DNA from: a virus
DNA: 41,961 bases
Direction: 5' to 3' (one strand)
Virus record (IMG/VR): IMGVR_UViG_3300022745_000068
Location: 1-41,961 of that record
Shown here: positions 1 to 41,961 of the stretch, piece by piece
Position numbering within the stretch: position 1 is the first letter of the stretch
How the letters are laid out: each line of letters begins with the position of its first letter
Program-made: the position numbers and the translations under genes
Notes under the pieces: model-generated
The model's input: the letters and a program-made list of their open reading frames with translations, nothing else
The model's database searches: none
What the model was told of the DNA's origin: nothing

Positions 1-112
1 AACCTACGAACAAGCGGTGGATGCGTTGGATTTTTATCGCGGCGGAAGAAAATGGATTATTGAAGCCCCTAAGACTCCTGAACCTCCTGAACCTCCTGAT
101 TTAAGCGCATGG
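1..112. repeat. Left copy of terminal direct repeat
   Basis: Bases 1-99 match 41841-41939 exactly. The left copy then lacks one 9-bp unit (ACCTCCTGA), after which both copies continue identically to the right end of the window. The repeat lies inside a coding region that stays in phase in both copies. This shows that the contig is circular or terminally redundant. Whether it is a true packaging repeat or an assembler overlap cannot be decided from sequence alone; the 9-bp difference argues against a simple exact k-mer overlap. Confidence 0.9.
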
Positions 113-457
113 GCAAACCCTGTGGGCGGGGGCAGCGGTGGAGGCGCAAGAGGGAAGCCCTACTTTAAAGAAAAAGCTGGTGATTCAATTCGCCTATACC
201 ATCTTGACGGAAGCCCAGCTTACCCAACTAAAAAAGAAACACATTTAATAAACAATGAAAAACCAGAGAGGATAACTATGTTTAATAATGCAAGGATTGA
301 AGAGCTGGAGAAACAAGTTTCTAAGTTGCAACTGGCAGTTGATTGTTTGCGAGGGAATCACACTCTAGTCATGGATTTTGATCAAGCAAAACGTGAGCAG
401 TATCTGCGTTGTGCGAGCTGCTGTAGAAGTCAAGAAGAATTGAAGAAGGAGAAGTAA
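1..457 (+). CDS. Junction-spanning early protein, C-terminal part (proline-rich linker plus coiled coil)
   Basis: This is the 3' part of a gene whose start is at 41731. Joined across the ends it is 188 residues (191 with the longer repeat copy). The N-terminal part is rich in aromatics and tryptophan (WKRY, FKPWYSFEWRD, then a YRGGRKWII block). It resembles a small substrate- or nucleic-acid-binding fold, but I do not recognise the family. A PEPPEPP proline linker and a glycine-rich stretch follow, then a predicted coiled coil (IEELEKQVSKLQ) and a tail with several cysteines (CASCC). An internal ATG at 278, preceded by GAGAGG, could give a separate 59-residue coiled-coil product. The function is unknown. 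It sits in the early cluster, with its stop just before the next start. Confidence 0.75.
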   Translation, partial: TYEQAVDALDFYRGGRKWIIEAPKTPEPPEPPDLSAWANPVGGGSGGGARGKPYFKEKAGDSIRLYHLDGSPAYPTKKETHLINNEKPERITMFNNARIEELEKQVSKLQLAVDCLRGNHTLVMDFDQAKREQYLRCASCCRSQEELKKEK

Positions 458-458
458 A

Positions 459-515
459 ATGCAGGGAATTGAGGATATCAGACAAGAATTTGAAGCTATG
501 GAGAAGAAGAAATGA
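459..515 (+). CDS. Very short ORF, 18 residues, possibly a coupling leader
   Basis: ATG at 459 follows an AAGGAGAAG ribosome-binding site that lies in the end of the preceding gene. It encodes 18 charged residues (MQGIEDIRQEFEAMEKKK). Its stop overlaps the next start as ATGA at 512. That arrangement is typical of translational coupling, and the neighbouring genes use the same overlap. It may be a real micro-protein or only a device that feeds ribosomes to the next gene. No function can be assigned. Confidence 0.4.
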   Translation: MQGIEDIRQEFEAMEKKK

Positions 516-805
516 CAAATAACTTAGAATTAGCGCAGCAAGTAGTAGAGGCTCTTTCCAGATACGAGGGGGAAGTTGATAAATTAACTCTAAGCTGGGG
601 TACAGAGCGCAAGCATCCTTCCGCCCTCCCAGCGGCAAAATCGTTGGCCGCAGAACTTAAAAGAACAGAGAAAAAGCTAGAAGTGGCTAGGGATGCTTTG
701 GTTATGGTAAAAAAGGTTATAAATTATAGAGATGCAATCCTTCTAGGAAGTGACGAGCACAAGCAGATAAATCAAGCTCTAGCAATTATAGATGGGGAAG
801 AATGA
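512..805 (+). CDS. Hypothetical helical early protein, 97 residues
   Basis: The start overlaps the previous micro-ORF by four bases (ATGA), which fixes it. The product is mostly alpha-helical and charged, with a central helix rich in Lys, Glu and Leu (LAAELKRTEKKLEVARDAL) that could form a coiled coil. It has no membrane segment, cysteine cluster or catalytic motif. It lies in a run of small overlapping genes between the hub promoter and the replication module. I do not recognise the family. Confidence 0.7.
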   Translation: MTNNLELAQQVVEALSRYEGEVDKLTLSWGTERKHPSALPAAKSLAAELKRTEKKLEVARDALVMVKKVINYRDAILLGSDEHKQINQALAIIDGEE

Positions 806-808
806 TTC

Positions 809-931
809 ATGACTAAACTCACCATACTATGGGCATATGCTTCTCTTGGTTGCGCACTGTTCGCTACTAGCCTGCCCGTAGCTCTGGTGATTCTAAACAA
901 ACTTAACGATAACAAACAAAAGGAAAGGTGA
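809..931 (+). CDS. Small membrane protein, 40 residues
   Basis: It starts three bases after the previous stop; the upstream GGGGAAGAATG supplies a ribosome-binding site. Residues 4-30 form one hydrophobic stretch (ILWAYASLGCALFATS, then LPVALVIL), followed by a charged tail (NKLNDNKQKER). The product should be a single-span inner-membrane peptide with its basic end in the cytoplasm. It is the first of four tiny membrane proteins encoded almost without gaps here. Phage early membrane peptides often act in superinfection exclusion or host takeover, but nothing specific can be assigned. Confidence 0.6.
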   Translation: MTKLTILWAYASLGCALFATSLPVALVILNKLNDNKQKER

Positions 932-935
932 GGAG

Positions 936-1118
936 ATGAGCCATAATAAAAAAAGCATAATTGCCATCCCAGTTGTCAATGTTGATTCCAAGGCACTTAT
1001 ATGTGTAACGCGGCGTTATAATGGAGAACTTATCAGCACTGAAATTCCTGCGGCTTTGTTGCTGCAAGACAATTTAGATAACAGCGAACAAGAAAGAAAG
1101 GCAATAATATGCACATAA
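936..1118 (+). CDS. Hypothetical protein, 60 residues
   Basis: AGGAG precedes ATG at 936 at short distance and overlaps the stop of the previous gene. The product alternates short beta-type segments (IIAIPVVNV, ALICVTRRYNGELIS) with a charged C-terminus and resembles a small soluble beta-rich protein. Its last codons overlap the start of the next gene at 1109. The family is not recognised. Its position suggests co-expression with the surrounding membrane peptides. Confidence 0.6.
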   Translation: MSHNKKSIIAIPVVNVDSKALICVTRRYNGELISTEIPAALLLQDNLDNSEQERKAIICT

Positions 1119-1207
1119 TGCTAACAATTTCCGAATTTATAGGGGTTACGTTCTTTCTGATTATGGTGGGTTTTTATTCAATTTTTATACAAATTATGGG
1201 GGTGTGA
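1109..1207 (+). CDS. Small membrane protein, 32 residues
   Basis: It overlaps the previous gene by 10 bases and ends two bases before the next start. Almost the whole peptide is hydrophobic (FIGVTFFLIMVGFYSIFIQI), so one transmembrane helix is clear. A second in-frame ATG three codons later is an alternative start. It is too short for family assignment. The tight packing with genes on both sides supports its being real. Confidence 0.5.
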   Translation: MHIMLTISEFIGVTFFLIMVGFYSIFIQIMGV

Positions 1208-1208
1208 G

Positions 1209-1331
1209 ATGATGATTTTATTTTGGGTTCACCAAGTGTTGGCGACTATAATATTGATTTTACTTACGGTGATGCTGTCGTTTTGCGTTTACGACCTGAT
1301 ACGTGAGTTCAAAGATGGGTGGTCAAAATGA
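1209..1331 (+). CDS. Small membrane protein, 40 residues
   Basis: It begins with tandem ATG codons at 1209 and 1212, and the upstream GGGGGTG is a possible ribosome-binding site. Residues 3-28 form a long hydrophobic helix (VLATIILILLTVMLSFCVY), followed by a short charged tail containing REFKDGWSK. The stop overlaps the next start (ATGA at 1328), indicating coupled translation. It is predicted to be a single-span inner-membrane protein of unknown role, part of the same cassette as its neighbours. Confidence 0.6.
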   Translation: MMILFWVHQVLATIILILLTVMLSFCVYDLIREFKDGWSK

Positions 1332-1480
1332 TTATAAGCCTAATAGGAAGCATATGCGGTTTTCTGCTGTGTATTATTGTGGAGAAGATAAGCAATCGTT
1401 TAGCTCTAAAGAAATTCCGCAAGCACATGGAAGAAATTTACGCAAATAGAAGAGAGGAGGCTAACAATGAACAAAATTGA
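1328..1480 (+). CDS. Small membrane protein with basic tail, 50 residues
   Basis: An ATGA overlap with the previous gene fixes the start. Residues 2-18 are hydrophobic (IISLIGSICGFLLCIIV) and contain two cysteines. The rest is a highly charged helix (KKFRKHMEEIYANRREE). This is the layout of a membrane-anchored cytoplasmic helix. The last 14 bases overlap the next gene, whose ribosome-binding site GAGGAGG lies inside this one. The family is unknown. Confidence 0.6.
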   Translation: MIISLIGSICGFLLCIIVEKISNRLALKKFRKHMEEIYANRREEANNEQN

Positions 1481-1775
1481 ATCGGCAGTAATAGAGAAGA
1501 TTGGCGAAGTCTTCGGCTTCACCTACGCAACAACTATTCTAAATATAGTGCGTCCATATTTGATAAAACCTTTGGATGAGCCGCTCTCCAGCGAGATTGT
1601 CCCTAACCCTTACGCAAAGGACGTGGTTCTTGCTGTGTCTCTGGCTCTGCGGGTGAATGGTGCAACCCACGCGGAGGCTATGGAGCTGGCAAACGAGGCT
1701 TTGTATGCGGTTAATGATGCCTACCCGCATAGTACGTTTTTTAACCGCGTTAGCGGAGTACCTCATGGTAACTAA
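1467..1775 (+). CDS. Hypothetical protein, 102 residues
   Basis: ATG at 1467 has a near-perfect AGAGGAGG upstream. The product is soluble, with helices around residues 5-15 and 50-85, including an Ala-rich helix (ATHAEAMELANEALYAV). It overlaps the previous gene by 14 bases and the next by 11. No recognisable domain is seen. Dense overlaps and codon use like its neighbours support a real gene. Confidence 0.65.
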   Translation: MNKIESAVIEKIGEVFGFTYATTILNIVRPYLIKPLDEPLSSEIVPNPYAKDVVLAVSLALRVNGATHAEAMELANEALYAVNDAYPHSTFFNRVSGVPHGN

Positions 1776-2034
1776 CCCTAAACGCGACTACCTTTCTATT
1801 AAATCTTGCGCCCGCAGAGCCTACACCATGGCGAGAAGATGGAGAGAAGCGCAGACAATAGAAGAGCGTGACGAGATTATTAAAGAACTGAACGGCGTAG
1901 CACCTAAGATGCGCGCTCTCTATCTGGCTATAGAAATTTACAAACTCTTACCGCCAGACCTCGCTCGCTGGTTCACCGAGGCTGTGGAAAAATCATCACG
2001 CCGTAAAGCCTATGCGAAAAAAAATAAAAAGTAG
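1765..2034 (+). CDS. Hypothetical basic helical protein, 89 residues
   Basis: I chose ATG at 1765 over the longer frame open from 1657, because it gives the usual short overlap with the preceding gene and has GGAG nearby. The product is helical and basic, with many Arg and Lys (RRAYTMARRWREAQ) and a Lys-rich end (RRKAYAKKNKK). It might bind nucleic acid, but that is inference from charge only. It is the last gene before a 63-base gap that contains a promoter-like sequence. Confidence 0.6.
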   Translation: MVTNPKRDYLSIKSCARRAYTMARRWREAQTIEERDEIIKELNGVAPKMRALYLAIEIYKLLPPDLARWFTEAVEKSSRRKAYAKKNKK

Positions 2035-2063
2035 TTGACTATGCATGTTATAGATAGTAGAGT
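2035..2063 (+). promoter_or_regulatory. Possible sigma70 promoter before the replication module
   Basis: TTGACT (2035-2040) is followed 17 bases later by TAGAGT (2058-2063), a 5/6 and a 4/6 match to the consensus boxes. A second -10-like TATACT lies at 2080-2085. The site falls in a 63-base gap between genes that otherwise overlap, so it may refresh transcription into the polymerase operon. The -10 match is weak. Confidence 0.35.
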
Positions 2064-2097
2064 TTACATAGTTAACAATTATACTAGAGTTATCACT

Positions 2098-2265
2098 ATG
2101 AACAACATAGATAAATTAGAAAGAATTTGCGAGGCAGCCGCTAAGTATGTGAAGTTCCACGAACTCGCAAAAAGATATGACGAGAGCGACGAATTCCACT
2201 TCAAGCTCCGTCGTGCATATATAAGACTTCGCGCTGCCCTAGAGACCTACGAGGAACACAAATGA
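2098..2265 (+). CDS. Hypothetical helical protein, 55 residues
   Basis: The frame is open from a TTG at 2035, but ATG at 2098 leaves room for the promoter-like sequence upstream and removes an N-terminus unlike the rest. ATG at 2041 is another option. The protein is a short, charged two-helix unit (KLERICEAAAKYVKFHELAKR; FKLRRAYIRLRAALETYEE). Its stop overlaps the start of the polymerase gene by four bases (ATGA at 2262), so the two are probably coupled. The function is unknown. Confidence 0.55.
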   Translation: MNNIDKLERICEAAAKYVKFHELAKRYDESDEFHFKLRRAYIRLRAALETYEEHK

Positions 2266-4046
2266 AACCGCAACTAATCACACTAGACTTTGAGACATAC
2301 TTTGATAAGGACTATACGCTTTCAAAGATGACTAACGAGGAGTATGTCCGCGACCCACGGTTCAAAGTGCATTGCGTCGGTTTGCGCAGCGACAAGGGTG
2401 CAGCCACTATGCCAGACCTCAAGAACGCATCCGCCTTGGCGTCATGCCATATTATCGCGCACCACGCTCAGTTTGATGGCTTCATACTAAGCCATCACTA
2501 TAATACTAAACCTGCATTTTGGTTTGACACGTTGTCTATGGCGCGGCTTGTTCATCCGCACTTCAAGAGCCACAGCCTGAAAGCTCTAAGCGACTACTAC
2601 GGGCTAGGGGTTAAGACCGTTCCCTACGACGACATTAAGGGCGTGCGTGAGCTGTCTCCAGAACTCTACGAAGCTCTAGCTAGTGGCTGCGCAGATGATG
2701 TGGAGTTAACCTATCAACTATTTACAAGGTTGGTACGGCGCGTTCCGAAGGAGGAGTTGCGCGTCATAGACTTGACTGTTAGGATGTTCACTGAGCCAAC
2801 TTTGCTACTGGACAAGCCACGTCTGCAGGCATACCTTGATAAGGTGAAGCAGGCTAAAGAATCCACTCTGGCTGCACTTGGCGTGGATAAGGCAGACTTG
2901 CAGTCGTCCTCCAAGTTCGCAGAATTACTGCGCGCTCAGGGCGTTGAGCCACCTGTTAAGCCCAGCCCCACAGATAGTAATAAATTAATCTATGCGTTTT
3001 CCAAAACTGACGATGCAATGAAGGAGCTAGAAGAACATGGCAACCCAACCGTACAACAACTCTGCGCCGCAAGACTCGGACAAAAGTCAACCATTGGGGA
3101 GACCAGAGCCGAGCGGCTGCTCGCCATGTCAGAACGAGGAGCTCTCCCAGTCTACCTCAACTACTGCGGGGCGCACACCACACGCTGGTCAGGAGGGGAC
3201 AGCCTCAACTTCCAAAACTTTACTAGAGGTTCCGACCTCCGACTCTCCCTACTGGCTCCGCCGTCCTGTTCCCTTGTGGTCATTGATTTAAGCCAGATAG
3301 AATGCCGCATGCTCAATTGGTTAGCGGGGCAGAAGGACATACTAGATGCCTTCCGTGAAGGGCGTGACTTGTATTCAGAAGGTGCGAGCAGGTTCTACAA
3401 TCGTAGGATAACTAAGGCTGACAAAGTGGAAAGACACCTAGGTAAGACTTTGGAACTCGGCTGCGGCTATGGCATGGGTTGGAGTAAATTCCAACTCACA
3501 TGCCGCAAAGGTGCGCTCGGGGGTCCTCCTATTATCCTAGATGATATATCAGCGGCAGCGGCAGTTAGCTCTTACCGCGACTCGCATAGCAAGGTCGTGG
3601 AGATGTGGAAGATGGCTGACAAGATACTTGCAGACCTTAAGGAAGGTGGCTGCGAGTACAGCTGGGGTCCAATGACTATAGAGGGGAACTTCATAGTCAT
3701 GCCCAATGGTGCAGCTCTGGACTACAACAATATACATTATAGCCGCGAGGAAGGGTTCTACACCATCAACAAGCGCAATATGCGCAGCCATATATACGGT
3801 GCTAAGTTGGTGGAGAATGTGGTGCAAGCCCTAAGTCGCGTAGTAATGTCACAAGCTATGCTTAAGATTGCAGAGCAGTACAAGATCGTGATGACCTGCC
3901 ATGATGAGATAGTGTTCGTAGCTCCTACTCGCGAGGCTGACTCTGCTCTGGAGTGGGCGACAAGGATAATGAAGAAAGCACCCGACTGGTGCTTGGGGCT
4001 ACCACTAGACGCCGAGGGAGGGCACGATGTCAGATATAGTAAATAA
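2262..4046 (+). CDS. Family A DNA polymerase with 3'-5' exonuclease domain
   Basis: This is the replicative DNA polymerase of the phage, 594 residues. The N-terminal third is a DEDD proofreading exonuclease: LDFETY near residue 8 (Exo I), AHHAQFDGF near 67 (Exo II) and CADDVELTY near 143 (Exo III). The C-terminal half holds polymerase motif A (VIDLSQIECRMLNWL, near 340), a motif-B-like GKTLELGCGYGMG near 393 and motif C (MTCHDEIVF, near 544). HTTRWSGGDSLNFQN lies just before motif A, as in other phage Pol I-like enzymes. It is shorter than bacterial Pol I and lacks the 5'-3' exonuclease domain. It heads a replication operon with nuclease, helicase and primase genes downstream. The identification is secure. 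Confidence 0.95.
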   Translation: MKPQLITLDFETYFDKDYTLSKMTNEEYVRDPRFKVHCVGLRSDKGAATMPDLKNASALASCHIIAHHAQFDGFILSHHYNTKPAFWFDTLSMARLVHPHFKSHSLKALSDYYGLGVKTVPYDDIKGVRELSPELYEALASGCADDVELTYQLFTRLVRRVPKEELRVIDLTVRMFTEPTLLLDKPRLQAYLDKVKQAKESTLAALGVDKADLQSSSKFAELLRAQGVEPPVKPSPTDSNKLIYAFSKTDDAMKELEEHGNPTVQQLCAARLGQKSTIGETRAERLLAMSERGALPVYLNYCGAHTTRWSGGDSLNFQNFTRGSDLRLSLLAPPSCSLVVIDLSQIECRMLNWLAGQKDILDAFREGRDLYSEGASRFYNRRITKADKVERHLGKTLELGCGYGMGWSKFQLTCRKGALGGPPIILDDISAAAAVSSYRDSHSKVVEMWKMADKILADLKEGGCEYSWGPMTIEGNFIVMPNGAALDYNNIHYSREEGFYTINKRNMRSHIYGAKLVENVVQALSRVVMSQAMLKIAEQYKIVMTCHDEIVFVAPTREADSALEWATRIMKKAPDWCLGLPLDAEGGHDVRYSK

Positions 4047-4323
4047 ATACACAGTGAAGATGATTCCTCCTGATACAGATACACCTGCTGGGGGGTTCAC
4101 ATGCGGCACTTTAGATGGGGAAATCTTTGGGGAGCAGTTCATTTCTACGGCGCGCGAGGTCTTACTACAACACCCTAGAGTAAACATAATTATTGTGGAT
4201 CAGAAAGCTCGTACATTTAAGCAGATTTTAATAGATACGGGGTCAGGTGTTAGCGACAGGCTGATACGGACTGCGCAGTGCTTACTAACTTATAAAGATT
4301 ACTATAAGGAGGGTTTAGTATGA
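4027..4323 (+). CDS. Hypothetical protein, 98 residues
   Basis: ATG at 4027 lies inside the last codons of the polymerase gene (20-base overlap) and is preceded by GAGGGAGGG. The product is a small mixed alpha/beta protein with alternating hydrophobic strands (YTVKMIPP, VNIIIVDQKARTF) and a helix near the end. No motif is recognised. The stop overlaps the next start as ATGA. Its place in the replication operon suggests an accessory role, which is inference only. Confidence 0.65.
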   Translation: MSDIVNKYTVKMIPPDTDTPAGGFTCGTLDGEIFGEQFISTAREVLLQHPRVNIIIVDQKARTFKQILIDTGSGVSDRLIRTAQCLLTYKDYYKEGLV

Positions 4324-4481
4324 TTACTTTTTTAGGCAAGCAGTACAACGTATCTGAGGAGGATTTCCGCCAGATTTTGATTATTATGATGGATGAAATA
4401 AATACGAAACAGTTCGGATGCGACGGCAGAGTGTTTGACTTGGCGGAACTCAAACGTCCATCTACTAGCATACAGGAGTAA
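4320..4481 (+). CDS. Hypothetical protein, 53 residues
   Basis: The start overlaps the previous stop (ATGA at 4320) after GGAGGG. The peptide is soluble and moderately acidic (YNVSEEDFRQILIIMMDEI). It ends five bases before the next gene, whose ribosome-binding site CAGGAG lies in its last codons. It is a short helical protein of no recognised family; coupling on both sides supports translation. Confidence 0.6.
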   Translation: MITFLGKQYNVSEEDFRQILIIMMDEINTKQFGCDGRVFDLAELKRPSTSIQE

Positions 4482-4486
4482 TCGAA

Positions 4487-5317
4487 ATGGAAGTATCAAT
4501 AGATAAGTGGTCGCCTATTAAGAGGCTAACAAAAGACTTGATGGATGCGATGGAAGTAACTACGATTAGCGAGGCTCGTTTTCTCGTGGATAATTACTAC
4601 ATCATGCAGAATGATAGGATACGCGCCTATGGTCAAGGCAGAGCTATGCAAGAAACTGGAGAGCCGCATCAGGTGATAAAGTATCTAGCAGGGCAGAGTG
4701 AGGTGCTAGAAGAGCAGATTAAGAGGGCGCTAGATAGGTACACAGACTCCTACCCGATAGGTACATGGTTGAAATCGCATACGGGCATAGGTCCAGTGAT
4801 AGCTGCGGGGCTAGTTTCTAACCTAGACATCACGAAAGCACCTACAGCAGGTCATTTCTGGAGTTATGCGGGGCTATGCCCTGGGCAGAAGAGGGTTAAG
4901 GGGCAGAAAGCGAATTGGAACCCTGCTTTGAAGCGCATTCTCTGGTTAGCTGGCGAGAGCTTCGTAAAAGTTAGTGGCAAACCACATGCCTATTATGGGC
5001 AGCTCTACAAGCAACGTAAGGAATATGAGCAAGCTAAGAATGAAGCAGGCGACTATAAAGAGCAAGCTATGGAGAAAGCGGGACAGGTCGCTAAAACCAC
5101 TGAGTCTTACAAATTCTACAGCATCGGCAAATTACCTCCCGCTCACATTCAACGGCGTAGTTTGCGTTGGGTGACTAAGATTCTGCTATCTCATTTGCAG
5201 GAGGTGTGGTATTGGCATGAATACGGCAAGGCTCCGCCTGCACCTTATGTTATGGCGCATCTAGGTCATGCTCATAAGCTAGAGATCCCCAATAAACCTG
5301 ATTGGGTCAAAGATTAA
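4487..5317 (+). CDS. Stand-alone IS110-type C-terminal (Transposase_20) domain protein
   Basis: Residues 95-175 resemble the C-terminal domain of IS110/IS116/IS902 transposases. There is a helix-hairpin-helix (HTGIGPVIAAGLVSNL) followed by HFWSYAGLCPG and a basic ILWLAGESFVK helix. IS110 enzymes have an N-terminal RuvC-like DEDD domain. Here the first 90 residues are helical and carry no such motif. The serine-rich segment that normally follows YAGL is replaced by PGQKRVKG, so recombinase activity of the usual type is doubtful. There are no insertion-sequence ends, and the gene sits in phase with a replication operon. It therefore looks like a resident phage protein, perhaps a structure-specific or sequence-specific DNA binder. 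Directly behind it lies the 18-bp repeat array. Confidence 0.75.
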   Translation: MEVSIDKWSPIKRLTKDLMDAMEVTTISEARFLVDNYYIMQNDRIRAYGQGRAMQETGEPHQVIKYLAGQSEVLEEQIKRALDRYTDSYPIGTWLKSHTGIGPVIAAGLVSNLDITKAPTAGHFWSYAGLCPGQKRVKGQKANWNPALKRILWLAGESFVKVSGKPHAYYGQLYKQRKEYEQAKNEAGDYKEQAMEKAGQVAKTTESYKFYSIGKLPPAHIQRRSLRWVTKILLSHLQEVWYWHEYGKAPPAPYVMAHLGHAHKLEIPNKPDWVKD

Positions 5318-5428
5318 CCACATACACTTATAGAACCACTCCATAAAAGTGAACCATTTTAGCCAATAGAACCATGGATTCGAAGTGAGCCATTGTCAAA
5401 GACAGAACCATCTACAACAAGCGACCTA
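5315..5428. repeat. Iteron-like array: GAACCA every 18 bp
   Basis: The core GAACCA or a one-base variant occurs at 5315 (TAACCA), 5333, 5351, 5369, 5387 (GAGCCA) and 5405, exactly 18 bases apart. A decayed seventh (GACCTA) is at 5423. The three bases before each core alternate ATA, AGT, ATA, AGT, ACA, AGC, giving a weak 36-bp super-period. The other bases of each unit vary. The first core overlaps the stop codon of the IS110-domain gene, and the array fills the only sizeable gap in the replication operon. The geometry resembles plasmid initiator iterons (17-22 bp); the function is inferred. Confidence 0.8.
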
Positions 5429-5439
5429 TAGGATAAATT

Positions 5440-5742
5440 ATGAAATCAGAAGCCCAAGTTAAAAAAGACATAACAGCCTACTTAAAGTCCCTCGGCGAGG
5501 ACTGCTGGTACTATATGCCAGTTCCTAACGGCTACGGTCGCAGAGGCGTACCTGACTTCCTAGGATGCTATAAGGGTAAGTTCTTCGCTATTGAAGCCAA
5601 GAACAGCGACGGAGGTGTGCTATCACCGATGCAGAGACGAGAGCTGCACACTATATATCTAGCAGGTGGGCACAAAGTAGTCGCAACCAGCGTAGATGAT
5701 GTCAAAGCTAGGTTCGCGCTGTTCCCATGGGAGGCACAATGA
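5440..5742 (+). CDS. VRR-NUC nuclease, 100 residues
   Basis: This is a PD-(D/E)XK-fold nuclease of the VRR-NUC type, the size of phage-encoded stand-alone versions. The active site is visible: Glu4 in MKSEAQVKKD, Asp39 in RRGVPDFLG, and Glu52 and Lys54 in FFAIEAKN, followed by LSPMQRREL and a terminal strand (GHKVVATSVDD). Family members act as structure-selective endonucleases in recombination or repair. The stop overlaps the helicase gene by four bases from the favoured ATG, as is common in phages where VRR-NUC and SNF2-like helicases are neighbours. The start follows the repeat array directly, so array-bound proteins could affect its expression. Confidence 0.92.
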   Translation: MKSEAQVKKDITAYLKSLGEDCWYYMPVPNGYGRRGVPDFLGCYKGKFFAIEAKNSDGGVLSPMQRRELHTIYLAGGHKVVATSVDDVKARFALFPWEAQ

Positions 5743-7322
5743 TTTATTCTGCTGCGACAAAGACTGTGGTGTATAACACTACTGCCCCGCAATTCATTAT
5801 AGACGCCACGAGCGGCTCTAAGATGGTCGGGGAGTACGCTGCTGTGCCCCACAATATAAAGAATATGCAGGTAATGCGTAGGCTAGGGTACGAAGCGTTT
5901 AGCCCTATCTTGACCGAGTACGACTGGTCGCGCAACCCGCATAAAGTCCCGCACCCATTTAATCATCAGAAGCAACTAGCGGCGTTTATGACCTTGCATC
6001 CTCGCTGCTTTAACCTATCTGATATGGGTACGGGCAAGACTTTGGCGACCCTATGGGCGTTAGATTATCTCATGACAACGGGAGTTATAGAGAGAGCACT
6101 CATATTGTCGCCATTGTCCACACTATACCGCACTTGGGAGGATGAGGTGTTCACCCACTTCCTAGGTAAGCGCAAAGCAGTGGTGCTACATGGCTCGCGC
6201 GAACGGCGCATAGAGACTTACAAACGTACTGACGCTGACTTCCTCATCATCAACCATGACGGTGTTGGCGTTGGCGGAGAGAAATCCAACCGCGGATATA
6301 AGCTAGGATTACTAGGGGAGTGCTTGCGCAATGACAAGTCTATTGGCGCAGTCGTAGTTGATGAGGGCTCTGTATATAAAGATAGCTCCACCACTCGCTA
6401 TAAGGCTATGCGCCAACTCATTGAACACAAAGACTATGTTTACTGGCTAACTGGCACGCCCACCCCAGTAGACCCCACCAATGCATGGGCGCAAGCTCGC
6501 GCAGTACGCAGAGACTACACAGAGAGCTTCCGAGGCTTCCAAGAGCGCACGATGAAGCGGCTGACTACCTTCAAGATGGTTCCAAAGGAGGAAGGCATGG
6601 CTCTGGCTGCGCAGATACTGCAGCCCGCTATCCGCTTCGGGCGCGACGAGTGCCTAGACCTACCTGACGTTATGATAGAGACCCTAGATGTGGAGCTATC
6701 TGCTAATCAAAAGAAGGCGTTCAAGGACATGAAGGACTCGCTGAGTACTCAGTTGGGCTCAGGGACTATCAGTGCTATCAATGAGGCTGTACTGCGCACT
6801 AAGTTGATCCAGATAGCATGCGGTGCAGTATACGGCGAAGAAAGGGAGGTTCATCGCGTGGACTGCGCACCTCGCCTACAAGTGCTTGAGGAAATTATAG
6901 AGCGCTCGTCGCACAAGATAATAATATTCGCCCCACTAACTAGCGTGGTGAATATGTTACACAACGAGCTTAGGAGACATTATACGGTGGAGAAGGTTAC
7001 AGGAGCAGTTAGCGCCAAGGCGCGCAACGACATCTTCAGGGACTTCCAGAACTCTCCTGACCCTAGAATTATAGTAGCCGACCCTGGTACGATGGCGCAC
7101 GGTCTGACTCTGACAGCCGCAGCAACTACTATATGGTTCGGACCCACAGACAAACCTGAGATCTACCAGCAGGCTAACAAGCGCATGGATAGACCAGGGC
7201 AGAAACATTCAATGCTAATAGTGCGCCTTTGTGCGACGGGCATAGAGCGGGAGATTTTTAAGCGGCTGGACAACCGCGAGAAAATGCAAGGTGTGGTACT
7301 TAACTTAATCAAGGAGGGCTAA
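5739..7322 (+). CDS. SNF2-like superfamily 2 DNA helicase/translocase
   Basis: This is a DNA-dependent ATPase of 527 residues, counted from ATG 5739. That start overlaps the nuclease stop (ATGA) and has GAGGCAC upstream; ATG 5727 is an alternative. The motifs are in order: HQKQLAAF near 76 (Q-like), DMGTGKT at 95-101 (motif I), LILSPLSTL near 121 (Ia), VVVDEGSVYKD near 206 (motif II with DEGS in place of DEAH), YWLTGTPTP (III), IIIFAPL (IV) and QQANKRMDRPGQ near 477 (VI). The Arg-x-x-Arg-x-Gly-Gln form of motif VI is typical of SNF2 proteins. It probably works with the polymerase and VRR-NUC nuclease in replication or recombination. Confidence 0.92.
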   Translation: MIYSAATKTVVYNTTAPQFIIDATSGSKMVGEYAAVPHNIKNMQVMRRLGYEAFSPILTEYDWSRNPHKVPHPFNHQKQLAAFMTLHPRCFNLSDMGTGKTLATLWALDYLMTTGVIERALILSPLSTLYRTWEDEVFTHFLGKRKAVVLHGSRERRIETYKRTDADFLIINHDGVGVGGEKSNRGYKLGLLGECLRNDKSIGAVVVDEGSVYKDSSTTRYKAMRQLIEHKDYVYWLTGTPTPVDPTNAWAQARAVRRDYTESFRGFQERTMKRLTTFKMVPKEEGMALAAQILQPAIRFGRDECLDLPDVMIETLDVELSANQKKAFKDMKDSLSTQLGSGTISAINEAVLRTKLIQIACGAVYGEEREVHRVDCAPRLQVLEEIIERSSHKIIIFAPLTSVVNMLHNELRRHYTVEKVTGAVSAKARNDIFRDFQNSPDPRIIVADPGTMAHGLTLTAAATTIWFGPTDKPEIYQQANKRMDRPGQKHSMLIVRLCATGIEREIFKRLDNREKMQGVVLNLIKEG

Positions 7323-7325
7323 ACA

Positions 7326-7580
7326 ATGGTAAGTATACAGAAGCTACTAAGTGAGAGGGGCAAACGCTATGGCGAGTTCTGGGAGGTTGCGGTCGCGTAC
7401 GACTCGCTCAGGGAGTCTATAAATGTAGACCACCTACCCTCAACACATAGAGTAGCAATAGACATGATATTCTTGAAGGTGGCTAGAATAATCTGCGGGG
7501 ACTATAATTACAAGGATAACTGGGATGACATAGCTGGCTACGCCACGCTAGTGTCTAACATATTAAAGGAGGGTGAGTAG
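7326..7580 (+). CDS. DUF6378-like phage protein, 84 residues
   Basis: The protein has the pattern I associate with the DUF6378 family, common in phage replication regions: an N-terminal LLSERGKRYGEF, a central hydrophobic helix (AIDMIFLKVARIICGDYN) and DNWDDIAGYATLVSNIL at the end. The biochemical function of the family is not established. The DNWDDIAGYA block is its most conserved part. The gene starts three bases after the helicase stop, with AAGGAGG upstream, and abuts the next gene. The assignment rests on motif memory, not a search. Confidence 0.75.
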   Translation: MVSIQKLLSERGKRYGEFWEVAVAYDSLRESINVDHLPSTHRVAIDMIFLKVARIICGDYNYKDNWDDIAGYATLVSNILKEGE

Positions 7581-7790
7581 ATGGATAAGTTAGAAGATTT
7601 AACAAGGAAGATTGCAATCGCACGCGATGCGTTCTTAAATGCTACTGATGATTACCGTGGGGTTAAGGTCACGCATAACAACTTAGAATACCGTGCGAAG
7701 TTAGAATCCGACATGATACGGTGCGAAATCCAGTTGCACAGATTGAAGAAGGAGAGAGACGCCTATATAGAAGAGGAATTAGCGAAATGA
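7581..7790 (+). CDS. Hypothetical coiled-coil protein, 69 residues
   Basis: It starts immediately after the previous stop with GGAGGGTGAG as ribosome-binding site, and its stop overlaps the next start (ATGA at 7787). The product is almost entirely helical and charged (KLESDMIRCEIQLHRLKKE) and probably forms a coiled coil. No family is recognised. The arrangement suggests strict co-expression with the next protein. Confidence 0.65.
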   Translation: MDKLEDLTRKIAIARDAFLNATDDYRGVKVTHNNLEYRAKLESDMIRCEIQLHRLKKERDAYIEEELAK

Positions 7791-8266
7791 CCTACACAGC
7801 AGAACAAGTAGTAGCTAAGTACATAGAGCTACGTGATAGGAAAGCTGCTATGGCTAAGCGGCACTCCGAGGAGATGAAGCCCATAACTGATGCCATGGGG
7901 AAGATAGAAAACTATTTACTCAACCAGATGAACATGGTCGGATGTGACAGTATCAAGACCTGCGAAGGCACTGCCTACAAAGCTAGAGCAGCGTCTGTTA
8001 AAGCATCTGACATGGAGGCTTTCAAAGATTTTGTGTTTGACCCTGCGGTCTGCGCAGTAGAAAGATATCTAACCTCAACGGGTTACGATGTGCCGCCGTC
8101 AGTGGCGGACCACATAGCATATCTTCTAAAAAGTATGGCTATGTGGGATATGGTGGACTTCAGAGCTGGTAAGAAAGGTATCACTGATTATATAGATGCC
8201 GAACAGAAGCCAGTCCCTGGAGTCGGTGTAGAGTACGTAACAACTGTAAACATTAGGAGAAATTAA
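7787..8266 (+). CDS. Conserved phage protein with DSIKT-GTAY motif, 159 residues
   Basis: It follows a pattern I recall from many phage replication regions. An N-terminal helical coiled coil (IELRDRKAAMAKRHSEEM) is followed by a helix ending in GCDSIKTCEGTAYKA near residue 55, a FKDFVFD segment, and a C-terminal PGVGVEY..TVNIRRN near 145-159. The function is unknown; the helical N-terminus and conserved TAY/IRR elements suggest a nucleic-acid-associated accessory protein. Compared with the usual layout, residues 90-115 look like an insertion. ATG 7787 is favoured over the longer frame because of the ATGA overlap. Confidence 0.7.
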   Translation: MTYTAEQVVAKYIELRDRKAAMAKRHSEEMKPITDAMGKIENYLLNQMNMVGCDSIKTCEGTAYKARAASVKASDMEAFKDFVFDPAVCAVERYLTSTGYDVPPSVADHIAYLLKSMAMWDMVDFRAGKKGITDYIDAEQKPVPGVGVEYVTTVNIRRN

Positions 8267-8267
8267 C

Positions 8268-9224
8268 ATGGACAATTTACCACAACTACAAGTGCCTTCA
8301 TACGCAGCGGCATTGATGCAGGATCCCCGCTTGGCGGGTCTGAACAGCGCACTAGCTTCAGGCACTTTCTCATCTGGATGCCCACGTGTGTCCATTAAGG
8401 GCTCGCGCTTCAGGCTAAAAGTGCCTGGTGCGGAGGAGTTAGTATTGCAAACCCATTACATGGATATCATTATTGTAGATGCTAACCCACACGGGCTGTC
8501 ACGTACCTACTATGAAGCTACTTATGACCCTAATGCTGAAGACCAAACTCCGTCCTGCTTCAGCGATAATGGTGTGGGACCTTCTGACCAAGCTAAGAAC
8601 CCGCAGTGCGCTACTTGCGCCGCTTGCCCGCATGCAGCATGGGGGTCTAAGGTATCTGCTCTTGGAACTCAGATTAAGGCATGTTCGGAATCTAAACGAG
8701 TGGCGGTAGTGATGGCAGATAATGCCGCAGGACACGTGTATGAGTTGCGCATCCCACCAGCGTCACTGAAGAACTGGGGCTCGTACATTGACCAACTGGC
8801 TAAGCGTGGATACCCAGCTGCTGCGCTCATCACCAGAGTGTCCTTTGACGCTGCTTCAGACTTCCCTAAACTGATGTTCACCGCAACTGGCTGGGCGACC
8901 CCCGACCAAGTTAGCACAGTAGTGGCTATGCTAGATACTGAAGAAGTAAACCGCTGCACAGGCAAGAACGATAAGGTGGCTACTGTAAAGGGTCTTGAGC
9001 ATACTCCTTCTACCCCAGTGGTTGAGCAAGTAGTGCAGCAGAATTATGTAGCTGCGGCGTCACCAGCTCCTTACGAGCATGAGGACGCGCCTAAGCCACG
9101 CACCAGAGCAGCTGCCAAGAAGGTAGACTCAGTAGGTCTGCCAGCTCAAGCAGCTACTCCTATTGATGTGCCTGCTAGCTCTAGCGCATTGGACGACATC
9201 CTAAAAGATGTGATGGGGGTATAA
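8268..9224 (+). CDS. Cys-cluster phage protein, possible ssDNA-binding or recombination protein
   Basis: This protein of 318 residues has a central cysteine cluster: Cys97, Cys114, Cys117 and Cys120 (CATCAACPHAAWGSK), and Cys139 in KACSESKRVAVV. It is probably a structural zinc or iron-sulphur site. The arrangement C-x2-C-x2-C...GSK...AC...R is familiar from phage proteins next to polymerases and nucleases. The last 80 residues are Pro/Ala-rich and probably flexible, ending in an acidic LDDILKDVMGV, a layout seen in phage single-strand-binding proteins. The ssDNA-binding role is inference. It starts one base after the previous stop, with AGGAG upstream. Confidence 0.65.
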   Translation: MDNLPQLQVPSYAAALMQDPRLAGLNSALASGTFSSGCPRVSIKGSRFRLKVPGAEELVLQTHYMDIIIVDANPHGLSRTYYEATYDPNAEDQTPSCFSDNGVGPSDQAKNPQCATCAACPHAAWGSKVSALGTQIKACSESKRVAVVMADNAAGHVYELRIPPASLKNWGSYIDQLAKRGYPAAALITRVSFDAASDFPKLMFTATGWATPDQVSTVVAMLDTEEVNRCTGKNDKVATVKGLEHTPSTPVVEQVVQQNYVAAASPAPYEHEDAPKPRTRAAAKKVDSVGLPAQAATPIDVPASSSALDDILKDVMGV

Positions 9225-9225
9225 T

Positions 9226-9534
9226 ATGCTAGACGGGAAACTAGACTGGAAGGGGATGTGTGAAGCAGTTAGCTTCACACTAACCGATATGTCGCTATGG
9301 TGCGGACTGCCCACCGCAACTGTGAGGAGTTGGGTGCTAGGTAAGTCTATACCTCATTCTATAAGGTATAGACATTTGCGGAAATGTTTTGATCTACTGG
9401 AGTGGACATTGAAAAATGCCCCTGATAAGCTCCCTGTCCCTATAGATGTTAGGGCTTCACAACGTAAATCATACATCCTGCAAGTGAGGAACTATGCCAC
9501 AGCTGCCATTTCTAAAGAAGGTGCTTCCGAATGA
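9226..9534 (+). CDS. Small helix-turn-helix protein, 102 residues
   Basis: Residues 17-45 form a helix-turn-helix (SLWCGLPTATVRSWVLGKS), with T/R-rich recognition-helix positions, followed by a basic helix (RYRHLRKCFDLLEW). The rest is short and basic. It could be a transcriptional regulator or an initiator-type DNA-binding protein. The operators in the hub and the 18-bp array are candidate targets, which is inference. It overlaps the primase-helicase gene by 41 bases, so the two are tightly linked. Confidence 0.65.
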   Translation: MLDGKLDWKGMCEAVSFTLTDMSLWCGLPTATVRSWVLGKSIPHSIRYRHLRKCFDLLEWTLKNAPDKLPVPIDVRASQRKSYILQVRNYATAAISKEGASE

Positions 9535-12202
9535 GGGGTACAAATGCTGGGTAGAAATAGATAGCGCAAAAAAAGTAACACAAGGACTCGTAGAAACTAC
9601 TGAAGAACTAGCAGACAAGCTGACCGCTATAACTGCTAGAGGGTCTGATGCTTACTTTGGTTGCGCTGTCTATGTCACCCCCCAGAATCGTAGAGCTAAC
9701 AATGCGCTGGGCGCAGGGTCATTCTGGTTGGACTTAGACGTAGGAGAAGGTAAAGGGTATGCTACTATTCAAGACGCCATTCAAGCATGTGACGAGTTCT
9801 GCGGCAGGCTGCACCTTGACGTTCCTGGATTGGTTAGATCAGGGAACGGACTACATGCTTATTGGACATTCGGAGAACTCATCCCTGCTATGGAATGGAC
9901 TCCTATTGCTCAGCGCCTTAAATTACTTACAGAGGTTTATGGACTGCGAGCTGACCCAACCCGCACCGCCGACATCGCCTCAATCCTACGACCCGCAGGA
10001 TCCAAAAATTTTAAGATTCCCAGCCGACCGCTGGAAGTCTCAGTAGACGATTGGGATCTGCTAGAACCTATAGACTTCAAGCGTTTCAGAGATGTTGTTA
10101 TGGGTGCGCCCGTTCCAACCCCGAAGAACGCTAACCTAGCAGCGGGTATCCATATAAGTAAGGTGGCAGAGATATCTAATGGTGTGGGGGAAGGCGGGCG
10201 CAACCAAGCCTGTGCCTCATACGCAGGGGCGTTATTCGCTAAAGGCGGGGCTGCGGACTTTGTACTGGAGGAATGCTTGAAGTGGAACCATAAGAACGTA
10301 CCCCCATTGGATGAGCATGAGATCCACACCACTGTGAATAGCATCGCGCGCCGACATGTATCCAATCATCCTGTGCCGCAGATGGACACAACCCATACCC
10401 TACCTACCCTGCCAAAGGGGTTCAAGTGGAATGAGACAAAGCAGCTCACAGTATATACTGAGACTGTTTCTGATCTAGGGGAGAAGATGGTAGAGTGGAG
10501 AGCGATGTCACCGCTGCCTGTGTACCTTGAAGGGGTATTGAACATGGAGGGCTACGGGGATAGGCAAGCCAACAGTTTCCTGTTCGCCAACTGGCATCCC
10601 CTAAGAGGGTGGCTCAGGTTCTCTATGAGCGCAAAGGAGCTACATGGCAATGAGCGTTTCGCCATACTGGAGCAAAATGGGGTGACACTATATGAAGGCA
10701 TGCGCAAGTACTTTGATTTATATTTAACGAGGTCTATAACTATGCTAAGAGAACAAGGTAAAGAGGGTACACAGTACACCCAATTTGGATGGAAAGAGGA
10801 TGGCTCTTTCCTAATAGGCAATCATCTATGTAAGCCTGACGGCAGCGTGGAACTAGTGACGGGCTCTAGTAAGCTTCTCCCATACATAAAAGCACTCCAA
10901 CCAGATCCTAAGGGGTCGCTTGACGCGTGGTCGGCAGCAGCCAATAAACTTTATGCCATCGGTTCGGAGGCACAAGGTGCTATGGCACTATCCAGCTTTG
11001 CAGCGGCTCTCATGCCGTTCTGCGTGGACGAGGGCAACGGGGGGTCTATATTTTCTATAGTCAGTGAGGACAGCGGGTACGGCAAGACCCCTATGGCTAA
11101 TGCTATGGCTAGTGTCTGGGGCGAGGCGTCTGGCATTGTACTGACTGGTAACACTACGGAGAACCATAGGATTGAGGACATAGTGCGTAAGAAGAACCTC
11201 CCGCAAGTCCGTGAGGAGAACTCATACCCCGACCCGATCTTAGCGGCACTGGGAGTGGAGAAGCTAACCTCTGGCACTGACCGTGGTAGGCTGACCCGTG
11301 ACGGAGCTGCTCAAGGTCTGCTAGAGCGATACCAGACTATAGTTATCTCGCTGTCCAATAAGTCGCTGTACGAGCTCGTCAGGATGGTGAACGTACCGAT
11401 GGCTCACCGTGTGTTTGAGATTGAGATAGAGCGCCCAACCAAAGAAGTGCTTGAGAATCTCGGGGGTATTACCCGTGCCATGATGGCTAACAGGGGTCAC
11501 GCAGGTCTTGCCTTCGCGCGCCTAATAGTTAACCCTGAGATTAAGAAGTATATAGAGCTTCAGCTCCGTGACGATGGCTACGGTGGTGTGGGGCTGACTG
11601 TGCAGAAGTACCGCAAGCTCTTAGCATCACGCCCAGAGCATAGGTTCATTGTGTGGCTGCTAGCCACCATGGAAGTAGCGGCGCATATCCTTGTAAAGTA
11701 TGGCATATTATGCTTTGATATAGATCGGATTATGAATTGGGTAGGGCAGCATGCTACTGCCCGCACCACAGGAGACGTATCCAATGAGGCAGCTTTCAAG
11801 CTCAACCAGTTTCTTAGCGAGCATATCGGGGGGTGCATCACTGTACAAGGGGCGTTTGACCCTAAGAAAGCGAACATGCCACCTCTCAGATTCCCTACCC
11901 GCAATCTTTGCATGCGCATGGAGATGAAGACCGCTCGCCTATACATAGACAATGACACGCTGAAGCGTTGGTGCGCTAAGCATAATACGTCGTTCATAAA
12001 CATGGGCAGGAAGCTAACAGAATCAGGGATACTGACTGGCAGGAGCAGAGCGATAAATCTAGGTGCTGGCACAGAGATACCTTCTATGAGGGCTCTATGC
12101 TGGGAGATAGATATGTCACATCCTGAGGTGAGCAACCAAGTAAGGCTGGAGGTTTTAACCGCTCCTGAGAAAAAACTTATGGAGCAACTAGGCTCAAAAT
12201 AA
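9494..12202 (+). CDS. Primase-helicase (AEP-type PrimPol fused to DUF927-like ATPase)
   Basis: This 902-residue fusion probably primes and unwinds DNA at the fork. The N-terminal domain carries archaeo-eukaryotic primase motifs: SFWLDLDVG with Asp80 and Asp82, SGNGLHAYW near 116-124, and ADIASILRPAGS..K near 155-175. A PriCT-like helical segment follows (GRNQACASYAGALFAKGG to TTVNSIARRH, about 235-290). The C-terminal part has a Walker A (SEDSGYGKTPMA, near 525) and a DUF927-like region. It ends the replication operon. ATG 9494, inside the HTH gene, has GAGG upstream. The primase call is strong; the exact helicase subfamily is less certain. Confidence 0.88.
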   Translation: MPQLPFLKKVLPNEGYKCWVEIDSAKKVTQGLVETTEELADKLTAITARGSDAYFGCAVYVTPQNRRANNALGAGSFWLDLDVGEGKGYATIQDAIQACDEFCGRLHLDVPGLVRSGNGLHAYWTFGELIPAMEWTPIAQRLKLLTEVYGLRADPTRTADIASILRPAGSKNFKIPSRPLEVSVDDWDLLEPIDFKRFRDVVMGAPVPTPKNANLAAGIHISKVAEISNGVGEGGRNQACASYAGALFAKGGAADFVLEECLKWNHKNVPPLDEHEIHTTVNSIARRHVSNHPVPQMDTTHTLPTLPKGFKWNETKQLTVYTETVSDLGEKMVEWRAMSPLPVYLEGVLNMEGYGDRQANSFLFANWHPLRGWLRFSMSAKELHGNERFAILEQNGVTLYEGMRKYFDLYLTRSITMLREQGKEGTQYTQFGWKEDGSFLIGNHLCKPDGSVELVTGSSKLLPYIKALQPDPKGSLDAWSAAANKLYAIGSEAQGAMALSSFAAALMPFCVDEGNGGSIFSIVSEDSGYGKTPMANAMASVWGEASGIVLTGNTTENHRIEDIVRKKNLPQVREENSYPDPILAALGVEKLTSGTDRGRLTRDGAAQGLLERYQTIVISLSNKSLYELVRMVNVPMAHRVFEIEIERPTKEVLENLGGITRAMMANRGHAGLAFARLIVNPEIKKYIELQLRDDGYGGVGLTVQKYRKLLASRPEHRFIVWLLATMEVAAHILVKYGILCFDIDRIMNWVGQHATARTTGDVSNEAAFKLNQFLSEHIGGCITVQGAFDPKKANMPPLRFPTRNLCMRMEMKTARLYIDNDTLKRWCAKHNTSFINMGRKLTESGILTGRSRAINLGAGTEIPSMRALCWEIDMSHPEVSNQVRLEVLTAPEKKLMEQLGSK

Positions 12203-12205
12203 CTA

Positions 12206-12233
12206 TTTACACACGCCTAAAAGCTGGCATAAT
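12206..12233 (+). promoter_or_regulatory. Sigma70-type promoter for the host-recognition cassette
   Basis: TTTACA (12206-12211) and CATAAT (12228-12233), with a 16-base spacer, match 5/6 at each box. The site lies in the 58-base gap after the primase gene. A strong ribosome-binding site, AAGGGGGT, precedes the next ATG at 12261. It probably drives the virion genes on this strand independently of the early operon. Confidence 0.6.
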
Positions 12234-12260
12234 AACCAGAAAATAGCTAAGGGGGTATCC

Positions 12261-12527
12261 ATGCTAAATCCTAACGAACAGTACTCAATCCAACGGCTGA
12301 CAGCTTCAGGGCTAATCAGGTCAGGTAACGGGCAGCTTGGGGGGTTCTTAGTAGCGCAGGGTACCCCTACAGTCACTATCTACGATAACACAGCCGCCTC
12401 TGGCACTATACTGCTCAATGCTATGGTGTGTGCGGCAGGAACATCCTACCCGCTACCCGTGGCTCTAACCATAGGGGCGTACGCAGTTATTAGCGGCGCA
12501 TGTGACATATCATTCTTTTATAACTGA
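12261..12527 (+). CDS. Small beta-rich virion-type protein, 88 residues
   Basis: The product is almost all short beta strands with many Thr, Gly, Ala and Ser (PTVTIYDNTAASGTILL, GAYAVISGACDISFFYN), the composition of small phage decoration or fibre-associated proteins. It has no catalytic motif or signal peptide. It is the first gene after the 12206 promoter, has a strong ribosome-binding site, and precedes the coiled-coil and fibre genes. A structural role is therefore likely, but the exact position in the virion is unknown. Confidence 0.6.
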   Translation: MLNPNEQYSIQRLTASGLIRSGNGQLGGFLVAQGTPTVTIYDNTAASGTILLNAMVCAAGTSYPLPVALTIGAYAVISGACDISFFYN

Positions 12528-12534
12528 GGATACT

Positions 12535-13059
12535 ATGCAGCAGAATATTACCCCCGCAGCTCCACCAGCTTTACAAGTATACAGCCTCCTCGCTAATTTC
12601 CTTCAAGTAGTGGCTACTGCAACTCCTGATAGCATAAAGGCTATTGGCGATGCTGTTAATGAACAGCTAGCCTTGACCGCAGAGGCGCAAGCAGAGCTGG
12701 ACGCCGCCAAAGATACTATTGCTAAGGCTACCGTTGCCGCCGCAGATATCCAGAAAACTCGTGATGAGCTCTCAGCTGCTCGTGATGCTCTGAACAACGA
12801 CAGAGCCCAACTGAACGCTAGCCTAGAAGCCTACAATACCAACCTCATTGCATTGCAGAACGGGCAAGCTGCCCTAGCAGCAGCACAAGCAGAGCTGGCT
12901 AATGGCGAGGAAGAACTTATGGCAGCTCAAGCCGAACTAGCCCTTGACAAAGAAGACCTAGCAGCAGCCCAAGCCCAACTAGCTGCCGACAAGGAAGCTC
13001 TAGCGCAACAACGACTCCAAGTAGCAGCGGTAGCAAAAGCAGCAGCTGCATTGGGGTAG
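12535..13059 (+). CDS. Alanine-rich coiled-coil protein, 174 residues
   Basis: ATG 12535 follows CTGAGGATACT and is preferred to the frame open from 12502, which overlaps the previous gene. After about 30 residues the whole protein is a long coiled coil with seven-residue spacing. It ends in near-identical blocks (LAAAQAELANGEEEL, MAAQAELALDKEDL, AAAQAQLAADKEAL). It resembles a trimeric or dimeric rod such as a fibre shaft, spacer or tape-like element. Its place directly before the fibre gene suggests a virion part. The repeats probably arose by internal duplication. Confidence 0.65.
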   Translation: MQQNITPAAPPALQVYSLLANFLQVVATATPDSIKAIGDAVNEQLALTAEAQAELDAAKDTIAKATVAAADIQKTRDELSAARDALNNDRAQLNASLEAYNTNLIALQNGQAALAAAQAELANGEEELMAAQAELALDKEDLAAAQAQLAADKEALAQQRLQVAAVAKAAAALG

Positions 13060-13062
13060 CCT

Positions 13063-13203
13063 ATGCCATATCTGAGTTTCCACTTATGGCAGAACCAACC
13101 ACGTAGGGAAGCTCCACCACCCGCTAATGGGTATGTAGCCGAGGACAATACGACCTTCTATGTGGCTGAGGACGGCGTAACATTTTATGTCCAAGAGGTG
13201 TAG
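13063..13203 (+). CDS. Small protein with duplicated YVAED motif, 46 residues
   Basis: ATG 13063 lies just after the previous stop, with GGGGTAG upstream. The C-terminal half is a tandem duplication (GYVAEDNTTFYVAEDGVTFYV), which suggests a short beta-hairpin or beta-strand ladder. It ends three bases before the fibre start and is too short for family assignment. Position and internal repeat point to a small virion or fibre-associated peptide. Confidence 0.55.
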   Translation: MPYLSFHLWQNQPRREAPPPANGYVAEDNTTFYVAEDGVTFYVQEV

Positions 13204-13206
13204 CTA

Positions 13207-16200
13207 GTGACTACCGTTTCTAAATTGTCCCAGATAGCAAATGGTGGAGCGGTGAACCCAGCTACAGACCAAGTGGTTGCTGTGCGAAATGGCAACACTG
13301 ATGTACTGGTGACCCCTACCAATTCCACTACTTTTGACGCAGTCACGTCGGGGACTAATACCACCGCCACTATGATAGTCGGGACAGGAGCATCTATAAG
13401 CGCGAGCGGCACGGGGGCGATAGATGCTACCTCGTTCACAGGGTCGTTATCTGGAGATGTAACTGGCACTCAGTCGTCCACAGTTATAGCTAATACTACG
13501 GTAACAGGTAAGTTGCTGACGGGGTTCTCCGCCCTCGCAGGGACAGTGACAGCGTCAGATAGTATCCTCACAGCATTCAATAAGATTGTGGGCAACATAA
13601 GTTCGTTAGTGACAGGTGTGTCTAGTGTATTCGGACGCACGGGAGCGGTTACTGCCCAGACGGGGGATTACTCAGTATCTCAAGTCACTGGGGCGGCAGC
13701 GGACTCCGCAGTAGTTCATAACACAGGCACTGAAACTATAGCGGGCTCTAAGACCTTCTCTAGTTCCGTAGCTGCTGCTGATGTAACCATACCAAGTATG
13801 ACGGGGTATGTCACTACTAGCACAAGTGTTGAAACATCCATACAGCAGTTAGATGCTTCCATCACAGGTATGGAACAGACGGGTTTCAAAGCATGGACTA
13901 GCGCATCACCTTACTGGTCAGCGTCTGGTAGTAACTTTACATTAGCAGCCACTGGTAATGGGTATGTAAAAGGTAAATTTATATCATGGACTCAGCCTCA
14001 GACATTAACATTATCCGCGCATACTTGCTATCTTGTCGGAATAAACAATGCAGGTGGCATGCAGATTTTCTCCGCCCCTGCCACTGATGCCCAGTACCAA
14101 AGTAATATACCTCTTTTCTTGGTGCTGAACGATGGGACGAATCTAGTCGTTGTAAACGAAACTCATGATTATTCTTTCAATACAGATGTAACTAATTTCC
14201 TTCATACCAATGTGGGGACTATTATTGAGGATGGCGGCGGGAACATAACTCGCATCACCACTGGAAGTGGTACTCTAGTAACTGACCGCGAGCTATCAAT
14301 AGTCGGCACTGATTATATCAACGATGCGGAGCTGAGCACCACCCTTTCTGACACTGGCGGGGCGGCTATTACTCTAAACTTCTACTATACAAACGGCTCA
14401 GGGCAATGGACTCGCAATGCGCAGCAAGCCCAATTCCCAATGCTGTATAATAATGCAGGAACTCCTACGGCTATCCCTAATAATAAATATGCAGTTTATA
14501 CTGTCTATGCTGCCAAATCTACGCTGAATACGACGACCCCGCAATTCTTCGCAGTGATGGATGGAACATTCTATAATAATAGTGCCGCCGCACTATCCGC
14601 AATCACAGCGGGAACTATCGCTATCGCGACCAATGAGCTTGCGGCTCTACAGATGGCACAACTTGGATATGTTATCCTTCAGAACAATGCCTCTGGTGGG
14701 TTTATCAACAGCGTAACCATTGCGAAATCCACCCTGCGTGGCGGGATAACATCTTCAGGAGCTTCTAACACAGCGGCTCTAACCACGGTAAATACTAGCT
14801 CGTTCACTAACTTCTTCACATCAACTGATAACAACGTCCAGAATGCACTGAATGATTTAGACGCGGGGATAGTTTCTACAAATACGGCGAACACAATAGT
14901 TAAGCGCGATAGCTCTGGCAATTTCAGTGCTGGAACTATGACAGGCACTGCCACGCAAACCAACGCCCTAAATTCTGCTACAACTGTTGTGAATGTATCA
15001 TCTGCAACCGCACCTAGCTCAGGGCAAGTTCTTACCGCTACAAGTCCCACATCAGCTACTTGGCAAACCCCTAGCAGTGGTAGTACTGGGATAATCCAAT
15101 CTAATTACTCGGTTGTTTCGCCCAAGCCTATAGTAAATAGAGGTAATGGCGTACTCGCCGCCATGGTAGCAGCTTTATCTGCACCATCCAATAGTCCAGC
15201 TATAGCCGTAGATCCGACAGGCAGATTTGTTTACGTCGCGAACTACACGGCAAATACAGTTTTGCAATACGCAATAAATCAAGTGAACGGTTTCTTATCA
15301 GTAATCACAACAGCGATAGCGGCTGGCTCTCATCCAAATGGAATATGTTGCGACCCGACAGGACGCTGGGTTTACACTGCGAATAATACGTCTGCGTCAG
15401 TATCTCAGTTTAGCATTAACCAATCCACAGGCGCACTATCTTCAATCACCACAGATATTGCAGCTGGGACAAACTGCGTAGCAGCCATCTGCGATGCTTA
15501 CGGCAAATATGTTTATGCGGTCAACCAGACTGCGGCTACCGTTTCGCAATACAGCATCAACCAAAGTACAGGGGCTTTATCCTCGATCACTACTGCTATC
15601 GCAGCAGGGACAGGGGCGTCCGCTATAGCTACAGACCCTAGCGGCAGGTTTGTCTACGTCTCTAATAGCACGGCAGCGACAATATCACAATACAGTATCG
15701 GGGCTAATGGCGCGCTATCCTCAATCACTACCGCTATTAGCTCGGGAGGTACTGCTCCTAGTGGTATAGTTTGCGATGCAACGGGCAGATTCCTTTATGT
15801 ATGCAACGGAAGTTCCAACAATGTGGGTATGTTCAGCATCAACCAAAGCACTGGTGCATTAACAAGCCTCGGTACTGTTGCGACGGGCAGTGGTCCTACT
15901 TTCATCGCTACTGACCCTACTGGCAATTTTGTTTATGTTACGAACTATACGGCAAGCACTATATCGCAATATTCTATAAATCAATATAGCGGGTTGCTTG
16001 CCAGTATCGCCACAGATATAACTAGCGGAAGTGGCTCTGGGGCTTACGATATAAAAGTAGATCCTACGAATAGATTTCTTTACGTCTGTAATTACAATGA
16101 TAACACCATAGCTCAGTTCTATATTGGTGATGCGGCTTTTGGCGGGATAACAGCTAATAACGTCGCGACCTTGTCGGCATCCATCAGTGCCATCACTAGC

Positions 16201-17937
16201 TTGACATCATCAAAATATCCCATGGTTGCCCCCCTTCCTATCCTGAGCAAGGGGGTTGGGACACTAGCTGGCGGTAGTCCTTTTGCAACTAATGATGCGG
16301 GTCCTCAATCCGTAGCTTGCGATCCTTCGGGGCGTTTCTTCTATGTTGCGAATAGCGGTGGCAATACTTTATCGCAAAGAAGTATAGACCAGACAAGCGG
16401 GACTCCCAGCATTATTACTACCAATATTGCTACTGGAACATTCCCATATGGAGTTGTTTGCGATCCGACGGGTCGTTGGGTTTATGCTTGCAACGTCACG
16501 ACCGCCAATGTTTCGCAATATAGTATTAACCAAAGTACAGGTGCGCTAACGAGTATTACGACTGCCATTGCAGCTGGAACAAGCCCAGAATATCTCGCCT
16601 GCGATCCGTCGGGGAGATTCCTATATGTCACAAATGCGACAGCCAATACTGTATCCATGTATTCTATTAACCAGTCTACAGGCGCGCTTACTAGTTTAGG
16701 CACGGCGGTGGCAACTGGAACTACTCCGCTCGGCATTGCATGCGACCCATCTGGCAGATTTGTCTATATCGTAAATAACGGCGCAAATACAGTTTCTCAA
16801 TATCTCATCAACCAGAGCACTGGCGTACTATCCCTTATCACGGCTACGAATATTGCTACTGGTAGTGGTCCTTATAATATAGCATGTGATCCGTCAGGAC
16901 GTTTCGTTTATGTGGTAAACCAAACTGCCGCTACGGTTTCTCAGTACAAAATCAATCAGCTCACTGGTGCACTGTCCTCAATCACTACCGCAATTGCTGC
17001 GGGTACTGGAGCATGGGGGATTGCTTGCGACCCATCGGGTAGGAATGTTTACGTCTGCTGCGCTACTGCCAACACTGTTTACCAGTACAGCATCAACCAA
17101 TATAGCGGGGCTTTAACTGCCATCGGTACACCCATAGCTACAGGAACTAACGCTAGAAGCATCGCTGTAGATCCCACGGGAAGATTCGCTTACGTTGCCA
17201 ATAACGTATCAAACTCTACCTCCGTATACACAATCCAAAATGCTGGCTTCGGCAACATAACTGTCGGCAACGGCTCTAACATGTTCACCTCTGTGACTGA
17301 GCAAGTCTTTGTAGGAGCTGGAACTTACACCTATACCCCAAGTGCTGGGATGCTATTCTGCATTATTGAAACCACAGGCGGCGGTGCAGCTGGTGGGAGT
17401 TGTGCTGCGAGCGCATCACTTGTTGGTGGTGGTGGTGGCGGAGGGGCAGGTGCATATGCTAGAGCCATAGTAAGTGCCGCAGGAATTGGAGCTTCTCAAA
17501 CTGTAATTGTTGGCGCAGGCGGTACTCCTGCTGCTGCTGGGAACAATGCAGGCGGTAATGGTGGCGCGACATCAGTAGGAAGCAAATGCTCAGCAGGTGG
17601 CGGACTAGGCGGTAAGGGCAGTGCAGGCGGCATCGCACTCGGTGGCTTGGGAGGAACTCCAAGTATCGGTGACTTTATGTCCTATGGGCAGGCTGGGTTT
17701 GCATCATTTGGAACTAGCGTCGCATCGGTTGGAGGATATTCAGGGCAAGGAGCTTCTACCATATGGGGGGCGGGCGGGCTATCTGCCGATGCTGGAACTG
17801 GCGTATCTGGAAATGCTGGCGTCGCTGGGCTGAGCTACGGAAGTGGCGGTTCTGGCGGTGCTCAAAATACTTCTGCAACTGCACGTCAAGGAGGTGCGGG
17901 GATGCCGGGTATAGTCGTTATTACGGAGTTCATCTGA
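13207..17937 (+). CDS. Giant tail fibre / receptor-binding protein with two seven-bladed beta-propellers
   Basis: This protein of 1576 residues starts at GTG 13207 (AAGAGGTG upstream). Residues 1-240 are typical tail-fibre sequence, including GDVTGTQSSTVIANTTV and the common fibre motif VFGRTGAVTAQTGDY. Residues 240-640 are further beta-rich shaft. Residues about 645-975 and 1015-1345 each hold seven YVTN-type blades (D-P-[ST]-G-R-F-x-Y-V-x-N, then Q-Y-S-I-N-Q-S-T-G-x-L), that is two complete seven-bladed propellers. From about 1390 a glycine-rich tip (GGGGGGGAGAYA, GGNGGATSVG) resembles the polyglycine-type receptor-binding tips of other phage fibres. Adhesion to a host surface glycan or protein is inferred. 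It lies on the strand opposite the other tail genes. Confidence 0.9.
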   Translation: MTTVSKLSQIANGGAVNPATDQVVAVRNGNTDVLVTPTNSTTFDAVTSGTNTTATMIVGTGASISASGTGAIDATSFTGSLSGDVTGTQSSTVIANTTVTGKLLTGFSALAGTVTASDSILTAFNKIVGNISSLVTGVSSVFGRTGAVTAQTGDYSVSQVTGAAADSAVVHNTGTETIAGSKTFSSSVAAADVTIPSMTGYVTTSTSVETSIQQLDASITGMEQTGFKAWTSASPYWSASGSNFTLAATGNGYVKGKFISWTQPQTLTLSAHTCYLVGINNAGGMQIFSAPATDAQYQSNIPLFLVLNDGTNLVVVNETHDYSFNTDVTNFLHTNVGTIIEDGGGNITRITTGSGTLVTDRELSIVGTDYINDAELSTTLSDTGGAAITLNFYYTNGSGQWTRNAQQAQFPMLYNNAGTPTAIPNNKYAVYTVYAAKSTLNTTTPQFFAVMDGTFYNNSAAALSAITAGTIAIATNELAALQMAQLGYVILQNNASGGFINSVTIAKSTLRGGITSSGASNTAALTTVNTSSFTNFFTSTDNNVQNALNDLDAGIVSTNTANTIVKRDSSGNFSAGTMTGTATQTNALNSATTVVNVSSATAPSSGQVLTATSPTSATWQTPSSGSTGIIQSNYSVVSPKPIVNRGNGVLAAMVAALSAPSNSPAIAVDPTGRFVYVANYTANTVLQYAINQVNGFLSVITTAIAAGSHPNGICCDPTGRWVYTANNTSASVSQFSINQSTGALSSITTDIAAGTNCVAAICDAYGKYVYAVNQTAATVSQYSINQSTGALSSITTAIAAGTGASAIATDPSGRFVYVSNSTAATISQYSIGANGALSSITTAISSGGTAPSGIVCDATGRFLYVCNGSSNNVGMFSINQSTGALTSLGTVATGSGPTFIATDPTGNFVYVTNYTASTISQYSINQYSGLLASIATDITSGSGSGAYDIKVDPTNRFLYVCNYNDNTIAQFYIGDAAFGGITANNVATLSASISAITSLTSSKYPMVAPLPILSKGVGTLAGGSPFATNDAGPQSVACDPSGRFFYVANSGGNTLSQRSIDQTSGTPSIITTNIATGTFPYGVVCDPTGRWVYACNVTTANVSQYSINQSTGALTSITTAIAAGTSPEYLACDPSGRFLYVTNATANTVSMYSINQSTGALTSLGTAVATGTTPLGIACDPSGRFVYIVNNGANTVSQYLINQSTGVLSLITATNIATGSGPYNIACDPSGRFVYVVNQTAATVSQYKINQLTGALSSITTAIAAGTGAWGIACDPSGRNVYVCCATANTVYQYSINQYSGALTAIGTPIATGTNARSIAVDPTGRFAYVANNVSNSTSVYTIQNAGFGNITVGNGSNMFTSVTEQVFVGAGTYTYTPSAGMLFCIIETTGGGAAGGSCAASASLVGGGGGGGAGAYARAIVSAAGIGASQTVIVGAGGTPAAAGNNAGGNGGATSVGSKCSAGGGLGGKGSAGGIALGGLGGTPSIGDFMSYGQAGFASFGTSVASVGGYSGQGASTIWGAGGLSADAGTGVSGNAGVAGLSYGSGGSGGAQNTSATARQGGAGMPGIVVITEFI

Positions 17938-17945
17938 TATTTAGG

Positions 17946-17973
17946 TTGCCTCCCACGCTGACGCTAGTATACT
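17946..17973 (+). promoter_or_regulatory. Possible promoter before 18013
   Basis: TTGCCT (17946-17951), a 16-base spacer and TATACT (17968-17973) lie in the 75-base gap after the fibre gene. TATACT is repeated at 17973-17978 in overlapping form. The -35 match is moderate. A local promoter would fit strong expression of a small structural protein. Confidence 0.45.
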
Positions 17974-18012
17974 ATACTGACGGGATCAACACTTAACCTA
18001 CGGAGAAATAAT

Positions 18013-18591
18013 ATGACTTCCCCAGTGCCTAATGGAACTTCTATATTCCCACTTACATTACTAAACCAACCAGTCAATAATCTGCAAGACCTCTACAATG
18101 AGATGCTCATACTTATCAATGCGCAATGCTCTGATGCTACGAACGGGGCGTTCAGTCGTCCTGTCCCTATCAATGCAGGCTCTGCGCTTACCCTAACAGC
18201 TGGTAACTCTAACCAAACTATCAATCTGAATGCGGCGGGTGGCTCAACAGTAACTCTACCAGCAGCTTCTGGGTCTGGTGTGTTCTTCCGCTTTTTGCAA
18301 ACCGCAGCAGCACCTTCTGCTCCGCACGTTATCAAAGTAGCTAATAACACTGACTTCATGATTGGTATTATTGATACTGTTGACAGCGCGACTGTTACTG
18401 GTTACGTTGCAGCTAACTCAGGTACTGTGGCTACCAACTCTGACACTATCACGCTTAGCTCTACCACTACAGGTGGTCTAAACGTGGGGACTTGGATTGA
18501 GGTAGAAGACGTTGCGGCTAACACTTGGGCAGTGCGCGGTCAGACTTCTTCATCTGGTACCGCTGCTACTCCGTTCTCTGCTGCTGTATAA
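18013..18591 (+). CDS. Beta-rich structural-type protein, 192 residues
   Basis: ATG 18013 has ACGGAG upstream. A short helical N-terminus (LQDLYNEMLILINAQ) is followed by beta-type sequence rich in Thr, Ser, Ala and Val (LTLTAGNSNQTINLNAAG, TVTLPAASGSG), which suggests a jelly-roll or beta-sandwich. Proteins of this type often decorate the capsid or the fibre base. No enzyme motif is present. It follows its own promoter-like site and precedes a small Ala-rich gene. The structural role is inferred from composition and position. Confidence 0.6.
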   Translation: MTSPVPNGTSIFPLTLLNQPVNNLQDLYNEMLILINAQCSDATNGAFSRPVPINAGSALTLTAGNSNQTINLNAAGGSTVTLPAASGSGVFFRFLQTAAAPSAPHVIKVANNTDFMIGIIDTVDSATVTGYVAANSGTVATNSDTITLSSTTTGGLNVGTWIEVEDVAANTWAVRGQTSSSGTAATPFSAAV

Positions 18592-18616
18592 CCATCTAAC
18601 ATAGAAAGGTATTACC

Positions 18617-18775
18617 ATGTCTTTATTTTCTGCTATCTCTAATAAGGTAGATGCTGCTGTGGCGGAACTGAAAGCCGCTATCGCTCCTGCGCCTGCGGCT
18701 GACAACACCGCAGTTCTAGCCGCTATCGCTGCGCTAGAAGCTAAATTTGATGCTCAATTCCCCGCTGGTGAATAA
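18617..18775 (+). CDS. Small alanine-rich helical protein, 52 residues
   Basis: ATG 18617 is preceded by GAAAGGTATT. Two helices (SNKVDAAVAELKAAIA and NTAVLAAIAALEAKFDA) are joined by PAPAA, giving a likely helical hairpin. It is the last rightward gene, and its last 35 bases overlap the end of the leftward operon, so the two transcription units converge without a spacer. The function is unknown; it probably goes with the preceding structural gene. Confidence 0.6.
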   Translation: MSLFSAISNKVDAAVAELKAAIAPAPAADNTAVLAAIAALEAKFDAQFPAGE

Positions 18776-18995
18776 CTTGCGCCGAGACATCTATAGCGGG
18801 CTGTACACTCAACTCCAACTGGATGAGAGTGTACAGCTTAGCAAGCGCGTCAGATTGTTTCTGCCTAAAGCAGTTTTCGTCCGACTTAAGGTTGGCATCC
18901 AAGATCTTACCAGCCGCATCCTTCTTAGCTACTACGATGCGAGCAAAGTTAGGATCATCTTCGCTGGGTACATCTATATCCAGTACGTCCTCCAT
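18741..18995 (-). CDS. Last gene of the late operon, 84 residues or longer, start uncertain
   Basis: The C-terminal 80 residues look genuinely coding: EDDPNFARIVVAKKDAAGKI, then RQKQSDALAKLYTLIQLE, a helical, charged sequence. The only in-frame ATG nearby is at 18995. However, about 25 codons upstream also look coding (DDEDDAAYLARLRSKALRV) and reach back to the stop of the PurD-like gene without an ATG, GTG or TTG. Either a rare start is used, or the segment is reached by a -1 shift from the preceding gene; I see no classic slippery heptamer. The size and acid-rich helical type recall small terminase subunits, but this is a guess. Confidence 0.5.
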   Translation of the reverse strand: MEDVLDIDVPSEDDPNFARIVVAKKDAAGKILDANLKSDENCFRQKQSDALAKLYTLIQLELSVQPAIDVSAQVIHQRGIEHQI

Positions 18996-19051
18996 TACTC
19001 GTAGAGCTTTGCTCCGCAGCCGTGCTAAGTAGGCGGCATCGTCCTCGTCGT

Positions 19052-20368
19052 CTAATACGTCATCCCTGCTGCGTACCCCATCTTTTGCAGGTCGGGTAAC
19101 TGCTTCTTCAATCGGTTGCCTATATCGGTACGATACATCGGGGAGTTCGGGAGCTCTAATTGTTCCATCACTTTGTATGCCCCACACTTGGCTTGGCTCA
19201 CTGTCTTGCCCGTCCCCGTCGTCACCAACACATAATCGCCCGCTGTAACCATACAAGGTTGGGTCACTATCTTCCCGTTCACCTCCATAGGGGCTTCCCC
19301 CTGCATCATCTCGCAAGGATGGATAAACTGTTTGTTCTGCTCTGTCATCCCATAGACTGGTATCCCCACTACTTCCTTCCTTGTCAGGTGTGAGTATGGG
19401 TAGTCTGGGATCGAAAGAACCACTCCAGTGGCTATCGTGTCCAGAAGGAAATTGCGAGCGTCCTTCCCCTCGCTTAGATCTAGTAGCCATTCTGCATGAT
19501 CTCCCGTATGCAATGCTTGTTGAATATTAAATGTCGGCCAGCCGGGGCGCATGGTAAATTCTAGTGGCCAAGGTGTACCTTTGTCGTCTATAATACAATT
19601 AACATCAATATACCCTGTGTAGCCTGCTCGCGCAAGCGCATCTTCCATCGGCTTCAGTACCTTGGCAGCAAGTGCGGACTTAGCGACGCAGCGCAGGACA
19701 GTGCCTTGCTCCCCAGTGGCTACGCCCTTGTCATCGTTCATGAGTTTCTTAAACTCCCAGTTCTCACACCAGCCCTTATTGAAGCCGCCAGAGCCGTACC
19801 ATCCGCCGACCGCCATCTCAATGCCGGGGATAAACTCCTGTAGGATAAAGGGCGTCTTTAACTTGCTGAGCTTCTTCCAACGCTCCAACATGTATATCAT
19901 ATCCGCAGGGGACTTAGAGCAGTACGATAGAGCCTTGTCAGCACTGCCTGAGGGTTTAGACACATACCGCTTCATGGTCTTCTTCACATGCGCTATGGCG
20001 GTATCATAGTCAGTAAATTCTTTGGTAGGCGGTACTTCTATGCCAGCCTTCTTCATGAGCTTCATACCAACATCACGATCAAGCTCCCACTCCGCAGTCT
20101 CTTTAGTAGGTCCAATAACTGGCGTGCCCTGCTTGCGCAAGAACTCCGACACTTGCAAGTAGGTGGTGTTGTCGGTGAAGAATACTAGATCAGGCCAGCG
20201 CAGCCACTCATAAATCTCGGAAGGGTCTATGCGGTCTACTATCCCCTTACCCACATGCACAACCTTAGGGTCGTTCTTAACAACCCACTTGACCTTATGC
20301 CCATCTGCTATGCAGCGCATAGTCCAGTCTAAGGAAGACGCAGCAGGATCTATAACTAGTATCTTCAT
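19052..20368 (-). CDS. PurD-like ATP-grasp ligase (phosphoribosylamine-glycine ligase homologue)
   Basis: This 438-residue protein shows the order of a glycinamide ribonucleotide synthetase: an N-terminal MKILVIDPAASS strand-loop and ATP-grasp segments RYVSKPSGSADKAL (134-147), FILQEFIPGIEMAVGGWY (174-191) and TPWPLEFTMRPGWPTF (265-280). The C-terminus contains YVLVTTGTGKTVSQA and YRTDIGNRL, close to the PurD C-terminal signature. PurD joins glycine to phosphoribosylamine in purine synthesis. The usual EFN metal-binding motif is EFT here (residues 270-272), and FGDPE is replaced by PGWPT, so the substrate may differ. The start overlaps the preceding virion gene by four bases (ATGA). A role in nucleotide supply, base modification or virion protein tailoring is open. 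Confidence 0.8.
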   Translation of the reverse strand: MKILVIDPAASSLDWTMRCIADGHKVKWVVKNDPKVVHVGKGIVDRIDPSEIYEWLRWPDLVFFTDNTTYLQVSEFLRKQGTPVIGPTKETAEWELDRDVGMKLMKKAGIEVPPTKEFTDYDTAIAHVKKTMKRYVSKPSGSADKALSYCSKSPADMIYMLERWKKLSKLKTPFILQEFIPGIEMAVGGWYGSGGFNKGWCENWEFKKLMNDDKGVATGEQGTVLRCVAKSALAAKVLKPMEDALARAGYTGYIDVNCIIDDKGTPWPLEFTMRPGWPTFNIQQALHTGDHAEWLLDLSEGKDARNFLLDTIATGVVLSIPDYPYSHLTRKEVVGIPVYGMTEQNKQFIHPCEMMQGEAPMEVNGKIVTQPCMVTAGDYVLVTTGTGKTVSQAKCGAYKVMEQLELPNSPMYRTDIGNRLKKQLPDLQKMGYAAGMTY

Positions 20369-23300
20369 GGTAGTAAGCCCTCATTCTCACGACGTGCCTT
20401 AAGCCGCGCGTCAGATTTTAATTTAGATTTCCACAATCTCTGGTCAGCCTTCCTCTCAAACCCTTCTGTAGCTTCGGGAGACGCTATGAACGCGGGCGCG
20501 GGTCTACCCCCCATGAGAGTCTCGGCGGGAGTTATGCCTGTACCCTTGTTACGATTGTAATAAGATTGCACGCTGATGGGGGTAACAGCTTGGTTACTTA
20601 TATATTTGAAGTACCTCCATACCGCGTCTGGAACTTCTTTCATGTAATCAGGAGACCATAAAGCAGTAGGCTTAGCTATGGGGTCTCCCCTATAATCTTT
20701 ATTCTGAAGTGCCTCATATAGAACTTTCGCCCCTATATTACCTTCCGCATACAGTTCTGCTAAAGGATCGTGCATATAATGCGCCATCTGAGTCCAGTGC
20801 CCTGTGGGCAGCACCGCACGTTCAGGAACTTGCTGTTTACCTACATACTGCCGCCCTCCTGTCTTAGGGAAGAATAGATCCTTGGTGCTATCAGGACCTT
20901 TGCCCGTGTGTAGATACTGATACATAGAATTGAGGGTCGCAGCCGCTACCGCATTGGCTATAAGATACTCAGCGTTGACTCCTAGATCCTTACCTGTACG
21001 TGCGGTCTGATAGAGTTCCTTGCCTGCGCCCACAGCCATACGAGTAGCACCCAATACCCAACTATAGGACAGCAACCCAAATTGCATAGCATCCCTTAGT
21101 GCCTTGTTCATAAATAGATTATCACGCATCATCTCCCCGAAACGATTATCCACGCTATCACCTAGGGCTCGGGCAAATGCCTTCTGCTCTTCAAAAGTAG
21201 CTTGAGGGTTAGCCTTCAACCACTCTTGCAGTCGCTCTATGGTCACGCCACGCTTCATATTCGGAATCCATTTGTCAAACATGGGAGCTGATAATTTCTC
21301 CATAGTCTTTCCGAAGCCATGCGCGAAGGCACCTGCTGCCCCTCCCACTGGGGTCTTCGCCGTATGAAATATCTCTTTGAAAGTCTTAGGACCCGCCATG
21401 TCCATGTAGGAAGGACGCTTAGCTTGTAGTACATTAGCCCTAGTAGCTAGGTCAACCAACTTCTCTACGTCAGGACCATAGTCCGTCATTTTCAAATACT
21501 GCTTATGGAACTTAGCACCTTCGCGAGCTACTCTATAGGGAGAGAATAACTTACCGGGTTCAGATATTCCTGACTCGCTCTTAGCGAACTCCGCCCCTTT
21601 AACAACCGCCGCTTTGAGAGCTTGTGTAGGAGTGGTGTTCTTGGCAGTGCGTAAGGCTGCTCTAGCCACACGAGCTAGGTCGCTTGATATGGCAGCAGTA
21701 CCTGTAATACCCGCATGCCATGTAGAGCTAAGACCCAGTTTCAAAGCTGTGATGGCATTAAACGCTTTCTGCGCAGTCCGCATTACGTCCCCTACTTCTC
21801 CAGTCAATCCTGTAGATAGGAAATTATTATACACACGCGCCGCATCTGTGGGGGCGTATGCTTGCAGTTGCACCGGACGACCTGTCTTCTTGTCCACAGC
21901 CACTTTGAAAGCCGCTCGCCCAGTTAGAGGTTCCCACCCCGCAGGACCTTTGCCAGGGGATGCGTACTTCCATAGCCCGTTTTCTTTCATTGCGTCAATG
22001 GCGCGATTATGCGCAATAAACATGTCCGAGTTCGCGAGATGAAGCGCCTGACCTTTAGCGAAATTAGCTTCTCTAGGTCTACCTCCTACCTTTGTAGCCG
22101 CTGCCAGAGCTTCCTCATATGTAGGATATTTTCTGGCTTTTGTGAAGCCTCCTCTGCCCTGCTTACCCGCTAAGACCCTCCCAAAGGCTTTTTGCTGATC
22201 GGGGTTATCAAATACGAAGTCTCTATGTAAATAGTCATCATGCAGATTCACACCCTCTAAGGACTTTGTAGCAGCAATCTTATCAGCCCTAAATTTATAA
22301 GCAGCGCGCATATCATCCGCAGCCGCCTTTAACTCAGGAGATAATTCAGGCTGTTTAGAAGGATTTTTATAATTCTCCATGTAGCGCGGAAAATCAATTT
22401 GCTCCTGCGGAGTCAGCTTATCAAACAAAGGGATATGCCGTTCGAGGTTAGCTACTGAAGCTGCTGCGTCCCTAGTCGCCAACCCGAGCTGTTCCCTCTT
22501 AATGGCAGCCACCTTCTCTGCCTCCTTAGACACCGTAGCAGGAGCTAATATCTTGCGCGGTGCCTCAACAACTTTTTTCAATGCTGATGGAGGAGCTGGG
22601 CGTCCTATGTCCTCGCTATGCAGTTTATCTGGTTCCACAGGAGGTTGCTGCATTTGCTGATTCTTCTCTGCCAAAGGGAGAGCCTCCTCGCGTGTCAGAA
22701 ATTTACCAGACTTAGTCACGAAGCCCTCTTCTCCAGAGCCAGGTATAGCAGCGTGTTTAGTACCCACCTTAATACCTTCAGGCGTCCTCTTAGCTGCTGA
22801 AGCGATCTCGTCTACTGCCGACGCTGCGGTCACAGCAGCCTTACCCGAAGTAATCGTACCGCCTGGTGCCATAGAAGCCATCGCTAGTAGTTGCCCTGTA
22901 TCGCGTATGGCTCCTTCTACCTTAGCAGGATCGTACCGCGATGCTTTGAAATGCGCAGGATCTAGGGCTTCCGCCCCTTTAGCTATATACGGAGCCGCGC
23001 GACTGAGCAGGGTCTCGCCCACTGGCTGAACCGTCACAGTGAATGGTAGAGATACTACGTCTGTGAGAACAGTACCCGCTCTGCCTCCAACATCCCCAAG
23101 CCTCTTCAACCATTCAGGTCCTGGAGATTTATCATCTCTCTCGTAAGGGGTTGTAAATTGCGATGTGATGTCGGAAAGCTGCTCTCCTGCTACTCGCTTA
23201 GTACGTGACAATAATTCTGATCCTACACCCGCAGCAGCAGGGGATGTGGCGCTAGGCGCTGGAGATTGGGGGGTATACCCTACGGCTTTATAGAAATCTT

Positions 23301-23412
23301 GCTGCGGCAGCTTGTCTTTATAAAATTTATTATAGAACCCATCCACGAGCTTCTGATCAGGGACATCCTTATACATGGGGTACTTCTGGCGAATATCACT
23401 CAGAGTAGTCAT
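20365..23412 (-). CDS. Large internal virion / DNA-ejection protein, 1015 residues
   Basis: The N-terminus has the motif IRQKYPMYKDVPDQKLVDGF, frequent in phage internal virion proteins. A Pro/Ala-rich linker and long helical regions follow (Ala-rich around 520-640, basic at both ends). There is no clear catalytic motif. Length, helical composition and position after two smaller helical virion proteins match podovirus ejectosome proteins, which leave the head with the DNA and build a channel. It overlaps both neighbours by four bases, so the three ejection-type proteins and the PurD-like enzyme are translationally coupled. Confidence 0.75.
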   Translation of the reverse strand: MTTLSDIRQKYPMYKDVPDQKLVDGFYNKFYKDKLPQQDFYKAVGYTPQSPAPSATSPAAAGVGSELLSRTKRVAGEQLSDITSQFTTPYERDDKSPGPEWLKRLGDVGGRAGTVLTDVVSLPFTVTVQPVGETLLSRAAPYIAKGAEALDPAHFKASRYDPAKVEGAIRDTGQLLAMASMAPGGTITSGKAAVTAASAVDEIASAAKRTPEGIKVGTKHAAIPGSGEEGFVTKSGKFLTREEALPLAEKNQQMQQPPVEPDKLHSEDIGRPAPPSALKKVVEAPRKILAPATVSKEAEKVAAIKREQLGLATRDAAASVANLERHIPLFDKLTPQEQIDFPRYMENYKNPSKQPELSPELKAAADDMRAAYKFRADKIAATKSLEGVNLHDDYLHRDFVFDNPDQQKAFGRVLAGKQGRGGFTKARKYPTYEEALAAATKVGGRPREANFAKGQALHLANSDMFIAHNRAIDAMKENGLWKYASPGKGPAGWEPLTGRAAFKVAVDKKTGRPVQLQAYAPTDAARVYNNFLSTGLTGEVGDVMRTAQKAFNAITALKLGLSSTWHAGITGTAAISSDLARVARAALRTAKNTTPTQALKAAVVKGAEFAKSESGISEPGKLFSPYRVAREGAKFHKQYLKMTDYGPDVEKLVDLATRANVLQAKRPSYMDMAGPKTFKEIFHTAKTPVGGAAGAFAHGFGKTMEKLSAPMFDKWIPNMKRGVTIERLQEWLKANPQATFEEQKAFARALGDSVDNRFGEMMRDNLFMNKALRDAMQFGLLSYSWVLGATRMAVGAGKELYQTARTGKDLGVNAEYLIANAVAAATLNSMYQYLHTGKGPDSTKDLFFPKTGGRQYVGKQQVPERAVLPTGHWTQMAHYMHDPLAELYAEGNIGAKVLYEALQNKDYRGDPIAKPTALWSPDYMKEVPDAVWRYFKYISNQAVTPISVQSYYNRNKGTGITPAETLMGGRPAPAFIASPEATEGFERKADQRLWKSKLKSDARLKARRENEGLLP

Positions 23413-24197
23413 TTAAGTATCCCTAGTGGATCAGCGCCACTATCACCCCCGAAGAGTTCGTTCATCTTCGCCGCATTACCGGTACTCATCGGTTTAGGTG
23501 CCGCACCCTTTTTAAGCAGGTCGGCTTGCTCTTGCTGTAGTTCTGCGAGTCTAGCTCTCTCAGTCTTATACTCATCCGACCCCATAGCTCCTGCGTTAAG
23601 AAGCGACGTTACAAGCGCCCGCTGGTCACTAACTTCTTTAGCGATCGTGGACGCATCACGAGCCGCTGTAGCAGTATCCTTTTTGCCCCCCCAGATATCT
23701 TTCTGGGCTTCTATACGAGCGTCTTGCATCTGCTTCATAAAGTTCATCCGTTCACCCAGTAAGTTGAACTGATTCTGCATCTGCATCTGTTTCAGTTCCA
23801 TCTGCTGCTGCATCTTCTGATATGGCTGCATCATGCCCATATACTGCCCCATCACAGCCATCTTCTGATCGTCAGGAAGATTAATAGTGGACAACTGCTT
23901 CATCACGTCATCCATAGAAGGGAACTCTTGCCGAGGTGTAGGAGCCATACCGCTAGGAAGTTTCTGCGCACCTGGTAGCCCTTGCGCAGTTGGTGCCGCC
24001 CCACCTGTAGGAGTCTGCGACATAGCTTTGTAAAGCGCGGCTTGCTGGGCGCGTTGGTTCTGGAGCTCTTGCTGCTTCTGTAGGAACTCCTGCTGCGCAC
24101 GAGCGTCTTCTCGCTGGCGAATATCCATAGATTGCGCCATGTTAGTGTAAGGTATAGCCCCGCCCACCGCTTGCAGATAATTAGCCATCTTGCTCAT
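23409..24197 (-). CDS. Gln/Met-rich coiled-coil internal virion protein, 262 residues
   Basis: The protein is mostly helical, with very Gln- and Met-rich blocks (QQEFLQKQQELQNQRAQQAA; QQQMELKQMQMQNQ) around residues 30-55 and 130-150. It also has a C-terminal helix with ALVTSLLNAG and ARLAELQQEQADLL. Such composition is typical of podovirus internal core or ejection proteins. It overlaps the next gene by four bases and follows the previous one after eight. The identification is from composition and order only. Confidence 0.7.
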   Translation of the reverse strand: MSKMANYLQAVGGAIPYTNMAQSMDIRQREDARAQQEFLQKQQELQNQRAQQAALYKAMSQTPTGGAAPTAQGLPGAQKLPSGMAPTPRQEFPSMDDVMKQLSTINLPDDQKMAVMGQYMGMMQPYQKMQQQMELKQMQMQNQFNLLGERMNFMKQMQDARIEAQKDIWGGKKDTATAARDASTIAKEVSDQRALVTSLLNAGAMGSDEYKTERARLAELQQEQADLLKKGAAPKPMSTGNAAKMNELFGGDSGADPLGILK

Positions 24198-24205
24198 AAG
24201 ACCCC

Positions 24206-25273
24206 CTATGCTGCTACAGCCGCATCAGCTAGCCATGGTAAGCCATTCTGTGCGGATGATAATACGGTTCCTACAGGAGCGAACGGCGAAGGCGCTTGAG
24301 AAGCCGCCTGAGAATAGCCCCCTTGAAATCCTGAAGAGAAGTCCCCTAGACCGCTAAGGAGACTCCCTGGAGTCCCCCACATTTGTTGAGCCGCCGCCTG
24401 CTGCTTCGCGTTAGCTTCCTGTTGCGCCTGCCACGACTGCATCATATCTTGGTACTGCGTCTGCTGCGCATTGATGCCTGTGTTCATGTAGTTGCCCAAC
24501 GCTCCTATAGTACTCGCACTTGCATCTACAGGAGCTAGTTGGGACTGCATGTACTGGTTCAGCGCATTAGCCTGATTCCCTGTTACCCCCAAGGATGTGC
24601 CATAAGGCGTTGAACCCGCCATCTGCTGTGCACCTGCACCCGCCACTCCTAAGTTCTGACCCGCTGTGCCTACGCTGCCAGCTGTCCCCAACGCTTTATC
24701 ATAGGCACCTAGTCCTTGCAGCGCGCGTTGCAGCTGCTGGTTCTGCCAGTCAATATTGAAATTAGTTGACGCCTGATTAGCTGCACCTGCTGCCTGCTGC
24801 CCCGTTAACCCGTATTGCGCATTGGTAACGTTGGCTCTGTCAGCTGCCTGCTGCGCCATCTGCTGGTACAACGCCTGCCGGGGATCTAGCCCCATGTTGG
24901 CAACTGCTTGAGCCTGAGGCAGTAACCCCATGGCTGCCCCGCTAAGAGCCTGCCCAGTCTGTACACCTTGCGCTCCTACTTGCCCGTAGCTCTGCCCCGC
25001 TGTGTTAGCAGCAGTCTGCGCACCCGCAGCATAAGGGTTGTTGAACCCTTGGTTGTATAACTGTGCGTACTGAGGAGCGTATTGCACATAGGGGCTGTTG
25101 GCACCCATCAAGCTGGAATTGTAATTGAGTATATTCTGGAGGTTAGTATCCGCTTGACCAACGCCTGCTGGCTGGTAAATGTTAGGAGTTGGGGCATTTG
25201 AATTGCCTCCGAATCCAGGACCGAGCAGCCCCCCTGACACGGTACTAACTATGTCGCCTAATCCGAAACCCAT
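24206..25273 (-). CDS. Gln/Ala/Gly-rich internal virion protein, 355 residues
   Basis: A glycine-rich N-terminus (MGFGLGDIVSTVSGG) resembles a membrane-active or hinge segment. A long Gln/Ala-rich helical body follows (QQMAQQAADRANVTNAQYG, QAQQEANAKQQAAAQQ). This is the usual appearance of DNA-transfer proteins of the P22 gp7/gp16/gp20 or T7 gp14 kind, though no direct homology can be shown here. It is the first gene behind the strong leftward promoter at 25317-25345, which also covers the two downstream ejection proteins and the PurD-like gene. Confidence 0.7.
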   Translation of the reverse strand: MGFGLGDIVSTVSGGLLGPGFGGNSNAPTPNIYQPAGVGQADTNLQNILNYNSSLMGANSPYVQYAPQYAQLYNQGFNNPYAAGAQTAANTAGQSYGQVGAQGVQTGQALSGAAMGLLPQAQAVANMGLDPRQALYQQMAQQAADRANVTNAQYGLTGQQAAGAANQASTNFNIDWQNQQLQRALQGLGAYDKALGTAGSVGTAGQNLGVAGAGAQQMAGSTPYGTSLGVTGNQANALNQYMQSQLAPVDASASTIGALGNYMNTGINAQQTQYQDMMQSWQAQQEANAKQQAAAQQMWGTPGSLLSGLGDFSSGFQGGYSQAASQAPSPFAPVGTVLSSAQNGLPWLADAAVAA

Positions 25274-25316
25274 ACGACCCCTCTAGGTATAAAAAGCGTT
25301 CTAAACTACTGGTTAC

Positions 25317-25345
25317 TTTATAAAATCTTTAGCCGTCTGTGTCAA
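25317..25345 (-). promoter_or_regulatory. Strong sigma70 promoter for ejection proteins and PurD-like gene
   Basis: Read leftwards, TTGACA (25345-25340) and TATAAA (25322-25317) are separated by 17 bases. That is a perfect -35 and a 5/6 -10, the best promoter match inside the late operon. It lies in the 93-base gap between the holin stop and the start at 25273. Confidence 0.75.
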
Positions 25346-25366
25346 TCTAATCCTACTGACCTGAAA

Positions 25367-25750
25367 CTACCTTGACACACCTTTTATCTTCTCAAATGTC
25401 CGCAAGCCGCCCATACCTAACATACCAAACATGAGCTGCCACAAAGTATCATCCAGCTTAGGAAGCGCGGGCACAGCAAGGTGCGCCACCGCGAACCCCC
25501 ACGTAGCGAACGGAGTTATTATGTACTGGTAAAACAATGCTAATGCACAGCACCAGCCTATTGCTGGTCGCCACCCCGCCACGAACAGATCATTACTCTC
25601 AGCCTCTTTCTGGTTGGTCACGCTCTGCTGCTCGTCCCATGCTTGTAGCGCAGTAACAAGCTCTTGCAGTTGCTGCGCTCGCTGAGCGGGGTCGGGGATG
25701 AAATCTAGTATCTTACTGAACAGAGGCATCAATGCAGCTAGGACTGGCAT
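25367..25750 (-). CDS. Holin of the 3TM type
   Basis: This 127-residue membrane protein has the signature of Holin_3TMs/GTA-type holins. An N-terminal helical part (DPAQRAQQLQELVTALQAWDEQQ) is followed by FVAGWRPAIGWCCALALFYQYIITP and a second hydrophobic region, WQLMFGMLGMGGLRTFEKIKG. It would form the inner-membrane lesion that releases the endolysin. Its start overlaps the endolysin end by 13 bases. It is the last gene of the lysis cassette, before the 25317-25345 promoter. Confidence 0.85.
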   Translation of the reverse strand: MPVLAALMPLFSKILDFIPDPAQRAQQLQELVTALQAWDEQQSVTNQKEAESNDLFVAGWRPAIGWCCALALFYQYIITPFATWGFAVAHLAVPALPKLDDTLWQLMFGMLGMGGLRTFEKIKGVSR

Positions 25751-26214
25751 AGCTCACCTCCTGCATTTTTATATGCCTCAAGTAAGGACGCGACACTATT
25801 GGTGTGCTGCCCAGCTAAGCTCCCTTCAAAGGACGCCCATCTGCTAGAGCAAGCTAGTATGGCGTTCTGTATCTTCCCGCTCGCTATCAGGCTTGTAGCG
25901 TTGCACTCCCTAATCAACTGCAGTGCTATCTTGTCCTGCGACTCTGGGGAGAAGTCAGGTAGGTCTAAGCGTGATTTGTAAGCGTCAAAGTAATGCTCCA
26001 AAATCTGGTATCTGCCTGCCGCTGTGGAGTATATACTATATTTAGGGATGAACACCTTCTGCCTAGGATGGTCATCATAACCCTCAAACAGAGTCCCTCC
26101 TACGACAACGTTATAGCCATCGTCCGAGTCTGCTACAGTGCTAGTACCCTCGCTGACTCCTATCATGTCTAGGAAAGCATTCAAGTTAGTTGGTACACCT
26201 TGCAGTCTAGCCAT
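25738..26214 (-). CDS. Lambda R-like endolysin (GH104 lytic transglycosylase)
   Basis: This 158-residue protein has the R-type layout: LNAFLDMIGVSEGT with the likely catalytic Glu22, GYNVVVGGTLFEGYDDHPR, then STAAGRYQILEHYFDAY. Family members cleave peptidoglycan with formation of 1,6-anhydro ends. No signal peptide is visible, so release through the downstream holin is expected. The size equals that of lambda R. AGGAGAGC upstream gives a good ribosome-binding site. Confidence 0.9.
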   Translation of the reverse strand: MARLQGVPTNLNAFLDMIGVSEGTSTVADSDDGYNVVVGGTLFEGYDDHPRQKVFIPKYSIYSTAAGRYQILEHYFDAYKSRLDLPDFSPESQDKIALQLIRECNATSLIASGKIQNAILACSSRWASFEGSLAGQHTNSVASLLEAYKNAGGELCQS

Positions 26215-26227
26215 ATAGCTCTCCTCT

Positions 26228-26455
26228 CTAAAGATGCTTATGCCCGTCCGTTACATCTATCATCCCCAATTGTCTCGGCGTGAGCCTCATGATATTATTG
26301 ATATCCGATACTACCGCCGACAGAGCTTCAACATCCCTGCGTGTCATCTGCACATTCTCAGCAACATGAACTATCTGGGCTTGCTGGTAGCACGCTATAC
26401 TGCCTAAAAAAATGAACCCCACAAGAGCAGAGCCTGTCTGTATGCTAGTGTACAT
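26228..26455 (-). CDS. Small membrane or lipoprotein-like lysis protein, spanin candidate
   Basis: I prefer ATG 26455 (75 residues) over 26473, because the first lies just behind the previous stop and has GGGGGTGA upstream. A hydrophobic N-terminus (ALVGFIFLGSIAC) ends in a cysteine within an incomplete lipobox. A helical, charged part follows (VQMTRRDVEALSAVVSDINN). This fits an outer-membrane spanin or a membrane-anchored periplasmic spanin subunit. The partner could be the preceding coiled-coil membrane protein. The spanin call is inference from position and topology. Confidence 0.5.
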   Translation of the reverse strand: MYTSIQTGSALVGFIFLGSIACYQQAQIVHVAENVQMTRRDVEALSAVVSDINNIMRLTPRQLGMIDVTDGHKHL

Positions 26456-26456
26456 C

Positions 26457-26660
26457 TCAATTATCACCCCCATGTAATATTTTTAAGAACGCACTTACAA
26501 TAACCACAAGTGAGGCTATCCCTCCGATGAACATCTTAGCCACCCAGCCAGCCGTGTCATAGGTCGCAATCTTGAGTTCTAGGGATCTAACCTTCCCCTC
26601 AATCTCCTTCAGCTCTTCCTTGATGGATGCGAGTTCCGTATCTTCCTTGCGCCTGTCCAA
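26457..26660 (-). CDS. XhlA-like coiled-coil membrane protein, 67 residues
   Basis: Residues 5-33 form a charged coiled coil (SIKEELKEIEGKVRSLELK). A transmembrane helix follows (KMFIGGIASLVVIVSAFLKIL), ending in HGGDN. This is the architecture of XhlA, the lysis-associated membrane protein of PBSX-type phages. It is the first gene of the lysis group. It could also serve as an inner-membrane spanin, but the coiled coil precedes the membrane segment. Confidence 0.6.
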   Translation of the reverse strand: MDRRKEDTELASIKEELKEIEGKVRSLELKIATYDTAGWVAKMFIGGIASLVVIVSAFLKILHGGDN

Positions 26661-26669
26661 TGGTGCCTC

Positions 26670-26981
26670 CTATAGTTGCGCCCTTAGAGCTGCTTTGCGT
26701 GCTATGATGCCATTTACTACTGCCAGTGAACTCGCGTCCCCTACCACTGCCTCTGATAAACGACGCGGTGTGAGCATCAAATCTAAATTGCCCAGCTCTA
26801 TCAATGCCTTATCCCTATCGCTAATCACTGGCTTCACGAACCCGCCATCCGCATAAGTGTCCCCGATGGAAGCCACATCACTGGCAACGAGAAGCTGCCC
26901 TCCAGGAGGCGTCCACTGATTCGGATCGTCCAACTCTATCACGTTCTCTACGAGCCCGTTATTTATTAATGCGTATTTCAT
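26670..26981 (-). CDS. Fibre-assembly-like small protein, 103 residues
   Basis: ATG 26981 (MKYALINNG) is chosen over the longer frame from 26999, since it starts one base after the fibre stop with a GGAGGGGG site. The sequence MKYALINNGLVENVIELDD, GQLLVASDVASIGDTYADGG and LTPRRLSEAVVGD is like small proteins that follow phage tail fibres and resemble fibre-assembly chaperones. A chaperone for the glycine-tipped fibre encoded just upstream is the likely role. Confidence 0.6.
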   Translation of the reverse strand: MKYALINNGLVENVIELDDPNQWTPPGGQLLVASDVASIGDTYADGGFVKPVISDRDKALIELGNLDLMLTPRRLSEAVVGDASSLAVVNGIIARKAALRAQL

Positions 26982-26982
26982 A

Positions 26983-28320
26983 TCAACCGCCCCCTGCAAA
27001 TATTGTTATCCTTACCTCGCCTCGCGCACCTGCGCCACCGCTGCTACCGCCTCCTCCTCCTGGAGCTACGCCCGCACTACCATTATTGCCGCCATTGCCT
27101 CCGAAAGAACTCGCGCCTCCTGAATGGGAAGTTGTACCCCCTGCCCCGCCGCCGCCGCCATATACAGATGCCGCACCATTTTGGTTGCCGCCATACCCGC
27201 CGCCGCCGCCGCCCGTATAAAACCCGCCTTGGGGAGCCGTAGAAGTTGTGCCTCCGTACCCTTCTCCACCTGTATCATTTACCCCGCCCGATGGTGAAGC
27301 ATCGTAACCCCCAGCTGCGCCGCCTGGGTCGGAACTCGCATTTGCCCCTCCAGCACCACCAAAAGCGGTGAGCCACGAACCTATAGATGAGTTACCACCG
27401 TTACCGCCGCCTGCAGAACCGCCCGCACCGATAACTATGCTTTCAGTTGCCCCTAAAGACGATAAAAGTACCCACCTGTATTTATAGGAACCGCCGCCAC
27501 CGCCGCCACCCGCGCTACCGCCTCCTCCTCCTGCTCCCCATGATTCAAGTAGCACCATAGCATTTGCAGAATACCCTGATGGTTTAGTCCAGGTTCCTGA
27601 AGCTGTGAAGACCTGACGGTTCACCGCTATGGCGTTCTGCACAAAAGCGGTAGTAGCTAGTTGGGTAGTGTTTGTACCGTTAGCAGCTGTAGGTGCCGCA
27701 GGAGTACCCGTAAATGTAGGACTAGCCAACAATGCAAGACTAGATAATGCTACTCCCGTATCTTTTATCAGTACACCTGTAGCTCCGTTGTAAACTGCTA
27801 CATCACCGTCGGTCGACGATCCCGAGCCGCTGACGAGTGCAGAAGGTAGCGTAGGGTTCATAATAACATGCACCCCTCCCGCTACTATCATCATGTAGGC
27901 GCAACCAGCTATTACCTCTCCACCCACTAAAGCGACTAACCCCGAAGAGGTAACTTTCTGAACAGCCGTAACACCTGTGCCACCCACATCGAGCGTCATA
28001 GCTCCTGAGTTAGAGTACCCAGCTATGAACGATACTATATTACCATCAGTCAGTGCGAAGCTGTTGGGCGTAGTCGTAGCAACTACCTGCGCATTGGCAG
28101 ACCCCGTGGAAGTACCCCCCGAGAATAATGCAGTACCCCCTTGAGCGTGCGACAGAGGTGTAGTCAAGCCTGATAGTGAGGTGATGTCCCCGTTAGCCCC
28201 ATTGGCAGCGCATCTAGCATTGACATCCGCAACTATAGTATTAAAGTCCGCCATCACCTGCGAGGCATCAGCGAGCGACCCGTTCGTTAAATTATAAGGT
28301 ATTGATGGGATGATGGTCAT
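26983..28320 (-). CDS. Second tail fibre with glycine-rich tip, 445 residues
   Basis: The N-terminal 200 residues are of tail-fibre type (DITSLSGLTTPLSHAQGGTA, SPTFTGTPAAPTAANGTN, QLATTAFVQNAIA). After FTASGTWTKPSG near residue 240 the rest is very glycine-rich (GAGGGGGSAGGGGGGGS, GGAGGTTSHSGG), as in receptor-binding tips with polyglycine helices. The TASGTWTKP...GAGGGG pattern is common in phage fibres and resembles the tip of the 1576-residue fibre on the other strand. The phage thus has two different glycine-tipped adhesins. It is followed by its probable chaperone gene. Confidence 0.85.
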   Translation of the reverse strand: MTIIPSIPYNLTNGSLADASQVMADFNTIVADVNARCAANGANGDITSLSGLTTPLSHAQGGTALFSGGTSTGSANAQVVATTTPNSFALTDGNIVSFIAGYSNSGAMTLDVGGTGVTAVQKVTSSGLVALVGGEVIAGCAYMMIVAGGVHVIMNPTLPSALVSGSGSSTDGDVAVYNGATGVLIKDTGVALSSLALLASPTFTGTPAAPTAANGTNTTQLATTAFVQNAIAVNRQVFTASGTWTKPSGYSANAMVLLESWGAGGGGGSAGGGGGGGSYKYRWVLLSSLGATESIVIGAGGSAGGGNGGNSSIGSWLTAFGGAGGANASSDPGGAAGGYDASPSGGVNDTGGEGYGGTTSTAPQGGFYTGGGGGGYGGNQNGAASVYGGGGGAGGTTSHSGGASSFGGNGGNNGSAGVAPGGGGGSSGGAGARGEVRITIFAGGG

Positions 28321-28330
28321 GAGTGCCTCT

Positions 28331-29941
28331 CTAATTCAGGATATATTTTAGCGGCTTGTACCCTAAATGCAAGCTAGAAATCCGTAATCCTAAAGCAGAT
28401 GCTCCTGTGCCTAATACTTTGAGTCTACTAAACACCACTGCCTGATCCCAAGGGATAGTGAGAGGCGTAAGACCCGAGGTTGATGCTCCCCACTTCCCTA
28501 GCCCCCATATAAATGCACCCCATATAGACTGGTTAGCTGCTATGGCTATGTTGCCTCGCGCAAGAGCCGTACCGTTCTCGTCTTGAGCGGTAAAGTTATA
28601 AGACTGCCCGCTAGCTGGAGTAGCCATTTCTATAGTAGATCTAGTTAGCGAATTGGCGTACATATTGCCTAAGTCGGTCATAGGAGAAGTGAGTAAACGC
28701 CAGCTCAGAGGTACACCATCCTCCACAAAACCTACCCCTGCGCCATTATGACCCTGCACTACAAACGAATTGTATATCTTACCCACTCGGTTGTTAGACA
28801 CTAAAAGGAAGTCGTTACCGTTAGGGCAAGCCATGCCGTACTCAAACGTATGCGGTCCTGTCCATAATTTTGACTTCATCGTGTACCAGTAATCTTGGTA
28901 GGGAGTGGCATTGACTGCACCATTCTGGATACATATCCTGTAAGTATCTGAATTAAATGATGCACATGCTCTGCTGGGAGTGAGAGCGTTAATGAAAGGT
29001 GTTGCTAAATCTTTATTAGGTTCAGATACTTGCCCTGCGAAACTTATGACACGGATGCCGTCTACCGCCATGAATACCACGCCTTCTGGCGTAGGCACTA
29101 CTGTACGGGATGCAGTAGTGCCTACAGAGGGAGAAAGCAGGTTAGTAGAAAGGTTAGACGTAACAGCGTCCCCTGTGATGAGGGTGACGGAGTTAGTCTT
29201 GAACGCTAACAGACCCTGCACAATACCTTGGGAAGTAGTGCTAACAGGTAGCTGCGCGAACGCTGTAATGGGCGTGTAGTCACCTATAGTAAAACTCTGG
29301 TTAGAGTTCGCCATAGCTAATGCCAATGTATCTGTGTAGTACACCACGTTCTTACAGACGAAGTATGTCCTGTTACTAAATACTTGGGCAGCACTAGGCA
29401 CAGAAGGTAACGCGTTCGTAGAAGTGTTGCCAGAACTCCACACTGGAGACGTTGGGGTCGTGACGTCAAACACCCCGAAGAAATGAGTCGCCCCATCAAA
29501 ACCGATATGTGCCGTCACTAATTTGATACTCATCAGAGTCATCTGAGGAGGTATCCAGTCTCCTGTAGTAGCCTGCGACGTAGGTACATTGTTGGTTGTA
29601 ATGCCAGATACTGTCAGGAATGCCCCAGATGAAGCATCGCACGCGAAAGGGTAATCCTTGCCTGCATACGTACCCGTGGTTATGCCCACAAGCCCATAGA
29701 CTATACCATTAACTTGGTACATAACTGTGACAGGTCCTACAGTGCCAGGAGCTGACGCCCAAGTAGAGAAATCTATAGCCGTCGTGTTAGCGGGTCTACA
29801 CACGAAGCAAGCTGGTGTGGAAGGGTCAGGGATAAGATCCTGTAGCACCTCACACGCTCCAGAAGATGAGTTGTCGCCACTCAGAGTGTCGTATACACCC
29901 ATCGGTCTGAATCTGATAGGATGTTCCGCACGAGTCGTCAT
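28331..29941 (-). CDS. Tail stabilisation / nozzle-like protein, 536 residues
   Basis: The protein is beta-rich throughout (VTVMYQVNGIVYGLVG, QGIVQGLLAFKTNSVTLITG, GVVFMAVDGIRVISFAG), consistent with a beta-propeller-like platform. The pattern, with VNGIVYGLVG early and AVDGIRVISF in the middle, is typical of podovirus tail proteins related to P22 gp10 or T7 gp12. It lies between the adaptor and the fibre, the expected order. It would form the tip of the short tail and hold the fibres. Confidence 0.75.
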   Translation of the reverse strand: MTTRAEHPIRFRPMGVYDTLSGDNSSSGACEVLQDLIPDPSTPACFVCRPANTTAIDFSTWASAPGTVGPVTVMYQVNGIVYGLVGITTGTYAGKDYPFACDASSGAFLTVSGITTNNVPTSQATTGDWIPPQMTLMSIKLVTAHIGFDGATHFFGVFDVTTPTSPVWSSGNTSTNALPSVPSAAQVFSNRTYFVCKNVVYYTDTLALAMANSNQSFTIGDYTPITAFAQLPVSTTSQGIVQGLLAFKTNSVTLITGDAVTSNLSTNLLSPSVGTTASRTVVPTPEGVVFMAVDGIRVISFAGQVSEPNKDLATPFINALTPSRACASFNSDTYRICIQNGAVNATPYQDYWYTMKSKLWTGPHTFEYGMACPNGNDFLLVSNNRVGKIYNSFVVQGHNGAGVGFVEDGVPLSWRLLTSPMTDLGNMYANSLTRSTIEMATPASGQSYNFTAQDENGTALARGNIAIAANQSIWGAFIWGLGKWGASTSGLTPLTIPWDQAVVFSRLKVLGTGASALGLRISSLHLGYKPLKYILN

Positions 29942-29949
29942 GGCGTACC

Positions 29950-30636
29950 TCAGAACCCTAGTTTCTTAGAGGGTGGCAATGCCCCTGATTGTCTGAAATT
30001 TCTAGGACCTAGCTGGACAGTTTGAGAGTACCCGCCCTTGTCATCATCCATAGTAAGGTATTTGCGCATGCGCTTATCAACTTCTCTAGCCCAGTCACCC
30101 TTACGCGCATCATCACATAGATCCGCAGCCTCTACGCATAGATCTTTTATCAGCACCCGCTGATTAGGGAACCATGGTATAGTATTACTAGTCTCTGGTG
30201 TGGCGATATCCGCCATCTGAGAACGATACCTAACAGTGATATTCAAGGGTATTGCTGGGGGCGGGTAGAACGCCATAGCAGGCGGGGACTGAGACATATC
30301 AGTCGCGAAGTTATCTGGGTAATTGCTTATGCCGTCAGCCGTATAAGCTCTGTCCAAGTCCTTCAAAGGTACTTCGCTCAGATAAAATACAGTTCCGTCT
30401 ATATTATAAAATACATCGTAGAACCGCAGATAGTCCGCAGGCAATGACCAGAAATATGGTATAGTTGCCTGCGGAGTTATTTGGAACGTAGTGGTCTTTC
30501 TGGCTACGTCTAAATCCATCGTCTGCGCATAGTCCGCGAGCACCACGTTTAGGAGCTGCCCGACTTGAGCTGTCCTACCAGGTATGTTGCATATCTGACA
30601 TACTAGATTGACAATCTGCGCAGCGGTGTAAGCCAT
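29950..30636 (-). CDS. Head-tail adaptor (tail tubular A-like), 228 residues
   Basis: The N-terminal helices (AAQIVNLVCQICNIP, LLNVVLADYAQTMDLDVARK) and the middle SLPADYLRFYDVFYNIDG with PPAMAFYPPPAI match the layout of T7 gp11-like adaptors. These form the ring between portal and nozzle. A helical C-terminus ends in a basic tail. It starts directly after the preceding gene and precedes the tail stabilisation protein. The assignment rests on order and motif type. Confidence 0.7.
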   Translation of the reverse strand: MAYTAAQIVNLVCQICNIPGRTAQVGQLLNVVLADYAQTMDLDVARKTTTFQITPQATIPYFWSLPADYLRFYDVFYNIDGTVFYLSEVPLKDLDRAYTADGISNYPDNFATDMSQSPPAMAFYPPPAIPLNITVRYRSQMADIATPETSNTIPWFPNQRVLIKDLCVEAADLCDDARKGDWAREVDKRMRKYLTMDDDKGGYSQTVQLGPRNFRQSGALPPSKKLGF

Positions 30637-31014
30637 CTACTCCCCTGTTATCTCTTTCTCAGCTTCTGCGAGCAGAGCTTTGTACGCATCTAAGTTGCCA
30701 GTGCGCGCAGTAAACTCATTCTGCTTAGCTACATGATTTTGTTTTTCTATAGTGGTCTTGCCATTAACGGTCTCAGCAATGCCGTCACGTAAGGCATTGA
30801 GTAGTTTTTCTTCTACCGCAATCTTGGACTCCATATCCCGTTTAGTGCCGAAAGCTTTCTGGCGGTTGATAGCTTTGCGAACTTTGTCAAGCTCCGCATC
30901 AAAATCTTCCTTAGCAGCCCCCACAGGTAAGTTACCTGCTACCTGGATCTGGTACCCGTTACCGTAATCCACTATATGGTTAATAGCATATCCGACTTTC
31001 TTTTCTTCAGTCAT
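30637..31014 (-). CDS. Coiled-coil virion-associated protein, 125 residues
   Basis: A short beta N-terminus (VGYAINHIVDYGNGYQIQVAG) is followed by two long charged helices (FDAELDKVRKAINRQKAFG; ESKIAVEEKLLNALRDGI). It has no known motif. Its position between capsid and adaptor genes suggests a head completion or core protein. Its stop touches the start of the adaptor gene. Confidence 0.6.
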   Translation of the reverse strand: MTEEKKVGYAINHIVDYGNGYQIQVAGNLPVGAAKEDFDAELDKVRKAINRQKAFGTKRDMESKIAVEEKLLNALRDGIAETVNGKTTIEKQNHVAKQNEFTARTGNLDAYKALLAEAEKEITGE

Positions 31015-31041
31015 CGTAATCTCCCGTATATAAATTAAAAA

Positions 31042-31542
31042 CTAAGCAGTGTACCGCACACCGCTAGACCCTAGCACCGCCCCTCTGGACTCCATAGAGC
31101 GGCGTCCATTGTAGACATTAGAGTTCTCTCCTAGGCGTATGTCTTCTTCTTTCCAACCACGCCCCGCAATATCTTTAAGGGTCTGAATCACCCCTACAGA
31201 TTTAGTATAGGTTTTGCCATTATAATACAGCACCCCATCCAATGAGATGTAGGGTTGCGCTGGTGAAAGATTCAGAGTTATGGTTTCTAAATCTGCGCCC
31301 TTATCATCCTTACCTGCACTAAATAGAGCAGTAGTCTTATGTTTCTTGATAGCAGCCTCTTTGAAGGCTTTCTTCTTTTGCGCTCTAATCTCAGCGGCAG
31401 CCTCTAGCTTGGCTTCCTCCTCCAGTTGCAGCATCTCCTCTTCGGTCAGTTCCATAGACAATGGTGCTGCTTTGGTTTCAATAGCTTCAGCCTTCTTATC
31501 CAAGATAGCAGTAGGCTCATTTTCTTTTTTCTTATCAGACAT
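31042..31542 (-). CDS. Virion-associated protein with charged coiled coil, 166 residues
   Basis: Residues 1-75 are a Lys/Glu-rich coiled coil (MELTEEEMLQLEEEAKLEA, RAQKKKAFKEAAIKK). Residues 85-130 form a compact domain (ISLDGVLYYNGKTYT, IQTLKDIAGRGWKEEDIRLG), and the C-terminus is Gly/Arg-rich. A gene of this type often follows the capsid gene in related phages, but I know no function. It lies just behind the stem-loop at 31561, so its expression is probably lower than that of the capsid. Confidence 0.6.
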   Translation of the reverse strand: MSDKKKENEPTAILDKKAEAIETKAAPLSMELTEEEMLQLEEEAKLEAAAEIRAQKKKAFKEAAIKKHKTTALFSAGKDDKGADLETITLNLSPAQPYISLDGVLYYNGKTYTKSVGVIQTLKDIAGRGWKEEDIRLGENSNVYNGRRSMESRGAVLGSSGVRYTA

Positions 31543-31560
31543 AAATACTCCCGTGAAAAT

Positions 31561-31585
31561 GGTGCGGAGTATTTAGCCCCGCACC
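31561..31585 (-). terminator. Stem-loop after the capsid gene, likely attenuator
   Basis: GGTGCGG (31561-31567) and CCGCACC (31579-31585) form a 7-bp GC-rich stem with an 11-base loop, directly behind the capsid stop. Read leftwards it is followed by ATTTTC, not a full U-run, so partial termination is more likely than full stop. Such an element sets capsid expression above that of downstream genes. Confidence 0.55.
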
Positions 31586-31594
31586 GTATTAATG

Positions 31595-32971
31595 TTAGCT
31601 GAAGGTTGCACCGAAATTAGACGCCGATTCAATCCGCCCGAAGAAATTATTATTCAGGATAATTGTACCGTACATAACCTTGTACCCTACAGTACGAAGT
31701 TGGTTCAACGGATCTGCCTTCTCTGCTTTGTTCAAATAGAAGAACTCCATATTGTCAAGCATAACTTGCCCGTATGCGTCTCTACCAAAGATGAAGGTTG
31801 GGTACACAGTCACAGTAGCCGCAGGAGCTGCTGAAGGAGTGCGTGCTGCACCGACTGCGGTTAGAGTCACCGTAGCACCCGCAGTCAACTGGATAGCTTG
31901 ACCAGCTAGAGGTCCTACAGTAGGTCCATTAGCGCAAGCTGCAAGGTTAGCAGGAGATGAAGTAGTGCCTAGATATACTGAGTACGTATATGCAGTGTTG
32001 GTAGGGAGAGTCACACTAATAGAACCAGCACCAGAGCCGCCTACAGTGATAGCCCCAGATACTTGACCAATTAGGGTCTCATAACCGTTCTGCACAAGTG
32101 AACCTGTGATCTGCAAGTAGTAAGTACCAGCCGCAAGACTACCGCCTGTAGTAGCCGCTGCGTACGAACCATTAGCCGCAGAAGCCCCAGTAGTAGGCTG
32201 CCCATTACCGATGAAATAAGGCACCATGTTAGATGCACACCAGCGCACTCCGCCCCACTCACCAAGCTCGTTGTTGTACAGCTTGTTGACGTCAGAGTTA
32301 GCCCATGCAAGAGTAACAGTAGAGTTTTCACGAAGATCAGCAGCCACTGCATGATGGCACACAGCAACGTAGTGCTGGAACCCACGTGGGTCTTTAGACG
32401 CCATGCTAGGTTTACCCGCAACTACTTTAGCATCTTCTTCGGTCTGACCCATGAACTCAGGAGCACCGATGATGCGTAACGCAGTCACCATACGATTCAC
32501 TTCATGCGAGTTCATCACGTCGCCGTTCTGTAGCGATGCACGGCTACCGCGAGAGTTCACGTAGTTCACTTGCGAACCAGCTAGTAGAGCATTAGCGGTA
32601 TTGCGCTCCAGGGTCTCCTCAGCGTTCATAGCAATTAGCTTGATCGCAGTTTGGAATAGAGGATGCTCAATGGTCATGTCAGCGATATCAGTAACAGTGA
32701 TAGAGTCACCCCATTGCTGAGCTACAGCACTAACTTGCGCTAGCGGGATGGTTTCTCCTGGAGGAGGCACGCCCTCTGATAAAGGAGCGATAGGTAAGTT
32801 AGTACGATCATACCGTGATGCGGTGTAGGTAGTACCACGTCCTTTTGGTAAAGTTAGTTGTTGCCCGAATTGGTATAGAACCAACTGGCGCTGAACCAGT
32901 GGTTGCACCTTCTTCTGGATATAATTACTAATATCCGACGAATAAGTTGCTGCAAAGTTAGTAGTAGCCAT
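31595..32971 (-). CDS. Major capsid protein, N4-gp56-like, with inserted Ig/FN3-like domain
   Basis: This 458-residue protein resembles N4-gp56-family capsid proteins: an N-terminal ISNYIQKKVQPLVQRQLVLY, KGRGTTYTASRYDR, SAVAQQWGDSITVTDIAD and NAEETLERNTANALLAG. The fold resumes with YPTFIFGRDAYGQVML and KVMYGTIILNN at the end. Between about 265 and 385 lies a Gly/Thr-rich beta domain (LAAGTYYLQITGS, GSISVTLPTNTAYTYSVY) that resembles an Ig- or FN3-like fold and interrupts the capsid fold. It probably projects from the head surface. The gene has a good ribosome-binding site (AGGAGACC) and an attenuator behind it. Confidence 0.9.
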   Translation of the reverse strand: MATTNFAATYSSDISNYIQKKVQPLVQRQLVLYQFGQQLTLPKGRGTTYTASRYDRTNLPIAPLSEGVPPPGETIPLAQVSAVAQQWGDSITVTDIADMTIEHPLFQTAIKLIAMNAEETLERNTANALLAGSQVNYVNSRGSRASLQNGDVMNSHEVNRMVTALRIIGAPEFMGQTEEDAKVVAGKPSMASKDPRGFQHYVAVCHHAVAADLRENSTVTLAWANSDVNKLYNNELGEWGGVRWCASNMVPYFIGNGQPTTGASAANGSYAAATTGGSLAAGTYYLQITGSLVQNGYETLIGQVSGAITVGGSGAGSISVTLPTNTAYTYSVYLGTTSSPANLAACANGPTVGPLAGQAIQLTAGATVTLTAVGAARTPSAAPAATVTVYPTFIFGRDAYGQVMLDNMEFFYLNKAEKADPLNQLRTVGYKVMYGTIILNNNFFGRIESASNFGATFS

Positions 32972-32986
32972 ATAGGTCTCCTATTA

Positions 32987-33286
32987 TTAAGAATGTTGCC
33001 ATGAGGTTGAAAATACTGAACTGGGTATAACTAGGGGGTATCCCGCCCCATCCACCATGATCCAATCACCAGGGCGAAGCTCAATGCCCGCTGGAGTCTT
33101 GTTATCAGGTAAATATAAACGGTTGTTCTCTATCACACCGCTTGGTACGCGTGGGGAACCATTCACCGTAGGGTCTTTGATTAGAAGCATTAGGGATGCT
33201 GAGTCCGCTGTGGACAGCCCCCCAGGCTGGAATTGTAAAGCTGACAAGCTAGTAGTGAGCTTAGTCCCCGCAGTCAGTAACGCCAT
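32987..33286 (-). CDS. Small head protein, decoration candidate, 99 residues
   Basis: The protein is beta-rich (LKTTSLSALQF-like start, then VIENNRLYLPDNK and LRPGDWIMVDGAGYPLV), with an LRPGDW motif suggesting a small beta-barrel. It lies between scaffold and capsid genes, the usual place for decoration or head-stabilising proteins. AGGAGG precedes the start. The family is not recognised with certainty. Confidence 0.55.
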   Translation of the reverse strand: MALLTAGTKLTTSLSALQFQPGGLSTADSASLMLLIKDPTVNGSPRVPSGVIENNRLYLPDNKTPAGIELRPGDWIMVDGAGYPLVIPSSVFSTSWQHS

Positions 33287-33328
33287 ATAACCTCCTGTAG
33301 TTTCTGAAAGCTATACGCCGTCAGAAGA

Positions 33329-34081
33329 TTAAAGTCTAAAATTCTTTAGCCTGCGTGTGATCGCCTCTAACGAGTCATCCTTAGCAGACGCCCTAGTGTT
33401 AGCATCCCCGCGACCTGATACAGGCGCGCTTTGAGATGCCTTAACTCTCGTAGCCGCAGCGTTCTTAGCCGCAGTTACTTGCTTAGCTGACGGACCCTTC
33501 AAGAACTCCTGCCCTATCACATAGGATAGAACTGACTCCCTAGGAGCATTGCTTCCGTTCTTGCGCATCTCCGCTAATATGCTTTCCACCTTGTCGGCGT
33601 GTTTAGCGTATATAGGGTTCGTCGCAGCCTTAGCTAGATATTCCGATTTGTCCGCTTGGTCTTGAGAACGCACTTGCGAGATCTGTATCTCTTGATGCAA
33701 CTTCGCCAAGCGTTCTTCTTGTTCAAATAATTTGCGTTCTACTGGATCCATCAGAGCCAAGCGTTCTTCGCGCTCTCTCATAGCTTGAAGGTTCTGCGGT
33801 TGCATAGACTGCAACCTAGCACGTTCCTCAGCTAGAGCTTCCGCTCGTATCGCCCGTTCCTCTGCTGCACGCGCACGTTCGCTGAGAGCTTGTATCCGCT
33901 TGTCACCTCTACGAGGCGGGGCGGGTTCACTCTCTACGGGTGCCTCCTCTAACTGAGCACCATCGTCATCCGATTCCTCGGCTTCAGATGAATCACTCTC
34001 GTCTTCGGTTTCTTCAAGTTCCACTGCCTGCGCAGCTTCCTCAATCGCAACAGTAGTATCTGGATTCTCAGTATCAAGCAT
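33329..34081 (-). CDS. Scaffolding protein, 250 residues
   Basis: The first 55 residues are very acidic (ELEETEDESDSSEAEESDDD). A long charged coiled coil follows (about 60-160, with RAAEERAIRAEALAEERARL), then a basic C-terminus (AAKNAAATRVKAS...RRLKNFRL) that could bind the capsid. This is the typical scaffold profile, between portal and capsid genes. It is the first gene behind the promoter at 34153-34180. Confidence 0.8.
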   Translation of the reverse strand: MLDTENPDTTVAIEEAAQAVELEETEDESDSSEAEESDDDGAQLEEAPVESEPAPPRRGDKRIQALSERARAAEERAIRAEALAEERARLQSMQPQNLQAMREREERLALMDPVERKLFEQEERLAKLHQEIQISQVRSQDQADKSEYLAKAATNPIYAKHADKVESILAEMRKNGSNAPRESVLSYVIGQEFLKGPSAKQVTAAKNAAATRVKASQSAPVSGRGDANTRASAKDDSLEAITRRLKNFRL

Positions 34082-34152
34082 ATCATTCTCCCGTGGTAAT
34101 GAATAACGTTCATCAGACGACTAGTAGGTAACGCCTACAACTCGGTACGCAC

Positions 34153-34180
34153 ATCATACCCACTATATATAGTATTGCAA
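34153..34180 (-). promoter_or_regulatory. Sigma70 promoter for scaffold and capsid with palindromic spacer
   Basis: Read leftwards, TTGCAA (34180-34175) and TATGAT (34158-34153) are separated by 16 bases. The spacer contains the perfect 12-bp palindrome ACTATATATAGT (34162-34173), a possible operator. It lies in the 106-base gap between portal and scaffold, the largest in the head module. Confidence 0.6.
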
Positions 34181-34187
34181 GCACTTT

Positions 34188-36344
34188 TTACATACCTTTC
34201 CTAGGCATAGCCATAGGCATAGCATCAGGGGATACTGCACCCGGAGGCTGTTGAGGTCCTGTAGGCATCTGCGCTCCTGCACCCATCTGTGGTTGCGACG
34301 GTGCACCCATCATCCCTGGTTGCGCTCCCTGAGCCGCAGCAGCCTTAGCTTTAGCGGCTTTGATGTGCTCTAGTATATGCCCCCGAGCCTGCACAGCCAC
34401 AGGGTTCATTTCTTGCACCATAGGAGGCGCAGCTAGTAGCTGTTGGAAGTGCGTATAGTGATCCTGTATATGCTGCATATCATTGTCCATCTCGTGCACC
34501 TGCACAGGGAATCCCTGCTCCATAAGTTGATTTTCTAACTGCGATGACATAGTAAGCTGATGGCGTTCATCTATGAGGACATGAGGTGCGAGGCGAGGAC
34601 CGAACGTAACCTCGGATATATACTCAGCTACTGGACCAATGTCCACTTTGCGCCCATTCAATAACTGAGGAGGCAGCCCTCGTAGCACGTTAGCCCATGA
34701 GATCATCTGCTGCACTTGCTGTGTAGCCTTGAACCCTTCAGTACCATACCACTTGAACTCTAGGCGTTCCCTCACTTGGAACGGTTGCACTTGCTGCATG
34801 TCAGCTTGCAGCCCTAGTTGCCCGAATTTCTTGACTGTTACGTCGCGATCACGATACTGATAGTCTAGCTCATAGAACCACTCTAGCAATTTGCTAAGCA
34901 CGCCTTCTTGCACGAGTGCCACGTTGTCAGCCGAACTCTCAAGTGCTATCTGCTGCTCCTGCGCGATCTGGGCTTGTGATGGTTTCTTACCAGCATTGCC
35001 ATGAGGTAGCATTGCAGGGTTCACACCTAGCGACTGAAGTATCTGGTCTTTGCAGGACGCTACCATGGTCATGGCATCCTTCCATAGAGCTGGGAAGGCA
35101 GCGAACTTAGTAGTGTTGGGGTCTACTGTCCACACCGACGCCATCTCTAAGACTAGCGAACCGTAGTTGGGGTTCTTCTCAGGGTCAGTCATCACAATAG
35201 GTAGCAGCGCGTACTTAGCAGAGTCAAACCCCATATTAGCCGCGTCGTTGGCTTGGTACTGAAGCATCTTCACAGGTTCTACCTGACTATTGCCCCAGAT
35301 AGTGTCAGGGTTTTTCTCCACGGCTTGGGTGATGACAGGCACACGGTCACACCAGTATGGATTGCGTTTGCATCCTAGTATGAGATCCTGCCCTGCGAAG
35401 TGAATGACCATTGAGCGGTACTCGCCCTTAACCTTGAGCTTACTCCACACTTGATACACTAGGGCGGTCTTGTTGCCCTTACTATCGGTCTTGACGCCAG
35501 CTGCTTCCGCTGCTTTCTTCTCCGTGTTGGGCTGCTGCTTGTTAGCATACTGCGACATGTTCTCTATGAGTTCTTCAGCCGTACCTTTTTCAAACACACC
35601 GTTCTTCACATACTTGTGTATCTTAGCTTCTGTCAGGCGCAACACCACGCACACGATCTCCGCCTCGTCAATAGTATCCACCGAGGTAGGGAGTATCAGA
35701 AGGTTGCGAGGGTCTAATACTGACACACGAGGGCGCGCATCTACTACCTCGTCGTATTCTATATCGTCAAACTCAGGTGATCCTTCTACGGAGGCATTGA
35801 ATGCAACCTCATGCTCGGATGTCCGACGCTTGCTTACTATGTGCCGCTTGGTCTCCACCCAGTCCACATACAAGCTATATTGCCCCGTGATATCACCAGT
35901 GCGGATCAGTCCTGGCATGACCACGTCGCGTAGACGTGCCTGACGCACATAGTAGTCTAGCAGGGCGGTCTCCTCGTAAGGTACTCGCCCGTCGTTAGTA
36001 ACTACTTCAGCATAGCGACCTGTTTGAGGGAATAGCATGTTGATGAACCTGGTCTCGCGAGCTGCGATGGCGTCGCGTACGATGGGCACATATATTTTAG
36101 CTGAGCCTGTATATGACTGATGCTCATTGAGCTGACAGTGGTAAATGTCCCAGCACTCATCTATGGAGTCGTTTTGGTCGCGCTTATCCTCAAAACCTTT
36201 GACCACTGCGTCATATATTTTATGAAGCTGCTTGCGGACAGACTTGATGTCGCTATAGTCCTTAGCACGATCCTCCACGGATTCTATGCGGTCGTCATCT
36301 TCATCCTCGTCGGTCTTTACCTCTGCGTCCATCTTGGGTTTCAT
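34188..36344 (-). CDS. Portal protein, 718 residues
   Basis: This large protein lies between terminase and scaffold. A charged N-terminus (DEDEDDDRIESVEDRAKDY) is followed by KQLHKIYDAVVKGFEDK and HSYTGSAKIYVPIVRDAI, and a central portal-like region includes AIAARETRFINMLFPQ and ILQSLGVNPAMLPHG. The C-terminus is Met/Gln/Pro/Gly-rich. This is the order and length of podovirus portals, the dodecameric ring through which DNA enters. The start overlaps the terminase stop by four bases. Confidence 0.85.
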   Translation of the reverse strand: MKPKMDAEVKTDEDEDDDRIESVEDRAKDYSDIKSVRKQLHKIYDAVVKGFEDKRDQNDSIDECWDIYHCQLNEHQSYTGSAKIYVPIVRDAIAARETRFINMLFPQTGRYAEVVTNDGRVPYEETALLDYYVRQARLRDVVMPGLIRTGDITGQYSLYVDWVETKRHIVSKRRTSEHEVAFNASVEGSPEFDDIEYDEVVDARPRVSVLDPRNLLILPTSVDTIDEAEIVCVVLRLTEAKIHKYVKNGVFEKGTAEELIENMSQYANKQQPNTEKKAAEAAGVKTDSKGNKTALVYQVWSKLKVKGEYRSMVIHFAGQDLILGCKRNPYWCDRVPVITQAVEKNPDTIWGNSQVEPVKMLQYQANDAANMGFDSAKYALLPIVMTDPEKNPNYGSLVLEMASVWTVDPNTTKFAAFPALWKDAMTMVASCKDQILQSLGVNPAMLPHGNAGKKPSQAQIAQEQQIALESSADNVALVQEGVLSKLLEWFYELDYQYRDRDVTVKKFGQLGLQADMQQVQPFQVRERLEFKWYGTEGFKATQQVQQMISWANVLRGLPPQLLNGRKVDIGPVAEYISEVTFGPRLAPHVLIDERHQLTMSSQLENQLMEQGFPVQVHEMDNDMQHIQDHYTHFQQLLAAPPMVQEMNPVAVQARGHILEHIKAAKAKAAAAQGAQPGMMGAPSQPQMGAGAQMPTGPQQPPGAVSPDAMPMAMPRKGM

Positions 36345-38317
36345 CGTGTGGGCCTCATACTTATGAATCTTCTACCATCAGCGGTGAAGTCGTAGCGTAC
36401 ATTACTGTCTACACTATTTTGATGCTGCTTGTCAAACCAGTTCACGAAGGACTCAACAGCCTCCATTACTAGGCGGTACTGGTTGTCTATGGGCTGCGGC
36501 GACAGCCTCCCCCCCTTATCCAGCTTGCGTGCATAGCCACCTGATAGAGCGTTGACCACCCAGCGCGCATGGCTGTTGACCATCACGGCAGGGCTACCAC
36601 GGAGCTGCTTCTGCAACCAAGGGCGCAATTGCCCTTCTACTTGGGCAGCGGGGCTAGTGGTCTGTGCCATCATCCGCTCACTTCTTATGGCTGCGGGCAG
36701 CCCATTGTTGCTGTAGGGATCCATCTGCTCTTTTGGGGTAGCTAGCTTGACCTCGCCACAGATCATGACAGCCTCCCTGATTAGTCTGCCGAAGCACTCA
36801 GCAGGAGGCTCGCTGTACACCCAGTCGTGATATATCTTAACCACGCCGTCTACGTACTGACACATGACTGCTGCGGTCATAGCAGGGCGAGAGGTGATGC
36901 AGAGATATACTGGAGTGCCACGATGGGGCTCTAGCCCCTGCGCTATATGCTGCGCCGTAAAGTCCTCGTAGACTGGGCGACCCGCGCGCATCTTCAGGGC
37001 ATATGCCAAGGCGTTCGGTACGTCCATCCTACCAGTGGGGAATTGCAACAGCTCCTGCTCTAAGTCAGGTAGATGTTTGATATGGACGACATCCCCCGCT
37101 ATGTAGAACGGCTGCAACCCCTCTATGAATCTGTGCTTGTCTCTAGGAGCATGCTGCCCTACTATGGGTATAGACCTGCCAAGCCTTAGCATCTCACTGC
37201 GCAGCGGCTGCATCAGGAACTCCTCTAAGCCGTCTTGCTCCACACCAATGTGGATGGGTTTGAACTTGTCGTCCCACTCCGATATTTTGCGCACGATCTC
37301 GTCAGGCTTATGGAAGTGCCCCTCAGCTTCATGCACAATGAGCTTGTTGCCCATCCACGACCAAGCGGCGTAGCCAGTGCGGGCTGAACGAGCCTTGACA
37401 GTACGCGCAGGGTCAACGAATATCTCCACAGGTAAGATACTACTAGGAGCTGGCTCAACCTTGATCATGCGCGGCTGGAACGGCTTGCCCGCGACGTCTT
37501 CAGCACGGCACATGTACTCCTGCTCAAACTGAATGAAGTTGCCAGAGTTGACATACTCCCTGCGCGTCTTCTCTACCCACTCCATAGGGAAGCGATCAGG
37601 CCATGCAGATACTTCTTGACCAGTTTCTAAGTCTATGTTAACGATGGGAAACACCTTTGACTTCCACTCAGGGTCGTTACACTTCTTAAATATCAACGAC
37701 TTAGGATGTATAGCCGTACCAATGAACCTCACCTTCCCCTTCGTAGGATGGAGCGCAGGGCGTAGAGTACCAGTCATCCACACGTCAGTCTTGCGACGCT
37801 GCTCCTCAGTGTTCACCGAGTCCTCGTCCTCCAAGTCATCTATAGCCGCAAGATCTGGGCGGTCAGTATTGTTCTTCTTACCACGCATAGACTGACCCGC
37901 GCCTATAGCCTGTATCTTAACACCATTGGCGAGCACCAACTCGCTAGACGTCCATGGTGAGCCGATCTGATCCCCGAACAAACCGATGATGAGCTCGTTG
38001 GTTTCTATCTCGTTACGGATAGGCGTGAGCCGCTCGCAGGCACTCTCCAACTTAGGACCGACAATAATAGGAAATAGAGCTTCCTTAAATAGCGCAGTCA
38101 GCAGTATATACTCCTCTAAGAGAGTGGACTTAGCCGCTCCGCGGAACGCCATCAAAGCCACAAGAGGGTCAGGGCTATACAGAAGGTCAAGAATATCAGC
38201 ATGGAAGTCAGGATCCGTATCTTTGTGTCGGTGGGGGAACAAATAGCGATGCGCAGCCGCTCGGTTAAATTTGAAGAACCGAAGCATCTCAACCTTGCGG
38301 TCTTCTACAGTGGACAT
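36341..38317 (-). CDS. terL: Terminase large subunit
   Basis: This is the DNA-packaging motor, 658 residues. The ATPase has a Walker A-like FRGAAKSTLLEEY near residue 58 and a Walker B-like DLAAIDDLEDED near 155. The nuclease half starts near EIFVDPARTVKARS (about 295) and contains HIGVEQDGLEEFLM. The FRGAAKS form of the P-loop is like that of T7-type terminases. The start shares one base with the preceding KTSC gene (TGATG), and the stop overlaps the portal gene. A small subunit is not obvious; the gene at 18741 is one candidate. Confidence 0.93.
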   Translation of the reverse strand: MSTVEDRKVEMLRFFKFNRAAAHRYLFPHRHKDTDPDFHADILDLLYSPDPLVALMAFRGAAKSTLLEEYILLTALFKEALFPIIVGPKLESACERLTPIRNEIETNELIIGLFGDQIGSPWTSSELVLANGVKIQAIGAGQSMRGKKNNTDRPDLAAIDDLEDEDSVNTEEQRRKTDVWMTGTLRPALHPTKGKVRFIGTAIHPKSLIFKKCNDPEWKSKVFPIVNIDLETGQEVSAWPDRFPMEWVEKTRREYVNSGNFIQFEQEYMCRAEDVAGKPFQPRMIKVEPAPSSILPVEIFVDPARTVKARSARTGYAAWSWMGNKLIVHEAEGHFHKPDEIVRKISEWDDKFKPIHIGVEQDGLEEFLMQPLRSEMLRLGRSIPIVGQHAPRDKHRFIEGLQPFYIAGDVVHIKHLPDLEQELLQFPTGRMDVPNALAYALKMRAGRPVYEDFTAQHIAQGLEPHRGTPVYLCITSRPAMTAAVMCQYVDGVVKIYHDWVYSEPPAECFGRLIREAVMICGEVKLATPKEQMDPYSNNGLPAAIRSERMMAQTTSPAAQVEGQLRPWLQKQLRGSPAVMVNSHARWVVNALSGGYARKLDKGGRLSPQPIDNQYRLVMEAVESFVNWFDKQHQNSVDSNVRYDFTADGRRFISMRPTR

Positions 38318-38529
38318 CAGCCCCTCGAGTATTTATACGAGTTCTTTATGAAGTCGTTAAAGTAACCACCAGGGGAAGGCGCATCCATCAAAGCCCCGTA
38401 CTCCTCAGGAGGTACATCTTTGTACTTATACGTAGAGCCCCCTTTGAACTGCACACTCAGCTCATGCGTATCCTCATCATAAGCCACTCCAAGAAGGTTG
38501 GATGACAACACCGCCTTGTACTCAACCAT
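38317..38529 (-). CDS. KTSC-domain protein, 70 residues
   Basis: The sequence SSNLLGVAYDEDTHELSVQF followed by GGSTYKYKDVPPEEYGALM is the pattern of the KTSC domain, a small beta-rich domain named after a lysyl-tRNA-synthetase-associated form and common in phages and bacteria. Its exact role is not established. ATG 38529 is favoured over 38535, since GGGAG then lies at normal distance. It is the first gene of the late operon, directly before terminase. Confidence 0.85.
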   Translation of the reverse strand: MVEYKAVLSSNLLGVAYDEDTHELSVQFKGGSTYKYKDVPPEEYGALMDAPSPGGYFNDFIKNSYKYSRG

Positions 38530-38633
38530 AATCATTCTCCCGTAAGCTCGCCGTCCTCATCAATAGACGAGGGGGCAGCATTTATATTAGTAGCATCGTA
38601 GTTGTCCCACATAACCACTCCAGTGATAAGGGA

Positions 38634-38662
38634 AGTGTAGCGCGGGTGCGAGGGGGTGTCAA
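38634..38662 (-). promoter_or_regulatory. Promoter for the late operon (KTSC-terminase)
   Basis: Read leftwards, TTGACA (38662-38657), a 17-base spacer starting CCCCC, and TACACT (38639-38634). The -35 is perfect and the -10 matches 4/6. It lies about 105 bases before the first late gene, and its TTGACACCCC start is shared with other hub sites. Confidence 0.6.
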
Positions 38663-38870
38663 TAATTAAGTAGGAATGCTAAAAAATTAGCGCGGATTTT
38701 TGGGCAGAAATAAAAAAGTAATCCACGCGGCTACCTCCCCTAGTTATCCTAAGTTGCGTCGCACACAACATTTAGTAGCCTTCCATTGCCCGCGCTACTA
38801 CATTTAGTAGCCACCTCGCCCCCCGCACCCCTATGCCTAGTGGCATCGCAGCAGCGGCATGTTTCACGCC

Positions 38871-38984
38871 GTGAAACTATAAAAAATAAGCTATTGAGAA
38901 ATAAGGATAAAAGCCGTTTGCTGAATCGTGGAACATTCCGTGAAACTAAGAAAAATAACCTATTGAAAAATAAGGAGAAAAGCC
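38871..38984. repeat. Pair of 45-bp direct repeats
   Basis: The segments 38871-38915 and 38940-38984 are 45 bases each and match at 40 positions, 69 bases apart. Both begin GTGAAACTA, contain CTATTGA and end ATAAGG.AAAAGCC. The first GTGAAAC is also the right arm of the palindrome at 38861-38877. A shorter relative, ATTGATAAATAAGGCTTTT, lies near 39395-39414. Confidence 0.75.
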
Positions 38985-39150
38985 TTCAACTGATTTAGCT
39001 ATATAAATCAATAGGTTGCTTGGGGTGTCAATAAACCAAGGGGGGTGTCAATCTATGACACTTGGGTTTGTGTATAGCCTTTTTAGGCGATTTCGCTATA
39101 TAAATCAATATGTTATTGGGGGTGTGGCAAATACCACACAACATTAAAGA

Positions 39151-39178
39151 TTGACACCCTAACCAATTGATATATAAA
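39151..39178 (+). promoter_or_regulatory. Near-consensus rightward promoter in hub
   Basis: TTGACA (39151-39156), a 16-base spacer and TATAAA (39173-39178). The -35 is perfect and the -10 is 5/6. It reads towards the inverted repeat at 39187, so a transcript would enter the 29-bp arm at once. Confidence 0.6.
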
Positions 39179-39186
39179 AAGTTTAG

Positions 39187-39340
39187 GGGGGGAGTGTAAA
39201 TAAATATGTTGATATTTCAAAACAAAGAAAATGTTTTTTTTTTTTCGCAACAGCTTTGTTATACTTGTTATACTTCCTCACTTTCATACACACCTAGCTC
39301 TCTATTTCTGGATATCAACATATCTTTTTACACTCCCCCC
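39187..39340. repeat. 29-bp inverted repeat with 96-base centre
   Basis: Arms 39187-39215 and 39312-39340 are reverse complements at 27 of 29 positions; each runs GGGGGGAGTGTAAA to ATATGTTGATAT. The centre has a 12-T run (39234-39245) and the tandem TTGTTATAC-TTGTTATAC (39257-39274), with two -10-like TATACT boxes. It could extrude as a long hairpin or bind a dimeric protein at both arms. Confidence 0.8.
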
Positions 39341-39348
39341 TCCCCGCC

Positions 39349-39376
39349 CTTATAAATCAATAGCTTAGGGTGTCAA
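39349..39376 (-). promoter_or_regulatory. Near-consensus leftward promoter in hub
   Basis: Read leftwards, TTGACA (39376-39371) is separated by 16 bases from TATAAG (39354-39349). It consists of one copy of the recurring TATAAATCAATA...GGGTGTCAA element read in reverse, and it points at the right arm of the inverted repeat. Confidence 0.55.
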
Positions 39377-39665
39377 TTTTCTATGTTGCATACTTTTAAC
39401 ACCCATTGATAAATAAGGCTTTTTTCTTTCAACACCCTCACACTCTATTTACACCCAACTATTTACACTCCCCCCTTTATGGTGATTTCGCGGCTAAAAG
39501 CTCTCAAAAACCCCTATAGTTAACAACTCTTAATGCAGATTAGCGGGACTTCTTAACTATTCCACTCAGCATATCGTTATAAATCAATGGCTTATTTTTA
39601 GTGCCACGTGAAACTTTTGTAAAATCCTACGATATATAATATTTATAATAAATGTAATTTTATTG

Positions 39666-39694
39666 TTGACATTGTTATTATTACGTTGTACAAC
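39666..39694 (+). promoter_or_regulatory. Early rightward promoter with palindromic operator
   Basis: TTGACA (39666-39671), a 17-base spacer and TACAAC (39689-39694). A perfect palindrome GTTGTACAAC (39685-39694) covers the -10 box and is a likely operator. The leader ends in AAGGAGTACCAAACAATG (39736-39753), an 18-base ribosome-binding block repeated exactly at 40568-40585. Confidence 0.7.
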
Positions 39695-39750
39695 AACCCC
39701 GTATAGAGCATAGGGGCTTTATATAATAACACCACAAGGAGTACCAAACA

Positions 39751-39942
39751 ATGGACATAGAACATTTACAACACTACGCACGCAATGCTTTAGACAGCTA
39801 CATTTTTGGTAATGACGGCGATTTCTCAGATGGTGTTGCGCTGGACGCCTTCTTTGGCATCTTAGGGGCTGATGATTTAGACAATGACGAGAAGATTTAT
39901 TGCCTAAATGAACTAGCAGAACTTATTAGAAAACTATCATAA
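39751..39942 (+). CDS. First early protein, acidic, 63 residues
   Basis: It is the first gene after the early promoter, with a strong AAGGAG ribosome-binding site. The product is acidic and helical (MDIEHLQHYARNALDSYIF, ADDLDNDEKIYCLNELAELI). First early proteins of phages often bind host enzymes or defence proteins, and the acidic nature might mimic DNA; this is inference only. No family is recognised. Confidence 0.65.
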   Translation: MDIEHLQHYARNALDSYIFGNDGDFSDGVALDAFFGILGADDLDNDEKIYCLNELAELIRKLS

Positions 39943-39955
39943 GGGGAAACATTTT

Positions 39956-40339
39956 ATGGCTAAGAAATCTATATACGATCAACACGCCGCCGCATTTGCG
40001 AGAGTAGGTGCTTACGTTCTAATTAATAGAGGGCTTGAGAAAGTTGCAACCATCCATTTCAAGCACCCCGCTGACGGCGCGGGACGGCTCTATTGTTACC
40101 TTCATATAACTGGTATCCCAATGGTGCGTGGTTATGGCTATGACAAAAAGACATCTGCACTACTGGCAGCGGTGAAGAAAGCCATCATGGTTAAGTTAGC
40201 TTCTTGGCAGAAGCGTGAGGACTACGTTCAGCAGTTTCAATTTGCAGCGCAGCTTTATGATATTCTGACAGAAGACGACGGCTTATCATTTGAGGACGCA
40301 ATCCGCAAAGCTGGCTTTACTTTAATACAAGCACTATAG
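39956..40339 (+). CDS. Hypothetical early protein, 127 residues
   Basis: ATG 39956 follows AAGGGGAAAC. The sequence has a mixed alpha/beta core (EKVATIHFKHPADGAGRLYCY, HITGIPMVRGYGYDKKTSALLAAV), with helices at the end (YDILTEDDGLSFEDAIRKAG). A Gly-rich YGYDK loop is the most distinctive element. The function and family are unknown. It belongs to the first early operon. Confidence 0.65.
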   Translation: MAKKSIYDQHAAAFARVGAYVLINRGLEKVATIHFKHPADGAGRLYCYLHITGIPMVRGYGYDKKTSALLAAVKKAIMVKLASWQKREDYVQQFQFAAQLYDILTEDDGLSFEDAIRKAGFTLIQAL

Positions 40340-40350
40340 GAGTACTAAAG

Positions 40351-40554
40351 ATGAGAAATCAAACTAAAGACGTAGAATACGGCGGTTATTATTGCAGATA
40401 TGCAAGCGGTGACGGAGCGATTAGCTTTGTGCATTGCAACCATCGCGGTAACGCTGATGGCTTGCCAGTGCCAGAAAATATAGCAAGGGAATTGATGCCT
40501 AACGACTATGTTTTACACAAAATAAACGGTCACTGGAAAGCCAAAAGACTATAA
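40351..40554 (+). CDS. Hypothetical early protein, 67 residues
   Basis: ATG 40351 is preceded by AGGAGTACTAAAG, a variant of the leader block of the first gene. The product is small and aromatic-rich (YGGYYCRYASGDGAISFVHCN), with two cysteines and several histidines; a small beta-rich fold or metal site is possible. No family is recognised. Confidence 0.6.
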   Translation: MRNQTKDVEYGGYYCRYASGDGAISFVHCNHRGNADGLPVPENIARELMPNDYVLHKINGHWKAKRL

Positions 40555-40582
40555 CAAGAGTTATCATAAGGAGTACCAAACA

Positions 40583-40666
40583 ATGAAACTAGCATCAGAA
40601 ATATTCAATGGCATCGCCATAACACTATTAACCATCGCAGTGATTATCGCATCAGGGAGGATATAA
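40583..40666 (+). CDS. Tiny membrane peptide, 27 residues
   Basis: ATG 40583 has the exact AAGGAGTACCAAACAATG block seen before the first early gene. The peptide is one hydrophobic helix (FNGIAITLLTIAVIIASG) with short polar ends. The duplicated ribosome-binding block supports translation despite the length. It is the first of two consecutive membrane proteins here. Confidence 0.6.
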   Translation: MKLASEIFNGIAITLLTIAVIIASGRI

Positions 40667-40668
40667 AG

Positions 40669-40902
40669 ATGATTAACAACCCCTACATAATGCTAACCAC
40701 TCTAGCTATGGTATGCGCTCTGTTGATTTACGGGCTTTATGCCAACGCTTGGGAGAACGCTCGCTTAGAAAATAGACGGCATCACATAGAGCCAGCCAGC
40801 TTGAAGGTAGTGCTATACAAGCAAGAAATAGATAAAAACGCTGCTGTTGCTTATCTTTATGGTGGCAGCACCAAACCATATATTCGGAGGGTAAAACTGT
40901 GA
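40669..40902 (+). CDS. Small membrane protein, 77 residues
   Basis: ATG 40669 follows the previous stop after two bases, with GGGAGG in the end of that gene. Residues 7-25 form a transmembrane helix (IMLTTLAMVCALLIYGLYA), followed by a charged cytoplasmic or periplasmic part of 50 residues. The stop overlaps the next start (GTGA), so translation is coupled. The function is unknown. Confidence 0.65.
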   Translation: MINNPYIMLTTLAMVCALLIYGLYANAWENARLENRRHHIEPASLKVVLYKQEIDKNAAVAYLYGGSTKPYIRRVKL

Positions 40903-41426
40903 TTAACGATGGGCTAGTAAGAGATATATTGCGCCACAGCTACAAATTTGACAATATGACCGACTTCAAAAGGGAGTTGGGCAATATATACGCCTACGTG
41001 AGGCAGGCTGCCTATGACCCTACGGCAAGAGGTATTGACTGGTACAAGCAGTTCATTATAAAATTAGATTCGGCGGATAGCACTATGGTTGAGGAGTTAA
41101 ACACCTTCCTTAGCAGCTATGAGCGCACCGAGGGGGTATGCGTGCTTAACTTGCCCTTCCATGTAAGAAGCTATATAAATGCCTACCCCCTACATGAGCA
41201 AGAAGAAGGGCTATACTGGAATCCAGTTGGCATGTCCCTAGCAAAAGGCAGGGTCAGCACTAGGCTAAAAGCTCTTGTGATTAATATGCGGCTGCAATCA
41301 TCGCCTCATTTCAATGACTTAGCGGAAGCCGAGACTGCGCATGTGTATAAATACTATAAAACATGGGTTGACCAACATGCAGCTAAGTACGAACCGAAAA
41401 CTGAAGGGGGAATAATATGCAACTAA
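40899..41426 (+). CDS. Hypothetical early protein, 175 residues
   Basis: GTG 40899 overlaps the previous stop and is preceded by GGAGGG. The protein is soluble and mostly helical, with aromatic residues (NIYAYVRQAAYDP, YINAYPLHEQEEGLYWNP). No catalytic motif is visible. It is the largest gene of the early operon before the ends. The family is unknown. Confidence 0.65.
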   Translation: MINDGLVRDILRHSYKFDNMTDFKRELGNIYAYVRQAAYDPTARGIDWYKQFIIKLDSADSTMVEELNTFLSSYERTEGVCVLNLPFHVRSYINAYPLHEQEEGLYWNPVGMSLAKGRVSTRLKALVINMRLQSSPHFNDLAEAETAHVYKYYKTWVDQHAAKYEPKTEGGIICN

Positions 41427-41548
41427 CAAGCAGTGAAGTTGAGCTTTTATGCCTTATAGAAGCTCAAAACAAAGAAGCAGCTCAAACCACTGGTGAGCTG
41501 CTGCTAGAGGCTCTAAATACTGGGCTATATTCACAATTATTGGTGTAG
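41417..41548 (+). CDS. Small helical protein, 43 residues
   Basis: ATG 41417 overlaps the previous gene by 10 bases; GGGGGAA upstream is the ribosome-binding site. The sequence is helical and Leu/Glu-rich (SSEVELLCLIEAQNKEAAQ, GELLLEALNTG). No function is assigned. The overlap and site support a real gene. Confidence 0.55.
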   Translation: MQLTSSEVELLCLIEAQNKEAAQTTGELLLEALNTGLYSQLLV

Positions 41549-41561
41549 CAAGGGGAACGGT

Positions 41562-41741
41562 ATGGACGATAAACCTGAAAATATAAAAGAAATTCCTGCT
41601 CGGATAGAGTCTATGGTGGATAAATTAGAGCAGGGGCTTAGTGAAGAAGAACTAAAAGCCGTAAGAAAAGATTATTCGCAACGGGAAGCGTTTAGAAGAA
41701 TCGCTCAAAACAAAGAAAGAAGGTTAGGTCATGGGTATTGA
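41562..41741 (+). CDS. Small charged helical protein, 59 residues
   Basis: ATG 41562 follows AGGGGAACGG. The peptide is highly charged (RIESMVDKLEQGLSEEELKA, RREAF-type basic end) and helical. Its last 11 bases overlap the next gene. The function is unknown. Confidence 0.6.
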   Translation: MDDKPENIKEIPARIESMVDKLEQGLSEEELKAVRKDYSQREAFRRIAQNKERRLGHGY

Positions 41742-41961
41742 AACACAATATAGAATATGGAAGCGTTATTCAGGAGGGTTTATTCCTCAATTTAAGCCGT
41801 GGTATAGCTTTGAATGGCGAGATATAGGTCATGCTTATACAACCTACGAACAAGCGGTGGATGCGTTGGATTTTTATCGCGGCGGAAGAAAATGGATTAT
41901 TGAAGCCCCTAAGACTCCTGAACCTCCTGAACCTCCTGAACCTCCTGATTTAAGCGCATGG
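41731..41961 (+). CDS. Junction-spanning early protein, N-terminal part
   Basis: This is the start of the gene that continues at position 1. ATG 41731 lies inside the previous gene, with GAAGGTTAGG upstream. The first 36 residues are rich in aromatics (YRIWKRYSGGF, KPWYSFEWRDIG). They are followed by the segment shared with the left end, and here by one more Glu-Pro-Pro unit than in the left copy. It is truncated only by the window edge. Confidence 0.75.
   Translation, partial: MGIETQYRIWKRYSGGFIPQFKPWYSFEWRDIGHAYTTYEQAVDALDFYRGGRKWIIEAPKTPEPPEPPEPPDLSAW
41841..41961. repeat. Right copy of terminal direct repeat
   Basis: It matches 1-112 with one extra 9-bp unit, so one more copy of Glu-Pro-Pro. 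The reading frame is kept in both versions. Confidence 0.9.

Follow-up and report, generated by a model that had tools for sequence, protein, structure and literature searches.

A gene with the look of a purine-biosynthesis gene, easily annotated as an auxiliary metabolic gene, is described here in a viral genome where it appears instead to be a core late gene with an altered active site. The window, i.e. the whole stretch of DNA analysed, is the complete IMG/VR virus record IMGVR_UViG_3300022745_000068 (41,961 nucleotides), and its features are collected in Table 1. The encoded protein, hereafter the ligase, is best explained, with a probability of about 0.6, as an active ATP-grasp carboxylate–amine ligase that derives from PurD without being a glycinamide ribonucleotide (GAR) synthetase, and that acts on other substrates and on a target of late infection. 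Its fold and chemistry are known, while no description of the family, of its residue pattern or of its place among core late genes was found in the open-licence literature, nor was any paper on a phage PurD-like virion gene found there.

Table 1. Features of the late region and of the ligase gene (positions in the window)
Feature	Position	Strand	Evidence
EFT-type PurD-like ATP-grasp ligase, 438 aa, ATG start	19052..20368	-	Pfam, TIGR00877, PDB, predicted structure, relatives
ATGA, upstream stop overlapping the ligase start; putative translational coupling	20365..20368	-	sequence; same in 42/84 loci
Giant late protein, 1015 aa, putative ejection protein	20365..23412	-	weak phrog_10691 match
Conserved small late ORF, 84 aa from the sole in-frame ATG near its start	18741..18995	-	relatives
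EFTMRPGWPT, residues 270–279 (EFNxRLGDPE in PurD)	19532..19561	-	alignments
NWEFK, residues 203–207 (PurD Asp212 replaced by Glu205; Lys207 retained)	19748..19762	-	alignments
TGEQGT, residues 218–223 (TGGMGA in PurD)	19700..19717	-	alignments
Asp255 codon (Tyr in canonical PurD); probable replacement metal ligand	19604..19606	-	alignments
Late block: terminase, head–tail connector, capsid, tail, giant protein, ligase	19052..38535	-	ORF list, PHROGs

Fold and sequence signatures

The homology between the ligase and PurD is far beyond chance. Pfam GARS_A, with a cut-off of 27, matches at 30.9 bits; GARS_C, at 33.0 bits, falls just under its cut-off of 34.8, and GARS_N gives no match. A sequence search of the PDB retrieves 2yw2 at E 1.7e-16. 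The AlphaFold model (pLDDT 94) aligns with human and Aquifex PurD at Z 36 (VIA-align), and GAR synthetases fill the first 13 places among its structural matches (Z 32–36 over about 390 residues), the next family following at Z 25. In the predicted structure the GARS fold spans the whole length of the protein, which bears out the first-pass annotation of a full-length PurD-like product. The purD equivalog model TIGR00877 gives 87.8 bits (E 6e-25) against a cut-off of 288 bits, and the PS00184 signature R[LF]GDPE is replaced by RPGWPT. The ligase and PurD therefore have their fold in common and not the functional sequence markers, since the structure matches GAR synthetases but the purD model is missed; the protein is very probably not PurD. 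No match was obtained in PHROGs or in a nucleotide search of E. coli genomes, and a structure library of known viruses yielded just remote ATP-grasp matches, the best with TM scores of 0.48/0.57.

These data bear on the annotation that the gene would most readily receive, namely that of a diverged yet functional GAR synthetase, encoded by an auxiliary metabolic gene that raises the purine supply for phage DNA synthesis. The full-length PurD fold and the GARS_A score agree with it, as do the retention of Arg274 and of one acidic glycine contact (Asp212, present as Glu205), but the purD cut-off is missed by 200 bits, GDPE is lost, the gene is late rather than early and no further purine gene was recognised in the window. 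The reading is improbable, and was rejected on account of the failed cut-off, the lost GDPE and the late position; the cellular relatives, considered below, also speak against it.

Active site

Residues were mapped by alignment to Aquifex PurD and by alignment with ten PurD genes from the genome search, and conservation was counted over 92 distinct phage copies. A computed complex of Aquifex PurD (PMC8880213) assigns ATP contacts to Lys103, Lys143, Glu185, Glu192 and Lys214, glycine contacts to Asp212, Arg287 and Glu292, and metal recognition to Glu100 and Lys214. The ligase has Arg98, Lys138, Gln177, Glu184 and Lys207 at the five ATP positions, Glu205, Arg274 and Thr279 at the three glycine positions, and Glu95 in place of Glu100. 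Among the 92 copies the ATP and metal positions do not vary, and the equivalents of Glu100, Lys143, Glu192, Lys214 and Arg287 are unchanging in all of them.

The glycine site is different: the Arg is kept, Asp212 is conservatively replaced by Glu, and Glu292 is lost, position 279 never being Glu (n = 92) and mostly Thr, Leu, Ala or Ile. Asp290 has become Trp or Tyr, position 277 never being Asp in the 92 copies, and Asn285 of the EFN motif is Thr272 in every one. The initial reading of EFN changed to EFT, with other usual PurD residues differing, was thus correct; the structure prediction that it had proposed gives a PurD fold, and the residue alignments an altered glycine-binding site.

Asp255, a Tyr in canonical PurD, is found in 91 of the 92 copies and probably replaces the lost metal Asn. 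A metal pair of Asp255 and Glu270 is suggested because in D-alanine ligase the first metal-binding acid falls at the place of Asp255. The protein has the ATP-grasp fold and the ATP and metal residues of the superfamily, with Thr for the EFN Asn and Asp255 as the putative substitute, and the residue pattern looks like that of an active ligase with an altered acyl site. A PurD relative without catalysis, with a structural or binding role in the virion, could have lost the canonical glycine contacts and the EFN Asn as the ligase has, but all ATP and metal positions are invariant, an almost invariant Asp255 has been added, and in phages as in cells the positions of the active site belong to the best conserved ones, so that such a role is very doubtful.

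Place in the late block

The late genes occupy the minus strand between about 38535 and 18741 and match terminase (phrog_38), head–tail connector (phrog_332), capsid (phrog_1357) and, weakly, tail protein families of PHROGs. The capsid protein (31595–32971, minus strand) has in its second half a Gly/Thr-rich stretch that looks, by eye, like an inserted Ig-like domain. As first annotated, the ligase gene sits with late genes and not with early metabolic ones; its strand, left unnamed in that annotation, is minus. Its start overlaps by 4 nt the stop of the 1015-aa ORF, an arrangement also seen in 42 of 84 related phage loci, with a 1-nt overlap in 10 more. The proposed coupling to a large late gene is consistent with this overlap, whereas the name ‘ejection protein’ given to that neighbour is putative, drawn from its position and from a weak N-terminal match to phrog_10691. 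The further claim that the ligase gene ends the late operon needs a small correction: it is next to last, because the small ORF comes after it. Relatives of this fast-evolving ORF stand at the same place in L001, L002, L004 and L017, and in the contigs of L253 and L258, without a ligase gene, they come straight after the giant gene; the ORF thus keeps its place whether or not a ligase gene stands between it and the giant gene.

Outside the late block, a plus-strand gene (13207–17937) encodes a putative tail-fibre protein of 1576 aa with a repeated seven-bladed beta-propeller (Lactonase, PF10282, E 5e-101). The early genes searched encode a family A polymerase, an SNF2 helicase, a PriCT/DUF927 primase and an IS110-type protein; the last, of 276 aa (4487–5317, plus strand), matches just the C-terminal Transposase_20 domain of IS110-type transposases, and no relative of it was found in the related loci examined.

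This gene content bears on the suggestion that the ligase joins an amino acid to a base of the phage DNA. Amino-acid-like additions to DNA bases are known in other phages, and an amide of this kind is within reach of the enzyme class. Against this, no base-modification enzyme turned up among the ten window proteins searched, which are mostly early; the ligase gene itself is late and forms a pair with that of the giant protein, and cellular relatives also occur in genomes without sign of adjacent DNA modification genes. A base-modification role is left without support by the window genes searched, and the DNA-base target, for which hardly any probability remains, was rejected on that ground.

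Spread and conservation among phages

The IMG/VR search matched 126 stretches, from which 80 loci were kept. Prevalence was estimated in contigs of at least 37 kb with the tail protein as query, since a terminase query found almost no relatives. The ligase gene is present in 23 of the 26 contigs so picked (of unstated completeness), a figure that may be somewhat high as the query was built from ligase-bearing loci; among contigs picked by the giant protein, 9 of 20 have it and 11 do not, so the giant protein does not need the ligase in all phages. In the genome pairs compared, no gene tested is better conserved than the ligase, which reaches 72% where the capsid has 71% and the terminase 69%, and 63% where the capsid has 56%, the portal 42% and the giant protein 27%. 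Its dN/dS, about 0.02 to 0.11 over the 40 least diverged pairs, which overlap and are not independent, points to purifying selection. In this lineage of phages the ligase is thus, to all appearances, a core late gene. A search of 50,697 public phage records found no relative of the giant or tail protein, and a single close relative of the ligase, at 48% (MW202796.1), where the gene is unannotated.

Other phages, lacking the EFT-type ligase, have a second protein directly after the giant gene, termed P0002, in L312 (8548–9837) and L310 (8647–9924), with further loci of this type in L353–L364. P0002 has no Pfam match, no meaningful PDB sequence match and no match in the phage collection, and neither blast nor phmmer recognises it as related to the EFT-type family; the two are linked by profile comparison (probability 99.2, E 3e-19). 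Its model (pLDDT 86.7) has GAR synthetases as the 14 best PDB matches, D-x-T-x-R stands where the EFT-type family has E-F-T-x-R, and each of eight further loci examined has an ORF of 994–2253 aa just upstream. By its modelled structure, the P0002 type constitutes a separate, deeply diverged GARS-fold ATP-grasp subfamily. Since both directly follow a giant late ORF, two deeply separate GARS-fold enzymes occupy one slot, a fixed place that fits a virion target or carriage in the virion and does not prove either.

Carriage would mean that the ligase is packaged, ejected with the giant late protein and active in the new host, for example against defence or on a host molecule. The ATGA coupling in half of the loci and the second subfamily downstream of giant ORFs are in its favour, but the ‘ejection’ label of the neighbour is itself deduced, and the giant protein occurs without the ligase in some phages and evolves much faster than it; carriage is accordingly an unlikely alternative, although one of some weight.

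Cellular relatives

A profile of the phage proteins was scanned against 84,980 species genomes and gave 67 loci. Four of these (L083–L086), from bacterial draft genomes, are similar to the phage form; their contigs, of 40–55 kb, look like binned phage genomes. The remaining loci are cellular genes, mostly at 29–35% identity, found in Woeseiaceae, Acidobacteria, Gemmatimonadetes, Planctomycetes, Micrarchaeota, Woesearchaeota and candidate-phyla bacteria. They have EFT, R-x-G-Y-P, TGE-x-GT and N-x-E-x-K in common. Cellular EFT-type PurD paralogues were defined here by EFT, R-x-G-[WY]-P, TGE-x-GT, N-x-E-x-K and D-V-N, a pattern that the phage ligase also carries. Relatives across bacteria and archaea are 39–80% identical to L118, and they are unevenly scattered, occurring in 1 of 299 genomes of the L118 phylum, in 7 of 147 genomes of one order and in 23 of 95 of another.

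A canonical purD over the cut-off is also present in 17 of the 26 genomes with a cellular relative, so that the same residue pattern stands beside a true purD, contrary to the GAR synthetase reading. Also contrary to it, five genomes with such a relative (G010, G011, G017, G022 and G023) show neither purD nor purF over cut-offs, being drafts in which absence is not proven. One of them, the 1.1 Mb draft G022 (genome of L135), has two EFT-type copies (TIGR00877, 102.7 and 102.3 bits) and no canonical purD over the cut-off. In the tree, canonical PurD, phage and cellular forms fall on separate branches (support 100, 98 and 85), the EFT-type forms joining apart from canonical PurD; the long branches call for caution. 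From this coexistence and these branches, the EFT-type family is best read as a PurD paralogue.

Neighbours of the cellular genes differ between lineages, and the search for a conserved operon found no common one naming a substrate. An exception concerns six Woeseiaceae-type loci in which the relative is downstream of ORFs resembling, by eye, other ATP-grasp ligases: in L123 (5507–11263) it follows ORFs like two such ligases, among glycogen genes, and related neighbours occur in L108, L121, L127, L128 and L136. A multi-ligase pathway is possible there.

Proposed reaction and target

By the chemistry of the superfamily, ATP would phosphorylate a carboxylate held by Arg274, and the acyl group of the resulting acyl phosphate would then pass to an amine to form an amide. 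The substrates are probably not glycine and phosphoribosylamine, because the acyl pocket differs from that reported for glycine; this supports the early suggestion of an acceptor other than phosphoribosylamine. The ligase would be made late and translated together with the giant late protein, and its most likely target would be this protein, some other part of the virion, or a conserved molecule of the host on which maturation or entry of the virion depends. That the ligase is active, what it joins and where it acts are all deduced here. Several points weigh against this main reading: the high conservation could also mean a host metabolite target unlinked to virions, the place among late genes may be a matter of timing and nothing more, 3 of the 26 tail-picked and 11 of the 20 giant-protein-picked contigs are without the ligase, and the cellular relatives have no shared operon that names a substrate. 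A bolder proposal, put forward tentatively, is that the ligase might be the ejection-module amidoligase of the whole phage lineage, modifying or travelling with the giant protein, with the cellular relatives forming an undescribed ligase family with a new substrate.

For a ligase family common to phages, bacteria and archaea no described function was found, and its substrate, once found, would name a new amide-bond modification or a metabolite used late in infection. Meanwhile, such genes should not be counted as phage purine metabolism.

Comparison with known systems

With PurD (TIGR00877, EC 6.3.4.13) the ligase shares the whole fold, the ATP and most metal residues and the carboxylate-binding Arg; it differs in its equivalog score (87.8 bits, cut-off 288), in GDPE to GWPT, EFN to EFT, Asp212 to Glu and TGGMGA to TGEQGT, and in being a late phage gene. 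The ‘extra’ PurD-like proteins rrnAC0307 of Haloarcula marismortui and Hlac_1553 of Halorubrum lacusprofundi have lost the Asp of RxGDPE and were concluded not to be GAR synthetases (Brown et al. 2011, PMC3261824). Compared by description, both likely belong to the EFT-type family, of which a copy on a Halarchaeum plasmid shares 53% identity with L118; they lack the GDPE Asp as the phage ligase does, but are chromosomal archaeal genes. The P0002 type (L312, L310, L353–L364) has the same GARS fold and the same place directly downstream of a giant late ORF, but differs by its D-x-T-x-R motif and by lying beyond blast, Pfam or phmmer recognition from the EFT-type family. Finally, the ATP-grasp enzymes of LUZ24-like and Pa11-like podoviruses (PMC3890496, PMC6209634) are likewise phage-encoded and of unknown substrate, while that of UFV-P2, with 291 aa, is encoded among the early genes, close to those for an amidoligase and a glutamine amidotransferase, unlike the 438-aa PurD-type late gene described here.
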